The position numbers and the translations under genes were made by a program. 64,000 nt of DNA from Dietzia sp. ANT_WB102 (lineage in GTDB: Bacteria > Actinomycetota > Actinomycetes > Mycobacteriales > Mycobacteriaceae), in NCBI RefSeq assembly GCF_008369165.1, contig NZ_VOBA01000002.1, forward strand, positions 496,001-560,000, in the 5' to 3' direction. Of this stretch, positions 1 to 64,000 are shown piece after piece (the stretch's first letter is position 1; the number at the start of each line of letters is the position of its first letter). The notes beneath the pieces were generated by a model. That model did no database searches. It saw nothing but the letters and a program-made list of their open reading frames with translations, and was not told where the DNA came from.

Positions 1-452
1 TGTCGGTGGGCGACGGTCGGGGCATCCGTCTACCGGAGTCGGGGGCGGACGGCGGCAGCCAGTTGCTCACGCTGAGCGTCCTGATGGGCTTCGCGAGCGT
101 GTGCGCCGTGCTGGTCCTGTGGCAGCGACATCCGCACCTGCGGCGGCCGGGGGGCGTCCCCGCGCTCGCGCTGTTGCCGGGCGTGACCTGCGCGGTAGCC
201 GCCGCGGCTGCCTCCCCGTTAGCCCACGTGCTGGCCGCTCCGCCGACGGACGCCCCCTACGGTCAACTGGTCCGTCAAGCCCCGGCGGCGGGGGAACTGT
301 TCTTCGACCGCATGTTTTTTGCCACGACGGGCCCTGCGTGGGACTGGTTCCCCCCAGGCCTCGACTGGGTGGTCTTCGGGGTGATGATCGCGGCATTCAC
401 GGTGGCGGTCTTGGCGTACGCCAGTCCCTCGGTCCAGCTGCGCGACGACTGA
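1..452 (+). CDS. DUF2567-like membrane protein, 5' end probably outside the window
   Basis: The reading frame is already open at the window edge, and the first possible start is the GTG at position 6, so the 148 visible residues may be only the C-terminal part. Three hydrophobic stretches are visible, near residues 20-40, 50-75 and 120-142, separated by a short extracellular-looking segment. Position and topology match the DUF2567 protein that precedes the NAD genes in mycobacteria (Rv1591). The family has no established function. The assignment rests mainly on synteny and hydrophobicity. The gene converges on the Nudix regulator with only 7 bases between stop codons. Confidence 0.55.
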   Translation, partial: SVGDGRGIRLPESGADGGSQLLTLSVLMGFASVCAVLVLWQRHPHLRRPGGVPALALLPGVTCAVAAAAASPLAHVLAAPPTDAPYGQLVRQAPAAGELFFDRMFFATTGPAWDWFPPGLDWVVFGVMIAAFTVAVLAYASPSVQLRDD

Positions 453-459
453 CGGCCCC

Positions 460-1167
460 TCACCACCCACTGCCGGTCGGCGGACGCAGTGTCGCGAATT
501 GGTCCGTGATCCGTAGCCGCCTCTCGGCGAACCGGTATAACGCTGCGGGTCGCCCGCCAGTCGGCCCGGGGGGAGCGCTGCGCCCGCACGGCACGAGCTC
601 ACCGCGTCGGGTCAGCACCCTCTGCAGGTTGGTCGGGTCCACCTGGTGGCCGAGCGCGGCGCCGTAGAGCTGGGCGAGGAAGGACAGTGTGAACTCCTCG
701 GGCGCCAGGGCGAACCCCAGGGTGGAGTAGGAAAGCTTGGCCGCCAGGCGTGCCCGGGCGCGATCGACGATCTCGGAGTGGTCGTAGGCGGTGTCGGGGA
801 GTTGGTCGATCCGGAACCAGGCGGTGTCTTCGGGGATGGTCGGGTCCGCGTCGCAGGGGAGGACGCCGAGGAATCCGGAGGCGAACACTCGACGCCCGGG
901 CACCCGGGCTGGGTCGGAGAACTCGGCGACGGATTCCAGATGACTCAGCGATCGCACATCGACCTTCTCGGCGAGCTGCCGGGTGGCGGAGGTGGGCAGG
1001 TCCTCGTCGTCGCGGACCTCGCCACCGGGCAGGGCCCACCGGCCAGCGGCGGGCCCGAGGGAGTGCTGCCACAGAAGCACGTGGAGTGCCGGCGAGGTGG
1101 CGCCCGGGACCGGCCGGACCTGGGTCACCACGACGAGCACCTCGTGACCGGTGTTACACTGCTTCAT
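460..1167 (-). CDS. NrtR-like Nudix transcriptional regulator of NAD synthesis
   Basis: Predicted cytoplasmic repressor of the divergent nadA-nadC genes. The N-terminal half (about residues 8-135) is a Nudix fold: it has the WALPGGEV strand-loop, but the following helix lacks a full catalytic REXXEE Nudix box (it reads TSATRQLAEK), as expected for a ligand-sensing rather than hydrolytic domain. The C-terminal part, with LQRVLTRRGELVP and YRFAERRLR, looks like the winged helix of NrtR regulators. In mycobacteria the NrtR protein encoded beside nadABC represses that operon. I chose the ATG at 1167 rather than the in-frame start at 1215 because the longer version would run through the palindrome at 1168-1190. 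With this start the operator abuts the first codon, suggesting autoregulation. Confidence 0.75.
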   Translation of the reverse strand: MKQCNTGHEVLVVVTQVRPVPGATSPALHVLLWQHSLGPAAGRWALPGGEVRDDEDLPTSATRQLAEKVDVRSLSHLESVAEFSDPARVPGRRVFASGFLGVLPCDADPTIPEDTAWFRIDQLPDTAYDHSEIVDRARARLAAKLSYSTLGFALAPEEFTLSFLAQLYGAALGHQVDPTNLQRVLTRRGELVPCGRSAPPGPTGGRPAALYRFAERRLRITDQFATLRPPTGSGW

Positions 1168-1190
1168 GTTTTCGATTGTAGGTCGAAAAC
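1168..1190. promoter_or_regulatory. Candidate NrtR operator (perfect 8-bp inverted repeat)
   Basis: GTTTTCGA and TCGAAAAC are separated by 7 bases. The arms are perfectly complementary and AT-richer than the surroundings. The repeat lies between the regulator start (1167, leftward) and nadA (1239, rightward), where a repressor could control both. That the regulator binds here is inference. Confidence 0.65.
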
Positions 1191-1238
1191 GGGCCGGTGG
1201 CGTACCGGTCCGCACGACTCACCCGGGAGGGGGCAGCG

Positions 1239-2360
1239 TTGAGCACTGCCACAGGACACAGCACTGCGGTCGATCACAGCACCACGGCCGATCACGGCAC
1301 GACGGTCGCCCCGCGGCCGGACGTCGACTCGGGCCGGCTCTACTCGCCGCTGGCCGAGAAGATCCGCCATGACGGCTCGGTGTACACAGGCGTCGAGCCC
1401 GACGCTGAGTGGGCCTCCGAGATCCGCCGCCTGGCGGCCGAGCGAGATGCGGTGATCCTCGCCCACAACTACGAGGTCCCCGCGATCCAGGACATCGCCC
1501 ACCACGTGGGGGACTCCCTTGCACTGTCGCGCATCGCCGCGGCAGCCGAACAGTCGACCATCATCTTCTGCGGCGTTCACTTCATGGCCGAGACCGCAAA
1601 GATCCTCTCGCCGGACAAGACGGTCCTCATCCCCGACGAGGCCGCGGGCTGCTCCCTGGCCGACTCCATCACTGCGGAGCAGCTGGCGGAGTGGAAGTCC
1701 GAGCATCCTGACGCCGTGGTGGTCTCCTACGTCAACACCACCGCCGCGGTGAAGGCCCTCACCGACATCTGCTGCACCAGCTCGAACGCCGTCGATGTGG
1801 TCGAGTCGATCGACCCGGACCGCGAGGTGCTGTTCCTGCCCGATCAGTTTCTCGGCGCCCACGTCCGGCGCAAGACCGGTCGCGACAACGTCCTCGTGTG
1901 GGCTGGCGAGTGCCACGTCCACGCCGCGATCAACGGCGACCAGCTCACTGCGAAGTCCGAGGCGCATCCCGGCGCCGAGCTGTTCGTTCACCCTGAGTGC
2001 GGCTGCGCCACGAGCGCGCTGCACCTGGCCACGGAGGGCGCGGTCCCCGCGGACCAGGTCAAGATCTTGTCCACTGGTGGAATGGTCGATGCGGCTCGCG
2101 CCTCGGGTGCGCGTGAGGTCCTGGTGGCGACCGAGGTCGGGATGATCCACCAGCTGCGCAAGGCCGCGCCGGAGATCGACTTCCTGCCGGTCAACGACCA
2201 GGCCAGCTGTCCGTACATGAAGATGATCACCCCGACTGCGCTGCTGCGTGCCCTCGTAGAGGGGGCCGACGAGGTGCACGTCGACCCTGTTACGGCCGAG
2301 GCCGCGCGCGGGTCCGTCGAGCGGATGATCGCCATTGGCAACCCGGGGTCGGGGGAGTGA
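1239..2360 (+). CDS. nadA: Quinolinate synthase NadA
   Basis: Condenses iminoaspartate with dihydroxyacetone phosphate to quinolinate in NAD de novo synthesis; a 4Fe-4S enzyme. Family features are clear: the [19 protein letters not shown] segment near residue 74, and the conserved cysteine contexts FCGVHFM, HPECGC and SCPYMK that supply cluster ligands. I prefer the TTG at 1239, which has GGGAGGGGG just upstream. A GTG at 1197 is in frame but has no ribosome-binding site. The N-terminal 30 residues are low-complexity, rich in His and Thr ([16 protein letters not shown]). The stop overlaps the nadC start. The nadB gene that lies between nadA and nadC in mycobacteria is missing, so the iminoaspartate source must be encoded elsewhere. 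Confidence 0.93.
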
Positions 2361-3244
2361 GCGGGGCGACGTCCGGGGGCGACGACGAGGAATTCTTCGA
2401 CGCCAGTACGCGCGCCGACGCCCTGGTCGCGGTCCGTCGTGCCCTCGAGGAGGACCTGCGATACGGCCCGGATGCCACCTCGCTGGCGACGGTGCCCGCG
2501 GACGCCCGCGCTACGGCCCGCCTGGCTACCCGGTCTGACGGGGTGGTGGCCGGGATGCCGCTGATCGAGATGGTTCTCGCTGAGGTGCTCGGCGAGGGGT
2601 TCTCGGTGACGCTGCACGCCCGCGACGGCGATCGCGTCTCGGCCGGTGACGTGGTGGCCGAGATCAGCGCACCGACGCTCGGCCTGCTCACCGCAGAGCG
2701 GACCCTGCTCAACCTCGTGTGTCACCTGTCCGGGGTGGCCACGGCGACCCGCGCCTGGGTCGATGCGATCTCCGGGACCGATTGCGCTGTGCGTGACACC
2801 CGCAAGACCATGCCAGGGATGCGGTTGCTGCAGAAGTACGCGGTGCGCTGCGGCAGCGGGGTCAACCACCGCCTCGGCCTCGGCGACGCGGTGCTGGTCA
2901 AGGACAACCACGTAGTCGCCGCCGGCGGTGTTCTCCCCGCGCTGGCTGCGGTACGCGAGCGATTCCCGGACCTCCCCTGCGAGGTCGAGGTGGACTCCCT
3001 GGGCCAGCTCGACCAGATGCTGGACGCGGGAGTTGATCTCGTGCTGCTGGACAATTTCCCCGTCTGGCAGACACAGATCGCAGTACAGCGTCGCGACAAG
3101 GTCTCGCCGGGCACTCGGATCGAGTCCAGCGGAGGCCTGACGCTCGACTCGGCCGCGGACTACGCGCGCTGCGGGGTCGACTTCCTTGCGGTCGGGGCCC
3201 TGACACACTCCGTCGCGGTCCTCGATCTGGGGCTGGACATGTGA
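2357..3244 (+). CDS. nadC: Nicotinate-nucleotide pyrophosphorylase (quinolinate phosphoribosyltransferase)
   Basis: Converts quinolinate and PRPP to nicotinate mononucleotide, the step after NadA. The 295-residue length is normal. Family motifs in order: [16 protein letters not shown] (about 115-130), [10 protein letters not shown] (about 146-155), [24 protein letters not shown], and the C-terminal SSGGLTLD and [13 protein letters not shown] that bind phosphate. The GTG start overlaps the nadA stop (GTGA), so the two are translationally coupled and presumably share the operator at 1168-1190. Confidence 0.95.
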
Positions 3245-3308
3245 GGTCCGCCCCACCGCGGCCTTCGGGCTCGGGCCGACGGCTGCTGTCCGCGTAAAGT
3301 CGACAGTC

Positions 3309-3833
3309 ATGACGGGGTTCTGGGACTCAGGCGAGAAGAGCACGGCCGCGGAGCGGCGATTGCAGCGGATGGAGGAAGCCCGCCGCCGCGTGGAGGCCGG
3401 GGAGAACACTTCGCCGCCCCCACCGCCTGCTCCCCCCAAGGGAGCCCGGCCGGCGCGCTCCCCCCGCAGGGCCAAGGCCCCGACCGTCGACCCGCTCGCA
3501 GTGTCCGGCGCGCAGTTCGCAGTGTGGCGCAGCGTCCAGCACTTCTGTAGCACCGATTCGATGCCCGATGCCCGCGGCGCGAATCTCGACTTGCTGGTGG
3601 CCTGGTCCGATGCGATCCAGCCGTTCCGACTCCGGCAGCGGATCGTCGCCCGCCTGGACAGCGAGGGCGCGTGGTTACCGGTCTGCTACGCCAAGGACGG
3701 CGCCCGCGAGTCCATCACCCAGGCCCAGGCGGAGCGCTACAGGGAGGCCCGGCTCGGCGATACCACCCTGTCCGGCGGGGCCCAGAAGCCGCTCAAGGAC
3801 TCCGACCACCCGAACGAGACGATCGCCCTGTAG
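3309..3833 (+). CDS. Hypothetical protein with proline-rich linker
   Basis: 174 residues, function not recognised. The N-terminus (1-30) is charged and probably helical, followed by a Pro/Ala/Arg-rich linker (about 33-60). A compact domain from about residue 65 begins with FAVWRSVQHF. No signal peptide or membrane segment is seen. A TAAAGT box ends 8 bases before the ATG, so the mRNA is probably leaderless. It lies downstream of nadC but has its own promoter-like sequence, and is convergent with the alcohol dehydrogenase gene. Confidence 0.6.
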   Translation: MTGFWDSGEKSTAAERRLQRMEEARRRVEAGENTSPPPPPAPPKGARPARSPRRAKAPTVDPLAVSGAQFAVWRSVQHFCSTDSMPDARGANLDLLVAWSDAIQPFRLRQRIVARLDSEGAWLPVCYAKDGARESITQAQAERYREARLGDTTLSGGAQKPLKDSDHPNETIAL

Positions 3834-3882
3834 GCAGTCCGGTCGCGCACCCGCCCACCGTCGCCGGGCAGGGGAGTGACGG

Positions 3883-5064
3883 TTACGGCTCGAGGATCAC
3901 CTTCACCGCGCCCTCCTGCTTCTTCTGGAACATCTCGTACGCGCGCGGCGCGTCGGCCAGGGGAAGCCGATGCGTGGCAAAGTCGTCGACGCCCAGCGGA
4001 TCGTCGTCGGTGAGCAGTGGCATGATCTCCGGAACCCACCGCTTGACGTTGGCCTGGCCCATTTTCAGGGTGATCTGCTTGTCGAACAGCGTCAGCATCG
4101 GCAGGGGATCGGCCGTGCCGCCGTATACACCCGAGAGCGAGATGGTTCCGCCGCGGCGCACGATGTCGATGGCTGAGTAGAACGCACCGAGACGGTCGAC
4201 ACCGGCGTGCTCCATCATCTTCTTGCCGAAGATCTTCGGCATCAGGCCCACGGCGGCCTGCGCGGCGCTCGCGACCGGCGATCCGTGCGCCTCCATGCCG
4301 ACCGCGTCGATCACCGAGTCGGGTCCGCGGCCGTCGGTCATGTCGCGGATGACCTCGCCCAGATCTCCGGGGAGGTGGGTCGGATCGAGGACCTCGATGC
4401 CCCGGTGGGCCTGGCGTGCTCGGCGCTCGGGGACCGGGTCCACGCCGATCACTCGATGTCCACGGTGGGCGGCGATCCGAGCGGCCATGTCACCGATCGG
4501 GCCGAGGCCCAGCACGACGACCGTCCCGCCGTCGGGGACCTCCGCGTACTCCACCGCCTGCCACGCGGTGGGGAGGACATCGGACAGGTAGAGGTAGCGG
4601 TCGTCGGCGTGCTCATGGGGCACCTTGATGGTGGTGTTCTGCGCTTGCGGGACCCGCAGGTACTCGGCCTGGCCACCGGAGACGCTGCCGTACAGCTCGG
4701 AGTAGCCGAACAGTGCCGCACCCATGCCCTGATCTCTGACCTGGGTGGTCTCGCACTGGGTGTTCAGGCCCTTGCCGCACATGTAACAGTGCCCGCAGGA
4801 GATCTGGAAGGGCATAACGACGCGGTCACCGGGCGTGAGGCCACTCGCCTCGGCACCGACCTCCTCCACGATTCCCATGGGTTCGTGACCGAGGATGTCG
4901 CCCTCGTTCATGAAAGGGCCCAGCACCTCGTACAGGTGTAGATCAGATCCGCAGATGTTGGTGCTCGTGATCTTGACGATCGCATCGGTGGGTTCCTGGA
5001 TCTTGGGATCAGGGACATCCTCGACGCGGACGTCGCGCTTGCCGTGCCAGGTGACTGCCTTCAT
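3883..5064 (-). CDS. Zinc-dependent alcohol dehydrogenase, formaldehyde-dehydrogenase-like
   Basis: Medium-chain, NAD(P)-dependent oxidoreductase of 393 residues. The catalytic-zinc context NICGSDLHLYEV (about 38-49) and GHEPMGIVEEVG are present. The structural-zinc lobe CGHCYMCGKGLNTQCE has the C-x2-C-x2-C-x7-C pattern, and VVVLGLGPIGDMAARIAA (near residue 180) is the Rossmann glycine loop. The extra segment after the Rossmann domain resembles glutathione-independent formaldehyde dehydrogenases. The substrate cannot be told from sequence. I chose the ATG at 5064, preceded by GAGAGGGG, over a start nine codons upstream. The gene looks monocistronic. Confidence 0.85.
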   Translation of the reverse strand: MKAVTWHGKRDVRVEDVPDPKIQEPTDAIVKITSTNICGSDLHLYEVLGPFMNEGDILGHEPMGIVEEVGAEASGLTPGDRVVMPFQISCGHCYMCGKGLNTQCETTQVRDQGMGAALFGYSELYGSVSGGQAEYLRVPQAQNTTIKVPHEHADDRYLYLSDVLPTAWQAVEYAEVPDGGTVVVLGLGPIGDMAARIAAHRGHRVIGVDPVPERRARQAHRGIEVLDPTHLPGDLGEVIRDMTDGRGPDSVIDAVGMEAHGSPVASAAQAAVGLMPKIFGKKMMEHAGVDRLGAFYSAIDIVRRGGTISLSGVYGGTADPLPMLTLFDKQITLKMGQANVKRWVPEIMPLLTDDDPLGVDDFATHRLPLADAPRAYEMFQKKQEGAVKVILEP

Positions 5065-5097
5065 ACGCCGGCCCCTCTCTGGTCGTGCCATGCGCGT

Positions 5098-5483
5098 TCA
5101 CGCATGGCACCGACCGTAATTACGGCGGGCGCAGTCCGCATCCGGTAGGCGAGCGTTCGTCGTGGCTATGCAGGCTCGGACCGCGGTCAGCTGCGACTCG
5201 ATCTCATCCGGGTTCCAGGCGAGGGCGCCAGATAGGCGAATCTGCATCGGAGCACCCCCGCCGAGCATCGTCGCGTCGTGGGCATTCGATTCGACGATCA
5301 CCTCGGTGGCGGTCGCAAGCCTGCTTCCCTCGCTTCTGATGCAATCGTCATGAGCGCATTTTCCGGTGCGATCGCGGTGATTTTGTCGCCGTAGTCGTCG
5401 ATCCGCCCAGCCAGATCCCCCAAATCTACGGGAGAGATGTGGAGCGGCTTGGTCAATGCGCGCCCGGCACCGAGTGCATTGCG
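5098..5483 (-). pseudogene. Frameshifted relic of a small protein gene
   Basis: Two adjoining reading frames on this strand both look like coding sequence but neither is complete. One frame (about 5298-5483) reads ISPVDLGDLAGRIDDYGDK and AIAPENALMTIASE and then hits a stop at 5298. The other continues with LATATEVIVESNAHDA and AWNPDEIESQLTAVRAC to a stop at 5098. A single-base shift near 5300-5330 would join them into one protein of roughly 120 residues. No good start codon exists for the first part. The layout recalls small helical secretion-associated proteins of actinobacteria, but I cannot assign a family. Confidence 0.35.
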
Positions 5484-5746
5484 TCATTACGCCGGTTGAG
5501 ACCACCCGGTCGGGGCTCGCTTGAGCTGTGGTTGCACTCGTCGTCGGTCTCCGTCCCGCCTGGCAACGGTGGTGGCCATCTCGTCGTGAGATCGTTCCGT
5601 GCGAGTTGTGCGACGCGCACGAACCCCCCGGGGGGTTCCGTTCCGGTCCACGCCAAAGCTAGAAATCTGCGACTCCACCCCGGATAAAGTAACTATCATT
5701 CAGATCGGATAGGTCGGTTTCCCGGCCCCGTAGATGGTTGGTGACC
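5484..5746. promoter_or_regulatory. Intergenic stretch with a promoter-like box
   Basis: No convincing gene. Near the right end, GATAAAGTAA (5683-5692) is an AT-rich island about 55 bases upstream of the exported protein at 5747. The identical ten bases occur 49 bases upstream of another exported single-helix protein (25862-25871). It may be a -10 region. Confidence 0.35.
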
Positions 5747-6649
5747 ATGAGTAGTCCTCCCAACGGGCCCGGTTGGGGCGCCGACGAGTGGGTGCAGGCC
5801 CCGTACGGCGGGCCTGCGCAACTCCCGCGCCGGAACTCCCTCGTGTGGGCGATGGGGGCGCTCATCGTGGTGCTACTGATCGCCCTTGCAGGCGTCGTCG
5901 GGTATCTCCTCGCGGCCGGTGACGATCAGCCGACGGCCGCGTTCGCGCCACCCTCGTCAACCGAGGCGCCGTCGGCCGACGCTCAGACACCAACGCCGGG
6001 GTCGTCCGAAGAGAGCGCACGAGTCGGGTCGGTCGGTGGCGTCGCATGCGACCCGGACGAGATTGCGGACGACGCGGGAATCGACCGGCGAAACGTCAAT
6101 GTCGACCGGTGTCTGGGCGACTGGGCGCTCGCTCACGTCTACGTCCCGCCAGGGGAACCGGCTGGCGACACGCAGTACATCGTCAGCCGTCTTGATGGGG
6201 CGTGGAGCCGATACACCAGCATTCCTTCGAGCGTCTGCAGGGATGACGCCGAACGCGACGGTATGCCCGGCGAACTGTTGACGCTTCTGAATCAGTGCCC
6301 GCGGTTGTCGGGAGCGACGGGAGACCTGGGACTGTCTACGCCCATGACGAGGCCAGCCTGCGATGGTCGCGGGATCGTTGTTCTGTTCTCGGCCGTCACA
6401 CCGGGGGCCTACGCACAGGAGATCGCGTCCGCATTGGACGTGAATCCTGGAGCCTCGTATCTACGCACTGACATGGCGTGTCCGTCGCTGCGTTCGCGGG
6501 ACGAGAACGGGAACGTCATCTATGCGGTCTACCGACCGTCCGGTTACACACGCCAGGAGTTGTGCCGTGATGTGCGCGCGGCCGGGCCGCCTGCCTACGG
6601 GCGGTGGCTTGACACCACGAGCGACCCGTCCGACCTTGTCGTCTGCTGA
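5747..6649 (+). CDS. Membrane-anchored exported protein with a Cys-rich C-terminal domain
   Basis: 300 residues. A short cytoplasmic Pro/Gly-rich N-terminus is followed by one hydrophobic anchor (about 35-58, WAMGALIVVLLIALAGVVGY) and a Pro/Thr/Ser-rich linker. The extracellular part holds eight cysteines, suggesting disulfides. Its last third (LGLSTPMTRPACDGRGIVVL, then GASYLRTDMACPSLRSR and YAVYRP) resembles a domain I recall at the C-terminus of exported proteins and some Ser/Thr kinases of Nocardia and its relatives. No enzymatic motif is seen. I start at the ATG at 5747. In-frame TTG and GTG codons lie just upstream, and no ribosome-binding site is clear. Confidence 0.7.
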   Translation: MSSPPNGPGWGADEWVQAPYGGPAQLPRRNSLVWAMGALIVVLLIALAGVVGYLLAAGDDQPTAAFAPPSSTEAPSADAQTPTPGSSEESARVGSVGGVACDPDEIADDAGIDRRNVNVDRCLGDWALAHVYVPPGEPAGDTQYIVSRLDGAWSRYTSIPSSVCRDDAERDGMPGELLTLLNQCPRLSGATGDLGLSTPMTRPACDGRGIVVLFSAVTPGAYAQEIASALDVNPGASYLRTDMACPSLRSRDENGNVIYAVYRPSGYTRQELCRDVRAAGPPAYGRWLDTTSDPSDLVVC

Positions 6650-6671
6650 CTCCGCGACGGGCCGTCTGGGG

Positions 6672-7817
6672 TTAGCGGATCAGTAGCGGGATGTGCTGCT
6701 CCGCGGGGGTGTTGGCTCCGTGGTGGCCGAGCAGGGAAGACTCCATTCTCTCGGCCTGCGTTCGGGCGAGGATCACGCCGCCGGTAGCGATGGCGATCAC
6801 ATCTCCGAGGCGGCTGGCGTGGTCGCGGTCGGGGCCGAAGAGATGTTCGTCCAGGGCCTGGTCTCGACTGATGACTCGGGCGCGGTCGGCCAACTCAGAA
6901 CGCCACGCCAGAAGGACGTCGCCGGTCGATCCCGGCCGGGAGTAGACGTGGCGGACGCGAGCCTCGCCGGCCACGGACTCGACACCAGCGAGCAGCGCCG
7001 GCGTCGTGTCGATATCGACGACAGTCTCAGCGGTGACCATTCCGTGGTCCGCTGTCAGGAGGAACCTACAGTCGCGGGGGAGGTCAGTGGCCAGATCTGC
7101 GACGAATGCGTCCACGTCGCGAAGGGACTGCAGCCACTGAGAAGATCCAGGACCGTGTATATGACCGATGAGATCGAGGTCGCCGAAGTAGCCGTAAGCA
7201 AACCGTCGGTTGCGCGACGGTCGGCTGAAGGTGTCGAGGACGCCACGCCGGATCTCGTCAAGGGAGTTCGCTGGTCGGTAGTCGCCGTGGGCTCGGAAGG
7301 CTGCACGGGTCAAACCCGAATCGCGGAAATCCTCTCGCATCACGTAGGTCACGTCGACTCCGTCATCGGCGAGCAGTTCTAGGAGGCTGGGCTGCTGCTG
7401 GACCTGGCGAGGTGGGAAACGATCCATCGCCGAGGGGCCGCCCGCGGACTCGAGCGTCCACCGGAGCGGATTGAACGACGTCGGCGGCCCCCCGGAATCG
7501 TCCGAGAGGCGGAAGCTGTATCCCACGATCCCGTGCTTCGAGCACGGTGCACCTACTGCGAGGCTCGTCAGGCTCGTGGCCGTGGTCGCGGGAAAACCCG
7601 CAGAGATAATGTGGCGGGTCATCCCCGCGAGGGTGGGAGCCTCGTCGGCGTAGTGGCGGATAAGTTCGGCGCCCAAACCGTCGATGAGTACGAGCACCGC
7701 GTCTTTCGCCGGTGCTATATGCAGTGGGTTGCGTTGGTCTGTGCCCAGCGCGGAGGCGATGGAGGGCATGACATCCGCCAGGGAGTGTGCGGTCGGTGCG
7801 GTGGGCAGCTGAGTCAT
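6672..7817 (-). CDS. Alkaline-phosphatase-superfamily phosphodiesterase / nucleotide pyrophosphatase
   Basis: 381 residues with the metal-binding framework of the type I phosphodiesterase / nucleotide pyrophosphatase family. VLVLIDGLGAE (about 43-53) gives the first metal aspartate. The threonine nucleophile lies in FPATTATSLTSL, and the later ligands are in DLIGHIHGP, LTADHGM and LLGHHG. No signal peptide is visible, so it is probably cytoplasmic. The substrate is unknown; the family cleaves phosphodiester or phosphonate bonds. The ATG at 7817 follows GGAGGATGGTGAAGGG. It converges on the exported-protein gene to its left with a 22-base gap. Confidence 0.8.
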   Translation of the reverse strand: MTQLPTAPTAHSLADVMPSIASALGTDQRNPLHIAPAKDAVLVLIDGLGAELIRHYADEAPTLAGMTRHIISAGFPATTATSLTSLAVGAPCSKHGIVGYSFRLSDDSGGPPTSFNPLRWTLESAGGPSAMDRFPPRQVQQQPSLLELLADDGVDVTYVMREDFRDSGLTRAAFRAHGDYRPANSLDEIRRGVLDTFSRPSRNRRFAYGYFGDLDLIGHIHGPGSSQWLQSLRDVDAFVADLATDLPRDCRFLLTADHGMVTAETVVDIDTTPALLAGVESVAGEARVRHVYSRPGSTGDVLLAWRSELADRARVISRDQALDEHLFGPDRDHASRLGDVIAIATGGVILARTQAERMESSLLGHHGANTPAEQHIPLLIR

Positions 7818-7905
7818 CCCTTCACCATCCTCCATTCAGCGTGGCGTCGGGCCGGACTCGGGCGACGCCGGTAGTCGACAGGGGAGAACCACGATTCTTG
7901 TCAGG

Positions 7906-9666
7906 TCAGAATGGTGGTGGGTCGATGAGTTCGTCGAGGTGGTCGTGGAGGAGGGTTCGGATGCCCTTTTCGATGTCGCTGTGGTGGGGTGTGTTGCGGG
8001 CCCACCAGCGACTGACGGTGTTGGGGCTGGTCTGGTTGGCTGCGGGGTCGTTGTTGCTCGTGCCTGAAGTGGGCGCGGGTGCGGTGCGGGCGTGTTCGGT
8101 GCGGGCGCGTTCGGTGCGGTGGCGGGTGGCGCGGCGGGACCAGAAGGTCGGCTCGGCGTCGGTGGGGTCGGTGTCGGTGGGGTCGGGGTTGCGGGGTTGT
8201 TGGCGTTGCCATGCCTGGGTCTCGGCATCGGCCTGCTCGCGCCGGTACTGCGCCAGCGGCCCGCAGGGGCGGGTGCGCATGGTGGAGCCGTCCGGGGTGG
8301 TCACGTGCAGGGTGCCGTCGGGCGCGAGGGTGTAGCTCCAGTCGGAGAATGTTTTGAACCGGTGATGGCGCCGGCACAGGCACACCAGGTTGCCTTCGAC
8401 GGTGTGACCACCACGGTCGGGGTCGGCGTGGTTGAACGGGGCGGCATGGTCGAGGTCGCAGTGGTCGGCCGGCACCGCGCAGCCGGGGTGGCGGCAGGTG
8501 CCATCGCGCAACCGGATCCGGCGGGCCAGCGCGGCGCCGGGCCGGTAGGTCAGGGCGGCCCGGGCGTCGTCGGCGGCGCCGATACCGGGATCGAGGCGCT
8601 CGAGGCTGGCGCCGTCGCTGGCGGCGAGCAGGTCCAGCAACGCCTGCAGGGCGGCCTGACCGGTGCGGGTGAACTCCACCCGCACCCCACCCTCATCGCG
8701 GGCATCATTGCCGGTGGCGATGACGGTGACCTGCGGCCGCAACGGCACCAATCCCACACCAGCAGCACCGCCGGCGCCGGGTCGACCGGCAGCGCCGGGG
8801 GGACCGGTGAGGCCGGTATCGCCACAGAGCAGGGACATCAGCGCATCCGCGCGACGCTCGGCCAGGGAATAGTCCTCGTCCTTGTCGCGGGCGGCGCCGT
8901 CGTCGCCGGCGGTGGCCGCATCAACGTTGGCGGCGGTGTTGGCCCGGGCTTGGGCGTCGGCGTACTTGTGGTCGGCCACGCGGTGGTCCAGCGCCTCGGC
9001 CAGCACGGCGGCCTCTTCGGTGGCCAGTGTCGCCGACACACTCGACATCCCGTCGATGCCTTTGTGGAACCGCACGCCCCGGGTGCGCGCGGCCTCCCGG
9101 CGGCGCAGGCGCAGACCGTCGGCGTCGTAGCGGGCGATGATCGCATCAACGTTGCCGCGGACCGCTTTCTCCCCCAACCGGATCCCGCCCTCGATCGCGG
9201 CGAGGTAATCCTCCACGACCTGCTGCTGCACCAACTCCAGCACGTCGACGTGGACGGTGGCCATCTGCGAGGCCAGCACCTGCGCGGCACGCTGATCGAG
9301 CCGCCCCGCCGACAGCGCGGCCAGCACCGCCGGATACCGGGTATGCAGATCGAACGCGAAGGTGATCATCGCCTCGGCCCGCCTAGTCGAGACCGCCATC
9401 ACCGCCACCACATACCCGACCGCCACCTCGACCGGATCGACCACCGCATGCCCGGGCCGACACTCACCCGCCCCCACCCCGGACTCCTCCTGACGCTGAC
9501 ACTGGCGAAACAACTCGTAACAGGCCACCAACCGCTGCGCCGCCGCCCGATTCTCCGCCATCCACCCCGCACGCACGTCCGCACGCAGGCCAGCTAATGG
9601 ACTCGACGAGAACGACGACGACGAGGGGGACGAGGTACTGGTTGCGTGATCAACGTTGTCTCCCAC
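7906..9666 (-). CDS. DUF222 / HNH endonuclease protein (13E12-repeat family)
   Basis: 586 residues. The N-terminus (about 30-400) has the DUF222 pattern: long helices with RRAEAMITFAFDLHTRYP, LSAGRLDQRAAQVLA and SVSATLATEEAAVLAEAL. The HNH nuclease domain follows at about 430-490 (CRHPGC, then CDLDHAAPFNHADPDRGG, then NLVCLCRRHHRFK) with the expected zinc cysteines and catalytic histidine. A Ser-rich N-terminus and a Pro/Thr-rich C-terminus flank these. The family is often present in many copies in Mycobacteriales and is thought to be linked to mobile DNA. Its real role is unproven. The gene lies near the broken end of the siderophore genes. Confidence 0.88.
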   Translation of the reverse strand: MGDNVDHATSTSSPSSSSFSSSPLAGLRADVRAGWMAENRAAAQRLVACYELFRQCQRQEESGVGAGECRPGHAVVDPVEVAVGYVVAVMAVSTRRAEAMITFAFDLHTRYPAVLAALSAGRLDQRAAQVLASQMATVHVDVLELVQQQVVEDYLAAIEGGIRLGEKAVRGNVDAIIARYDADGLRLRRREAARTRGVRFHKGIDGMSSVSATLATEEAAVLAEALDHRVADHKYADAQARANTAANVDAATAGDDGAARDKDEDYSLAERRADALMSLLCGDTGLTGPPGAAGRPGAGGAAGVGLVPLRPQVTVIATGNDARDEGGVRVEFTRTGQAALQALLDLLAASDGASLERLDPGIGAADDARAALTYRPGAALARRIRLRDGTCRHPGCAVPADHCDLDHAAPFNHADPDRGGHTVEGNLVCLCRRHHRFKTFSDWSYTLAPDGTLHVTTPDGSTMRTRPCGPLAQYRREQADAETQAWQRQQPRNPDPTDTDPTDAEPTFWSRRATRHRTERARTEHARTAPAPTSGTSNNDPAANQTSPNTVSRWWARNTPHHSDIEKGIRTLLHDHLDELIDPPPF

Positions 9667-9770
9667 GAGTCCAGCCCCTCCGGTGCCGCCGTTGCCCTAT
9701 CGAATGGGTGTTCTATTCTACGTGCGGGGGTCCGATACGGCAAGGGTGAACAGCGCCTGAGATTAATGTC

Positions 9771-9785
9771 AGCCCATAGTGGGCT
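9771..9785. terminator. Short hairpin between the HNH gene and the secreted-protein gene
   Basis: AGCCCA and TGGGCT form a 6-bp stem with a TAG loop in the divergent intergenic region. Without a clear T tract this may be a regulatory hairpin rather than a terminator. Confidence 0.25.
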
Positions 9786-9906
9786 TTGACGGTCGATGGG
9801 GCTATAACGCCTGAGTAGACACCGCCCACTTCGACCGGAAGTATGATGCACTCTTCCTAACGGTTTGGGGTGGATGCCCCGCGAAGTTCAACCTCGGAGG
9901 CGTTCC

Positions 9907-10425
9907 ATGTCCAAGTTCCTCACGTATGCCGGATCACTCGCTACCGCACTTCTCGTCGTCTCGGCGGGAAGCGCAGCAGCCCAGGGTTCAGGAGCCGCCG
10001 GCTCGAACTCTGTTCCCGGATCGATGGAATCCAAGGGGGGTTTCTTGGGCCAGGTCGGAGAATTGGCCCCCGCTTCCGTCACGGGTTCTCTGCCCGGCTA
10101 CGCCACCGGGCCGCTGGGGTCCGCCGCCACGCTTATCTGCAACGTCGGTTCCGCGGCGGGCGCCGCCGCCACCGTTATGGGGGCGCCAATGCAGGTGCCT
10201 GTCGGCATCATCTGCATGGCTCTGAACCCGGCCGCTGAGTCCGCGGATGCCTTGCTCCAGGGGGACGTCGAGGGGTCTGTCAGCGCAGTGCTCGCGGGTG
10301 TGCCGCTGGTTGGCGCCTCGCTCGAGGGCCAGGTCGATACCGGGTCCGCCACGGAGTCTGTAGAGGGCTCGGTGGGTGAGCGGCTGGGGTCACTTGCCGA
10401 GACCTCGTTGTCGCCGCAGAACTGA
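9907..10425 (+). CDS. Secreted protein of unknown function
   Basis: 172 residues. A typical Sec signal peptide (MSKFLTYAGSLATALLVVSAG, then SAAAQ with probable cleavage after AAA or AQ near residue 26) is followed by a small Gly/Ala/Ser-rich mature domain with only two cysteines (LICNVGS and IICMALNP), which could form one disulfide. No family is recognised. GGAGG at 9895-9899 precedes the ATG at 9907; an in-frame codon upstream (9865) would place the signal peptide internally and was rejected. It sits between the HNH gene and the truncated siderophore acetyltransferase, with hairpins after its stop. Confidence 0.72.
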   Translation: MSKFLTYAGSLATALLVVSAGSAAAQGSGAAGSNSVPGSMESKGGFLGQVGELAPASVTGSLPGYATGPLGSAATLICNVGSAAGAAATVMGAPMQVPVGIICMALNPAAESADALLQGDVEGSVSAVLAGVPLVGASLEGQVDTGSATESVEGSVGERLGSLAETSLSPQN

Positions 10426-10435
10426 CCCCGATCCC

Positions 10436-10492
10436 GGCTCCCGAGTATCGGAGCCTTGTATCGCGACTGCGGCTGGGCCTGACACAGTCGCG
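10436..10492. terminator. Two tandem hairpins between convergent genes
   Basis: GGCTCC/GGAGCC (10436-10455, 6 bp) is followed by CGCGACTG/CAGTCGCG (10462-10492, 8 bp perfect). They fill the space between the secreted-protein stop and the acetyltransferase stop and may end transcription from both sides. Confidence 0.5.
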
Positions 10493-10499
10493 GCTGGAC

Positions 10500-10949
10500 C
10501 TACCGCTGGCTCCGGCCGAAAGCGTGCGGCTCGATCGCACCCATCACGGCCTCGGACGTCCCGGGTACCGGGGTGCGGGCCGGCGCGACGAGCAAGTGCA
10601 TCCCGAGATCGCCGGGCTCGTGCGGGTATCGACCGACGAGCTCGACGACGGCTGGGTCGTAGAACACCGCCAGGCCCACGCGCAGGCCGTCGATGCGCAC
10701 CATGTGCAAGGACCGGTGCGGGTTCGCCGACCAGTCGGACAGGGACGCCTCGACCTGCGTCGGGGTCGTGCCCCGCAGCCCCCAGTAGGCCGAACCAGGG
10801 TGATCGAACCAGGCGTGGAGGGTGTGGACGGTGTCGGCGTCGAGTGTCAGGGACTCGAGAGTGACCAACCCGGCGGGAGAGTGGAAGGTGCTGGTCCGGG
10901 TGGAGCTGGTGCAGGTGAGGTCGGTATAGGTCTGTGCGTTGGTGGTCAT
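10500..10949 (-). pseudogene. Truncated siderophore N-hydroxy-amine acyltransferase (DesC/IucB-like)
   Basis: GNAT-type enzyme that acylates N-hydroxy-cadaverine or N-hydroxylysine in hydroxamate siderophore synthesis. The visible part matches the family well: FDHPGSAYWGLRG (about 48-60), the YDPAVVELVGRYPHEPGDLGMHLLVAP segment (about 97-123; quoted only in part as motifs), and the start of the next helix, TSEAVMGAI. It then ends after 149 residues with an unrelated tail (EPHAFGRSQR). Relatives are about 180-200 residues, with a VVVEPDVRN strand and acetyl-CoA contacts in the missing part. No frame downstream carries the lost segment, so this is a real truncation rather than a simple frameshift. 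The start overlaps the stop of the hydroxylase gene by 4 bases. It is probably inactive. Confidence 0.72.
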
Positions 10950-12316
10950 CGTGCCTCCTGATGCCGGGCAGCGGGAGCGCCGAACTGCTGGAACCCGATC
11001 GAGGACTCGATCGGGTAGACCTCGCGGCCGCAGATGCCGCGCAGGATGATGCTGTTGCGCATGGCGCCCATGCCCAGGTCAGGGGCGGTGAGCCCGTGGG
11101 TGTGCTCCTCGGCGTTCTGGACGTGGATGAACGCGTGCGCTCGATCGACCGTGTGGTCGCGGGTCACGCGGTAGCGGCCACGCTCGTCCCGGTCGATCTC
11201 GTCGGCGATCCCGTCGAGGAATCGCGGCGGCGTGGGGGAGTAGCCCGTCGCGAGGACGAGCCCCTCCGTGTGGTGGGTCCACGGCCTGCCTGTGTCGGTG
11301 CAGTGCAGGTCCAGGCGAAGGGCGGCACCGGTGGTGGGGTCGGCCTCCCGGCTGGCACCGTCGAGGGCGGTGGCGGCCGCCAGCAGCCCGGTGTCCAGGC
11401 CCTGCACCGAGCGGCGGTATAGCAGGTCGTGGATCAGGTTAATCAGCTCGGCGTCGATGCCTTTGTACAGGGAGCGCTGCTCCCGCAGCATCCGGTCTCG
11501 TCGGTCCGGGGGCAGCGCGTGGAAGTGGTCGATGTACTCCGGCGAGGTCATCTCGAGCGTGAGCTTGGTGTACTCCATCGGGAAGAACCGCGGCGAGCGG
11601 GTCACCCAGTCGATCCGCGGGCCGGCCGCCCCGGAGGCGAACAGCAGATCGTGGTAGATCTCCGCAGCCGACTGGCCACTACCCACCACGGTCACCGACC
11701 CGAGTGAGAGCAGATCTTCCCGCCGGTGGAGGTAGTCGGAGGCGTGGAGAGCCGCAGTGCCGCCACCGTCGAGCGGGTCCACCTCGATCGGCGTCCAGGG
11801 CGTGGTGCCGATCCCCAGCTCCAGGTGCCGGGCGCGATAGTTCTCGGTGCCCTCGGAGGTGATGGCGGTGACCCGGTAGACGGAGGACTCGTCGTCGCCC
11901 TCCTCCTCCCTTTGGACATCGACCACCTCGCGTCCCCATCGCACGCCGCGGACCCGGTCCGCGGCCCATCGACAGTAGGCGTCGTACTCCGCACGGAGTG
12001 GTTGGAAGTCTTCCCGGATGTAAAAGGGATATAGGCGCCCAATCTCTTTGAGGTAGGCGAGGAACGAGTACGGCGATGTGGGGTCGGCCAACGTGACCAG
12101 GTCGGCGAGGAACGGCACCTGGATGCTGGCATCGTCGAACATGAGCCCGTGGTGCCAGGCGAAGCCGTCGCGGGCATCGAGGAAGACCGCGTCGAGACCG
12201 AGTGGTTCGGACAGGCAGGCCAGGCCGAGGTTGAACGGCCCGATACCGACGCCGAGCAGGTCGTGGACGTGCTCGGGGTGCCGGGACCTCCGGGCGCGGG
12301 GGGCGCTCGCGCTCAT
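10946..12316 (-). CDS. Lysine/ornithine/cadaverine N-monooxygenase of siderophore synthesis (DesB/IucD-like)
   Basis: FAD- and NADPH-dependent N-hydroxylase of 456 residues, about full length. DLLGVGIGPFNLGLACL (near residue 20) is the FAD-binding loop; FAWHHGLMFDDASIQVPFL is the characteristic substrate-side motif of this family; VTVVGSGQSAAEIYHDLL (about 207-224) is the NADPH-binding loop; LATGYSPTPP is the C-terminal FAD-contact motif. Given the adjacent decarboxylase the substrate is probably cadaverine, as in desferrioxamine synthesis, though lysine is possible. It overlaps the decarboxylase stop by 4 bases and the acetyltransferase start by 4 bases, forming one operon. The gene appears intact while both partners are damaged. 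Confidence 0.85.
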   Translation of the reverse strand: MSASAPRARRSRHPEHVHDLLGVGIGPFNLGLACLSEPLGLDAVFLDARDGFAWHHGLMFDDASIQVPFLADLVTLADPTSPYSFLAYLKEIGRLYPFYIREDFQPLRAEYDAYCRWAADRVRGVRWGREVVDVQREEEGDDESSVYRVTAITSEGTENYRARHLELGIGTTPWTPIEVDPLDGGGTAALHASDYLHRREDLLSLGSVTVVGSGQSAAEIYHDLLFASGAAGPRIDWVTRSPRFFPMEYTKLTLEMTSPEYIDHFHALPPDRRDRMLREQRSLYKGIDAELINLIHDLLYRRSVQGLDTGLLAAATALDGASREADPTTGAALRLDLHCTDTGRPWTHHTEGLVLATGYSPTPPRFLDGIADEIDRDERGRYRVTRDHTVDRAHAFIHVQNAEEHTHGLTAPDLGMGAMRNSIILRGICGREVYPIESSIGFQQFGAPAARHQEAR

Positions 12317-13853
12317 GTCAGCACCCCCGCGGTCGTGGCCTGTCGCATCCCCTCGGCGAGGTAGCTCGCGGCGTCGCGGACGTCGGCCAGAACGGCGTCC
12401 ACGTCGTCGTCCTCCAGGTTCGGATCGAGGACCGTCAGCTTGAGACTGGGCCGGCCGTCCACGACCGTCGATGCGACGAGCGAGCGCCCCTCCGCGAATA
12501 GCGCGTCGCGGACGGGGCGGACGAGGGCATCGGCCTCGTCGTCGGTAACGGGACGGTCAGGCGCGGTCACCGCGGGGCGGGGACGGAACAGCACGGTCGA
12601 CAGGTCGGGGCGGCGCACCAGTTCGAGTTCCGGGTCGGCGTCGATCGTCCGTCCGATCCGGGCGGCGACGTCGATCGCCCCGTCCAGCAGGCGCCCGATG
12701 CCGTCGGCGCCCATCACCCGCAGCGTCATCCACAGTTTGAGAGCGTCGAAACGGCGGGTGGTCTGCAGGGACTTGTCCACGGCGTGGTCCTCGCCGTCGG
12801 CGGGGTTGAGGTAGTTGGCGCTCACGGTGGAGTGGCGGAAGCCCGAACCGTCGCGTAACAGCAGCGCCGAGGCGGCCACCGGGAGGAAGAAGGTCTTGTG
12901 GAAGTCCACCGTCACCGAGTCGGCGAGCTCGATCCCGTCGAGCAGGTCCCGGCGCGTGGGGGAGACCAGGAGCCCGCCGCCGTAGGCCGCGTCGACGTGC
13001 AGCCAGACGTCGTGGCGGCGACAGATCCCGCCGACCTCCCGCAGAGGGTCAATCGCTCCGTGGTCGGTCGTACCGGCGACGGCGACGACCGCCGCGACCT
13101 CGTCCCCGGCGTCGGCCAGTGCGGACAGGGTCCGGTCTAGGGTGGCGGGGTCCATGCGATCGCCGTCGCCGGGCAGGGTGATGACGGCGTCCGGGGCGAG
13201 TCCCAGCAGGCGGGCCGCTTTGATCACGCTGAGGTGCGCGTGTTCGCCGGTGACGATGCGCATCCGGGACAGTCGGGCGCCGCGGTCCGTGTCCCGACCT
13301 GCAACCCGGCGCCCGGGGGCCGGTCGGGCGAGACGGTCCTCGCGGGCGGTGAACAGGCCCTGCAGGTTGGAGGCGGTACCGCCGGTGGTGAAGACGCCGT
13401 CCGGGCGAGGGGCGGCCGGGCCGGAACTTGAGGTGACGCGGGAGTGCCGAGGGGTGACGCCGAAACCGATGAGGTCGGTGACCCAGTCGACGAGCTTCTG
13501 TTCGATCAGACACGCCGAGGTGCCCTGGTCCCATGTCTCCACAGCTGTATTGATAGACGTCGCGAGTGCCTCTGCCGCCACCGCCGGGATGGTGATCGGG
13601 CAGTTGAGGTGGGCGAGGTAGCGCGGGTGGTGGTAGCCGACCGCGTGGTCGAGGTAGAGCTCGCGGACCTCCTCGAGTGCCTCGTCCAGCGTGCCCAGTG
13701 GCGAAGTGAGATCGACGGCGGCGTCTGGGCGGCCAGCGTCGACCGCGACGCGGACGAGCGCGGGGCGGTCCGACTGTCGAGATACAGGCTCACCTCGGCG
13801 GCCGCGGCAGCCAGGGCGGCAGCGTGGTCCTCCCGGTTCCGGCTGCTCAGCAA
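12313..13853 (-). pseudogene. Frameshifted pyridoxal-phosphate decarboxylase of siderophore synthesis (DesA-like)
   Basis: Homologue of the lysine / 2,4-diaminobutyrate decarboxylases that make the diamine for hydroxamate siderophores. The main frame reads back from 12313 through VDFHKTFFLPVAA (PLP lysine), HVDAAYGGG and FTTGGTASNLQ to AVGYHHPRYLAHLNCP and TLDEALEEVRELYLD. It then runs without any start into nonsense. The expected N-terminus (LLSSRNREDHAAALA, then EVSLYLDSRTAP) lies in the next frame, from a TTG at 13853. A one-base shift around 13757-13770, beside a GGGG run, would join them into about 513 residues, the normal length. The shortest uninterrupted version, from a GTG at 13581, would lack about 90 residues. 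A sequencing error cannot be excluded. It leads the leftward operon, behind an iron box. Confidence 0.75.
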
Positions 13854-13910
13854 TGAATCGTAAACAGGGACTCCGACCTACTCGGGGACAGTGGCGCAGC
13901 CGAACGCTAT

Positions 13911-13929
13911 GCAGGTTAGCCTTACCTAA
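13911..13929. promoter_or_regulatory. Iron box (IdeR/DmdR-type operator), biosynthesis side
   Basis: GCAGGTTAGCCTTACCTAA matches the IdeR/DmdR consensus TTAGGTTAGSCTAACCTAA at 16 of 19 positions by my count. It lies about 60 bases upstream of the decarboxylase start, in the divergent promoter region, so iron should repress the leftward siderophore genes. Confidence 0.8.
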
Positions 13930-14032
13930 ACAATAGCGGGGTGGGATGAATCACATTCCGGGGCAAGTGGAGTGGAAACCTCCCGCGGAACTATTGCGCT
14001 GGGCGCCCGGGTGTCGCTACGGTAACGTTCGC

Positions 14033-14051
14033 TAAGGTAAGCCAAGCCTAA
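14033..14051. promoter_or_regulatory. Iron box (IdeR/DmdR-type operator), uptake side
   Basis: TAAGGTAAGCCAAGCCTAA matches the same consensus at 15 of 19 positions. It is 55 bases upstream of the siderophore-binding lipoprotein start. Two boxes about 120 bases apart suggest separate iron-controlled promoters for the two arms. Confidence 0.78.
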
Positions 14052-14105
14052 GTCGCTCGGGTTGGTTTCATACCGGGCGACGATTCACACCAGACGGAGC
14101 CCCCC

Positions 14106-15212
14106 ATGACCGCACCCGCTGCACGATCCCGGCTGACGCTCGACGGGCCCGACGACCCGGCGCGCCCGCGGGCCCGGGCCATCCTCGTGGTCCTCGCGGC
14201 ATTCGCACCGCTCCTGGCCGTGCTGTTCGGGTGCTCGACCGGCGCAGTCGGCGACAGCGGGGAAGGCGGCGCGGGAGGCGAGGTGAAGCGGCAGGGCGAT
14301 TTCCCCCGCACCATCTCGCATGCCTACGGCGAGACCGAGATCGCCGAGGCGCCTCAGCGGGTGGCCACGATCTCCTGGGTCAACGCCGACGTCTCCTTGG
14401 CGCTGGGTGTGGTTCCGGTGGGTATGCCCCGCAACTCGTTCGGCGCCAACGCGAACGGATCCACCGACTGGTTCGACGCGGAACTGGAGGAGGTCGGCGG
14501 TGACATGCCTACGCTCTACTCGGAGACCGACGGGATCAACACCGAGGCGATCGCGGCCCTCGAGCCCGACCTAATCCTGGGTGTCTACTCGGGAATGACC
14601 GCGGAGGAGTACGAGACCCTCTCCAAGATCGCTCCCACCATCGCGATGCCGGAGGGTGACGTCGCGTTTGGCACCGCCTGGCAGGACTCGACCCGGCTCA
14701 TCGGCGAGGCCCTCGGGCGTTCCGATGCGGCCGATGAGCTCATCGCCGACGTCGAGGGCCAGATCCAGCAGGTCGTCGCCGACAGCCCGGGCATCCGCGA
14801 CACGACCTTCATCTACGGCACCGTCGACCCGGACGCCGCGGAGAAGATCTACGCCTTCACCGACGTCGACAACCGGCCCCGCTTCCTCGAACAGCTCGGG
14901 ATGGTGCAGGCACCTGTCATCGCCGAGGCCTCCAGCGGATCGCCCGACGAGTTCGCAGTGACCTGGTCGCCCGAGCGCGCCGACGAGCTGGTCTCCGACA
15001 TCCTCGTCACCTACGCCGCGTCCCCGGAGGTACGCCGGGCCATCGAGGCGGACCCGCTGCTCGGACGCATCCCCGCTGTCGAGGCAGGGCGGATGGTCGT
15101 CCAGACCGATGAGCAGCAGGTCCTCTCGATCTCCGCCTCCTCGCCGCTGAGCCTGCCGTGGGCGCTGGAGAACGTCGTGCCCGACATCATCGCGGCTGCA
15201 GATCGGGCCTGA
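14106..15212 (+). CDS. Siderophore ABC transporter substrate-binding lipoprotein
   Basis: 368 residues, a type III periplasmic-binding fold for iron-siderophore capture at the cell surface. The long N-terminus has basic residues, a hydrophobic core (about 26-40) and the lipobox LFGC, with the lipidated cysteine near residue 43. The mature domain has HAYGETEIAEAPQRVATISW at its start and ALEPDLILGVYSGM midway, both typical of FecB/FhuD-like proteins. It is the first gene of a coupled uptake operon (binding protein, two permeases, ATPase, ferric reductase) under the iron box at 14033. The ligand is probably a hydroxamate siderophore, inferred from the adjacent biosynthetic genes. Confidence 0.88.
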   Translation: MTAPAARSRLTLDGPDDPARPRARAILVVLAAFAPLLAVLFGCSTGAVGDSGEGGAGGEVKRQGDFPRTISHAYGETEIAEAPQRVATISWVNADVSLALGVVPVGMPRNSFGANANGSTDWFDAELEEVGGDMPTLYSETDGINTEAIAALEPDLILGVYSGMTAEEYETLSKIAPTIAMPEGDVAFGTAWQDSTRLIGEALGRSDAADELIADVEGQIQQVVADSPGIRDTTFIYGTVDPDAAEKIYAFTDVDNRPRFLEQLGMVQAPVIAEASSGSPDEFAVTWSPERADELVSDILVTYAASPEVRRAIEADPLLGRIPAVEAGRMVVQTDEQQVLSISASSPLSLPWALENVVPDIIAAADRA

Positions 15213-15232
15213 CGCGCGTGACCAGCTGCGCG

Positions 15233-16348
15233 ATGAGCACCGCGCCACTCGCCCTCCCGGCGGGCGGGCCGGCGGTGCCGGCGGTGCCGGCGGTACCGAC
15301 CGTGCAGGGGCGCCGCCGTGTCGTGATCGGCGCGGTGATCTCGTCGACGTTGCTCGTCGTGGGCGTGGCGCTGTCGTTATTCGTGGGAGCGCGAGCCGTC
15401 GACCCGGCGGTGGTGTGGTCGGTGTTGGCGGCGCTCCCCTCGCGGGTGCTCGCCGGTGACCTCACGGCCACCCTCGCCCCCGGGTCGGGCACAGGGATGG
15501 ACGAAGTTGTGGTGGCCGCCCGGGTTCCCCGCACGATCACCGCGATCCTCGTCGGCGCCGCGCTAGCGGTGGCGGGCGCCGGGCTCCAGGGCGCCACCCG
15601 CAATCCGCTCGGCGACCCGGGCCTGCTCGGGCTGACCGCCGGCGCCGCACTCGGCGTCGTGCTGGGGCTAGCCCTCGTGCCCGCCGCGGGCCCGTCAGCT
15701 GTGGCGTTGTTCGCGGTCGCCGGCTCTCTCGCCGCGGGCATGGTGGTGGTGTGTGCCGGCCGGCTCGGCGCCGACTCCGGCACCGGACTCGTCCTCGCCG
15801 GGGCCGCCGTCACCGCGGGATGCACCGCGGTCACCTCATCCCTGGTCATCGCACTCCCCGGCGTTCTCGACCGGTTCCGCTTTTGGGGCCTGGGCTCAGT
15901 ATCCCGCGCGTCCGCGCCCGAGATCGGTGCCGCCGCGCCGTTCATCCTGCTAGGGCTCGTCCTCGTCCTGGCCGGCGCGGCCACACTCGACGCCCTCGCG
16001 CTCGGCGACGACCTGGCCCGCGGGCTGGGAGTGGGACCCGTCGTCGGGCGTGCCGTCGTCCTGGCAGGTGTGGTGGTCCTGTCCGGGGTAGCCACCGCGA
16101 TCGCCGGCCCCATCGCCTTCCTCGGACTGCTGGTTCCGCACCTGTTGCGGCGGCTGGTGGGGGTGGGCAACCGCGTCGTTCTGGGCCTGTCGGTGATCGT
16201 GGGGCCAGTGGTCCTGCTGTTCGCGGACACGGTCGGGCGTGTGGTCGCCCCGCCCGGAGAGATCGCCGTCGGTGTCATGACCGTGGCGATCGGTGTGCCG
16301 TTCCTCATCGCCCTGCTCCGCGCAAACCGGGGGGTGGGCGGCTCGTGA
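15233..16348 (+). CDS. Iron-siderophore ABC transporter permease (FecCD family), first subunit
   Basis: About nine or ten transmembrane segments in 371 residues. Family signatures include RVPRTITAILVGAALAVAGA and GLQGATRNPLGDPGLLGL (the ATPase-coupling and early helix region) and GPIAFLGLLVPHLLR towards the C-terminus, where the EAA-like coupling helix lies. The ATG at 15233 gives a conventional start; the GTG at 15218 is also possible and neither has a strong ribosome-binding site. The first 30 residues contain a short Pro-Ala-Val repeat (PAVPAVPAVP). The stop overlaps the second permease start (GTGA), consistent with stoichiometric synthesis. Confidence 0.9.
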   Translation: MSTAPLALPAGGPAVPAVPAVPTVQGRRRVVIGAVISSTLLVVGVALSLFVGARAVDPAVVWSVLAALPSRVLAGDLTATLAPGSGTGMDEVVVAARVPRTITAILVGAALAVAGAGLQGATRNPLGDPGLLGLTAGAALGVVLGLALVPAAGPSAVALFAVAGSLAAGMVVVCAGRLGADSGTGLVLAGAAVTAGCTAVTSSLVIALPGVLDRFRFWGLGSVSRASAPEIGAAAPFILLGLVLVLAGAATLDALALGDDLARGLGVGPVVGRAVVLAGVVVLSGVATAIAGPIAFLGLLVPHLLRRLVGVGNRVVLGLSVIVGPVVLLFADTVGRVVAPPGEIAVGVMTVAIGVPFLIALLRANRGVGGS

Positions 16349-17421
16349 GCCCCGACGTCCTCGAACGCGCGGCCGACCCCGCCGGCGTGGAGCTCGCCGA
16401 GACCGGGCAGGTCGTCCGCCACCTGTCGGTCCGCCGGCGCAAGCACGCGCTCCACGTGATCGTCGGGCTCGGCGCCACCCTACTGGCGGTGATGGCGGCG
16501 CGCGTGTTGCTGGGGCGCTACACGGTGACCATTCCCGACTTCGTCGCCATCCTCGGCGGTGCGACGATCCCCGGCGCCACGTTCGTGGTCATGGAGGACA
16601 AGCTGCCGCGCGCGGTCCTCGGCGCGCTCGCCGGTCTGGCGTTCGGCGCGTCCGGGGCGCTGTTCCGTCGCGTCCTGGGAAACCCCCTGGCCAGCCCCGA
16701 CATCCTTGGCATCTCGCACGGGGCCTCGGCGGGGGCCGTGGCGGGGATGACGCTGTGGGGACTGCGCGGGGTCGGGGTCGTGCCCGCCGCGCTGCTCGGG
16801 TCCGCCGCCGCGCTCGCTGTCGTCCTGGCGGCCTCCGCGGGACGGCACACCGGCATCGTCGGCCAACGCTTCCTGCTCGGTGGTGTGGCGGTGGCAGCGC
16901 TCGGCACCGCCGTCGTCACTCAGCTCATCGCTCGGCTACCGCTGACCGGAGCGCAGGAAGCGGCCGTGTGGACCGTCGGGTCGTTGTCCGGGGCGTCGGG
17001 GGAGCGCATCGCCTGGCTCGCCGTCGCGCTGGTGGTGTTGCTCCCGCCGGGCATGTGGCTGCACGCCGCTCTCCGGCCCGCCGAGCTGGGGCCCGAGCTC
17101 GCCGTCGGACTCGGATCGCGCCCGATCCCCACCCGCGCCGCCGCGCTCGGGGTGGGGAGCCTGCTCGCCGCCGTCGCGACGGCCGTGGCCGGCCCGCTCG
17201 CGTTCGTCGCTTTGTTGTCCACCCCTGTCGCCGCCGCGCTCGGTCGCGGGCGGCCTCACATCGGGGCGGCCGCCCTGACCGGCGCCGTGATCGTCGTGGC
17301 CGCCGACATCGTCGCCTCCGAAGCCCTCGGCACCGTCGACCTGCCCACCGGCGTGGTGACCGGTGCCCTCGGTGCCCCCGCCATGCTGTGGATCCTCCTG
17401 CGCTCGAGAAAGGTGGCCTGA
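16345..17421 (+). CDS. Iron-siderophore ABC transporter permease (FecCD family), second subunit
   Basis: 358 residues, paralogous to the preceding permease and expected to form a heterodimer with it. It has KLPRAVLGALAGLAFGASGA, then RRVLGNPLASPDILGISHGA, and a C-terminal GPLAFVALLSTPVAAAL in place of the usual GLLVPH, a small departure from the coupling-helix consensus. The GTG start at 16345 overlaps the previous stop, and its own stop overlaps the ATG of the ATPase gene. Confidence 0.9.
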   Translation: MSPDVLERAADPAGVELAETGQVVRHLSVRRRKHALHVIVGLGATLLAVMAARVLLGRYTVTIPDFVAILGGATIPGATFVVMEDKLPRAVLGALAGLAFGASGALFRRVLGNPLASPDILGISHGASAGAVAGMTLWGLRGVGVVPAALLGSAAALAVVLAASAGRHTGIVGQRFLLGGVAVAALGTAVVTQLIARLPLTGAQEAAVWTVGSLSGASGERIAWLAVALVVLLPPGMWLHAALRPAELGPELAVGLGSRPIPTRAAALGVGSLLAAVATAVAGPLAFVALLSTPVAAALGRGRPHIGAAALTGAVIVVAADIVASEALGTVDLPTGVVTGALGAPAMLWILLRSRKVA

Positions 17422-18302
17422 TGAGCATTCCCGCGCCCGCCGCGTGCGTGACCCCGGTCCTGCCCATGGACCTCGGACCCGGTCCCGACGCCGCCTTCCG
17501 CATGCGCGGCCTGACCCTGGGCTACGGTGCCGAACCGGTGATCCGGGACCTCGACCTGGACTTCCCCGTCGGACGGACCACCGTGCTCATCGGGGCCAAC
17601 GGCTGTGGCAAGTCCACGATCCTGCGCGCCCTGGGGCGACAGCTGCGCCCGCTATCCGGGTCGATCGAGACTGACGGTCGCAGACTGTCCGAGGTCAGCG
17701 CCCGCGAGCACGCGCGGTCCGTGGCGTTCCTGCCGCAGTCCCCGCTGGTGCCGGAGGGACTCACCGTGGCCGAGCTTGTCGCGCGCGGCCGGCACCCACA
17801 CCGTCGGTGGTGGGGAAGGGGCGACGACGACGACACGGCCGTCGCCGAGGCTCTGACGATGACCGGCACCGCCGAATTCGCCCATCGACGGGTCGACGAG
17901 TTGTCCGGCGGCCAACGGCAACGCGTCTGGGTCGCACTAGTGCTGGCACAGGAAACTCCGACTCTCCTGCTCGACGAACCGTGCTCGTTCCTCGACCTGG
18001 CGCACCAGCTCGACGTGCTCGATCTCGTTCGCGATCTGCCGCTGCCCGCCGGCCACTGCGACCACGGTACCGGCCGCCGCACCGTGGTGGCGGTACTGCA
18101 CGAACTCGGCCTAGCCGCGCGGGTGGCCGATCACCTGGTGGCGGTCGCAGAGGGCGGCGTGGTTGCCGCGGGCCCACCCGACCAGGTGATCACCCAGGAG
18201 ACCTTGCGTCGCGTGTTCGACCTGGACGCCGACATCATCACCGACCCGGCCACCGGCCACCCCGTGGTACTCCCACGGGGACGACGGAAGAGGACCACAT
18301 GA
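17421..18302 (+). CDS. Iron-siderophore ABC transporter ATP-binding protein (FecE/FepC-like)
   Basis: 293 residues powering the two permeases. Walker A is GANGCGKST (about 58-66), the Q-loop VAFLPQSPLVPEG, the signature LSGGQRQRVWVA (about 159-170), Walker B TLLLDEPCSFLD, and the switch histidine AVLHELG. A short insertion (LPAGHCDHGTGRR) separates Walker B from the H-loop, longer than usual for this family. Start and stop both overlap neighbouring genes (TGATG at 17419, ATGA at 18299). Confidence 0.92.
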   Translation: MSIPAPAACVTPVLPMDLGPGPDAAFRMRGLTLGYGAEPVIRDLDLDFPVGRTTVLIGANGCGKSTILRALGRQLRPLSGSIETDGRRLSEVSAREHARSVAFLPQSPLVPEGLTVAELVARGRHPHRRWWGRGDDDDTAVAEALTMTGTAEFAHRRVDELSGGQRQRVWVALVLAQETPTLLLDEPCSFLDLAHQLDVLDLVRDLPLPAGHCDHGTGRRTVVAVLHELGLAARVADHLVAVAEGGVVAAGPPDQVITQETLRRVFDLDADIITDPATGHPVVLPRGRRKRTT

Positions 18303-19252
18303 CAGCTGTATCCGTAGAGGCGCCGATCGTCGTCTCGCAGACCCGCGTCATCGATGCCCGCCCGCTGGGTGAGTCATATGTCCGCCTCGTGGTGGCCGGG
18401 CCCGAGCTACTGCGGTGGTCCGCCGACGTGGTGGACCCGGGCACTGTCCGTGATGCCTATATCAAGGTCATCGTGCCCCCGACGGGCGGCGGCGGCGCGA
18501 TCCCCGACGCCGACGCGATCCGCGACTGGCTCGCACTGCCCGAGAGTGAACGCGGCTGGATGCGCACCTACACCGTCCGCCGCGCGGACACCGTCGCGCT
18601 GGACGGGGAACACGTTCCCGCACTGACGGTGGACATAGTGGTCCACCCCGGTCGCGACGAGGGGCCGGGATCAGCCTGGGCGCGGTCCGTACGGCCGGGC
18701 GACATCGTGCACATCGCCGGCCCCGGCCGCGGTCACCCGCCGTGGGCGGCCTGGGCGCCCGGCCGCGCCGTGCGTGTCGTGTGCGCCGGTGACGAGACCG
18801 CTGCGCCGGCGCTGCTGGCAATCGCCGAGGAACTCGCCGCGGAACAGTCCGCGGCTGGCTCGGTGTCGGGCGGGGCGGTGACACGGCGTGAGGTGCAGAT
18901 TATCGTGGAGGTGCCCACCCGCCGCGATGCCGTGGAACTGGCAGAGGGCGCCCCCGACTTCGTCACCGTGCTGCCGCGAGAGGGGGAGCCCGGCACCGCG
19001 GTGGCCCGTCGCCTGGCGGGCGTGTTGGATCTGGGCGAAGGGTGTGTGCGAACCGTCCTGGGTGGGCGCCGACCCGCAGAGCGCGAGTGGCAGCCGGCGA
19101 CCGCGGTCTCCGCGGGCGAACCCTACGTCTTCCTCGCCGGGGAGGCGGGGCTGGTCCGGGCGATGCGCCGCCTCGCCGTGGACGCCGCCGGAATCCCCAA
19201 GGGGGCCGTGGCGTTCATGGGCTACTGGCGGCGCGGCGTCGCGGAGTGCTGA
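18299..19252 (+). CDS. Siderophore-interacting FAD protein (ferric-siderophore reductase)
   Basis: 317 residues of the ViuB / siderophore-interacting protein family: a flavin-binding barrel followed by a NAD(P)H-binding domain, which reduces ferric siderophore in the cytoplasm to release iron. MRTYTVRR (about 87-94) is the flavin-binding RxYT motif, DIVVHPG with GPGSAWA the isoalloxazine/phosphate loop, and VCAGDETAAPAL the start of the pyridine-nucleotide domain. The C-terminus FMGYWRRG is typical. It is the last gene of the iron-uptake operon, coupled to the ATPase gene by a 4-base overlap. Confidence 0.9.
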   Translation: MTAVSVEAPIVVSQTRVIDARPLGESYVRLVVAGPELLRWSADVVDPGTVRDAYIKVIVPPTGGGGAIPDADAIRDWLALPESERGWMRTYTVRRADTVALDGEHVPALTVDIVVHPGRDEGPGSAWARSVRPGDIVHIAGPGRGHPPWAAWAPGRAVRVVCAGDETAAPALLAIAEELAAEQSAAGSVSGGAVTRREVQIIVEVPTRRDAVELAEGAPDFVTVLPREGEPGTAVARRLAGVLDLGEGCVRTVLGGRRPAEREWQPATAVSAGEPYVFLAGEAGLVRAMRRLAVDAAGIPKGAVAFMGYWRRGVAEC

Positions 19253-19258
19253 CCGGTC

Positions 19259-19987
19259 CTAGGCGCCACGGTCGGCCGGAGGGTACGACGGGTCCCGCAG
19301 TGCCCTGAGGACGTGCGGGTAGTGCGAGCCGGGGAGACGGTTACCGATGGGATCGAAATGCAGGTTCTCGTCGTCGTCCTCCCACGTGTCCACCGTCAAC
19401 CGGCCCAGCGTCTTCCACTTGCCGAGCGGGGTGGCGTGTTGGAGGGTCCACGTGCCGCCCTCTGCCGTGGGGAACGCCGCCAGCAGGAGCGGGCGACCGG
19501 CGATGAGCACCGGAAACATGGACGTCATGGTGCGGCCCATCGTGCGCCACCCCGTGGTGAGGACGTACCGGCTCAGCGGGCCCGTGCCGGTGCTGGCGAG
19601 GAGGATATCCACCGGCCGGTCGGCGTGGATGCGGACGGCCATCCCGCCGATGTCGGGTAACGCGTCCGGAAGGCCCACCGCGCGGGAGAATCGGATCGTC
19701 GCAGGCCAGCGGCCCGTCACATCCAGCAGGGACGACCCGGTGCGTCCGACCCCGGCCACGCTCAGTGTGGCCTCGGCGATCACGCCCTTGGGATGCAGCG
19801 CCTTCGGGCGCGCGAGTCGCGCCACCGCGGCCACGGCGCCGATCGCGGACCCGGCCAGGCTGGACAGCGGGGCCGAGCGCAGCGCGACCTCCTTCGACTC
19901 CTTCGTGGTGGGCAAGAGAGCGGAGGACTCGGATATGGGGCCCGCTGCGGCGTCGTCGCGGACGGCATTCCGGGTGCGTCGGGACAT
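19259..19987 (-). CDS. Hypothetical protein, possibly catalase-fold-related
   Basis: 242 residues. I see no classical active-site motif. A run including RPKALHPKGVIAEATL and ATIRFSRAVGLPDALPDI, then GGMAVRI, resembles the substrate-channel strands of small heme-dependent catalase-like proteins, but the heme-ligand tyrosine region is not obvious. The N-terminus is charged. I start at MSRRTRNA (19987). The gene is tail-to-tail with the siderophore reductase, 6 bases apart. Confidence 0.55.
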   Translation of the reverse strand: MSRRTRNAVRDDAAAGPISESSALLPTTKESKEVALRSAPLSSLAGSAIGAVAAVARLARPKALHPKGVIAEATLSVAGVGRTGSSLLDVTGRWPATIRFSRAVGLPDALPDIGGMAVRIHADRPVDILLASTGTGPLSRYVLTTGWRTMGRTMTSMFPVLIAGRPLLLAAFPTAEGGTWTLQHATPLGKWKTLGRLTVDTWEDDDENLHFDPIGNRLPGSHYPHVLRALRDPSYPPADRGA

Positions 19988-20027
19988 GGCCCCACGATAC
20001 GCAGCGGTGGGCAGCACGGTTTCGTGT

Positions 20028-20627
20028 TCAGTCGTCGACGCCGCGGGCGGCCAGTGCGTCGCCCAACTGGTCGGCGGTGGTCAACGCTCCGAGCACGGTA
20101 GGCACAACGAGCGCCCGGATCGACATGCCCAGCCCGCGGGCCTTGCGAGCCTCGGTGACCTGGCGCAATTGGCGCGCCAGCAGGGGGATGGCCCGGATGG
20201 TGAGCACCAGCACGAGAGCGATCCGGTCCGGCGAAACGCCGATATGCCGCAGTGGCTGCGCCGCGCGCGTCACCGCATCGAGCATGTCCGAAATGCGGGT
20301 GGTCAGCGCGACCAGTCCCGCCACCATGATCGCCACCAGTAGTGCGCCGCACACGCGCAGGGCCGTGTCGAGGTCGGCGACGATCCACTGCAGCACCAGG
20401 ATTGCGATGAGCATGGGCACGACCGGGCGGACCTGCTCCCAGGCGGCACGTGGGCGGATCCGGCCGACCGCATACAGGATCGCGGTGAGGCCGAGAGCGG
20501 GCAGCACCTGCCACGGTTCACGGATCATGAGGGTCGCGGCGAGGATGAAGATGCACACCAACAGGACCTTCAGGCCAGCGGGTAGTCGGTGCAGGAGCGA
20601 ATCCCCCGGCTGGTAGGTGGCGAACAC
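20028..20627 (-). CDS. bioN: Biotin ECF transporter transmembrane protein BioN (EcfT)
   Basis: 199 residues with about five transmembrane helices. The coupling motifs of EcfT proteins are visible: RQVTEARKARGLGMS carries the ARG box (about 159-161), and ALAARGVDD at the C-terminus is the second. N-terminal YQPGDSLLHRLPAGLKVLL is family-typical. It follows bioM directly and completes a BioY-BioM-BioN energy-coupling-factor transporter. Confidence 0.9.
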   Translation of the reverse strand: MFATYQPGDSLLHRLPAGLKVLLVCIFILAATLMIREPWQVLPALGLTAILYAVGRIRPRAAWEQVRPVVPMLIAILVLQWIVADLDTALRVCGALLVAIMVAGLVALTTRISDMLDAVTRAAQPLRHIGVSPDRIALVLVLTIRAIPLLARQLRQVTEARKARGLGMSIRALVVPTVLGALTTADQLGDALAARGVDD

Positions 20628-21374
20628 CTAGGCCCCCGGAGAGTGGTCGGGATCCGAACCCGGACACCGATCCGAGCCCGAGCGCGGTCCCGAAGTCAGC
20701 GCGATGCGCCGGTAGCCAGCCAGCGCGGGTCCGGGGGCGTCGTCGATCACCACGCGGCCGCCATCCACGACCACCACGCGGTCGAAGTCGGCCACCAGGT
20801 CCAGGTCGTGAGTGACCACCACGAGCTGCTGCTCCAGCCCGGCGAACGTCTCGGCCACCAGCGCGCGGTTACGCAGATCGAGCAGGGTCGTCGGCTCGTC
20901 GGCGACGATCACGGCGGGTTCGATCACCAACACCGCAGCCAGCGCCAGTAACTGCTTCTGTCCCCCGGACAGGAGATGGCACGGATGATCGGCATGGTCT
21001 GCCAGGCCATAGGCCTCGAGCACCTGAGCCACTCGTCGTCGTCGTTCCTCCCGGTTCAACCCCGACCGGCGCAGGGAAAAATCCACGTCCTCCGCTACGG
21101 TCGGCATGACGATCTGGGTGTCCGGATCGGTGAAGCAGAAGCCCACCCGCCGACGGATCTGGGCGCCCTTTCGGCGGGTGTCGAGACCGCCGATGGTCAC
21201 CTTCCCGGAGGTGGGGACGACGAGACCGTTGATCATTCGCGCGAGCGTGGACTTGCCCCCGCCATTAACGCCGACGATGCCGATGCGCCGCTCGGTGAGC
21301 GTGAGGTCGACGTCGGCGAGGACGGTCCGGTCACCGTAGGCGTGGCCGACCCCGTCGAATCGGATCTCGGTCAC
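20628..21374 (-). CDS. bioM: Biotin ECF transporter ATPase BioM
   Basis: 248 residues. Walker A VNGGGKST (about 38-45), Q-loop VGFCFTDPDTQIVMPTV (ECF ATPases have this D-P-D-x-Q form), signature LLSGGQKQLLALA, Walker B AVIVADEPTTLLD, H-loop VVTHDLD. The GTG at 21374 overlaps the bioY stop. A much longer open frame extends upstream but only shadows bioY. The C-terminal 25 residues are low-complexity (GSDRCPGSDPDHSPGA). Confidence 0.92.
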   Translation of the reverse strand: MTEIRFDGVGHAYGDRTVLADVDLTLTERRIGIVGVNGGGKSTLARMINGLVVPTSGKVTIGGLDTRRKGAQIRRRVGFCFTDPDTQIVMPTVAEDVDFSLRRSGLNREERRRRVAQVLEAYGLADHADHPCHLLSGGQKQLLALAAVLVIEPAVIVADEPTTLLDLRNRALVAETFAGLEQQLVVVTHDLDLVADFDRVVVVDGGRVVIDDAPGPALAGYRRIALTSGPRSGSDRCPGSDPDHSPGA

Positions 21375-21973
21375 GCCGAGGTGACGCGCTGCCTGCGCAG
21401 CGGGGCGATCAGACCGGGGCGGGCCTTGTGGACCTGCACCGCGACAATCGCCGTGACGACTGCCTTGAGCAGATCTCCCGGGAGGAACACCGTGTTGGCG
21501 GCAACAGCACCGCCGAGCGTGAGTTCGGTGCGGATGAGCATTCCCGCGACACCGAAGGCGTAGATGACGACGATGCCGCCAAGAATGTTGATGAGTAGTC
21601 CGGGGATGAGCCGGTATCGCGGCATGAACCACGCCGTGAGCAGGCCGATGACGATCACTGCCGGGATCCACCCGATGAGGAAGCCTGCCGTGGGGCCGGC
21701 CAGGGAGGTCAGTGTCGTGCGTCCGCCGGCGAGCACGGGCAGCGCGAGGCCGATGATCATCACCGCCAGCACGGACAGGGCGCCCTTGCGCCACCCCAGG
21801 AGTGAACCGGTCAGCATCACGCCGAGGGTCTGCAGCGTGATGGGCACGCCTGCCGAGCCGATGCTGATCTGGCCGGGTAGGCCGAGGACCACGATGAGGG
21901 CGGCGAAGACCGCGATCTGGGCGAGGTCTCGCGTGGCGCTGCGGGCCGGGGCCCGGTCGACGGGGATGCTCAA
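21371..21973 (-). CDS. bioY: Biotin ECF transporter substrate-specificity subunit BioY
   Basis: 200 residues, six predicted membrane helices. BioY hallmarks: GSAGVPITLQTLGVMLTGSL (about 39-58), AGGRTTLTSLAGPTAGFLIG, and the late VFLPGDLLKAVVTA segment, which contributes to biotin binding. It leads the bioY-M-N operon and is preceded by AAGGAGTCC. The region to its right (21974-22151) holds divergent promoters. Biotin import suggests the strain can scavenge the vitamin. Confidence 0.93.
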   Translation of the reverse strand: MSIPVDRAPARSATRDLAQIAVFAALIVVLGLPGQISIGSAGVPITLQTLGVMLTGSLLGWRKGALSVLAVMIIGLALPVLAGGRTTLTSLAGPTAGFLIGWIPAVIVIGLLTAWFMPRYRLIPGLLINILGGIVVIYAFGVAGMLIRTELTLGGAVAANTVFLPGDLLKAVVTAIVAVQVHKARPGLIAPLRRQRVTSA

Positions 21974-22107
21974 CTGGACTCCTTGACAGGCGGGGGGGCT
22001 GCCGGGTGGCGCCCTCGTGCTCCATTGTCGCGCCTGTCACGTCCGCGCGGGTAACCGGGTTGTCGGCCCCGCTGCGCTCCCGGAACCGATCCGCTCGCCC
22101 ACGCACT

Positions 22108-22138
22108 CACCTAAGGTGATGTGGATCACCTTCAAGGT
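22108..22138. promoter_or_regulatory. Cluster of overlapping palindromes (candidate operator)
   Basis: A perfect 8-bp inverted repeat, AAGGTGAT-GTGG-ATCACCTT (22113-22132), is overlapped on the left by CACCTAAGGTG and on the right by ACCTTCAAGGT, each nearly symmetrical. The group ends 13 bases before the likely start of the exported protein at 22152, where a bound protein would block initiation. The regulator is unknown. Confidence 0.55.
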
Positions 22139-22151
22139 CTGGGGGATGGTG

Positions 22152-23411
22152 ATGAGACGAACCCCGCGTGGACCCGGCGAGCGCCTCGCCCGACTGCTCG
22201 CCGTCCTGCTGCTCGCGGCGCTGGTGCCCGGGCTGGCCTCCCCGGCGGTCGGCGTCGCGCAGCCGGTTGCGGCGTACCTGGACGTCCCCGTAGACAATGC
22301 GGACGGCGAGTACGCCGGAGGGCTCGCCACCACCATGACTTCCGACGTGGGCGAGCTCCGAGCCGCGCTCGACGCCGCGAGAGCCGCAGGTGTGGACCCC
22401 GGGCGCTACTCGACGCTAGCGCGCCAGTACTGGCTGGCCGTGGGTGCGGAGAACGCCCAGATTGACCTTGACCAATGGGAGCCGGCACGGGGTTTGGCGG
22501 CGAACCTCGGCACCGTCGACAAGGTGTACATCAACTACCTACGGCTCTACAACTCCCACGACGGGTTTTGGTGGCCCGGAATGGCAGGTCTCGCCGGGAT
22601 GTCGTTCGCGGCCGGTTTCTGGGACCTCGACGACATCGGGGAGGTGCTCACCGTGCCCGGGGTGCACGAGGCGGGGCTCGGGGTCGGGGGAGCGATGGCC
22701 GGGCTGCCGTGGGAGCTGGCACGCGAGATGCCACGCGACGTACACCTGCTGGCGACGGTGGGGCCGACTCTGCAGCAACCCGACGTGGACTGGTACCTGC
22801 ACCGACTGCTGATCATGCAGCGCAACATCTTCATGGACATGGTGCCGGTACACGAGGCCTACGCGGCCGAGGGGCTGTCGGCAGTCGAGGAACTCGCCGC
22901 GGGTGGGACGTACGACGACTACGCACTCGATGCCTGGCGGATGCTCGACGGGGGCAGTGAGGAAGGCCGGTCGGAGGCGCTGCTGCGGCTCGCGTCCCGA
23001 GAGCAGAATCAGATCATCGCCGACCAGTGGGACGCCACCGCAGCTGCTCGCGCTGGCGTCGGCAGGGTGCTCACCTACATGACCACCGTCGGCGGCGCAC
23101 CGGACATCCCCGGCGCCTCCTCGCTCGGCGAATTCCGGCCGCTGACCGTCCGTGCGGACGTGAACGGCCGACCTACAGCACTGCGCGCCCCCTTGCCGGC
23201 GTTCAACTGGGCCGATCGAGAACCACGGTGGGAGTACATCGAGCACGATCTCGTGCCCGCGTTCAGGTCGCTGGTCCGCGACCGGCCCGCCGAGGCGGTG
23301 CGCTATTTCGGGGTGGAGTTCCATCCCAGGGCCGAGCAGAACCGGATCCTGGTGCGTCTGCCGGAGTTCATCGGCCAGATGACCACGGGGTGGGTCGTCG
23401 ACACCGGGTAA
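22152..23411 (+). CDS. Exported protein of unknown function
   Basis: 419 residues, family not recognised. The N-terminus MRRTPRGPGERLARLLAVLL continues as a hydrophobic core to ASPAVGVAQ, a good Sec signal peptide with cleavage near residue 38. The mature part is rich in Trp, Tyr and acidic residues (GFWWPGMAGLAGMSFAAGFW, then DWYLHRLLIMQRNIFMDMV), with no cysteine and no nuclease, protease or lipase motif that I can identify. ATG at 22146, GTG at 22149 and ATG at 22152 are all possible; I use the last because GGGGGA then sits at normal spacing. Palindromes upstream suggest dedicated regulation. Confidence 0.65.
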   Translation: MRRTPRGPGERLARLLAVLLLAALVPGLASPAVGVAQPVAAYLDVPVDNADGEYAGGLATTMTSDVGELRAALDAARAAGVDPGRYSTLARQYWLAVGAENAQIDLDQWEPARGLAANLGTVDKVYINYLRLYNSHDGFWWPGMAGLAGMSFAAGFWDLDDIGEVLTVPGVHEAGLGVGGAMAGLPWELAREMPRDVHLLATVGPTLQQPDVDWYLHRLLIMQRNIFMDMVPVHEAYAAEGLSAVEELAAGGTYDDYALDAWRMLDGGSEEGRSEALLRLASREQNQIIADQWDATAAARAGVGRVLTYMTTVGGAPDIPGASSLGEFRPLTVRADVNGRPTALRAPLPAFNWADREPRWEYIEHDLVPAFRSLVRDRPAEAVRYFGVEFHPRAEQNRILVRLPEFIGQMTTGWVVDTG

Positions 23412-23519
23412 GCCTTGACGCTGGATAAACACAGCTTCAAAGGCCGACCGGCGGACGTGTGGCGGTCGAGCGCGGCGTGTGCCCCTTCCGCGCGGCGGTG
23501 ATGAAGGTAGTCCTTGTAC

Positions 23520-25130
23520 ATGCCTCGTGTTATCCCCGCTCACCCCGTCTACGGTCATCCCACCGAGGAGAAGGTGGTGGACCTCCTGCGCGACCAACTC
23601 TCCGACGACAGCCTCATCGTGGTGGGGCAGCGGGTGTCGACCGGCGAGAAGGAACACGAGGTCGACATCCTGGTGGCGATGCCCGGCGCGGGGATCGTGG
23701 CGATGGAGGTCAAGGCCGGGCAGATAGAGATCGAGGACGGGCTATGGGTGCAGGGCAGCGGCTCCAAGAGGTTCACGATCGACCCGGTCACTCAGTGTCG
23801 TGACGCCCTCTACGCAGTGCGGGGGTACGTCAGCGCTGACCCGCGGTGGCCCGAGCGTCGCCAGCGTTGGACTCACATGCTGGTCTTCCCGAACGCCTCG
23901 ATTCCCGACGATTTCGCTAGGCCGGAGATTCAACGTAATCGGATCGTGGACCGCGGTCAGCTCGACGAGCTTGCGACGATCGCCTACCGGTTGTCTCGCG
24001 AGGCGGGGCCGACGGACCGCCCGTTCCTGTCAGCGGACACTGTCGACCGGCTGGCGGAGATCCTCGGGGGTCGGGGTCTGCCGCAACGAGACGTGGTTGC
24101 TCGTGCCGCCGAGAATGCCGATATCGCCGACGCCCTCACCCGTGAGCAGTCCGTGCTGTTGCGGGCGGTCGATGCGCTGCCGAGGGTGGAGATCCGCGGT
24201 GGCGCCGGTAGCGGCAAAACCTACCTCGCGCTGGAACAGGCTCGACGGTTGTCGAGGGACGGGAAGCGGGTCGCGTTGATCTGCTACTCGCACGGGTTGG
24301 CGAGCTACCTCAAGCGCGTGACGAGCGGATGGAAGCGACGGGAGCAACCCGCGTATGTGGGTGAGTTCCACGCACTGGGCGTGGAATGGGGAGCGCCAGC
24401 GGGGCCGGACGAGCGGATCCGGTCGACGGAGACGGTGCGGTGGTGGGAGGAGGAACTGCCCCTTCTGATGTCAGACTTGGCCGACGAGCTGCCCGACGGC
24501 AAGAGATTCGACGCGGTGATCGTGGACGAGGCCCAGGATTTCGCTGACAGCTGGTGGCCGCCTGTGGTCGGGGCACTGCGCGATCGGGAGAACGGTCGGC
24601 TGATGATCGTCGGGGACGTAGGCCAGAGCGTCTTCCAGCGTGCCGGCCGCCCGCCCGTCGACCTGGTGCCGCTCGTACTGGACCACAACCTGCGTAACAC
24701 CCGGCAGATCGCCAGTGCGTTCATGCCACTGGCCGGCCAGCGGATGGAATTGCGCGGTGGTATCGGGCCGGCCGTCCGGTACGTGGACGTCCCGGAGGGT
24801 GCGGACCCGATTGCGGTCGGCGACGACGAGGCGATGCGGTTACTCGACGAGGGCTGGGAGCCCCGCGACGTGGCATTGTTGACCATCGGCTCGCGACATC
24901 CGATGCAGGTCGAGCTGCAGGAGGACGGAAACGACGCCTACTGGGAGACGTTCTGGAGCGGGGACGACATCTTCTACGGTCACGTGTTGGGCTTCAAGGG
25001 CCTGGAGCGGCGGGCAGTCGTCCTGGTGTGCAACGGGTACAAGGGAATCGACCGTCTCCGCGAACGGCTTTATGTAGGGCTGTCACGGGCCACGGATGTG
25101 CTGGTGGCTGTGGGGGAGGTCGAGATCTGA
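23520..25130 (+). CDS. NERD nuclease-domain / superfamily 1 helicase protein
   Basis: 536 residues. Residues 8-125 form a NERD domain: TEEKVVDLL, then EHEVDILVAMPGAGIVAMEVKAG, matching the D-x(n)-E-x-K nuclease core (shown here as pieces). A UvrD-like helicase follows: Walker A IRGGAGSGKTYLALEQA (near residue 225), Walker B DAVIVDEAQDF, GDVGQSVFQ, LDHNLRNT, and the late motif YVGLSRATD. The 2A domain is compact (GFKGLERRAVVLV). Such proteins are implicated in DNA processing and sometimes in phage defence, but no defence partner is seen here. GAAGGTAG lies about 10 bases before the ATG at 23520. A strong terminator follows. Confidence 0.82.
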   Translation: MPRVIPAHPVYGHPTEEKVVDLLRDQLSDDSLIVVGQRVSTGEKEHEVDILVAMPGAGIVAMEVKAGQIEIEDGLWVQGSGSKRFTIDPVTQCRDALYAVRGYVSADPRWPERRQRWTHMLVFPNASIPDDFARPEIQRNRIVDRGQLDELATIAYRLSREAGPTDRPFLSADTVDRLAEILGGRGLPQRDVVARAAENADIADALTREQSVLLRAVDALPRVEIRGGAGSGKTYLALEQARRLSRDGKRVALICYSHGLASYLKRVTSGWKRREQPAYVGEFHALGVEWGAPAGPDERIRSTETVRWWEEELPLLMSDLADELPDGKRFDAVIVDEAQDFADSWWPPVVGALRDRENGRLMIVGDVGQSVFQRAGRPPVDLVPLVLDHNLRNTRQIASAFMPLAGQRMELRGGIGPAVRYVDVPEGADPIAVGDDEAMRLLDEGWEPRDVALLTIGSRHPMQVELQEDGNDAYWETFWSGDDIFYGHVLGFKGLERRAVVLVCNGYKGIDRLRERLYVGLSRATDVLVAVGEVEI

Positions 25131-25150
25131 ATCGCTAGAGAGAAGCCGAG

Positions 25151-25180
25151 TCGCCCCGGCCTCGCATGAGGCCGGGGCGA
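25151..25180. terminator. Bidirectional terminator hairpin
   Basis: TCGCCCCGGCCT (25151-25162) and AGGCCGGGGCGA (25169-25180) form a perfect 12-bp stem with a 6-base loop, between the convergent helicase and Hsp20 genes. Confidence 0.8.
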
Positions 25181-25202
25181 CACTGCGTTCGCGAGGAGCA
25201 GA

Positions 25203-25661
25203 TCAGTTACTCACGTCGGACGAGCCCTCGACGATCTCCGGCTGCTCAGCGCGCTGGGTCCCGTGCGAGACGGCGATCTTGCGGGGCTGCGCCTCCTCGG
25301 CCACCGGAATGACGAGTCGGAGGACACCGTCGGTGTAGTCGGCTTCGATCTTGTCGGTGGCCAGCCCCTTGCCGAGTGCTAGCTGGCGGGCGAACGTGCC
25401 AGCTTGGCGCTCGTGCATGAGCCACTGCGCATCACCCTCGACGGGCGCGGGGCGTTCGGCGCGGACGGTCAGGGTGCGGTCCTCCACATCGATGTTGATG
25501 CTCTCGGGATCCACACCGGGCATATCGATCAGCCCGATAAACCGGTCGTCCTCTTTGTACAGGTCCATCGGCAAGGAGGTCGCCCCAGTGGCGGTGCGCA
25601 GCCCCTCTCCGAAGAGGCGGTCGAGCTCACGGAACGGATCAAAGCGGTTACTGGTGGCCAT
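25203..25661 (-). CDS. Hsp20-family small heat-shock protein
   Basis: ATP-independent chaperone of 152 residues. The alpha-crystallin domain spans about 30-135: MDLYKEDDRFIGLIDMPGV at its beginning, DRTLTVRAERP, and the late strand ADYTDGVLRLVIPVAE with the GVL motif. The usual C-terminal IxI anchor may be the PEIVEG segment. GAAGGAGACCTTC precedes the ATG at 25661. A HAIR element at 25737-25757 predicts repression by HspR and induction by heat. Confidence 0.92.
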   Translation of the reverse strand: MATSNRFDPFRELDRLFGEGLRTATGATSLPMDLYKEDDRFIGLIDMPGVDPESINIDVEDRTLTVRAERPAPVEGDAQWLMHERQAGTFARQLALGKGLATDKIEADYTDGVLRLVIPVAEEAQPRKIAVSHGTQRAEQPEIVEGSSDVSN

Positions 25662-25736
25662 TGAAGGTCTCCTTCAGGACTGGTCGGGAGCGCCCAGTGT
25701 TTTTGGGGGGCGCATCCTGAACAACGACTACGCATA

Positions 25737-25757
25737 GTTGAGTATTCCCGACTCAGG
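25737..25757. promoter_or_regulatory. HAIR element (HspR binding site)
   Basis: GTTGAGT-N7-ACTCAGG fits the HspR-associated inverted repeat CTTGAGT-N7-ACTCAAG at 12 of 14 defined positions. It is 76 bases upstream of the hsp20 start. hspR itself is not in this window. Confidence 0.75.
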
Positions 25758-25919
25758 TTTCGCTTTCGGCTGCTCATCCGCGCTCCTGGTGGGCTTGGCC
25801 CCGGCTCAGCTCCCCATGCCGGTGCGCCTGACCTGATTCGACGGTCTGGTTTACATCGTGCGATAAAGTAATTCTCTACTGCGGGCATCCGGCGACGCAG
25901 CGACACATCAGGACTCGCC

Positions 25920-26483
25920 TTGACCCATAACCAGCCCCCCGGATGGACCGGCCCCCCGAACTGGGACTCCCCGCCCACCGAGCAGTTCAGCCCCGTACCC
26001 CCGGAGCCGCCCCAGCGGCGCGGGCCGACCACCGCGTTGATCGTGTCGTTGGTCCTGAGCTCGGTCCTCCTGCTTGGTTTCTTGATCGCCGGCGCGATCG
26101 TCTTGGCCCCTCGGCTCACGGGCACGCCGGCGGTCCCGGCAACCTCGACGGTCTCCGCGACCGTCACCGCCCCCGCGGCGCCCGACGCTCCGCCCAACGT
26201 CCAACCTGTGCAGCCCGCACAGGGGGATCGGCTTGCTGGTGCTTACGAGTGCATGTCCAGGGGCGCGGGTCAGTACACCGCGGTGGCGGTCGGGTCATCG
26301 GTAACCTCCTGTGAATTCGCCCAGGTGGTGTGGTCGCAATACGTACTAGCAGGAGGAAGCGGTCAGTCTATGACGGTGAATGCGTACAGCCCGGTAACCG
26401 GAAAGAGCTACGCGATGTCGTGCGTCGGTGGGTCGGTCGTGACCTGCACGGGCGGCAGCAACGCAGTCGTCCACATCTACTGA
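25920..26483 (+). CDS. Membrane-anchored exported protein with a disulfide-type C-terminal domain
   Basis: 187 residues. A Pro/Trp-rich cytoplasmic N-terminus (1-35) precedes one hydrophobic helix (about 38-63), a Pro/Ala/Thr linker, and a C-terminal domain with four cysteines. The latter carries SCEFAQVVWSQYV, YSPVTGKSYAMSC and CTGGSNAVVHIY, a pattern I know from exported proteins of Nocardia, Gordonia and mycobacteria, where its role is unknown. The start is a TTG with no clear ribosome-binding site; GATAAAGTAA lies 49 bases upstream. Its stop overlaps the start of the next gene (TGATG), suggesting a functional pair. Confidence 0.68.
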   Translation: MTHNQPPGWTGPPNWDSPPTEQFSPVPPEPPQRRGPTTALIVSLVLSSVLLLGFLIAGAIVLAPRLTGTPAVPATSTVSATVTAPAAPDAPPNVQPVQPAQGDRLAGAYECMSRGAGQYTAVAVGSSVTSCEFAQVVWSQYVLAGGSGQSMTVNAYSPVTGKSYAMSCVGGSVVTCTGGSNAVVHIY

Positions 26484-27412
26484 TGGTGCCGGGGTCACGT
26501 AGACGGGCGGTGGGGGCGCTCGGACTGGCGGCCCTCACCGTGGTCGGGTTGGCAGGCGGCGGGTGCGCAGTGCTCCAGCCCACGGGCGGCGCCCCGCAGG
26601 TCGTGGTGACAGAGACCGTGGCCACCGTGTCCGGAGTTCCTGTCCAGGGTGGGGTGGACTCTCCCGGGGTTCTCGTCGAGACCCCCGCCGAGCTCTTACC
26701 CCGGTCGTCTCCGTCGACAGCGCCGATGGATCTCGAGGCCGTCACGGGTGCTGTCACTGTCACGGCGGGAATCGCCGTCGCACCGGTCGGTGGCGGCCAG
26801 ATCAGGGAGGCGGGCGCCTGGCGGACCGGGGTCGCCTGGTCGACGATCAAGATCCCACTGGCTGTCGCCGTGGCACGTACCGACCCGCAGGCCGTTCTGC
26901 ACAACGCTGCTGCCATCACCGTGTCCGACAATCAGGCGGCGGAGAGCCTGTGGGAGCGCCTGGGCGGGGGCGCGGTATCGGCCACTGCAGTCGGCAGACT
27001 CCTCGCCGAGGGCGGGGACGTGAGCACTGAAGTGCCCTCGGTCCCGAGTCGCCCCGGATACTCCATCTTTGGTCAGACCCGGTGGTCGTTGGTCGATCAG
27101 ACACGGTTCGCCTCCGCGCTGCCCTGCTTGCCCGGCGCGGAGCAGGTGATCGACCTCATGGGTCAGATCGCTCCCGACCAGCGCTGGGGGCTCGGGCGGC
27201 TGCCCGGCGCCCGGTTCAAGGGTGGATGGGGCCCTGGGGAAAGTGGTGGCTACCTGGTCCGCCAGTTCGGAGTGGTGCGCGCCGCGGGGGGAGACGTCGC
27301 GATCTCTCTGGCGGTCGACGCCCCGTCCTTCGGGGAGGGGACCGCGGCGATAACGACAATGGTGGACGCGATCGCGCCGCACCTGGCGTCCATCCCGGGC
27401 GGAGTGTGCTGA
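26483..27412 (+). CDS. Exported serine hydrolase with beta-lactamase-like motifs
   Basis: 309 residues. The N-terminus has basic residues, a hydrophobic core and VGLAGGGC near residue 28; this could be a lipoprotein signal, although GGGC is a weak lipobox. The catalytic layout is that of class A beta-lactamase-fold proteins: S-x-x-K in VAWSTIKIPLAVA (about 117-121), S-D-N in TVSDNQAAESLW (about 148-150), and K-G-G in RFKGGWGPG towards the C-terminus, where K-T-G is usual. The omega-loop glutamate is not evident, so true beta-lactamase activity is doubtful; a peptidoglycan-related or esterase role is possible. It is coupled to the preceding exported protein. Confidence 0.68.
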   Translation: MVPGSRRRAVGALGLAALTVVGLAGGGCAVLQPTGGAPQVVVTETVATVSGVPVQGGVDSPGVLVETPAELLPRSSPSTAPMDLEAVTGAVTVTAGIAVAPVGGGQIREAGAWRTGVAWSTIKIPLAVAVARTDPQAVLHNAAAITVSDNQAAESLWERLGGGAVSATAVGRLLAEGGDVSTEVPSVPSRPGYSIFGQTRWSLVDQTRFASALPCLPGAEQVIDLMGQIAPDQRWGLGRLPGARFKGGWGPGESGGYLVRQFGVVRAAGGDVAISLAVDAPSFGEGTAAITTMVDAIAPHLASIPGGVC

Positions 27413-27459
27413 TGGGAGAAGCCGCGTAAGAGACAGCAACTCAGTCGGGGCAGACAGGA

Positions 27460-27510
27460 GGGCGCCCACGCAGGTGCCCGAGTCGCGGTCGGGTTCCTCA
27501 TAACTAGACT
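27460..27510 (+). promoter_or_regulatory. Hairpin and likely his-operon promoter
   Basis: GGGCGCC/GGTGCCC (27460-27479) can form a 7-bp stem with one G-U pair, possibly ending transcription from the hydrolase gene. TAGACT at 27505-27510 is a good actinobacterial -10 box, giving a leader of roughly 95 bases before hisD. I saw no leader peptide or T-box in that leader. Confidence 0.45.
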
Positions 27511-27611
27511 GGAGCCAGGTGGCCGCGCGGGTCACGGTCGTAGACCTCCTCCCGGATCTCATGGCCCGGTTCCCGCACGCGGTCACGGTGATCCCGAGGA
27601 AAGGCCACACC

Positions 27612-30708
<3,097 letters not shown>

Positions 30709-30715
30709 TGCCGGC

Positions 30716-31963
30716 GTGACCCCGCGCGTCGCCGCCCCTGGGGCGTTCACTCAGCTGGCCCGCACCCCTGGAGTCTCGGCCGCGTTCGTGCTGGTGCTCC
30801 TCGCGTTCGGTGGTTTCTCCCTGCTTCTGCCCGTGGTTCCGCTCGCCGTGGTTCGCGGAGGCGGTAGTGAGTTCGTTGCCGGCGCCACCACCGGCGTGTT
30901 CATGACTGTGACGGTTCTGTTCCAACTCGCCACCCCCCGTCTGACGAGCGTGATCGGTTATCGCTGGGTTTTGGCGATCGGAAGCTCGCTGCTCGGACTG
31001 CCCTCGGGGCTGCTCGCCCTGTTCGACGGCTCGTTTGCGGTGTTGGCGATCAGCGGTGTGCGTGGCGCAGGCTTCGGAATGATGACCGTTGCTGGTTCCG
31101 CCCTCGTTGCAGAGTTGGCCCCGCCCGGCATGCTCGGGCGGGCTACATCGCTGATCGGCCTCGCCGTGGGGATCTCCGAGGCGATCTTCCTTCCGGTCGG
31201 GCTGTGGCTGCTCGACATCTTTGGGTTGCCCACTGTGGCGTGGTCCGCCACCGCGTTCGGCGTGGTCGGTCTGGTCGCGGCCGCACGCCTGCCACACGTG
31301 TACCCGAGTCCACCGGAACCATCGGGGCAGTTGACCCTCAGTGCCAAGCAGGTATTGATCCTTCTCGCCGGTCCGTTTCTGGTCATGGTGGCGGTCACCC
31401 TGCCCTATGGCGCCGCGGCATCGTTCTTGTCGCCCGCCCTGGATTCCCTCGCCTCCGGCAGCGGCGCGGTGGTCGCCGGGGTCGGGCTCGGGTTGTTGGG
31501 CGCCGGTGTGATCGTCGGCCGCACGTTCGCCGGACTCATCTCGGACCGGCGCGGCCCTGGAGCGTTGGTCTGGCCTGGTCTCGTTGTAGCGGCGGTGGGA
31601 ATGCTCGGCATCGCGGGTCTGTTGATGATTGAGGTAAACCCCTGGTGGTTCCTCGTGCCGACGGTCGTCTTCGGCCTCGGGTTCGGTGCGGTGCAGAACG
31701 AGGCTCTTGTCGCGTCGTTCGAGCGGATGCCGCGCTCGCGACTGGGGACGGCGTCCGCATCGTGGAATATCTCCTTCGACGCGGGCACTGGTCTCGGGTC
31801 TGTGGTGATGGGAGGGTTCGCAGGTTTTGGTTACGTCGTGCTGTTTGCCGTGGCGGCGGGGGTCGTACTGGCGGTCGGTGGCCCGGCGGCGGTGGGTGGC
31901 CGGCGCACCAGACCTACGCGCGATCTGCCCGTGACGGACCCCGGGGATAAGGTGAACCAATGA
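30716..31963 (+). CDS. Major facilitator superfamily transporter inside the his operon
   Basis: 415 residues with about twelve hydrophobic segments. The loop [15 protein letters not shown] and [25 protein letters not shown] (shown in part) contain the usual MFS A-like region, and [19 protein letters not shown] marks the second half. The GTG at 30716 starts 8 bases after the hisB stop, and the stop overlaps hisH (ATGA), so it is co-translated with histidine enzymes. Corynebacterium also carries an MFS gene at this place. Export of histidine or of a pathway-related compound is plausible but unproven. Confidence 0.82.
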
Positions 31964-32625
31964 CGAATTCGGCCACGCGGGTAGCGCTCCTGGATTATGG
32001 CTCGGGAAACCTGCGGTCGGCACAGCGCGCGCTCGAGCGCGTGGGAGCCCGGGTCGAGCTCACCTCGGATCCGCGCGTTGCCACAGAGGCGGAGGCGTTG
32101 GTCGTGCCAGGGGTCGGTGCGTTCGCCGCGTGCATGAAGGGCCTCGAAGCGGTTAAGGGGCCACGGATCATCGGGGAGCGTCTCGCGGGCAGTCGGCCCG
32201 TTCTGGGCATCTGCGTTGGTATGCAGGTGATGTTCGAGCGCGGCACCGAATTCGCTGATGGGGAGCACGAAGGTTCGCCAGGTGTGCCGGGGTGCGGTGA
32301 GTGGCCCGGTGTCGTCGAGAAGCTGGACGCACCCGTGTTGCCGCACATGGGTTGGAACACTGTCGAGGCGCCCTCGGACACTATTCTGTTTGCCGGCATG
32401 CCCGCCGACGAACGCTTCTACTTCGTCCACTCCTACGGCGTTAGACGCTGGGAGATGGAACCCTCGGATCACCTCCGTCCCCCGGATGTCACCTGGGCCG
32501 AGCACGGCACCAGGTTCATCGCTGCGGTAGAGAACGGGCCCCTGGCCGCCACCCAGTTCCATCCCGAAAAATCGGGTGACGCGGGCTTACACCTCCTCGA
32601 GAACTGGATCCGTTTTGTCCGCTAG
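31960..32625 (+). CDS. hisH: Imidazole glycerol phosphate synthase, glutamine amidotransferase subunit
   Basis: Class I glutaminase that supplies ammonia to HisF. 221 residues. [16 protein letters not shown] at the N-terminus, [12 protein letters not shown] (oxyanion loop), [11 protein letters not shown] with nucleophile Cys near residue 85, and QFHPEKSG with the catalytic His and Glu. YFVHSYGV is the family motif preceding these. It is overlapped on the left by the MFS gene and on the right by the small membrane-protein frame. Confidence 0.95.
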
Positions 32626-32899
32626 GGGTGGGCGGGGCCCCGCTCCGGTGTCGTTCGCCGTGCTCGCGCTGGGGGTAGCGGGGGCAGGGGTGCTGGTGCT
32701 GGCGGTGACCGCGGTCGCAGTCGCCCTGCTCCCCGTTCCGCCGGCCGTCAGGGCCATTGTCGCGTTGGTGGGCATGATCATGGCAGTCGTGGCGATGGGC
32801 CTGGTCTCCAACCGCATCACCGATCGCGCGATCCGCGCCGAATACGGCGAGGACCCCGGCGGGCAGGCGGAGACCCCCGATGGGGACGGACTAGGCTGA
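32615..32899 (+). CDS. Small two-helix membrane protein between hisH and hisA
   Basis: 94 residues from a TTG at 32615; a GTG at 32648 is the main alternative. Two hydrophobic helices are adjacent (about 13-35 and 41-62), followed by a short charged tail ([18 protein letters not shown]). It overlaps the end of hisH and ends 5 bases before hisA, so it is an integral part of the operon. A similar small membrane gene occurs near here in related genera; no function is known. Confidence 0.6.
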
Positions 32900-32904
32900 T
32901 CGCC

Positions 32905-33654
32905 GTGACCAACGCCAGATACCTCGAACTCCTTCCTGCTGTCGACGTCGCCGACGGGCAGGCCGTCCGTCTCGTGCAGGGGGAGGCCGGTACCGAGACT
33001 TCTTACGGCGCGCCGATCGACGCGGCGCTTCAGTGGCAGCGTGACGGGGCGGAATGGGTCCACCTCGTGGACCTCGATGCTGCTTTCGGCCGGGGCTCGA
33101 ACCGCGAACTCCTCGCCGAGGTCGTGGGAGCGCTCGACGTCAAGGTCGAGATGTCCGGTGGGATCCGCGATGACGATTCGCTCGAGGCTGCCCTGGCAAC
33201 TGGGTGCGCCCGTGTCAACCTGGGCACGGCCGCGTTGGAGAATCCGGAGTGGTGCGCCTCGGCCATCGCTCGTCACGGTGACCGCATCGCGGTCGGCCTC
33301 GACGTTCGCGTGATCGACGGCGAGCCCAGGTTGCGGGGCCGCGGGTGGGTTTCCGATGGCGGCAACCTCTGGGAGGTTCTCGAGCGTCTGGACAAGGACG
33401 GTTGCGCCCGGTACGTGGTCACTGACGTCTCCAAGGACGGCATGCTCAACGGCCCCAACCTGGAGATGCTCTCGCAGGTGTGCGCGGCCACCGACGCCCC
33501 GGTGGTGGCGTCGGGGGGCGTCTCCTCGGTTGCGGACCTCGAGGCCATCGCCACGCTGGTGCCGCAGGGCGTGGAAGGTGCGATCGTGGGCAAGGCCCTC
33601 TATGCGGGCCGATTCACCCTGCCCGAGGCACTCGCCGCCGTCAGTCGGCGCTGA
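32905..33654 (+). CDS. priA: Bifunctional phosphoribosyl isomerase A (HisA/TrpF activity)
   Basis: (beta-alpha)8 barrel, 249 residues. [19 protein letters not shown] holds the first catalytic aspartate (near residue 13), [17 protein letters not shown] is the diagnostic PriA segment, [17 protein letters not shown] a phosphate loop, and [19 protein letters not shown] the second catalytic Asp with the flexible loop; VVASGGVSS follows. In actinobacteria PriA isomerises both ProFAR (histidine) and phosphoribosylanthranilate (tryptophan). No trpF is found among the trp genes here, which fits the dual role. Confidence 0.93.
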
Positions 33655-33719
33655 GTGCCGCGCGCGGTGACCGCCTGGTAGCTTCCCGACCCCGCACGAC
33701 CTCGAGCAGGAGGCCCGAG

Positions 33720-34634
33720 ATGGACGATCAGACAGGAAACGCCCTGCCGACGGACCTCCCCGTCGACCCGGTCGAGGCGCTCGCGCTGGCCGTACGCGTG
33801 CTCGACGAGGTGGCACCCAGGTTCATCGAGGGAGTCGGGGCGAAGAGCATCCAGAACAAGGGATCGCGCAACGATTTCGCGACCGAACTGGACCTGGAAC
33901 TGGAGCGCCGTATCTCGGAATCCCTGCGGACGGAGACAGGGCTCGACGTGCACGGTGAGGAATACGGCGGTCCACCCGTGAACGAGGGCACCATCTGGGT
34001 GGTGGATCCCGTCGACGGCACCGCTAACTATTCGCTGGGCATACCGACCGCTGGCATACTGGTCTCGTTGGTCCACGAGCGTCAGCCGGTTCTCGGTCTG
34101 ACGTGGCTGCCGCTGCTGGGGTTGTCGTTCACCTCTATCGCGGGGAGCCGGCTCAAGGAGAACGGCGTAGAGGTCCCGCAGATTCCCGACGCCTCCATCC
34201 GCGACGTCGCGCTGGGGCTGGGATCGCTCAACACCGGTGCGCGCGCGACGTACCCGCCGGCGTATCGCCGCGAGGTATTCGAGCAACTCACGCTCGACGC
34301 GGCGCGGACCCGGAAGTTCGGATCCACAGGAGTCGACTTGTCGTTCGTCGCATCGGGGAGACTGTCCGCAGCGGTGAGCTTCGGCAATTTCGCGTGGGAC
34401 AACGCGGCCGGGGCGTCACATATCCGCTCCGCGGGTGGGGTGGTCACGGACCTCACAGGTGAGCCGTGGTCGACCGACTCCCTGTCCATCCTCGCCGCGG
34501 GTCCGCGGGCTCACGCTGAGGTCCTCGACACCATTCGGCAGCTCGGCGAGCCGAGCAACTTCCTTGAGGCTGGGCGACGGCGCGCTACTCCGGAACCCGA
34601 CAGTCCGCGCCCGTGGCTCGAGAGTGAGCGGTGA
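33720..34634 (+). CDS. impA: Inositol-monophosphatase-family phosphatase in the his operon
   Basis: 304 residues, Mg-dependent sugar/amino-alcohol phosphatase. [10 protein letters not shown] (metal Glu, about residue 80), [17 protein letters not shown] (the D-P-x-D-G-T metal motif, about 98-114), and [20 protein letters not shown] (the W-D-x-A-A motif, late). The same gene, impA, lies between hisA and hisF in mycobacteria and corynebacteria. It could serve as the otherwise missing histidinol-phosphate phosphatase or act on inositol phosphate; sequence alone does not decide. GCAGGAGGCCCGAG is a good ribosome-binding site for the ATG at 33720. Confidence 0.85.
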
Positions 34635-34641
34635 CCCGGTC

Positions 34642-35415
34642 ATGACACTTGCAACAAGGATCATCCCGTGTTTGGACGTGGACGCCGGCCGCGTGGTCAA
34701 GGGAGTGAACTTCCTCGACCTCCGTGACGCGGGCGACCCCGTCGAACTGGCCGCCGCCTACGACGAGCAGGGGGCCGACGAGCTCACCTTCCTCGACGTC
34801 ACTGCGTCGTCATCGGGACGCGGCACGATGATCGACGTGGTCAAACGGACCGCCGAGCAGATCTTCATCCCCCTCACCGTGGGAGGAGGGGTACGAACGG
34901 AAGAGGACGTCAACCAATTGCTGCGCGCGGGCGCGGACAAAGTGAGTGTCAACACCGCCGCCATCGCCCGCCCCGAGCTTCTCGGAGAGCTCAGTCGTCG
35001 CTTCGGATCGCAGTGCATCGTCCTGTCCGTGGACGCGCGTACCGTTCCCGAGGGTTCCGCTCCCACCCCGTCCGGCTGGGAGGTCACCACTCACGGTGGA
35101 CGCCGCGGCACCGGCATCGACGCCGTCGAATGGGCCCGTCGCGGACAGGACCTCGGAGTGGGCGAAATCCTGCTCAACTCCATGGATGCCGACGGCACCA
35201 AGGCGGGCTTCGATCTGGCGATGGTGCGGGCGGTCCGCGAGGCAGTGTCGATCCCCGTCATCGCCTCGGGCGGTGCCGGTTCGGTCGAACACTTCGCTCC
35301 GGCGGTCCATGCCGGGGCCGACGCTGTCCTCGCCGCGAGTGTTTTTCACTTCGGCGAGATGACCATCGGGGACGTCAAGAAGGCACTCGCGGCAGAAGGG
35401 ATCACGGTCCGATGA
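34642..35415 (+). CDS. hisF: Imidazole glycerol phosphate synthase, cyclase subunit
   Basis: 257-residue (beta-alpha)8 barrel that closes the imidazole ring with HisH-derived ammonia. [19 protein letters not shown] has the first catalytic Asp near residue 11; [38 protein letters not shown] (second catalytic Asp) and [13 protein letters not shown] complete the pattern. The C-terminal part reads [12 protein letters not shown] as usual. The stop overlaps the hisI start. Confidence 0.95.
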
Positions 35416-35765
35416 GAGAGTTCGTTCTCGACCCTGCCGTCGCCGATCGGCTCTCCCGCAACGACGACGGCCTGATCGCGGCGGTCGTGCAGGACGCCAC
35501 CTCGGGCCGTGTGCTCATGATGGCGTGGATGGATGACGCCGCCCTGGCCGAAACCCTGGAAACCCGACGGGGCGTCTACTTCTCCCGCTCGCGGGGCCAA
35601 AGGTGGGTCAAGGGGGAGACTTCCGGGCATGTGCAGCACGTCCGCAGTGTGGAGATCGACTGCGACGGCGACACCGTCCTGCTCAGTGTCGAACAGACCG
35701 GTGCGGCCTGCCACAACGGCACCATCAGCTGTTTCGACACCGCCACTTTGCTCGGAGAGGACTGA
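35412..35765 (+). CDS. hisI: Phosphoribosyl-AMP cyclohydrolase
   Basis: 117 residues, single-domain zinc enzyme without the fused HisE domain. [20 protein letters not shown], then [39 protein letters not shown] and [12 protein letters not shown] carry the metal-binding Cys and Asp residues. The ATG overlaps the hisF stop. It is the last histidine gene of the run. Confidence 0.95.
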
Positions 35766-35770
35766 TCGGC

Positions 35771-35950
35771 GTGCCCTTCATCCAGATTAACCAGCTCGAC
35801 GGGATGACCGCGACGGACAAGGCCAGCGTTATCAAGGCCGTCACGGCCGCGTACGCCGACGCCTCGGGCAAGGACCCAGACAAGGTGTGGGTCCACATCC
35901 GCGACATGCCGCACGACTCCTTCGGGATCGGTGGCAAGGCATTCGGATGA
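35771..35950 (+). CDS. 4-Oxalocrotonate tautomerase-family protein
   Basis: Only 59 residues, the normal size for this family of hexameric tautomerases. After Met removal the N-terminus would be Pro1 (MPFIQI), the catalytic base; the helix [19 protein letters not shown] and the strand [19 protein letters not shown] follow the family plan. It starts 5 bases after hisI and its stop overlaps the trpE start (ATGA), so it links the histidine and tryptophan genes. The substrate is unknown. Confidence 0.8.
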
Positions 35951-37488
35951 GCACCGAGACCACCACATTCGACCAGTTCCGGACGCTTGCTGCTGGCCAC
36001 CGAGTTGTGCCCGTGGTGCGCACGGTGTTGGCAGACTCCGACACCCCGTTGTCGGCGTACGTCAAACTCGCCGGCGACAGGCCGGGGACGTTCCTGCTGG
36101 AGTCCGCCGAGCACGGGCGATCCTGGTCCAGATGGTCGTTCATCGGCTGCGGTTCTGCTGCCGCGCTGACCGTTGACGACGCCGGCGAGGCGACGTGGTG
36201 GGGACATGTGCCAGCGGGCGCGCCCACCGGTGGTGATCCGCTGGAAGCACTCCGGAGGACCCTTGATCTCTTGCGCACCGATCAGATCCCGGGTCTGCCG
36301 CCGCTGACGTCCGGGATGGTCGGCTACCTCGGGTACGACATCGTTCGTCGGCTTGAACGGATCGTGCCCGACACCACCGACGATCTGGCTGTTCCGGAGC
36401 TCGTGCAATTGTTGGCCACGGACATCGCCGCGTTTGACCACCACGAGGGTCGGATCCATCTCATCGCTAATGCGGTCAACTGGGACGGCAGCGACGAGCG
36501 GGTCGACCAGGCCTACGCGGACGCGGTGGGCCGGGTCGATGCGATGACCGCGCGACTCGCCGAGCCCGGCGCGGGCGGGGTGAGCGTATTCGAGACCCCG
36601 GTACCCGACGTGCGCCGCTGCACCGACGAGGACACCTACCACGCGCGGGTCGCTGACATCATCGAGCAGATCCATTCGGGCGAGGCCTTCCAGGTGGTCC
36701 TCAGCCAACGCTTCGAGGTCGACACCGCGGCCTCGCCGCGGGACGTCTACAGGATCCTGCGGACCACCAACCCGAGTCCGTACATGTTCCTCATGACGAT
36801 CCCGGACGGCAGCGGGGAGGACGGTTTCGGCGGTACCGCCTTCACCATCGTGGGATCGAGCCCGGAGGCGTTGGTGACCGTCCAGGACGGAGAGGCGAAG
36901 ACCCACCCGATCGCGGGCACCAGACCGAGGGGTGACGACGACGAGCACGACACCCTGCTCGCCAAGGAGCTGGTGGATGACGCGAAGGAGAACGCCGAAC
37001 ACTTGATGCTGGTCGATCTCGGTCGCAACGACCTCGGCCGGGTCTGCGTGCCGGGCACGGTGGAGGTGACGGAGTTCCGCCAGGTGGAGCGGTACAGCCA
37101 CGTGATGCACCTCGTGTCCACGGTGACCGGGCGACTGGCCGATGGGCAGACGGGCATCGACGCGGTGACCGCGTGTTTCCCGGCCGGCACCCTGTCCGGA
37201 TCGCCCAAACCGCGCGCACTGCAGATCATCGAGGACCTCGAGGACACACGGCGCGGGGTCTACGGAGGAGTGGTCGGCTACGTCGACTTCGCCGGCAACA
37301 CCGATCAGGCCATCGCGATACGTTCGGCCGTGATCAAGGGCGGCACGGCGTACGTCCAGGCAGGGGCCGGAATCGTCGCCGACTCGATAGCGGCCTCGGA
37401 GGATGCCGAGTGTGCCAACAAGGCGATGGCGGTCCTGCGGGCCGTCGCCGCTGCGGAGACGTTGCGAGATGCGGGGGAGAGTCGATGA
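35947..37488 (+). CDS. trpE: Anthranilate synthase component I
   Basis: 513 residues, chorismate to anthranilate together with a TrpG subunit that is not encoded here. FLLESAEHG (about 39-47) is the LLES tryptophan feedback-inhibition motif. The catalytic core shows [67 protein letters not shown] and [11 protein letters not shown], all chorismate-utilising enzyme motifs. The start overlaps the tautomerase stop, and the stop overlaps the next membrane-protein gene, indicating coupled translation. No leader peptide or attenuator precedes it. Confidence 0.95.
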
Positions 37489-38132
37489 CCCGACGCGTGC
37501 GCCTACTTCTTCCCGTGGTCCTGTTGCTATCGGCTGCGGCCCTGCTGTGGGTCGCCTCCCGAGTCGTCTGGCTGGACGTCGTCGCCTTCAACGACCAGTC
37601 GGGGCAGGCACGGCGGGCCCTGACCGGAAGTGACTGGCAGCCCGCCCTGGTCCCGCTCGCATTGGGCGCCGTGGCGGCGGTCGCAGCCGTGGCGCTGGTG
37701 CGCGGCGCGGCTGCCCGCGCCGTGGGGGTGGTCATTGCACTGCTCGGCGTGGCCGCCGGGGGCCTCATGCTGACCTCCGTGGGCGACGTCGACGCCGAGC
37801 GGGTCCACTCCGTGATCACCAGCGACGAGGGGCTGGCCCGGACCGACGCCGGGCCGGGTGTCGCGGGTTCCGAGTCGATCCCGCAGTGGTCGCAGATCAC
37901 CGACTTGTCGACACGGCCCGCGGGGCCCGTGACCACCGGCGTGGGTGCGGCTGCGCTGATCGCGTCGGGGATCGTCGTCCTCGCCTGGCCGGCCCGACCG
38001 GTGCGACGCGACGACCGGTACGTGACCCCGGCAGCGCGTCGGGAAGGGGCCGCGGTCGGGCCGGACCCGGGAAAGGACGACGGGCGGGACCTCTGGCAGG
38101 AATTGGACGACGGGCGGGACCCGACCGGCTGA
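37485..38132 (+). CDS. Trp-biosynthesis-associated membrane protein
   Basis: 215 residues with four hydrophobic helices (about 5-25, 53-70, 76-94 and 144-165) and an extracytoplasmic loop containing [15 protein letters not shown] and a Ser/Asp-rich segment. It matches in place and topology the membrane protein found between trpE and trpC throughout the Mycobacteriales (Rv1610). Its role is unknown. The charged C-terminus has a short repeat ([19 protein letters not shown]). The ATG overlaps the trpE stop. Confidence 0.85.
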
Positions 38133-38229
38133 CAGTCCATGCGCGGGCCCGATTCGGGAACCGCGCGGGGGACCTCTATTGTTGATGTCGATCACACTTT
38201 CCGCCCCACGACTGCAGAGGGAGGTCACG

Positions 38230-39042
38230 GTGGGTACCGTGCTGGACTCAATTCTCGACGGCGTCCGCAAGGACGTCGCAGCCCGTGAGGCCGTCATCGA
38301 CATGGCGTCGGTGAAGAAGGCCGCCCAGTCGGCCCCGGATCCGCTCGATGCTCTCAAGGTGCTGCGGGACCCCGGGGTGGGTGTCATCGCCGAGGTCAAG
38401 AGGGCGAGCCCTTCCAAGGGTGCCCTCGCCGAGATTCCCGACCCCGCGGTGCTGGCCCGGATGTACGAGGAGGGTGGGGCACGCGTCATCTCATGCCTGA
38501 CCGAGGAGCGCCGTTTTCACGGCAGCCTGGCCGATCTCGACGCGGTCCGTCGCGCCGTGGACATCCCCGTCCTCCGCAAGGATTTCGTGGTGGGGCCCTA
38601 TCAGATCCATGAGGCGCGGGCGCACGGCGCGGACCTGGTCCTACTCATCGTGGCCGCGCTCGAACAGGACGCACTGGTGTCGCTGCTCGACCGCACGGAG
38701 TCGTTGGGAATGACGGCGCTCGTCGAAGTCCACACCGAGGAGGAGGCCGACCGCGCGCTGGAAGCCGGTGCCACGGTCATCGGCGTCAACGCCCGCAACC
38801 TCAAGACCCTCGAGGTGGACAGGGATGTATTCTCCCGGATCGCACCGGGGTTGCCGTCGGACGTGGTGAAGATCGCCGAGTCCGGTGTGCGGGACTCCTC
38901 GGATCTGCTGGCGTACGCCAGCGTGGGTGCGGACGCCGTGCTCGTGGGCGAGGGACTGGTGACGAAGGGCGATCCGCGTGCGGCGTGCAATGCTCTGGCC
39001 ACGGCGGGTGCCCACCCGTCCTGCCCGCAGGGACCCCGCTAG
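38230..39042 (+). CDS. trpC: Indole-3-glycerol-phosphate synthase
   Basis: 270-residue barrel converting CdRP to indole-3-glycerol phosphate. [18 protein letters not shown] (catalytic Lys/Glu region near residue 55), [50 protein letters not shown] and IAESGV with [10 protein letters not shown] are all present. I prefer the GTG at 38230, preceded by GAGGGAGG, over an earlier in-frame start at 38179. A 97-base gap after the membrane-protein gene may hold an internal promoter. Confidence 0.95.
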
Positions 39043-39075
39043 TCCACTGCCGTGGGCTTCCGGCAGACTGGGACC

Positions 39076-40404
39076 GTGAACTCCAAGGATCTTTCGTCAC
39101 TGCCCACCATGGGAGAGGTGCTCCGGACGACCACCGGACACGAACCTGACCAACGGGGCCACTGGGGGCCGTTCGGCGGTAGGTACGTCCCCGAGGCGCT
39201 GATGGCGGTGGTCGACGAGGTGGCCGACGCGTATGCGAAGGCGCGGTCCGACGACGGGTACCTCGACGAGCTCGACCGGCTGCAGCGTCATTACTCCGGC
39301 AGGCCGTCCCCGTTGTACGAGGCGGCACGATTCGGCGGGGAGATCGGTGCCCGCGTGTTCCTCAAGCGCGAGGACCTTAATCATACTGGCTCACATAAGA
39401 TCAACAACGTCCTCGGTCAGGCTCTGCTCGCGCAGCGGATGGGCAAGAAGCGTGTGATCGCGGAGACCGGCGCCGGTCAGCACGGCGTGGCCACTGCTAC
39501 GGCGTGCGCCCTGCTCGGACTCGAGTGCAAGGTTTATATGGGTGCGGTGGATGTGCGCAGGCAGTCGCTCAACGTGGCCCGCATGCGACTGCTCGGCGCG
39601 GAGGTGGAGGCCGTCGAAATCGGTTCGGCCACGCTCAAGGACGCGATCAACGAGGCGATGCGGGACTGGGTCGCCCATGCGGATGACACTTACTATGCGT
39701 TTGGGACGGCGGCCGGGCCGCATCCTTTCCCGACGATGGTCCGCGACTTCCAGCGCATCGTCGGCGCGGAGGCGCGGGCGCAGATCCTCGACCAGGCCGG
39801 TCGGCTACCGGACGCCGCCGTGGCGTGTGTCGGCGGCGGTTCCAACGCGATCGGGTTGTTCCATGCGTTCCTTAATGATGAATCGGTCCGTCTAGTCGGT
39901 TGCGAGGCCGGCGGCGACGGCGTGGAGTCGGGACGCACGGCAGCGACCGTCAACGCGGGCACACCCGGCGTCTTCCAGGGGTCGTACGCCCATCTCATGC
40001 AGAACTCGGACGGGCAGACCGTCGAGTCGTACTCCATCTCCGCCGGCCTGGACTACCCGGGTGTCGGACCGGAGCACTCGCGCCTGGCGGAGATCGGACG
40101 GGCAGAGTACCGGCCCGTCACGGACACTCAGGCCATGGATGCGTTCGCGCAGCTGTGCCGTACCGAGGGCATCATCCCTGCAATCGAGTCGGCCCACGCG
40201 GTGGCGGGGACCGCCCAGCTGGCAGCAGAAGGCGTGGATCTGATCCTGGTCAATGTCTCCGGCCGAGGCGACAAGGACGTGGACACCGCTGCACGGTGGT
40301 TCGGGCTGGTGGACGGTGGGACCCCGCCCGAGGCTGGGGTCGATTCGAGCCGGGGCGCCGACGACGGCGAGGGCGAGTACGCGGACGGGGGAGTCGAGGG
40401 ATGA
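39076..40404 (+). CDS. trpB: Tryptophan synthase beta subunit
   Basis: 442 residues, PLP enzyme joining indole and serine. Signature [17 protein letters not shown] contains the PLP lysine; [23 protein letters not shown] (phosphate loop) and SHAVAGTA-like ESAHAVAG follow. CAGACTGGGACC sits directly before the GTG at 39076, a common leaderless -10 arrangement, so I use this start instead of the GTG at 39052. The C-terminus has an acidic, Gly-rich tail ([16 protein letters not shown]) beyond the normal end. The stop overlaps trpA. Confidence 0.95.
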
Positions 40405-41192
40405 GCGTTCTCAGTGACGTGTTCGAGCGGTGCCGGGGCGAGAACCGGGCCGCACTCATCGGGTACTACCCGGCCGGTTACCCGACCCTCGAAGGATCGA
40501 TCGAAGCCGTGCGCACGATGGTCGAAGGTGGATGCGACATCATCGAGGTCGGCATCCCCTACTCCGATCCGATGATGGACGGACCGACCATCCAGGCCGC
40601 CGCCGACACCGCACTTGAGGCCGGTTTCCGGGTGGCGGACACGTTCGAGGTGGTCCGTGCGGTCGCCGACGCCGGTGCGGTGCCTGTGGTGATGACCTAC
40701 TGGAACCCGGTGTTGCAGTACGGTATCGAGCGTTTCGCGGCCGACCTCGCCGCAGCTGGCGGGACGGGTGTCATCACTCCCGACCTCATCCCCGACGAGG
40801 CGGAGGACTGGATCGCGGCGTCGGATTCCCACGGCATCGACCGAGTGTTCCTCGTGGCTCCGTCCTCGACCCCTGAGCGCCTCGCGATGACATTGTCCCT
40901 TACCGGCGGATTCGTCTACGTCCAGGCAGTCATGGGCGTCACCGGAGCCCGGGACGTCGTCTCGGACGCACCCCGGACACTCACTGCGCGGGTCCGCGAA
41001 ATCTCCGACCTCGCTTGTGGGGTCGGGCTGGGAGTCCGCAATGGTGCCCAGGCGGCCGAGATCGCCTCCTACGCTGATGGTGTGATCGTCGGTTCCGCGC
41101 TCATCACGGCGGCTTCTGAGGGGCTCGACTCCCTCAGGCGTCTGACGTCCGAGTTGGCGGAGGGCGTCCGTCGGCCCGGGGCGGGCTCGTGA
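40401..41192 (+). CDS. trpA: Tryptophan synthase alpha subunit
   Basis: 263-residue barrel cleaving indole-3-glycerol phosphate. [20 protein letters not shown] holds the catalytic Glu (near 49) and Asp (near 60); [25 protein letters not shown] and [12 protein letters not shown] are family motifs, and [13 protein letters not shown] with GLGVRNGAQ bind phosphate. The ATG overlaps the trpB stop and its own stop overlaps lgt. Confidence 0.95.
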
Positions 41193-42097
41193 TCCCCAGT
41201 CCTCCCCAGGGGGTCTGGGAGATCGGACCTTTCCCACTCCGCGCCTACGCGCTGTGGATCATCCTGGGCATCGTCATCGCCATCTGGTGGGGCGAGAAGC
41301 GCTGGATCGCCCGCGGCGGGCAGCCGGGGGTTGTGCTCGACACCGCCCTGTGGGCCATTCCGTTCGGACTGATCGGTGGCCGCGTCTACCACGTGGCAAC
41401 CGACTGGTACCGCTACTTCGGAGAGGGCCGCAATCCGGTCGACGCACTGAAGATCTGGGACGGGGGTCTGGGCATCTGGGGTGCGGTCGCCTTTGGTGCG
41501 CTCGGCGCCTATATCGGTCTGCGCCAGCAGGGAATCCGGGCGTTGGGGGCTCTGGGCGACTCGATCGCGCCGGGTATCGTGCTGGCGCAGGGGATCGGCC
41601 GGCTGGGCAACTATTTCAACCAGGAGCTCTACGGCCGTGAGACCGACGTGCCCTGGGCACTGGAGATCTACCAACGTTACGACGAGTCCTACGGCTATTC
41701 CGAGACGATCGGGCGGTCGACCGGCCAGGTGCTGGCGACAGTCCACCCGACTTTCCTCTACGAACTGCTGTGGAACGTACTCGTCGCGATCGTGCTGGTC
41801 TTGGTCGACCGACGGTTCCGCCTGGGACACGGTCGGCTCTTCGCTCTATACGTGGCGCTGTACTGCTTTGGTCGATTCTGGGTCGAACTGCTTCGAGCGG
41901 ACGCCGCCACGGAGGTGTTCGGTCTGCGGATCAACACCATCGTCTCCGTAGTAGTCATGCTCTTCGCGCTGCTGTATCTCTGGAGGGCGCGCCGCGGTCG
42001 GGAGAGCCCGTCCGAGCTGCGTGCGCTGGGCGGTGCCGAAGGCGACGCCAGCAACGGGGCCCCTCACGGCGACGCACCCCCGTTGTCCGGTCGTTGA
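41189..42097 (+). CDS. lgt: Prolipoprotein diacylglyceryl transferase
   Basis: 302-residue inner-membrane enzyme that lipidates the lipobox cysteine, about seven helices. [19 protein letters not shown] near the start, [19 protein letters not shown], the Lgt signature [13 protein letters not shown] (about 142-154) and [11 protein letters not shown] are conserved. The GTG start overlaps the trpA stop, as in the mycobacterial trpA-lgt pair. The C-terminal 35 residues are hydrophilic and variable. It would process the siderophore-binding and amino-acid-binding lipoproteins of this window. Confidence 0.95.
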
Positions 42098-42143
42098 CCT
42101 CGGGTTAACCAGGCAACCGGTTGTAAGGACTAGATTGGGTCAA

Positions 42144-43562
42144 GTGAATCGTCGTACGAAGATCGTCTGCACCCTGGGTCCCGCCGTCGCCTCCGAGGCG
42201 GGTATCCGCGAGCTGGTCGACGCGGGTATGGATGTTGCCCGCCTCAACTTCAGCCACGGAGAACACTCCGACCACGAGGCCAACTATCGCTGGGTCCGCA
42301 GGGCCTCCGACGAGTCCGGCAGGGCGGTCGGTGTGCTCGCGGACCTTCAAGGTCCTAAAATCCGGCTCGGCCGCTTCATCGAGGGCAGGCACGAATGGGC
42401 GGAAGGCGACCGTGTCGTCATCACTGTCGCTGAGGTGGAGGGCACCAAGGACCGCGTCTCCACGACCTACAAGGGGCTGGCGAACGACGCCCGTCCGGGA
42501 GACCGTCTGCTCGTCGATGACGGCAACATCGGACTCACCGTCGAGCGGGTCGACGGTGACGACGTCCACTGCGTCGTTACCGAGGGGGGCACAGTCTCCA
42601 ACAACAAGGGTGTGTCCCTGCCAGGCATGAACGTTTCGGTCCCCGCGCTGAGCGAGAAGGATATAGCGGACCTGCGGTTCGCGCTCAACTTAGGGGTTGA
42701 CTTCATCGCACTGTCGTTTGTGCGGTCACCTGCGGACGTTGACCTCGTACACGAGGTGATGGAAGAGATGGGTGTGCACGTGCCCGTCATTGCCAAGCTC
42801 GAGAAGCCGGAAGCCGTCAAGAACCTCGAGTCGATTGTCCTGGCGTTCGACGCCATCATGGTGGCCCGGGGCGACCTGGGCGTGGAACTGCCGCTGCAGG
42901 AGGTTCCGCTGGTCCAGAAGCGAGCCATCCAGATCGCCCGAGAGAACGCCAAGCCCGTCATCGTGGCCACCCAGATGCTCGAGTCCATGATCACGAATTC
43001 CCGGCCCACCCGGGCCGAGGCGTCCGACGTGGCCAATGCCGTCCTCGACGGGGCGGACGCGGTGATGCTGTCGGGGGAGACATCGGTGGGCAAGTACCCC
43101 ATCGACGCGGTCCGCACGATGTCCTCCATCGCGCTCGCGGTGGAGGCGGATTCCACGGCTGCGCCCGAGTTGGTTCACATCCCGCGTACCAAGCGCGGCG
43201 TCATCTCGGCCTCGGCCCGTGAGATCGGCGAGCGACTGGGCGCCAAGGCCCTCGTGGCGGTCACCTCGACCGGCGACACGGTGCGGCGTCTGGCCCGTTT
43301 ACACAGCCCGTTGCCGCTCATCGCCATCACCGGTGACCCCCGAATTCGTAGTCAGCTGGCCCTGACGTGGGGGACCGAGACCTTCCTCACCGATCGGGTC
43401 AACGAGACCGCCGAACTGGTCAAGGTCACCGACGAGATGCTGTTGCCGGTGGAGGGGTACAACGAGGACGACATCATCGTGATCGTTGCCGGTAACGTCC
43501 CGGGCGTCGAAGGTTCCACTAACTTCATCCTGGTCCACCGGATTGGCGAGGCCGACCACTGA
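42144..43562 (+). CDS. pyk: Pyruvate kinase
   Basis: 472 residues; phosphoenolpyruvate to pyruvate with ATP formation. RRTKIVCTLGPAV (N-terminus), DVARLNFSHGEHSDH, DLQGPKIRLG, VIAKLEKPEAVKNL (catalytic Lys), DAIMVARGDLGVEL, ATQMLESMITNSRPTRAE and SGETSVGKYP make the assignment secure. The GTG at 42144 follows a TAGATT box by about 12 bases. A strong terminator follows, so it is its own transcription unit. Confidence 0.95.
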   Translation: MNRRTKIVCTLGPAVASEAGIRELVDAGMDVARLNFSHGEHSDHEANYRWVRRASDESGRAVGVLADLQGPKIRLGRFIEGRHEWAEGDRVVITVAEVEGTKDRVSTTYKGLANDARPGDRLLVDDGNIGLTVERVDGDDVHCVVTEGGTVSNNKGVSLPGMNVSVPALSEKDIADLRFALNLGVDFIALSFVRSPADVDLVHEVMEEMGVHVPVIAKLEKPEAVKNLESIVLAFDAIMVARGDLGVELPLQEVPLVQKRAIQIARENAKPVIVATQMLESMITNSRPTRAEASDVANAVLDGADAVMLSGETSVGKYPIDAVRTMSSIALAVEADSTAAPELVHIPRTKRGVISASAREIGERLGAKALVAVTSTGDTVRRLARLHSPLPLIAITGDPRIRSQLALTWGTETFLTDRVNETAELVKVTDEMLLPVEGYNEDDIIVIVAGNVPGVEGSTNFILVHRIGEADH

Positions 43563-43583
43563 TCACCATCAGATAACACTGCA

Positions 43584-43618
43584 AGCGCCGGTGAGCACCT
43601 CGCTCACCGGCGCTTTCT
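43584..43618 (+). terminator. Rho-independent terminator of pyk
   Basis: AGCGCCGGTGAGC (43584-43596) pairs perfectly with GCTCACCGGCGCT (43602-43614) over 13 bp with a 5-base loop, followed by a short TTTCT tract. Confidence 0.88.
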
Positions 43619-43733
43619 CGTCCGGTCGTGCTTTTGGCGTGACATTGTCGAGATGCTTCTGTTACCTTCTTGGAGGCGGCCGGTAATCCGGTCTGCGCAC
43701 TGCTTCACCCGCTCCAGTCTCCGAGGTTCCCTG

Positions 43734-44450
43734 ATGTCAGACGCCACACGCATTACCTTCGCCGAGCTCGCCGGTCGACTCGGCGTCGAGGGCTCCGGCG
43801 CGTCCGCCGGGCGCCATCGCGCTGTCCGTTCTTCCCACATGGGTCGCATTGTGGCCGGTGCCGTCGCGGGCGCCGCGCTCTCCGGGGGAGCGGCGATGGC
43901 CGCGGCCCCCGTCGCCTCCGCCCAGTCCGCGGAGGTCAACGTAGACCAGCTCACCGAGATGGCGCAGGGCGCCCTCCAGGGCCTGGGCGTGTCCGAAGAC
44001 CAGCTCCGTCAGTACGCGATCGACCCGGCGGCCGCTCTCGGTTCGGTCGGTATCCCGTCTGTTGGTGGCGCGCACGCTCCGGCGTTCGGCCCTGTTACCT
44101 CCGGCTTCGGTTACCGTTGGGGCGCATCGCACAACGGCACCGACATCGGAGCCCCCATGAACGCACCGATGTACGCCGCCAAGTCCGGCACCGTCGTAGC
44201 TGCGGGCCCCGCCTCGGGTTACGGGTTGTGGATCCGTATCAAGACCGACGACGGATACCTGCTCGAGTACGGCCACAACCAGACCGTCAACGTCTCGGTG
44301 GGGCAACGGGTGAACGCCGGCCAAGTCATCGGCACCGTAGGCAACCGCGGCTACTCGACCGGCCCGCATCTTCACTTTGGCGTGCAGAACCCGGCCGGTC
44401 AGTGGATCGATCCCGTTCCGTGGCTCGCCGCCAACGGGGTCGTCGTCTGA
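43734..44450 (+). CDS. Secreted M23-family peptidase (LytM-like)
   Basis: 238 residues. After a 30-residue basic N-terminus comes a hydrophobic signal (HMGRIVAGAVAGAALSGGAA, then PVASAQS with cleavage near residue 63). A short helical segment (VDQLTEMAQGALQGLGV) and the M23 domain follow: TSGFGYRWGASHNGTDIGAP (the H-x3-D zinc motif), YGHNQTVNVSVGQRV and GPHLHFGV (the H-x-H motif). All three zinc ligands and the catalytic His are in place, so it is probably an active cell-wall endopeptidase. CGAGG lies 7 bases before the ATG at 43734. Confidence 0.88.
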   Translation: MSDATRITFAELAGRLGVEGSGASAGRHRAVRSSHMGRIVAGAVAGAALSGGAAMAAAPVASAQSAEVNVDQLTEMAQGALQGLGVSEDQLRQYAIDPAAALGSVGIPSVGGAHAPAFGPVTSGFGYRWGASHNGTDIGAPMNAPMYAAKSGTVVAAGPASGYGLWIRIKTDDGYLLEYGHNQTVNVSVGQRVNAGQVIGTVGNRGYSTGPHLHFGVQNPAGQWIDPVPWLAANGVVV

Positions 44451-44474
44451 TTCGCAGCACTCATCTGAACGCCC

Positions 44475-44512
44475 CTGCACCCCGTCTCCCGATCGAGGGA
44501 AACGGGGTGCAG
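44475..44512. terminator. Terminator-like long hairpin after the M23 peptidase
   Basis: CTGCACCCCGT and ACGGGGTGCAG form an 11-bp stem; inside it TCCC/GGGA can extend pairing around a GATCGA loop. No T tract follows. Confidence 0.65.
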
Positions 44513-44588
44513 TGCATTGCGTGGCGGTCGGATCGGCATGTCTGACACAGTGGGAGGGGAGAACCCAGAACCAGTCGAGAGGCGATCC

Positions 44589-45674
44589 ATGTCGCAGACC
44601 GTCAAGGGCGTCATCGCCCGTAGTAAAGGGGCCGAGGTCGAGTTGGTCGACGTCGTCGTCCCCGATCCTGGACCGAACGATGTCGTCGTGCGGGTGCAAG
44701 CCTGCGGCGTCTGCCACACGGACCTGGCTTACCGGGACGGCGGGATCAACGACGAGTACCCGTTCCTCCTCGGCCATGAGGCAGCCGGCATCGTCGAGAC
44801 TGTGGGCGAACGGGTCACCCACGTGGCCGAGGGCGACTTCGTCGTGCTCAACTGGCGCGCGGTGTGCGGCGAGTGCCGCGCCTGCAAGCGCGGACAGCAG
44901 CAGTACTGCTTCGCCACGCACAACGCGTCGAAGGATATGACGCTCACCGACGGCACTATTCTCACCCCCGCGCTCGGAATCGGGGCATTCATCGACAAGA
45001 CCCTCGTTCACGAGGGGCAGTGCACCAAGGTGGACCCCGCGGCGGATCCCGCCGTGGCGGGGCTGCTGGGCTGCGGTGTGATGGCTGGGCTGGGCGCGGC
45101 GATGAACACCGGTGGCGTGACCCGGGGACAGTCCGTCGCTGTCATCGGATGTGGCGGCGTGGGCATCTCCGCGGTCGCGGGAGCCCGCCTGGCCGGCGCG
45201 TCGACCATCATCGCCGTGGATGTCGATGACACCAAGCTCGAATGGGCCCGTGATTTCGGCGCCACCCATGTGGTGAACTCCTCCGAGACCGATCCAGTGG
45301 CCGCGATCCAGGAGTTCACGGGAAGTTTCGGCGCCGACGTCGTGATCGACGCGGTCGGCCGGCCGGAGACCTACGAACAGGCCTTCTACGCCCGCGACCT
45401 GGCCGGCACGGTTGTCCTCGTTGGTGTCCCCACCCCCGAGATGCGGCTGGAGATGCCGCTGCTCGACTTCTTCGGTCGGGGTGGATCGCTGAAGTCGTCC
45501 TGGTACGGCGACTGCCTCCCCGAGCGCGATTTCCCGATGCTCGTAGACCTGCACCTGCAGGGCCGGTTACCGCTCGAGAAATTCGTCTCCGAGCGCATCA
45601 GCCTGGACGCGGTCGAGGCCGCGTTCGACCATATGAAGTCCGGTTCCGTCCTCAGATCGGTGGTGACGTTGTGA
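44589..45674 (+). CDS. mscR: S-(hydroxymethyl)mycothiol dehydrogenase
   Basis: 361-residue zinc alcohol dehydrogenase of class III type that oxidises the mycothiol-formaldehyde adduct and can reduce S-nitrosomycothiol. [16 protein letters not shown] (catalytic zinc), [14 protein letters not shown], the structural-zinc lobe [15 protein letters not shown] and the Rossmann loop [15 protein letters not shown] are clear. It matches mycobacterial MscR (Rv2259) in length, motifs and in having a metallo-hydrolase gene directly downstream. The ATG at 44589 starts [10 protein letters not shown] as in relatives. Confidence 0.9.
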
Positions 45675-46330
45675 ACGAGACCTACACCAGCGCCGGTTAC
45701 GCCGGTGGACTGCGTATCGACAAGGTGGTGACGAGCGGCATCTTTGCGCTCGACGGTGGCGAGTGGGAGGTGGACAACAACATCTGGATCCTCGGAGACG
45801 ACTCTGAGGTGTTCGTGATCGATGCCGCCCACACCGCGCAGCCGATCATCGACGCGGTGGCCGGGAGGAAGGTCAAGGGCATCTTGTGCTCCCACGCGCA
45901 CAATGACCACATCACCGTGGCACCGGAGTTGTCGGAGAAGTTCGAGGCCCCGATCCTCGTCCACCCGGGTGACAAGATGCTGTGGGACGAGACCCACCCC
46001 ACGGTCTCCCACTCAGACCTGGAGGATGGGCAGCGCCTGGAAATCGCCGGCACGCGCATTGATGTGATGAACACACCCGGACACTCGCCCGGGTCGTGCG
46101 TGTTCCACGTTCCCGAGGCGGGCGTCCTGTTCTCGGGTGACACCCTGTTCTCGGGCGGGCCGGGCGCGACAGGGCGTTCGTACTCGGATTTCCCGACCAT
46201 CATCACTTCCATACGGGAGCGCATTCTCACCCTGCCCGAGGAGACTCTCGTGCACACCGGCCACGGTGACGGCACCAAGGTCGGAGACGAGTCACCTCAC
46301 CTCGAGGAATGGATCCGGCGCGGTCACTGA
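45671..46330 (+). CDS. Metallo-beta-lactamase-fold hydrolase paired with mscR
   Basis: 219 residues with the zinc motifs [10 protein letters not shown] (H-x-H-x-D-H, about 76-81), [30 protein letters not shown] and HTGHGDGT, as in glyoxalase II-like thioesterases. It starts with a GTG overlapping the mscR stop. In mycobacteria the equivalent gene (Rv2260) follows mscR; the likely role is hydrolysis of S-formyl-mycothiol, the product of MscR, but this is inference from context. Confidence 0.88.
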
Positions 46331-46360
46331 CGCGTCGGGAAGCCGACACCGGGAACGGAG

Positions 46361-49120
46361 ATGCCGACCCTGAACCGCGCCGGGGCGAGTGGTGCTCAGA
46401 CGCCGTGGCACACGCTGCCGCCACAGGATGTGCTGTCCCGCCTCGGCGCGGAACCGGGTGGATTGTCGTCTGGGGAGGCCGAGCGGAGGTTGGCCCAATA
46501 CGGGCCGAACGCGTTGCCCTCGTCCGCCCGGGTACCCGCGTGGCAGCGTGTACTGCGTTTGCTCGCCGACCCGATGGTGCTTGTCCTGGGGATTGCGGCC
46601 GCGGTGAGCGCGAGCGTCTCCCGGGAGTGGGAGACCCCCGCGGTCATCCTTATAGTGGTGGTCCTCAACACGGTCCTCAACTACGTCCAGGAGGCCAGGG
46701 CTGAGGCCGGGCTGGCGGCGCTGCGGGACATGTCCGTATCCCACAGCCGAGTGGTCCGCGACGGTGCCGAGTCGGAGATTGACAGCGTTGACCTGGTCCC
46801 CGGAGACGTGGTGGTGCTCGCATCCGGGGACAGGGTGCCAGCAGACGGGCGGGTCCTCGAGGCGACCCGGTTGCAGCTAGCCGAAGCGGCGTTAACCGGG
46901 GAGTCTGTCCCCGTCGACAAGTCGCCCCGGGCGGTGAGCGACGTCGACGCCCCGCTCGGTGACCGCACGGGCATGGTGTTCATGAACACCGAGGTGACGC
47001 GTGGCCGCGCCCGGATGGTGGTGACCGGCACTGGTACCCACACCGAGCTCGGCGCGATTGCGGGCCTGCTCGAGGGCGCGGAGGCCGGCAGCACCCCGCT
47101 CCAGCGGCGGATAGGCGTGCTAGCCCGGGCGCTCACCGTGATAGCCCTCAGCGTGGTCACCCTTGTGCTGGCGATCGGTTTGGCCCGGGGGCAATCCTGG
47201 GAGGACATGCTGTTGTCGGCGGTGTCCCTGGCGGTGGCGACGATTCCCGAAGGGCTCACGGCGGTGGTCGCGTTCACCCTCGCCATGGGCGCATCGAGGT
47301 TGTCCTGCGAGGGCGCGATCATCAAGAATCTCGCCGCAGTAGAGACGCTCGGGTCGACGAGTCACATTGCCACCGACAAGACCGGCACGCTCACACTCAA
47401 CGAGATGACCGTGACGCGGATCGTCGCCAACGGGGGGTCGTACTCCGTTACGGGCACCGGTTACCGCGACCCCGGAACCGTCCTGTCGGCGGACCCGGAC
47501 ATCGAACCCGATCTGCGCCGCGCCGCCGTGGCCATGGCGCTGTGCAACGACGCGATCGTCGCCGACGGTGACCTGGTGGGTGACCCCACCGAGGGCGCTC
47601 TGGTGGTCGCAGCCGAGAAATGCGGAATCGATGTCTCCGGTCTCCGGGGTGCTTGCCCGCGAATCGCGGAGGTGCCCTTCGATTCGGAATACAAGTTCAT
47701 GGCGACGGTGAACCGTTCACCGAAAGGCCAGCTCACGTTGCATGCGAAGGGGGCCACGGGAGCGCTGCTTCCGCGCGCCACGCACGTGTGGGACGGCGCC
47801 GACGCGGTCGAACTGACGGAGGAGTTGCGACAGGACGTCCGAGCCGCCACCGATGCGCTCGCCGGATCGGGTTTGCGGACGCTGCTGATCGCAGCGCGCA
47901 CCCTGAACGCCGGCCCGGCCGGCGATGACGACGTGATGCCCGAGGGCGTGACACTCGACGAGGTGCGGGACCTGACCGTTTTGGCCGTGCTCGGTATTGT
48001 CGACCCGCCGCGCAGGGAGGCAGCCGAGGCGATCCGGATCGCACACGAGGCGGGCATCTCTGTTCACATGATCACCGGCGACCATCTGGTCACCGCGTCC
48101 GCTGTCGCACGTGGCCTGGGAATCGGCGGAGAGGCAGTCAGCGGTCGGGACCTGGACGAGATCGACGACGACGAACTCTCCGGTCGCGCCGGTCGACTCG
48201 GCGTGTTGGCACGTGTCACTCCCGAGCACAAGATCCGGATGGTCCGGGCCCTGCAGTCGGACGGGAATGTGGTGGCGATGACCGGCGACGGCGTCAACGA
48301 CGCCCCGGCCCTCAGCCAGGCCGACATCGGCATAGCAATGGGCATCACCGGCACTGACGTGTCCAAGGGGGCCGCGAACATGGTGCTCACCGATGACAAC
48401 TTCGCGACGATCGTCTCCGCGGTGCGTGAGGGGCGAGGGATCTACGACAACATCGTCAAATTCGTGAAGTTCCAACTCACCACCGCGTGGGCGTTCGTAC
48501 TGGTGTTCCTCGCCGGCGGCCTCTTCGGTCTCGCGGCGGTACCGTTCACCGCCCTGCAGGTCCTGCTGGTCAACATCGTCATGGATGGCCCGCCGGCCAT
48601 GGCGTTGGGCGTCGAGCCCGTGGAAAGGGACACCATGCGTCGCAGTCCGCGCCCGGGCCACGAGCAGATTCTCACCCCGGTTAGGCTCATCCGGATCCTG
48701 TGGTTGGGCGTGGTCATGGCGACAGGGACACTTCTGATACTCGCGTTTGCCGATTCGCTGTTCCCGGAGCGCGCGGGAGTCCCGCTTTTCGCCACGACTC
48801 TCGCCTACGCGACCTTCGTTTTCTATCAGGTGTTCAACCTCATGAACGTGCGGTCGACGACTGGGTCCGTGTTCTCCCGCGACATGGCGCACAATGCGCC
48901 GATCTGGGTGGCATTGGCAGCGGTGCCGTTGCTTCTCGTAGCAGTGGTCGAGGTGCCGGTCCTCCAGGGGATCTTCGACACCACCTCGTTGCGGGCGGAC
49001 GAGTGGCTCCTGGCCGCGTCGGTGGGGTCGACGATCCTCTGGCTGGAGGAGGTGCGGAAGGCCGGAGCGAGGTGGACGGCTCGACGCGTCATTCCGTCGG
49101 GCAGGATAGAGGTCGTCTGA
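46361..49120 (+). CDS. P2-type cation-transporting ATPase (calcium-pump-like)
   Basis: 919-residue P-type ATPase. LTGES (actuator, residue 179), DKTGTLT with the phosphorylated Asp at 339, and MTGDGVNDAPALSQADIGIA (hinge, around 642) are intact. M4 has ATIPEGLTAVVAF (the P-E-G-L of Ca-type pumps) and M6 has NIVMDGPPAMALGVEP. No N-terminal heavy-metal (CxxC) domain is present, and the N-terminus resembles cation ATPase N domains (VLSRLGAEPGGLSSGEAERR). Ca, Mn or another cation is possible; mycobacterial CtpF is the closest type I recall. Ten membrane helices are expected. Confidence 0.88.
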   Translation: MPTLNRAGASGAQTPWHTLPPQDVLSRLGAEPGGLSSGEAERRLAQYGPNALPSSARVPAWQRVLRLLADPMVLVLGIAAAVSASVSREWETPAVILIVVVLNTVLNYVQEARAEAGLAALRDMSVSHSRVVRDGAESEIDSVDLVPGDVVVLASGDRVPADGRVLEATRLQLAEAALTGESVPVDKSPRAVSDVDAPLGDRTGMVFMNTEVTRGRARMVVTGTGTHTELGAIAGLLEGAEAGSTPLQRRIGVLARALTVIALSVVTLVLAIGLARGQSWEDMLLSAVSLAVATIPEGLTAVVAFTLAMGASRLSCEGAIIKNLAAVETLGSTSHIATDKTGTLTLNEMTVTRIVANGGSYSVTGTGYRDPGTVLSADPDIEPDLRRAAVAMALCNDAIVADGDLVGDPTEGALVVAAEKCGIDVSGLRGACPRIAEVPFDSEYKFMATVNRSPKGQLTLHAKGATGALLPRATHVWDGADAVELTEELRQDVRAATDALAGSGLRTLLIAARTLNAGPAGDDDVMPEGVTLDEVRDLTVLAVLGIVDPPRREAAEAIRIAHEAGISVHMITGDHLVTASAVARGLGIGGEAVSGRDLDEIDDDELSGRAGRLGVLARVTPEHKIRMVRALQSDGNVVAMTGDGVNDAPALSQADIGIAMGITGTDVSKGAANMVLTDDNFATIVSAVREGRGIYDNIVKFVKFQLTTAWAFVLVFLAGGLFGLAAVPFTALQVLLVNIVMDGPPAMALGVEPVERDTMRRSPRPGHEQILTPVRLIRILWLGVVMATGTLLILAFADSLFPERAGVPLFATTLAYATFVFYQVFNLMNVRSTTGSVFSRDMAHNAPIWVALAAVPLLLVAVVEVPVLQGIFDTTSLRADEWLLAASVGSTILWLEEVRKAGARWTARRVIPSGRIEVV

Positions 49121-49199
49121 TGCGCCCCTGGGGGCGCCACCGCCGTGACCGCGTCGGGTGCGAGACGGTCGGTCAGACCGATGAGGAGGAGTTACAGAT

Positions 49200-49649
49200 A
49201 TGGCTAGGGTTACTGCCACCAACACCGTCGTCATCGAGGCGCCCGTCGAGGCGGTGTCCGCAGCGATTGCCGATTATGCGCAGGTCCGTCCGCGCATCCA
49301 GCCCGAGCAGTTCAGCGCCTACCGCCTGATCCAGGGTGGTCAGGGACAGGGGACCGTCGCGGCGTGGAACCTTCGGGCCACCAAGAAGCGCAGCCGGGAC
49401 GTCAAGGCAAATGTCACGGTGGACGCCGACGCCGCGCACTGGTCGCTGGTGGAGAAGGACGAGAACTCGTCCATGGCCACCACCTACACCGTGCGCGAGG
49501 CAACCGCGGGCTCGCTGGTCGAGATGACAACCTCCTGGGACGGCGCCGGGGGCGTGGGCGGGTTCTTCGAGCGGGCCTTCGCACCCGCCGGTCTCAGGAG
49601 GATCCAGCACGAGCTGCTCTCCAACCTCAAGGCTGAGGTCGAGGGGTAG
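49200..49649 (+). CDS. SRPBCC (START-like) superfamily protein
   Basis: 149 residues. It has the pattern of polyketide cyclase / ligand-binding SRPBCC domains: TNTVVIEAPVEAVSAAIADY at the start, a middle strand with WSLVEKDENSS, and a long C-terminal helix (FFERAFAPAGLRRIQHELLS). No catalytic residues can be named. GAGGAGGAG precedes the ATG. Its 3' end overlaps the convergent exporter gene by 23 bases. Confidence 0.8.
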   Translation: MARVTATNTVVIEAPVEAVSAAIADYAQVRPRIQPEQFSAYRLIQGGQGQGTVAAWNLRATKKRSRDVKANVTVDADAAHWSLVEKDENSSMATTYTVREATAGSLVEMTTSWDGAGGVGGFFERAFAPAGLRRIQHELLSNLKAEVEG

Positions 49650-51483
49650 CCACCCGGACGGCACCACTGTGCGTGGACGTGCCTCTCGTCGTCGTCACTG
49701 TTCCCGTCGCGCTCTGCGGCGCATCGGCGGCGGTGCCGGTGGTGATCGTCTCGGCCGCGTCGGCGTCCGTCCCCGTCGGTGCTGCCGCAGCGGCCGCTGC
49801 GGCAGCCTCACGCGCCGCCTCGGCCTGGGCGGAACCGGTCCTGAGCACGATTGGCGGTACAAACGCGAGGAGCACCGAGGCGATCACTGCGAGGATGCCG
49901 GCCACCAGGTAGATATCCGACATGCTCAGCGCGTAGCCCTGTTCGAAGGGGTGGGCGATCAACTCGGGCAGCCGGTTGATCACGGACGAGTCCTTGGTGA
50001 CCATTTCGAGAGCCCCGGCGCCAGTCGTGGGGTCGGCAAGCGCGCGGACGATCCCGTACGCGTCGGGGTCCTGCCGCAGGGCGGGATCGGCGAGGCCCTC
50101 CTGGATACCACGGGCGAGACTTCCGTCGGCGGCGGCCTGCTGCAGCTGGCTTGAGATGGAACCGCCGACCCGGCTGAACAGGATCGAGAGGAACACGGCG
50201 ACGCCAGCGGTGCCACCGAGTTGGCGGAAGAAGGTCGCCGACGCGGTTGCGACACCGATCTCGCGCGGACTCACGGCGTTCTGGACGATGAGGGTGAGCG
50301 GCTGCATGCAGTTGCCGAGGCCGATGCCCAGCACCAACATGTAGAACATCACCAGTGTCAGCGACGTATCGGCGTCGATTGTCCACAGTAGGAACAGGCC
50401 GAGAGCTGCCACGGCGGTGCCGAAGATCGGGAACTCACGGACCCGCCCGGTCTTTGAGATGAGCTGGCCCGACACTATCGAGGCACCCATCAACCCCGCC
50501 ACGAGTGGGAGCATCATGAGCCCGGACTGCATGGGGTCGGCGCCGTGCACGATCTGCATGTAGAGCGGCAGGGTCATCATGCCGCCGAACATGGCCATAC
50601 CCACAATCACACCGCCGGCGGTGACGATCGCGAAGGTTCTGTCGCGGAACAGGCGCAGGGGTATGAGCGCCTGGTCGCCCGCGCGGGCTTCCACGATCAG
50701 GAACAGGCCGATTCCGGCCAGCCCGATGACGTAGCAGCCGAGAGCGGCAGGGGATCCCCATCCCCAAGTGTTCCCTTGCTCGGCCACCAGCAGGAGGGGC
50801 ACCAGCCCCACGACGATCGTCGCGGCTCCCGCCCAATCGACGCGATGGTCGACTCGGACGTTCTTGACGTTGAGGGTCATGATCACGAGGGTCAGTGCCG
50901 CCGCGCCGATGGGAACGTTGATGAGGAAGATCCAGCGCCAGCCGTCGATGCCAAAGATCGTGTCGGCGCCGGCGAAGAACCCACCGATCACCGGACCGAG
51001 AACCGACGATGACGCGAACACGGCGAGCATGTAACCCTGGTACTTCGCGCGGTCGCGGGGCGGGATGATGTCACCGATGATCGCGAGCGCGAGAGACATC
51101 AGAGCACCGGCGCCGAGCCCCTGGATACCGCGGAACACTGCGAGCATGTACATCGAGGTGGCGAACGTGCACAGCAGTGATCCGAACACGAAGATCACGA
51201 TGCCGATGACGAAGAACGGCTTGCGCCCGTAGATGTCGGAGAGCTTCCCGTACAGGGGCGTCGAGATCGTCGACGTCATGAGGTAGGCGGTGGTAACCCA
51301 CGCCTGTGCGTCCAACCCGTGCAGGTCATCGGCGATCGTGCGGATCGCCGTGCTCACGATCGTCTGGTCGAGGCTGGCGAGGAACATGGCGGACATGAGG
51401 CCGGCCAGGATCACGAGGATCTGACGGTGCGACAGTTCTCCGTTCTCCCCGGCCTTCGCCGACGCGGTATCGGGGGCGGTCAT
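49627..51483 (-). CDS. EmrB/QacA-type drug exporter (MFS, DHA2 family)
   Basis: 618 residues with about 14 membrane helices, a proton-driven multidrug exporter. LASLDQTIVSTAIRTIADDL (D-Q-T-I-V motif of TM1), YGKLSDIYGRKPFFVIGI (motif A), FRGIQGLGAGALMSLALAII and VLGPVIGGFFAGADTIFG (motif C) identify the family. The C-terminal 70 residues are Ala/Thr-rich and probably disordered. The ATG at 51483 follows GAGGAGAACCG and overlaps the marR stop, so the exporter is co-expressed with its presumed repressor. Confidence 0.9.
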   Translation of the reverse strand: MTAPDTASAKAGENGELSHRQILVILAGLMSAMFLASLDQTIVSTAIRTIADDLHGLDAQAWVTTAYLMTSTISTPLYGKLSDIYGRKPFFVIGIVIFVFGSLLCTFATSMYMLAVFRGIQGLGAGALMSLALAIIGDIIPPRDRAKYQGYMLAVFASSSVLGPVIGGFFAGADTIFGIDGWRWIFLINVPIGAAALTLVIMTLNVKNVRVDHRVDWAGAATIVVGLVPLLLVAEQGNTWGWGSPAALGCYVIGLAGIGLFLIVEARAGDQALIPLRLFRDRTFAIVTAGGVIVGMAMFGGMMTLPLYMQIVHGADPMQSGLMMLPLVAGLMGASIVSGQLISKTGRVREFPIFGTAVAALGLFLLWTIDADTSLTLVMFYMLVLGIGLGNCMQPLTLIVQNAVSPREIGVATASATFFRQLGGTAGVAVFLSILFSRVGGSISSQLQQAAADGSLARGIQEGLADPALRQDPDAYGIVRALADPTTGAGALEMVTKDSSVINRLPELIAHPFEQGYALSMSDIYLVAGILAVIASVLLAFVPPIVLRTGSAQAEAAREAAAAAAAAAPTGTDADAAETITTGTAADAPQSATGTVTTTRGTSTHSGAVRVATPRPQP

Positions 51484-51950
51484 CGGTTCTCCTCGGCGGT
51501 TGTCAGGGTGCGGAGTTCGGTGTGTAGGGAGTCGGCCAGACGGCCGAGGTTCGAGCTGAAGGTGTCCGTCTGATCCGGGGTCCAGTCCTCGAGGAGACGG
51601 GCCATCCATTCGCCGCTGCGGTCGAAGACGCGGGTAACGAGCTCTGTGCCCGCAGGAGTGAGCGTGACGAGATTTGCGCGCCCGTCATCGGGGTCGGGGA
51701 CTTTAGTGATGAGTCCGCGGGTTTCGAGTTGGCTGACCTGTCGGCTCACCACCGAGACGTCGGTGTGGACCCGCGCGGCCAGATCGGTGACTCGCGCCGG
51801 CCCGTCATGGAGGGCGAACATCAGTGGGTGTGCGGACGCCTCCACGGCGTCGTCAAAGCGGGGGACCGAGATGTTCACCGCGCGCAGCAGTTTGACCACC
51901 CGCGTCAGATCCAGGACCAATTGCCCGCCGCGTTCTGCGTCTATCGCCAT
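51480..51950 (-). CDS. MarR-family transcriptional regulator
   Basis: 156 residues; winged-helix repressor. ARVTDLAARVHTDVSVVSRQVSQLETRGLI (recognition-helix region, about 57-85; cited as a span) and DPDDGRANLVTLTPAG (wing) are diagnostic. I start at MAIDAERG (51950), preceded by GGGGCAGGT. A longer frame to 52016 would cover the palindrome at 51970-51988 and is rejected. It is expected to repress itself and the coupled exporter, with release by an aromatic or drug-like ligand. Confidence 0.87.
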   Translation of the reverse strand: MAIDAERGGQLVLDLTRVVKLLRAVNISVPRFDDAVEASAHPLMFALHDGPARVTDLAARVHTDVSVVSRQVSQLETRGLITKVPDPDDGRANLVTLTPAGTELVTRVFDRSGEWMARLLEDWTPDQTDTFSSNLGRLADSLHTELRTLTTAEENR

Positions 51951-51969
51951 ACCTGCCCCACGATCCGAT

Positions 51970-51988
51970 TGTTTGCAACAAGCAAACA
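51970..51988. promoter_or_regulatory. Candidate MarR operator
   Basis: TGTTTGC-AACAA-GCAAACA is a perfect 7-bp inverted repeat, 20 bases upstream of the regulator start, in an AT-richer patch. Binding by the adjacent MarR protein is inferred. Confidence 0.7.
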
Positions 51989-52086
51989 TTACGCGCAGGC
52001 CGGGCGCTCGCGCCACTGAACGGGGCGGTGGTGCGGAAGAGGTAGGGCCGGTAGGTGGTGTTGCGAGTTCGTCCTCGCGCGCGGCG

Positions 52087-52126
52087 TGGCGCCCCCAGTC
52101 GATCTCGAACCGACAGTAGACGGGTT
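52087..52126 (-). repeat. Degenerate copy of the 3' half of the tRNA gene (putative attachment-site scar)
   Basis: Forty bases align without gaps to the 3' half of the tRNA at 53813-53889 (T arm, acceptor 3' strand and encoded CCA), with 6 mismatches by my count. The 5' half is absent, so this is not a functional tRNA. Orientation is the same as the intact gene. Such a pair is the footprint expected of site-specific integration at a tRNA 3' end. Confidence 0.6.
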
Positions 52127-52247
52127 GTTGAGGCGAGCGGGGTGGGTTTGCCGCGAGGCGAGATCGAGCTCAACCACCAGTGACCGATCGCGAGATGCGA
52201 CCGGAGATTTTGGATAGGTACCGCGCCGGGGCTGCTAGGAGCACACT

Positions 52248-53204
52248 GTGTTGATGGCACACGGGCAGGAATGGATCGGTGATGTGGTCGAGTGGGCCAC
52301 ACGGGCCAGCGAGCGCCTGACCTGGCTGGACCGGCCCAGTTACCGGCTCGAGCACGTCATAGCGTGGGGTTTTAACCTGCTTGGAGCGGGCAGCGATCGG
52401 ATGCGCAATGCGCTGAACGGCACCTACATTGGCCATCCGGTGCACCCGGCGCTGACCGCGGTGCCGGTGGGGGCATGGTCGGCCGCCGTGGTCCTGGACG
52501 TGGCTGACATCGCCAACCGCCAGCGACCCGGATTTCGTGAAGCCGCGCAGCTCACCGTGGGGGTTGGCATCCTCGGCAGCGCCGCGGCTTCGGTGACCGG
52601 GCTTGCAGATTGGCAGTACACACATGACGAGATGCGCCGGGCTGGGCTGGTGCACGGACTCGTCAACATCGCGGCTTTGGGGCTGTGCATCGCGTCCTGG
52701 TGGGACCGACATAGGGGATTGCACGGACGCGGCCGGGTACTGAGCGGCCTCGGGTACGGGCTGACAGTGGCCTCCAGCTTCCTTGGCGGCAACCTCGTCT
52801 ACCGGCACCAGGTCGGGGTCGACCATTCGACCAATGAGCTGGGGCCCGCCAAGTTTGTGCCGGTGTTGCCGGCGGACCACCTCGACGATGGTGTGCCGCA
52901 GCGGGTCGTGGCCGATGAGGTGGGCATAGTGCTGATCGCCCACAACGGCGCGGTGCACGCGCTCGGGGAACGGTGCCCGCATCTAGGGGCGCCGATGGTG
53001 GACGGTTGGCTCTACCGCGACTCGTTGGTGTGCCCGTGGCACGGGTCGTGTTTTGATCTCGGCACCGGGACCGCGATACGGGGCCCGGCCAGTGCTCCGC
53101 TGCCAACCTTCGAAACGCGGATTCAGGACGGCCAGATCGAGGTCCGTCGGCAACGCGGCGTGCGCTCGGAGCCCCCAGATGAGGTGAGCGCATATGAGGG
53201 CTGA
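52248..53204 (+). CDS. DUF2231 membrane domain fused to a Rieske 2Fe-2S domain
   Basis: 318 residues. The N-terminal two thirds carry a DUF2231-like integral membrane unit: NGTYIGHPVHPALTAVPVGA (about 58-77) begins it, with about four helices to residue 195. A Rieske domain occupies about 215-305: CPHLGAPMVDG and CPWHGSCFDLGTG give the C-x-H and C-x2-H cluster ligands. Membrane-bound electron transfer is a reasonable guess. GGAG lies 6 bases before the GTG at 52248 (an ATG two codons later is the alternative). It overlaps the next gene by 11 bases and lies within the tRNA-flanked islet. Confidence 0.82.
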   Translation: MLMAHGQEWIGDVVEWATRASERLTWLDRPSYRLEHVIAWGFNLLGAGSDRMRNALNGTYIGHPVHPALTAVPVGAWSAAVVLDVADIANRQRPGFREAAQLTVGVGILGSAAASVTGLADWQYTHDEMRRAGLVHGLVNIAALGLCIASWWDRHRGLHGRGRVLSGLGYGLTVASSFLGGNLVYRHQVGVDHSTNELGPAKFVPVLPADHLDDGVPQRVVADEVGIVLIAHNGAVHALGERCPHLGAPMVDGWLYRDSLVCPWHGSCFDLGTGTAIRGPASAPLPTFETRIQDGQIEVRRQRGVRSEPPDEVSAYEG

Positions 53205-53712
53205 AGATGCACGGGCGGAAGACTCGGAGGCGGCGGATGCGAACGAGGTACTCGCTGCGCACCACAGAATGCTGCGCGAGTTGACAGACCAGATTGACGG
53301 CGCGCCGACGGACAGCGCCGGGCACCGCGAATTGATCGACCGCCTCGTGCTCGAGCTAGACATTCACATGCAAATCGAGGACTCGCTGTATTACCCGGCG
53401 GTGGCGAAAGCCAGTCCTCTGGTGGCGGTGGCGCACGCCGAACACCGAGAGGTCTCCGATCGGCTCGCCGCTGCGTTGCGTTGCGAGGCGACAAGCGACG
53501 CGTTCGAAGTCGAGTGGCAAGCGTTCGCTACGACTCTGCATCATCACGCTGCCGAAGAGGAGCGCGACATGTTTCCGCAGGCCCGCCTGATCGGGCAACG
53601 CGAGCTCGATGAGGTGGGCGCGGCGATGGCCGCGATGCAGCAAAGGCTTCGCAACTCCACGCTGACACGGTGGCGGATCCGCGTCAAGACAATGGTCCTG
53701 CGACGCCTCTGA
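53194..53712 (+). CDS. Hemerythrin-like HHE domain protein
   Basis: 172 residues, all-helical. Iron-ligand motifs: VLAAHHRMLREL, LELDIHMQIEDSLYYPAV (H-x3-E), VAHAEHREV and LHHHAAEEERDMFP (H-x3-E). The pattern suits a di-iron or oxygen/NO-sensing protein. It is translationally linked to the Rieske gene, suggesting a joint redox or NO/O2-related job. The basic C-terminus (TRWRIRVKTMVLRRL) might associate with membrane or nucleic acid. Confidence 0.85.
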   Translation: MRAEDARAEDSEAADANEVLAAHHRMLRELTDQIDGAPTDSAGHRELIDRLVLELDIHMQIEDSLYYPAVAKASPLVAVAHAEHREVSDRLAAALRCEATSDAFEVEWQAFATTLHHHAAEEERDMFPQARLIGQRELDEVGAAMAAMQQRLRNSTLTRWRIRVKTMVLRRL

Positions 53713-53812
53713 CCGCACCCCATCCCAATATTTTTTCAGAGGAGTAGGAGCGACACGGAGAAGCCTTTACGGAACTCAGACGCTCAGCGGAACATTCTCA
53801 ACTGCTCGAATG

Positions 53813-53889
53813 TGGTGCCCCCGGTCGGACTCGAACCGACACTGGACGGGTTTTGAATCCGTTGCCTCTGCCAATTGGGCTACGGGGGC
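53813..53889 (-). tRNA. tRNA-Leu (CAA anticodon) with a short variable arm, CCA encoded
   Basis: The 77-base sequence folds as a cloverleaf: 7-bp acceptor GCCCCCG/CGGGGGC, a D arm with GCC/GGC, anticodon loop TTCAAAA, variable region CCAGT, T arm GTCGG-TTCGAGT-CCGAC, discriminator A and CCA. The anticodon CAA reads the leucine codon TTG. Bacterial tRNA-Leu normally has a long variable arm; here it is only five bases, and the last anticodon-stem pair is an A-C mismatch, so the identity call rests on the anticodon alone. Confidence 0.85.
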
Positions 53890-53968
53890 GGGCGCGGCGA
53901 ACCGCTGGTGGGAAAGTCTAACTGACGACCGATGAGCGTCTGTCCGACGCCCACCCTAGAGTGGCCGT

Positions 53969-56749
53969 GTGAGCACCACGAGTCAGACCGCAGAAGCCAG
54001 GACCGACCCCAGCGCCGCCCCCGCGGCCACCGAGGCGGATGGGCCCGCCCGACTGCTGCTCCTGGACGGGCACTCGCTGGCGTTCCGCGCGTTCTACGCG
54101 CTGCCGGCCGAGAATTTTTCGACAGCCTCCGGCCAGCACACCAATGCGGTGTACGGATTCCTGTCGATGGTCGCCAACCTGGTGACCGAGGAGGTGCCCA
54201 CCCACCTGGCCGTGGCTTTCGATGTCTCGCGAGCGACGCTGCACCGTACCGCCGAGTACCCGGAGTACAAGTCCACCCGGTCAGCGGCGCCCGAGGAATT
54301 CAAGGGTCAGGTCGAACTCATCCAGGAAGCCCTCGTGGCACTAGGGGTTCGGACGCTGTCGTTGGAGGGGCACGAGGCCGACGACATCATCGCAACCCTG
54401 GCGACACAGGCAGGCGGAGCCGAGACCCTCATCTGTACCGGGGACCGTGACGCGCTGCAGTTGGTTTCCGACGAGGTCACCGTTCTCTATCCGGTCAAGG
54501 GCGTCTCCGAACTAGCCCGCTTCACGCCCGAAGCGGTCAAGGCGAAGTATGGAGTCACGCCCACCCAGTACCCGGATGTCGCCGCCCTGCGCGGCGACAC
54601 CTCGGACAACCTCCCGGGAGTGCCGAAGGTGGGCGACAAGACGGCCGCCAAATGGATCACCCAGTACGGATCGCTCTCCGAACTCATCGCGCACGCGGAC
54701 GAGGTCAAGGGCAAAGTCGGGGAGAGCTTTCGAGATCATCTGCCGCAAGTGCAGCTCAATCGGCGGATCACCGAGCTCTCTCGCGACCTGGATCTCGGCG
54801 TCGAACTCACGGACCTCGTCCGGGCGACGCCAGAACGCGCGGACGTCAACGCACTGTTCGACCGACTGGAGTTCGGACCCCAGGCACGGGATCGCTTCCT
54901 CTCGGCTTTCCTGCCCGAGGGAGCCCCCGAGCCAGCCGCCGAGGTCGAACTCGAGCAGGCCTCGGTGCTGCACTCCGGCGAGGTCTCCGATTGGCTCGCC
55001 GCCCACGCGCCGGCCGGACAGCGGCACGGTCTCGTCGTCGTCGGAACCTCCCGGCCCGGCTCGGGCGACACTCGGACCATCACGATTGCCGCTGCCGACG
55101 GTGCCTCCGGTCACCTCGACCTCGTGGCCATCGGCCCCGACGATGAGCAGGCCCTGAGGGCCTGGCTTTCCGACGATGCGGTGCACAAGGCGGTCCACGA
55201 TGCCAAGGCCGCCACCCATGCGCTGCAGGGGCGCGACCTCCGGTTGGGAGGCGTCACCATGGACGTGGCACTGGCCGCCTACCTGGTGCGTCCCGGTCAA
55301 CGCAGTTACGGCCTGGGGGAGCTGTTCCAACGTCACCTCCGGCGCGAACTGCCCGAGGCGGAGGCGGGTGACAAGCAGCTGTCGCTGCTCGACGAGGTCG
55401 ATGACGCGGAGGCCGAGCAGAAAGTCGCCGATTCCGCGGCGACTCGGGCACGAGCGGTGGTCGACCTCGCGGAGCGACTCGACATCGAACTGGAACAGGT
55501 GCACGGCGCGAAGCTGATGGCGGAGATGGAACTGCCGCTCGTGCCGGTGCTGGCGCGGATGGAGTCGATCGGCATCGGGGTGGACGGGGCTGCTTTGGAC
55601 GGGCTGCGCGACGACTTCGCCGACCGCGGACGCCAGGCCGCCGAGGCAGCCTACGCCGCGATCGGAGGCGAGCAGATCAACTTGGGCTCGCCCAAGCAAC
55701 TGCAAGTGGTGCTGTTCGAGACCCTCGGTATGCCCAAGACCAAGAAGACCAAGACTGGGTACACCACGGACGCCAAGGCGCTGGAGGAACTACTCGCCAA
55801 AGAGACCGGTGACACCCCGGGGCGGGCGTTCCTCGAGGCACTGTTGCTGCACCGCGAGACCACCAAGATGCGTACGACGGTGGAAGGACTCATCAAGACC
55901 ATCGGCGACGACCGACGCATCCACACCACGTTCAACCAGACCGTGGCCGCCACCGGCCGACTGTCCTCGACCGACCCCAACCTGCAGAACATCCCCGTGC
56001 GCACTGAGGACGGGCGTCGCATCCGCGAGTCCTTCGTGGTGGGTGAGGGGTACGACTGTCTGCTCACTGCCGACTACAGCCAGATCGAGATGCGTGTGAT
56101 GGCTCATCTGTCCGGCGACGCCGGGCTCATCGAGGCGTTTCGGACAGGGGAGGACCTGCATTCGTTCGTGGGCTCGCGTGCGTTCGGCGTGCCCATCGAC
56201 GAGGTGACCCCGGAGCTGCGACGTCGAGTCAAGGCGATGAGTTACGGCCTCGCGTACGGGCTCAGCGCGTTCGGTCTCGCCGCCCAGCTCGGGATCAGCC
56301 AGGGCGAGGCCCGAGAGCAGATGGAGGCGTACTTCTCACGCTTCGGCGGCGTGCGCGACTACCTGCGCGCGGTGGTCGAGCAGGCCCGCCGTGACGGCTA
56401 CACGGAGACTCTGTTCGGTCGGCGCCGATACCTGCCCGAACTCAACTCGGACAACAGGCTCAAGCGCGAGAACGCCGAACGTGCCGCGCTCAACGCGCCC
56501 ATCCAGGGCACGGCCGCCGACATCATCAAGGCCGCCATGCTCACGGTCGACGCCGACCTCACCGAACGGGGGCTGAAGAGTCGTCTCCTGCTCCAGGTTC
56601 ACGACGAATTGGTCCTCGAAGTGGCCCAGGGCGAGCTCGACGAGGTCCGAGATATCGTCGTGGACCGCATGTACTCTGCCATCGAACTCGACGTCCCGCT
56701 GGACGTATCCACTGGAACAGGTCCGAACTGGGACTCGGCGGCCCACTGA
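53969..56749 (+). CDS. polA: DNA polymerase I
   Basis: 926 residues. N-terminal 5'-3' nuclease: LLLDGHSLAFRAFYALP, GHEADDIIATLA, GDRDALQLVS and GDTSDNLPGVPKVGDKTA. A central 3'-5' exonuclease fold without the metal-binding D-x-E residues, as in mycobacterial Pol I, so no proofreading is expected. Polymerase motif A DYSQIEMRVMAHLSGD, motif B RRVKAMSYGLAYGLSAFG and motif C LLQVHDELVLEV are intact. The GTG at 53969 is preceded closely by CCTAGAGT, suggesting a leaderless mRNA. Confidence 0.95.
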   Translation: MSTTSQTAEARTDPSAAPAATEADGPARLLLLDGHSLAFRAFYALPAENFSTASGQHTNAVYGFLSMVANLVTEEVPTHLAVAFDVSRATLHRTAEYPEYKSTRSAAPEEFKGQVELIQEALVALGVRTLSLEGHEADDIIATLATQAGGAETLICTGDRDALQLVSDEVTVLYPVKGVSELARFTPEAVKAKYGVTPTQYPDVAALRGDTSDNLPGVPKVGDKTAAKWITQYGSLSELIAHADEVKGKVGESFRDHLPQVQLNRRITELSRDLDLGVELTDLVRATPERADVNALFDRLEFGPQARDRFLSAFLPEGAPEPAAEVELEQASVLHSGEVSDWLAAHAPAGQRHGLVVVGTSRPGSGDTRTITIAAADGASGHLDLVAIGPDDEQALRAWLSDDAVHKAVHDAKAATHALQGRDLRLGGVTMDVALAAYLVRPGQRSYGLGELFQRHLRRELPEAEAGDKQLSLLDEVDDAEAEQKVADSAATRARAVVDLAERLDIELEQVHGAKLMAEMELPLVPVLARMESIGIGVDGAALDGLRDDFADRGRQAAEAAYAAIGGEQINLGSPKQLQVVLFETLGMPKTKKTKTGYTTDAKALEELLAKETGDTPGRAFLEALLLHRETTKMRTTVEGLIKTIGDDRRIHTTFNQTVAATGRLSSTDPNLQNIPVRTEDGRRIRESFVVGEGYDCLLTADYSQIEMRVMAHLSGDAGLIEAFRTGEDLHSFVGSRAFGVPIDEVTPELRRRVKAMSYGLAYGLSAFGLAAQLGISQGEAREQMEAYFSRFGGVRDYLRAVVEQARRDGYTETLFGRRRYLPELNSDNRLKRENAERAALNAPIQGTAADIIKAAMLTVDADLTERGLKSRLLLQVHDELVLEVAQGELDEVRDIVVDRMYSAIELDVPLDVSTGTGPNWDSAAH

Positions 56750-56868
56750 CCGAGGGCAAGCGACTCGCAGAGAAGACCGGCGAATCGGGCCGATGTGTTT
56801 TGTACCGGTCCCCGGATGACTTAGGTTCATTGCAGATTCGGCTCCCCGACGCCTGAAAGGGCACACAC

Positions 56869-57771
56869 ATGACCCTCACCCCTCGGCGCGGTCTGCGCGC
56901 CGCCCTGGCACTGACCGCAACCGCAGCCATCTCGCTGACCGGATGCACCACCAATACCGAGGGCCCGCAGGACTCCGGGGAGCCGCGCAACGAGGTGTCG
57001 CTCGAGAAAGACGACGCGATCGCCGCGCTCGTCCCAGCCGAGATCCGGGACAAGGGCGTCATCGTGATCGGCACCAACCCGCCGTATGCGCCCAACGAGT
57101 TCAAGAACGAGCGGGGGGAGATGGTCGGATTCGACATCGACGTGATGACCGCCGCCGCCCAGCTGATGGGGCTGCGTGCCGAGTTCCGCGAGGCCGACTT
57201 CGAGAAGATCATCCCGGCCATCGAGGGAGGCACCATGGATATGGGTGCCTCCTCGTTCACCGTCAACGACGAGCGGCTCCAGACCGTCGACTTCGTCACA
57301 TACTTCGAGGCTGGCATCCAGTGGGCCTCCGCGGCAGGCAACGACATCGACCCCGATGACGCGTGCGGTCTCAACGTCGCCGTCCAGCGGACCACCGTCT
57401 CCGACCAGGAAGACATACCCGCCCGCAGTGAAGCCTGCGTCGCGGCCGGCAAACCCGCGATCGAGAAAGTCCAGTTCGACTCGCAGGACGAGGCCTCGAC
57501 CGCCGTCGCGCTCGGCAAGGTTGACGCGATGTCCGCCGACTCGCCGATCTCCGCATACGCGGTCAAGCAGTCCGGGGGCAAGCTGCAGCTCGCCGGCGAG
57601 GTCTTCGACTCTGCCCCCTACGGCTGGCCCGTACGCAAGGGCGCTAAGCTCTCGGCCGCTCTCGAAGCCGCAGCCGACAAGCTCATCGAGACCGGGGACT
57701 TCAAGAAGATTGCCGAGAACTGGGGTGTCGAGGACGGACTCGTCACCGACGCCGAAATCCGGAAGGGCTGA
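56869..57771 (+). CDS. Polar amino-acid ABC transporter substrate-binding lipoprotein
   Basis: 300 residues. The signal MTLTPRRGLRAALALTATAA leads to the lipobox LTGC (lipidated Cys near residue 25). The mature domain belongs to solute-binding protein family 3: VIVIGTNPPYAPNEF, MVGFDIDVMTAAAQLMGL, IIPAIEGGTMDMGASSFTVN and ERLQTVDFVTYFEAG. Glutamate, glutamine or a similar polar amino acid is likely. First of three genes with permease and ATPase. Confidence 0.9.
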   Translation: MTLTPRRGLRAALALTATAAISLTGCTTNTEGPQDSGEPRNEVSLEKDDAIAALVPAEIRDKGVIVIGTNPPYAPNEFKNERGEMVGFDIDVMTAAAQLMGLRAEFREADFEKIIPAIEGGTMDMGASSFTVNDERLQTVDFVTYFEAGIQWASAAGNDIDPDDACGLNVAVQRTTVSDQEDIPARSEACVAAGKPAIEKVQFDSQDEASTAVALGKVDAMSADSPISAYAVKQSGGKLQLAGEVFDSAPYGWPVRKGAKLSAALEAAADKLIETGDFKKIAENWGVEDGLVTDAEIRKG

Positions 57772-57782
57772 GTGACCGCTAG

Positions 57783-58762
57783 GTGAGTACCGCGCAGAAG
57801 GGGCCGGACGCCCCCGCGGCGGAGGCCCCAGACCCCATCCAGGCGGTGCCCCTGCGGCACCCCTGGCGTTGGGTGTCGGCGACCATCGTCCTGGTCCTCG
57901 TATTCCTGTTCATCTGGGGCGCGGCGACCAACCCGGCCTACGGCTGGGACACCTATTTCCGATACCTGTTCGACACCAGATTCGGCACGGCCGTGTTCTA
58001 CACAATCGCGCTGACCGTGCTGTCGATGGTTCTCGCTGTGGTCCTGGGCGTCCTCCTGTCCGTGATGCGGATGAGCAGCAACCCCGTCCTCAAAGGCGTG
58101 GCCTGGGTCTACTTGTGGATCTTCCGCGGCACCCCGATCTATGTGCAGTTGCTGTTCTGGGGGCTCATCTTCACGCTTTACCGGCAGGTCCAGTTCGGCA
58201 TCCCGTTCACCGACATCCAGTTCGTCCGGTTCGAGGACACCATGGTCCTGTACTCGGCTTTCTGGCTGGCAGTGGTGGGTCTGGCCATGAACGAAGCCGC
58301 ATACATGGCCGAGATCGTCCGCGCGGGCATCTCCTCTGTGCCAGAGGGGCAGTCCGAGGCATCGACCGCCCTGGGCATGACGTGGGGTCAGACGATGCGA
58401 CGGACGATTCTCCCGCAGGCGATGCGGGTGATCATCCCGCCGACGGGCAACGAATTCATCTCACTGCTCAAGACCACTTCGCTCGTCGTGGCAATCCCGT
58501 TCTCCGGAGAGCTCTACGGGCAGGCACGGGACATCTCGGGCGTCAACTTCCAGCCCATCCCGCTGCTGCTCGTGGCCGCAACGTGGTATTTGGTCATCAC
58601 CAGCGTGCTCATGGTTGGCCAGCACTACCTCGAAAAGCGATTCTCTCGCGGTGCCACCCGGCAGCTCACCGGCCGACAACTGCGCGCGCTCGCCAACGCG
58701 GACGGACTCACCCCGTCCGCTCTCGCCGCGGCCGAGGCCGCCAACCCGTCCGGAGGCACACC

Positions 58763-58766
<4 letters not shown>
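57783..58766 (+). CDS. Polar amino-acid ABC transporter permease
   Basis: 327 residues of the HisM/GlnP type. About five or six helices; [15 protein letters not shown] is the family hallmark, and [20 protein letters not shown] with [20 protein letters not shown] is the EAA coupling loop that contacts the ATPase. The GTG start is 11 bases after the binding-protein stop, and the end overlaps the ATPase start. The C-terminal 40 residues are an Ala-rich tail. Confidence 0.92.
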
Positions 58767-59524
<758 letters not shown>

Positions 59525-59531
59525 CGCCCCG

Positions 59532-59574
59532 CGGCCCTGACGCCCGCACCCGTGTGGTGCCGGTGTCAGGGCCG
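59532..59574. terminator. Bidirectional terminator with nested hairpin
   Basis: CGGCCCTGAC/GTCAGGGCCG form a perfect 10-bp outer stem; GCACC/GGTGC form an inner stem. It lies between the convergent ATPase and methyltransferase genes. Confidence 0.75.
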
Positions 59575-59608
59575 CCGGAGTCGGCACTCGACGGCGTCCA
59601 TCCGCGGG

Positions 59609-60415
59609 TCAGGGCAGAGTGGCCACGAAGATCGCCGTGCCGGGGAATATCCCGCCCCGGAGTGGGCTCCACTGCCCCCACTCCCGGTCCAACCACTCCG
59701 GCCACTCCGGCTCGATGAGGTCCCGCACGACGAACCCGGCCGCGACCAGTTCCCGGATCCGGTCGCCTACCGTCCTGTGGTGCTCGACATAGGTCAGCTC
59801 GCCGTCGTCGCCATACTCCGTGTACGGCGATCGGTCGAAGTACGGAAACATGGCCAGCAGCCCCTCCGGGCCCGGGTCATCGCGGAAAATCCACCGCATG
59901 GGGTGGTTGACCGAGAAGACGAAGCGGCCACCCGGACGCAGGACGCGCGCTGCCTCCGCCATCACGCCCGCCGAGTCCGCCACGAAGGGGATTGCGCCGA
60001 ATGCCGAGAACGCGACGTCGAAACTGTCGTCCGCGAAGGGCAATCGTCCGGCGTCAGCCTGGATCAGGGGGACCCTCGCCGCCCGGCCCGCTGCCCGGCC
60101 TGCCACCTCCGCTCCCACGCGGAGCATCCCGGCTGACAGGTCCACGGCCACGGCGTGGGCGCCCCGGCCGGCAAGCCACCGCGAACACGGGGCAGACCCG
60201 CACCCGATTTCGAGCACGTGGCGGCCCTCCACGTCACCGAGCAGGTGCCAGTCGCCCTCGTGGAGCCCCTCAGGGCACCAGACGAACTCGCCCTCGGGCG
60301 AGTGGGCGCCGAGGAAGTCGCCGTGTTGATCGTGGTAATCGGTCGCTTCCGAGTCCCACCACAGTCGTGAGGCTCGGACCGACTCTCCATGTCCGGGGGG
60401 GTTTGTGGACGTCAC
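59609..60415 (-). CDS. Class I SAM-dependent methyltransferase
   Basis: 268 residues. HVLEIGCGSAPCSRWLAGRG (motif I, SAM loop, near residue 70), AVAVDLSAGMLRVG, FDVAFSAFGAIPFV (motif IV) and ARVLRPGGRFVFSVNHPMRW give a UbiE/Methyltransf_11-like fold. The N-terminus (SRLWWDSEATDYHDQHGDFL) and C-terminus (DLIEPEWPEWLDREWGQWSP) match a group of uncharacterised actinobacterial enzymes next to rpsA. The GTG at 60415 is the best start; TACGCT lies 6 bases upstream. The substrate is unknown. Confidence 0.85.
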   Translation of the reverse strand: MTSTNPPGHGESVRASRLWWDSEATDYHDQHGDFLGAHSPEGEFVWCPEGLHEGDWHLLGDVEGRHVLEIGCGSAPCSRWLAGRGAHAVAVDLSAGMLRVGAEVAGRAAGRAARVPLIQADAGRLPFADDSFDVAFSAFGAIPFVADSAGVMAEAARVLRPGGRFVFSVNHPMRWIFRDDPGPEGLLAMFPYFDRSPYTEYGDDGELTYVEHHRTVGDRIRELVAAGFVVRDLIEPEWPEWLDREWGQWSPLRGGIFPGTAIFVATLP

Positions 60416-60506
60416 GTGTGAAGCGTACAGTTGACGGTCGCGTGCGTACGCGTTCGCTTTCTTCCTGTCCGCTACGATTTCTATCCACTCCGGAGCACCC
60501 CACCAT

Positions 60507-61982
60507 ATGACCACCAACACCACGTCCCCGCAGGTAGCCATCAACGACATCGGCTCTGCTGAGGACTTCCTCGCCGCTATCGACGCCACGATCAAGTACT
60601 TCAACGATGGTGACATCGTCGAGGGCACGATCGTCAAGGTCGATCGCGACGAGGTCCTGCTCGACATCGGGTACAAGACCGAGGGCGTCATCCCCTCGCG
60701 CGAGCTCTCCATCAAGCACGATGTCGACCCGGGCGAGGTCGTCGAGGTGGGCGATGAGGTTGAGGCCCTAGTCCTGACCAAGGAGGACAAGGACGGCCGT
60801 CTGATCCTGTCCAAGAAGCGCGCCCAGTACGAGCGCGCCTGGGGCACGATCGAGGAGCTCAAGGAGAAGGACGAGGCCGTCAAGGGCACCGTCATCGAGG
60901 TCGTCAAGGGCGGCCTCATCCTCGACATCGGTCTCCGTGGCTTCCTCCCCGCCTCGCTGGTGGAGATGCGCCGCGTCCGCGACCTCCTGCCCTACGTGGG
61001 CCAGGAGCTCGAGGCCAAGATCATCGAGCTGGACAAGAACCGCAACAACGTCGTGCTCTCGCGTCGCGCATGGCTCGAGCAGACCCAGTCGGCTGTGCGC
61101 TCCGAGTTCCTGCACCAGCTGCAGAAGGGCCAGGTCCGCAAGGGCGTCGTGTCCTCGATCGTCAACTTCGGTGCGTTCGTCGACCTCGGCGGCGTCGACG
61201 GTCTCGTCCACGTCTCCGAGCTGTCCTGGAAGCACATCGACCACCCGTCCGAGGTTGTCGAGGTCGGCCAGGAGGTCACCGTCGAGGTGCTCGACGTCGA
61301 CCTGGATCGCGAGCGCGTCTCGCTCTCGCTGAAGGCCACCCAGGAGGATCCGTGGCGGCACTTCGCCCGGACCCACGCGATCGGTCAGATCGTCCCGGGC
61401 AAGGTCACCAAGCTCGTCCCGTTCGGCGCCTTCGTCCGTGTCGAGGAAGGCATCGAGGGCCTGGTCCACATCTCCGAGCTGGCCGAGCGCCACGTCGAGG
61501 TCCCCGACCAGGTCGTGTCCGTCAACGACGACGCCATGGTCAAGGTCATCGACATCGACCTCGACCGTCGCCGTATCTCGCTCTCGCTCAAGCAGGCGGA
61601 CGAGGACTACACGGAAGAGTTCGACCCGTCCAAGTACGGCATGGCCGACAGCTACGACGAGGCCGGCAACTACATCTTCCCCGAGGGCTTCGATCCCGAG
61701 ACCAACGAGTGGCTCGAGGGCTTCGAGAAGCAGCGCGAGGAGTGGGAGAACCGCTACGCGGAGGCCGAGCGTCGCCACAAGATGCACACGGCCCAGATCG
61801 AGAAGGGTCGCGTTGCCGCGGCGGAGGCCGCCGAGGCCGCCCCGACCAACTACTCGTCGGAGTCCGCCCCGTCTGCCCGTCCCGCCGCTGCGGAGACCAG
61901 CCCGGCGGAGTCGACCGGTGGATCGCTTGCGTCGGACGAGCAGCTCGCCGCCCTGCGCGCGAAGCTCGCCGGAGGCGAGTGA
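60507..61982 (+). CDS. rpsA: 30S ribosomal protein S1
   Basis: 491 residues, RNA-binding protein assisting translation initiation. Four S1 (OB-fold) domains at about 36-105, 123-188, 209-277 and 294-363: GTIVKVDRDEVLLDIGYKTE, GTVIEVVKGGLILDIGLRGF, GVVSSIVNFGAFVDLGGVDG and GKVTKLVPFGAFVRVEEGIEG (first 20 residues each). The four-domain form is usual for actinobacteria. The C-terminal 110 residues are acidic, then Ala/Ser/Pro-rich. Codon use is strongly biased, as in highly expressed genes. A very strong terminator follows. Confidence 0.96.
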   Translation: MTTNTTSPQVAINDIGSAEDFLAAIDATIKYFNDGDIVEGTIVKVDRDEVLLDIGYKTEGVIPSRELSIKHDVDPGEVVEVGDEVEALVLTKEDKDGRLILSKKRAQYERAWGTIEELKEKDEAVKGTVIEVVKGGLILDIGLRGFLPASLVEMRRVRDLLPYVGQELEAKIIELDKNRNNVVLSRRAWLEQTQSAVRSEFLHQLQKGQVRKGVVSSIVNFGAFVDLGGVDGLVHVSELSWKHIDHPSEVVEVGQEVTVEVLDVDLDRERVSLSLKATQEDPWRHFARTHAIGQIVPGKVTKLVPFGAFVRVEEGIEGLVHISELAERHVEVPDQVVSVNDDAMVKVIDIDLDRRRISLSLKQADEDYTEEFDPSKYGMADSYDEAGNYIFPEGFDPETNEWLEGFEKQREEWENRYAEAERRHKMHTAQIEKGRVAAAEAAEAAPTNYSSESAPSARPAAAETSPAESTGGSLASDEQLAALRAKLAGGE

Positions 61983-62000
61983 CCGTCGGATAGTCGCTAG

Positions 62001-62044
62001 AGAGCGGCCCCGCACCGGAATCCGGTGCGGGGCCGCTCTCTTTT
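62001..62044 (+). terminator. Strong rho-independent terminator of rpsA
   Basis: An 18-bp perfect stem (62001-62018 with 62022-62039), loop AAT, then CTTTT. It is the most stable-looking hairpin in the window. Confidence 0.92.
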
Positions 62045-62199
62045 CGTTGCTTGCGGTGGATCGGGAGGGGACCTGGGGGGTAAGCCACACAACGATTACG
62101 CCCTTCACATCCACGCTGTGCCCGGACTCTGGTCGCCACCGCGGACGCCGAATCTGGTGAGATTCGGGTGCAGACGGCCTTGCTCAAGACCGACAATGA

Positions 62200-62243
62200 A
62201 CTCGCGGCCATCGGCGGGGGCCTGCCCGACGATGGCCGCGAGT
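62200..62243. terminator. Long inverted repeat after the DUF4185 gene
   Basis: ACTCGCGGCCATCG (62200-62213) and CGATGGCCGCGAGT (62230-62243) form a perfect 14-bp stem with a 16-base loop, 17 bases beyond the stop of the leftward secreted-protein gene. Probably its terminator, although no T tract is evident. Nothing else is seen between it and the rpsA terminator. Confidence 0.55.
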
Positions 62244-62259
62244 GACGCGGGTCGATCTA

Positions 62260-63831
62260 TCAGCGTCCCGGCGGCTCGACGATTGGCTCGGCCGCGGCGG
62301 GCTCGATCTCCGCGATCTCTTCGAGGCGCTGCTCGTCGATGACGCCCTGGTCGTTGATGGCCCCGGCGTCAGCGGCGGTCTTGACTGTCACACGCGATTC
62401 CACTGCGGTCCGGGGGTTCGCGTCCGGGACGGCGAAGTTGAATGCGTCGAGGTCGGTGCGCATGAGGAAAACGTTGTACGCGTCCCACGTGGAGAGCGTG
62501 TAGTACAGGTATCGACTGTCGTTATCCGTGGTGAAGGGATGGATCATCGGAGCGTAGCCGTTGGGGAACATGCGCCGGTCGACGATGGTCTGGGGCTCTG
62601 ACCACGGGCCCCAGGGATTGTCAGACACGCGCATGGAGACGACGCCGGTGGGTGAGGGGGTCATGGCGGTGTACTTGTCCAGGTGCTTGTTGTATTGCAC
62701 CGAAAGTTCCTCGACGCGTGCCGGGATGACCTCGTAACCGGTCGGTGCGTCGGCCCAGTCCAGGCCAGGACCCGCGTACCACTTGTAGGCGGTGGGGTCC
62801 TCGATGTCAGCGAGCTTCACGCGGGCCAGCATCGCCGGTCCGCGTCGACCCGACGGCGTGACGTACTCGTACAGCCACTCGCCGTCCTGGAGGAACGCGC
62901 TCATCTGGGCGCCGTACCACTGCTTCTTATCGGGAGCGGGCAGGTCGCCGGGCGCTAGCATCTCGCTGCTGTGCCATCCGGAGAAATCAGTGACCCGCCG
63001 CATCGTGGCGGGGAGCAGTTTCCACGTGTTCCCACCATCTGTGGACTTGGCCAGCCCTGAGTAGTTGGTGTTCCAACCGCCGGGGGCGTTCCAGTCCCGC
63101 ACCGACATGACCCGCATGTACATGTCCGTGCCGTTGCTGACCGCGGCCGTCGGGATCACGGTCACCTCGCCGACACCGTTCGGCTGATGCGCACCCTGGA
63201 CGAGGGCGGTGGCCTTGCCCTGCGCATCAGCGGGAACAGCCCTGAGGACGTTCATCCCGCCATCGGGGCTGCCGCCGCTGGTGGCGAGCATGACGTTGGA
63301 CCGCCATTGGTTTCCGTTTGGGGTACAGTCCCCGAAGGTGTCGCCGAACAGGGCCATCGTCTTACCCTGGTGGGTAAAGGTGATCCCGAGATCCGTGCCG
63401 TGGATGTCGTATAGTTCGTCCGTCTTCGCGGGACTGGTGGGGCCGGTGACGAGCTGCCGCACCGACGTGGCGCCCTTGAGGACAGGGATCGTGCCGTTGG
63501 CGCCAGTGACCCATCGTGGGAAGCGACGAACCGAGGATGCGGTGGCGTCGAGAACCGAATTGGTGGCGTTGGCGAGTGAGCCCGTCGCGGGCAGGGGGCC
63601 GAGGGAGCCTGGGGGGAGGTTCCCGAAGAAGCTGTTGCACGGACCGCTCTCTCCGAACAGCGAACCGGTCGAGCCGGAGGATCCGGTGGAGCCCGTTGAT
63701 CCGGTGGAACCGGAGGATCCGAGCGATCCTTCGGATTGAGCCGCTGAATGCGCTGGAGCAACCGCGATTGCGAGCGCAACTGCAAGTGGAACTGCCGCGA
63801 GGGCACGTGGCACAGAGTTAATCAGGTTCAC
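62260..63831 (-). CDS. Secreted DUF4185-domain protein
   Basis: 523 residues. Signal peptide MNLINSVPRALAAVPLAVAL-like (initiator codon GTG) with cleavage after HSAAQ near residue 33, then a Gly/Ser/Thr repeat linker (GSLGSSGSTGSTGSTGSSGS) and a large DUF4185 domain: DELYDIHGTDLGITFTHQGK, MALFGDTFGDC, FLQDGEWLYEYVTPSGRRGP and RVSDNPWGPW. The fold resembles glycosidase-like five-bladed propellers and may bind or cut cell-envelope glycan. A TATAGA box ends 9 bases before the GTG at 63831, suggesting leaderless translation; a GTG at 63840 is the alternative. Confidence 0.85.
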   Translation of the reverse strand: MNLINSVPRALAAVPLAVALAIAVAPAHSAAQSEGSLGSSGSTGSTGSTGSSGSTGSLFGESGPCNSFFGNLPPGSLGPLPATGSLANATNSVLDATASSVRRFPRWVTGANGTIPVLKGATSVRQLVTGPTSPAKTDELYDIHGTDLGITFTHQGKTMALFGDTFGDCTPNGNQWRSNVMLATSGGSPDGGMNVLRAVPADAQGKATALVQGAHQPNGVGEVTVIPTAAVSNGTDMYMRVMSVRDWNAPGGWNTNYSGLAKSTDGGNTWKLLPATMRRVTDFSGWHSSEMLAPGDLPAPDKKQWYGAQMSAFLQDGEWLYEYVTPSGRRGPAMLARVKLADIEDPTAYKWYAGPGLDWADAPTGYEVIPARVEELSVQYNKHLDKYTAMTPSPTGVVSMRVSDNPWGPWSEPQTIVDRRMFPNGYAPMIHPFTTDNDSRYLYYTLSTWDAYNVFLMRTDLDAFNFAVPDANPRTAVESRVTVKTAADAGAINDQGVIDEQRLEEIAEIEPAAAEPIVEPPGR

Positions 63832-63894
63832 ACGTGACACTCTATAGTTCGTCGCTCCGGCAGACTCGGCCACTGGTCACCTAGAATCCGCATC

Positions 63895-64000
63895 ATGCTG
63901 ATGGTGGGTCTGACCGGTGGGATCGGCGCCGGCAAGTCGACGGTGACGGCAGTGCTAGAGGAGTCCGGCGCGGTAATCGTCGACGCCGATCGAATCGCGA
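63895..64000 (+). CDS. coaE: Dephospho-CoA kinase, 3' end outside the window
   Basis: Only the first 35 residues are visible: [20 protein letters not shown] with a P-loop, then the conserved VIVDADRIA. This and the place after rpsA (as in Rv1631) identify the last enzyme of coenzyme A synthesis. An ATG at 63901 is an alternative start. CTAGAAT lies 7 bases upstream of the ATG. It is divergent from the DUF4185 gene, sharing the short promoter region 63832-63894. Confidence 0.9.

Follow-up and report, generated by a model that had tools for sequence, protein, structure and literature searches.

Dietzia sp. ANT_WB102 is likely a structural siderophore non-producer that has kept its uptake machinery, and a candidate consumer of xenosiderophores (a 'cheater' or 'pirate', a status we infer from its genes). 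The genome of this strain (G000; 3.28 Mb in 4 contigs, completeness rating 100%) carries a siderophore locus within the 64,000-nucleotide stretch analyzed here, which we call the window. Because the synthesis genes of this locus are lost and its uptake machinery looks intact, the strain probably uses iron carriers made by its neighbors. An initial sequence-only reading had described broken biosynthesis beside intact uptake, a picture now supported by intact relatives and whole-genome searches. It had also proposed a comparison with close relatives: the closest among the genomes compared, G019, has a complete locus (L144) with the same gene order, against which the lesions of the window were shown. 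The locus comprises the following features (window coordinates):

9865..10425, plus strand: small ORF, left landmark with conserved synteny; no Pfam match, secreted-looking by eye
10500..10534, minus strand: 3′ tail of a yjbR-family gene, brought in frame with desC by the deletion (G019 comparison)
10533..10949, minus strand: 5′ end, encoding just the N-terminal GNAT part, of a DfoC-like desC-desD fusion gene (PF13523, G019 comparison)
10946..12316, minus strand: desB/dfoA-type diamine N-hydroxylase, open, 456 aa (PF13434)
12313..13853, minus strand: desA/dfoJ-type PLP diamine-forming decarboxylase, pseudogene; 422-aa remainder plus a 5′ part in another frame
13911..13929, minus strand: putative IdeR/DmdR-like iron box, desA side; 3 mismatches to the consensus used
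14033..14051, minus strand: weaker iron-box-like site, uptake side; 4 mismatches to the same consensus
14106..15212, plus strand: siderophore-binding lipoprotein (DesE/FhuD-like), open (PF01497; lipobox read by eye)
15233..16348, plus strand: FecCD permease 1, open (PF01032)
16345..17421, plus strand: FecCD permease 2, open (PF01032)
17421..18302, plus strand: ABC ATPase (FecE/FhuC-like), open (PF00005)
18299..19252, plus strand: siderophore-interacting protein (SIP-type ferric-siderophore reductase), open (PF08021 and PF04954)

The frameshift proposed earlier for the decarboxylase was borne out: relative to G019, a single base is lost near 13.72 kb, early in the gene, leaving the 5′ part and the remainder in different frames, while the L144 orthologue is an intact 513-aa ORF. 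A single assembly of the species was compared, and one-base indels can in themselves arise through error; the frameshift might be a sequencing error, the accompanying deletion a misassembly or laboratory-passage mutation, or both. We regard this as highly improbable. A frame-aware comparison with G019 covered 33 window ORFs and 37,082 aligned bases; these ORFs were hand-picked, mostly ≥80% identical by tblastn, and included the locus genes, their gene status being unconfirmed and two of them overlapping. The decarboxylase was the sole ORF in which out-of-frame bases exceeded 2%. With just one of 33 ORFs (37 kb) affected, a high overall error rate is unlikely to account for the desA frameshift; an isolated error confined to this gene could. 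A whole-window frameshift control by tblastn was dropped as insensitive, since GC-rich shadow frames remain open, and did not flag desA. Its two split hits, at nadA/NUDIX-like ORFs (~0.5–2.4 kb; names by eye) and at an ORF at 44.5–45.7 kb, were shadow extensions, and the ORFs behind both are open in the window.

The second lesion is a 2,543-bp deletion relative to G019, with its junction at 10533/10534 and a 2-bp overlap, that took ~85% of a fused desC-desD gene and most of the following yjbR gene. It joins two syntenic flanks cleanly inside a 596-kb contig, which, like the lack of a synthetase elsewhere in the genome, argues against an artefact. The 149-aa 'acyltransferase' ORF left behind ends in ten residues of the yjbR tail, and its acyltransferase part covers positions 6–109 of the 145 in PF13523, compared to 6–145 in G019. 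The intact desCD of G019 is one 861-aa ORF consisting of GNAT, IucA_IucC, and FhuF domains, which rules out a stand-alone desC that lost a neighboring desD. Thus, the loss of about a quarter of the acyltransferase noted earlier is correct as a truncation and mistaken as to a separate desC gene, this being the 5′ end of the fusion; similarly, a DesD/IucA-type synthetase is indeed absent from the locus, with no PF04183 match in the genome, though not as a separate following gene. The predicted diamine N-hydroxylase between the two lesions is open and 95% identical to its G019 counterpart. The desC-desD fusion is not novel: it occurs in 33 of the 72 non-Dietzia actinobacterial loci (L009–L080) examined among the 80 loci listed; of the others, 35 failed the fusion test and 4 did not have both parts visible. 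Like the Streptomyces desEFABCD locus, that of Dietzia has DesA/B/C/D functions, a binding lipoprotein, a SIP protein, and putative iron boxes; Streptomyces encodes DesC and DesD separately, whereas the intact Dietzia form fuses them.

Judged from the nearest solved relatives, the ancestral product would have been a desferrioxamine. The decarboxylase best matches 5o5c, named for desferrioxamine, and the N-hydroxylase matches, in order, 6xbb (labeled only 'Monooxigenase'), 5o8p (desferrioxamine), and 7us3 (putrescine N-hydroxylase); we take 5o5c and 5o8p to be DfoJ and DfoA. The best relatives of desCD are 5o7o (DfoC), which matches over both parts, and DesD (chains 6nl2, 6p63, 6xrc, and 7tgn). 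The best NCBIfam models, histamine N-monooxygenase and diaminobutyrate decarboxylase, score far below cut-off, and this, together with the third match to 7us3, makes the assignment of the siderophore tentative.

The uptake arm is complete and tightly coupled, as had been read from the sequence. Its five genes carry the expected Pfam domains (Peripla_BP_2, FecCD, FecCD, ABC_tran, and FAD_binding_9 with SIP), and the last three start at or inside the stop of the preceding gene, by the starts chosen; spacing and gene order suggest that all five open genes form one operon. Their pairwise omega between G000 and G019 is 0.12–0.20. FecCD has 10 matches in the genome, 9 over cut-off, of which two lie at the locus, so the strain may not depend on the uptake arm described here. 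An iron-box search of the 64 kb allowing ≤3 mismatches returned one match versus 0.00 expected, scored against a presumed IdeR/DmdR consensus. The position corresponding to this desA-side box in G019 has 4 mismatches, and the weaker uptake-side site was not recovered in G019 within 5 mismatches. Judging from the putative box, the uptake arm is probably still iron-repressed via IdeR.

We propose that the ancestor would have carried a complete Dietzia desferrioxamine-type locus, with leftward desA, N-hydroxylase, and fused desC-desD, rightward uptake genes with a ferric-siderophore reductase, and an iron box between the arms. The desA frameshift and the 2.5-kb deletion, which took the remainder of desCD along with the bulk of yjbR, would then have abolished synthesis in this lineage. 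By the families of its proteins, the uptake arm would import a ferri-hydroxamate from other cells, most likely of ferrioxamine type, and SIP would free the iron from the imported siderophore.

Across 23 Dietzia genomes, G000 included, PF04183 has a match in 18, G000 not being one of them. The uptake gene is likewise present in 18 genomes, adjoined in 13 by an intact synthesis arm in which desA, hydroxylase, and desCD are open almost from end to end; the other five are G000, G001, G002, G017, and G020. Besides the damaged arm of G000, remnants are kept in G002. The arm is cleanly absent from G001, G017, and G020, which hold no remnants; in these three, it may never have been present or may have been replaced through recombination. 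No Dietzia genome was seen to keep the synthesis arm and lose the uptake gene, G008 and G021 being uninformative because of contig ends. An rpoB tree of 22 of the 23 genomes (no hit in G006; G014, G015, and G007 partial) places G012 beside G008, whereas the binding-protein and hydroxylase trees place it beside G016, a conflict indicating that the locus was not passed on by vertical inheritance alone. The chances seem evenly balanced that Dietzia offers a natural replicate series from producer to consumer, with the uptake arm fixed at one chromosomal site and the adjacent desA-hydroxylase-desCD arm lost more than once.

For this strain, a siderophore route invisible to family searches, with import of its product by the transporter of the locus, is quite improbable. 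Such a route would have a parallel in G001, G002, and G020, which have no intact local arm: another NIS cluster lies on separate contigs of these genomes, evidence of more than one pathway in the genus. No such cluster was found in G000 or in the 78%-complete assembly of G017. Profile searches of the G000 genome found neither a NIS synthetase (PF04183) nor an NRPS condensation domain; PF13523 gave no acyltransferase match over cut-off besides that of the locus, and the N-hydroxylase family has a single match. No second DesA-type decarboxylase was found at the family level: as read from their sequences, one of the two other Pyridoxal_deC genes encodes a glutamate decarboxylase and the other a protein resembling sphingosine-1-phosphate lyase. 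In G000, no alternative NIS or NRPS siderophore route was found at the Pfam level with the two families searched, and the desD with complementing desA and desC elsewhere in the genome, which the sequence-only reading held would contradict it, did not appear in family-level searches.

No difference in substitution pattern was found between the surviving synthesis genes of G000 and its uptake genes. Branch counts of N and S, obtained by parsimony from at most five outgroup genomes, with a pair of flanking genes calculated outside the pool, gave 26.5/50.5 for biosynthesis versus 60/146 for uptake on the G000 branch (Fisher p = 0.47). The G000 and G019 branches did not differ for biosynthesis (p = 0.70) or uptake genes (p = 0.81). 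On the G000 branch, the synthesis genes that survive gave no sign of relaxed selection, so the damage to the synthesis arm looks recent. As the arms did not differ, these counts are no proof that selection retains uptake in the strain. They also suit the alternative that the whole locus is decaying, with synthesis broken recently and uptake, no longer needed, about to follow: neither arm shows detectable relaxation and the hydroxylase, useless without its partners, is still open, as might be expected if the elapsed time was too short. Consistent with such decay, G014 (83% complete), G015, and G022 have no hydroxylase match and lack both PF04183 and a close uptake orthologue, and only a fragment-like match is left of the SIP gene in G002, so an uptake arm that is kept can still be incomplete. 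Median omega over four uptake genes is also slightly higher in uptake-only genomes (0.171 versus producers and 0.222 among themselves, compared to 0.153 between producers), although pairs across genomes are not independent and the differences are given without a significance test. Against decay, the binding-protein gene is open in all four of G001, G002, G017, and G020, and its omega versus producers (median 0.216, 40 pairs) is close to that between producers (0.204, 42 pairs); permease 2 and the ATPase are visible in only two of these four because of contig ends. On balance, we consider whole-locus decay unlikely and favor loss of synthesis with uptake kept. Because its lesions seem fresh and a close relative is intact, this case would allow a direct test of whether such loss is selected and, with several such genomes in the genus, could show the stage at which retention of the uptake arm begins or ends.

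Structural non-producers that cheat for siderophores are already described in Pseudomonas, and Dietzia would add another genus; a limited literature search found no report of such cheating in Dietzia. Butaite et al. 2017 (PMC5583256) describe natural Pseudomonas communities in which structural pyoverdine non-producers miss large parts of the synthesis locus. As in Dietzia, the adjacent receptor and other uptake genes are kept and relatives are producers, presumptively so in Dietzia from their open genes. The Pseudomonas case involves an NRPS siderophore and an outer-membrane receptor, with cheating shown by feeding and competition (PMC5583256), whereas that of Dietzia would involve a NIS hydroxamate in an actinobacterium. 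In Salinispora, any one strain has one of two siderophore pathways, desferrioxamine or salinichelin, according to PMC7396663 (on Bruns et al. 2018), a pattern comparable to that of G001, G002, and G020; unlike those strains, G000 has no replacement synthetase. DfoJAC of Erwinia amylovora (PMC6391442) also consists of a decarboxylase, a hydroxylase, and an acyltransferase-synthetase fusion, all three matched by Dietzia proteins. In comparison, the first of these genes is frameshifted in the window and the third reduced to its 5′ end, and Dietzia uptake relies on a Gram-positive lipoprotein ABC transporter.

The comparison with a close relative proposed in the sequence-only reading places both lesions of Dietzia sp. 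ANT_WB102 (G000) against an intact locus in G019, the closest genome among those compared (one contig), and confirms and refines the damage first described: a structural siderophore non-producer that has kept uptake. The proposal that the strain is a siderophore pirate is partly supported. The hydroxylase and binding protein of G019 are 95% and 91% identical to those of G000; among the matches listed, from which very near records are possibly omitted, the best named match to the window hydroxylase is from Dietzia maris (87%). The stretches compared are:

G000:C2:496001-560000, the window, in a genome of 3,276,615 bp in 4 contigs, rated 100% complete
G019 locus (L144), left arm, in order: decarboxylase of 513 aa, N-hydroxylase of 456 aa, then a single 861-aa protein

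The frameshift first read in the decarboxylase gene, desA, is confirmed as a single-base loss that places the 5′ part out of frame with the remainder. In a frame-aware control against G019 (33 window ORFs, 37,082 aligned bases), only desA exceeded 2% out-of-frame bases, at 12%. The second lesion is a deletion that, measured relative to G019, spans 2,543 bp; the two flanks meet at 10533/10534 with an overlap of 2 bp. It took the 3′ part of desC and the whole of desD (in the fused gene, ~730 codons out of 861), together with most of the yjbR gene (PF04237) that comes after desCD in G019, leaving a 149-aa ORF in which the start of desC is fused in frame with the tail of yjbR. The acyltransferase described as shortened has indeed lost its 3′ part but is not a stand-alone gene, and the view of desC and desD as separate genes gives way to the single fusion of G019.

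The 861-aa G019 protein contains GNAT, IucA_IucC, and FhuF domains; its match to the solved DfoC (5o7o) spans residues 10–752, and DesD matches its second part. Acyltransferase-synthetase fusion is common beyond Dietzia, occurring in 33 of 72 loci among the matches listed (35 failed the fusion test, 4 were undetermined). The best solved match of the decarboxylase is 5o5c, and those of the hydroxylase are 6xbb and 5o8p, followed by the putrescine N-hydroxylase 7us3. Because 5o5c and 5o8p carry desferrioxamine-enzyme labels, the likeliest product appears to be of the desferrioxamine type. The diamine substrate assignment stays tentative, since 7us3 ranks third for the hydroxylase and no NCBIfam equivalog model scored above cut-off for the locus proteins.

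A genome-wide check of G000 found no complementing synthetase, decarboxylase, or acyltransferase. The DesD/IucA-type synthetase, already reported missing from the locus, has no substitute among the families searched, with zero PF04183 (NIS synthetase) matches in the genome; condensation domains are likewise absent from it, and the hydroxylase has one match. PF13523 (acyltransferase) has one match above cut-off, the 149-aa fragment, and a second below cut-off. Three Pyridoxal_deC matches comprise the desA pseudogene and two proteins that read as a glutamate decarboxylase and a sphingosine-1-phosphate-lyase-like protein. A search of the G000 genome for the HtaA heme-binding domain gave no match; Dietzia sp. 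DQ12-45-1b, according to PMC8027190, uses an HtaA-type heme-binding protein on membrane vesicles. FecCD has ten matches in G000, of which nine exceed the cut-off and two belong to this locus, and the additional ones make further uptake routes possible.

The uptake arm is intact and tightly coupled, as originally proposed: expected domains are present in 5/5 genes, and permease 2, the ATPase, and SIP (siderophore-interacting protein) start at or within the preceding gene's stop, using start codons chosen by the analyst. The predicted IdeR-like box on the desA side stands alone in the 64-kb window at ≤3 mismatches to the consensus (expectation 0.00), and its predicted G019 counterpart has 4 mismatches. 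The predicted uptake-side box is weaker, with 4 mismatches, and G019 has none within 5. Box-like sites were found at ≤4 mismatches in all five producers scanned, that is, genomes with an open synthesis arm (G009, G004, G010, G016, and G007), and adjoin the binding protein at ≤5 mismatches in the four other uptake-only genomes. Between G000 and G019, omega is 0.13–0.25 for the synthesis remnants and 0.12–0.20 for the uptake genes. N/S on the G000 branch is 26.5/50.5 for synthesis versus 60/146 for uptake (p = 0.47), and does not differ from that of G019 in either arm (synthesis p = 0.70, uptake p = 0.81). Recent loss of synthesis would give this absence of a difference, which speaks neither for nor against selection for keeping uptake in G000.

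Across Dietzia, a close binding-protein orthologue (about 75% identity or more) is present in 18 of 23 genomes. The synthesis arm adjoins it in 13 of the 18, with desA, hydroxylase, and desCD covered almost end to end in 13/13; the only in-alignment stops, one each in G006 and G007, belong to desCD alignments extending beyond residues 837 and 836, where the stricter alignments end. The arm is broken or missing in the other five (G000, G001, G002, G017, and G020). Its loss is well supported in G000 and also in G002, because desCD and hydroxylase fragments remain there. Where the arm would be, nothing of it remains in G001, G017, and G020, which have a clean gap there; in G001 and G017 a yjbR-like ORF, identified by eye because it resembles the G019 protein, immediately adjoins the binding protein. 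A second NIS cluster, 37–47% identical to desCD, lies on other contigs of G001, G002, and G020; these distantly related, desCD-like clusters are L156 (G002) and L157/L158/L166 (G020, G001), in genomes without a local synthesis arm. No other NIS cluster was found in the 78% complete assembly of G017. G008 and G021 are uninformative, their synthesis-arm contigs stopping short of the uptake gene, and G014, G015, and G022 have no hydroxylase match, synthetase match, or close uptake orthologue.

On an rpoB tree of 22 of the 23 genomes, the uptake-only genomes are spread over more than one clade. The main clades of the binding-protein and hydroxylase trees agree, and there G001 groups with the arm-bearing G003 and G006 (96/90). 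G012 is placed differently by rpoB than by these gene trees, so some exchange has occurred. The G013 hydroxylase (L159, about 6886–8298) aligns as two pieces in one open frame, and as one stop-free piece in another alignment, which suggests either a short insertion that keeps the frame or a divergent segment.

The binding-protein gene is open in all four other uptake-only genomes. Its median omega, over non-independent pairs, is 0.216 for uptake-only genomes versus producers and 0.204 for producer pairs; with four uptake genes pooled, the medians, again of non-independent pairs, are 0.171 versus producers, 0.153 between producers, and 0.222 among uptake-only genomes. Permease 2 and the ATPase are visible in two of these four genomes. 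SIP is complete in G020, and the G001 and G017 contigs stop inside permease 1, before SIP. In G002, the SIP match after the ATPase (L152, 6072–6230) is fragment-like, covering residues 81–130 only at 42% identity, and the gene looks reduced or replaced.

The G000 locus is a further case of a known pattern, the non-producer that keeps uptake. Four complete Pseudomonas non-producers described in PMC5583256 are missing large stretches of the pyoverdine biosynthetic locus and keep the receptor. As in those strains, whose cheating is backed by feeding and competition assays (PMC5583256), synthesis is lost and uptake kept in G000, a candidate consumer of siderophores made by other cells. Pathways alternate within the genus Salinispora, according to work cited in PMC7396663. 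Among the papers listed for Dietzia with siderophore (25 of 220) or with desferrioxamine (13), none on siderophore-synthesis loss in Dietzia was seen.

The window and G019 are mostly collinear at 79–89% DNA identity, which drops to 70–77% across the flank left of the locus (~5.2–10.4 kb) and at the right end of the window. Homologous recombination within the locus is suggested because dS against G019 varies strongly between neighbouring genes (window 10946–20627: hydroxylase 0.13, permease 2 0.15, permease 1 0.49, and a cbiQ-like gene 0.59). About 1.7 kb at window 52131–53810 has no match at the corresponding place in G019, which has additional sequence of its own, ~3.9 kb near window 3.87 kb and ~4.8 kb near window 23.4 kb. 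Left of the locus, a DUF222 gene (window 7906–9666) is among the neighbourhood's more diverged genes: its protein is 69% identical to the G019 counterpart, compared with 72% and 82% for the two adjoining genes.
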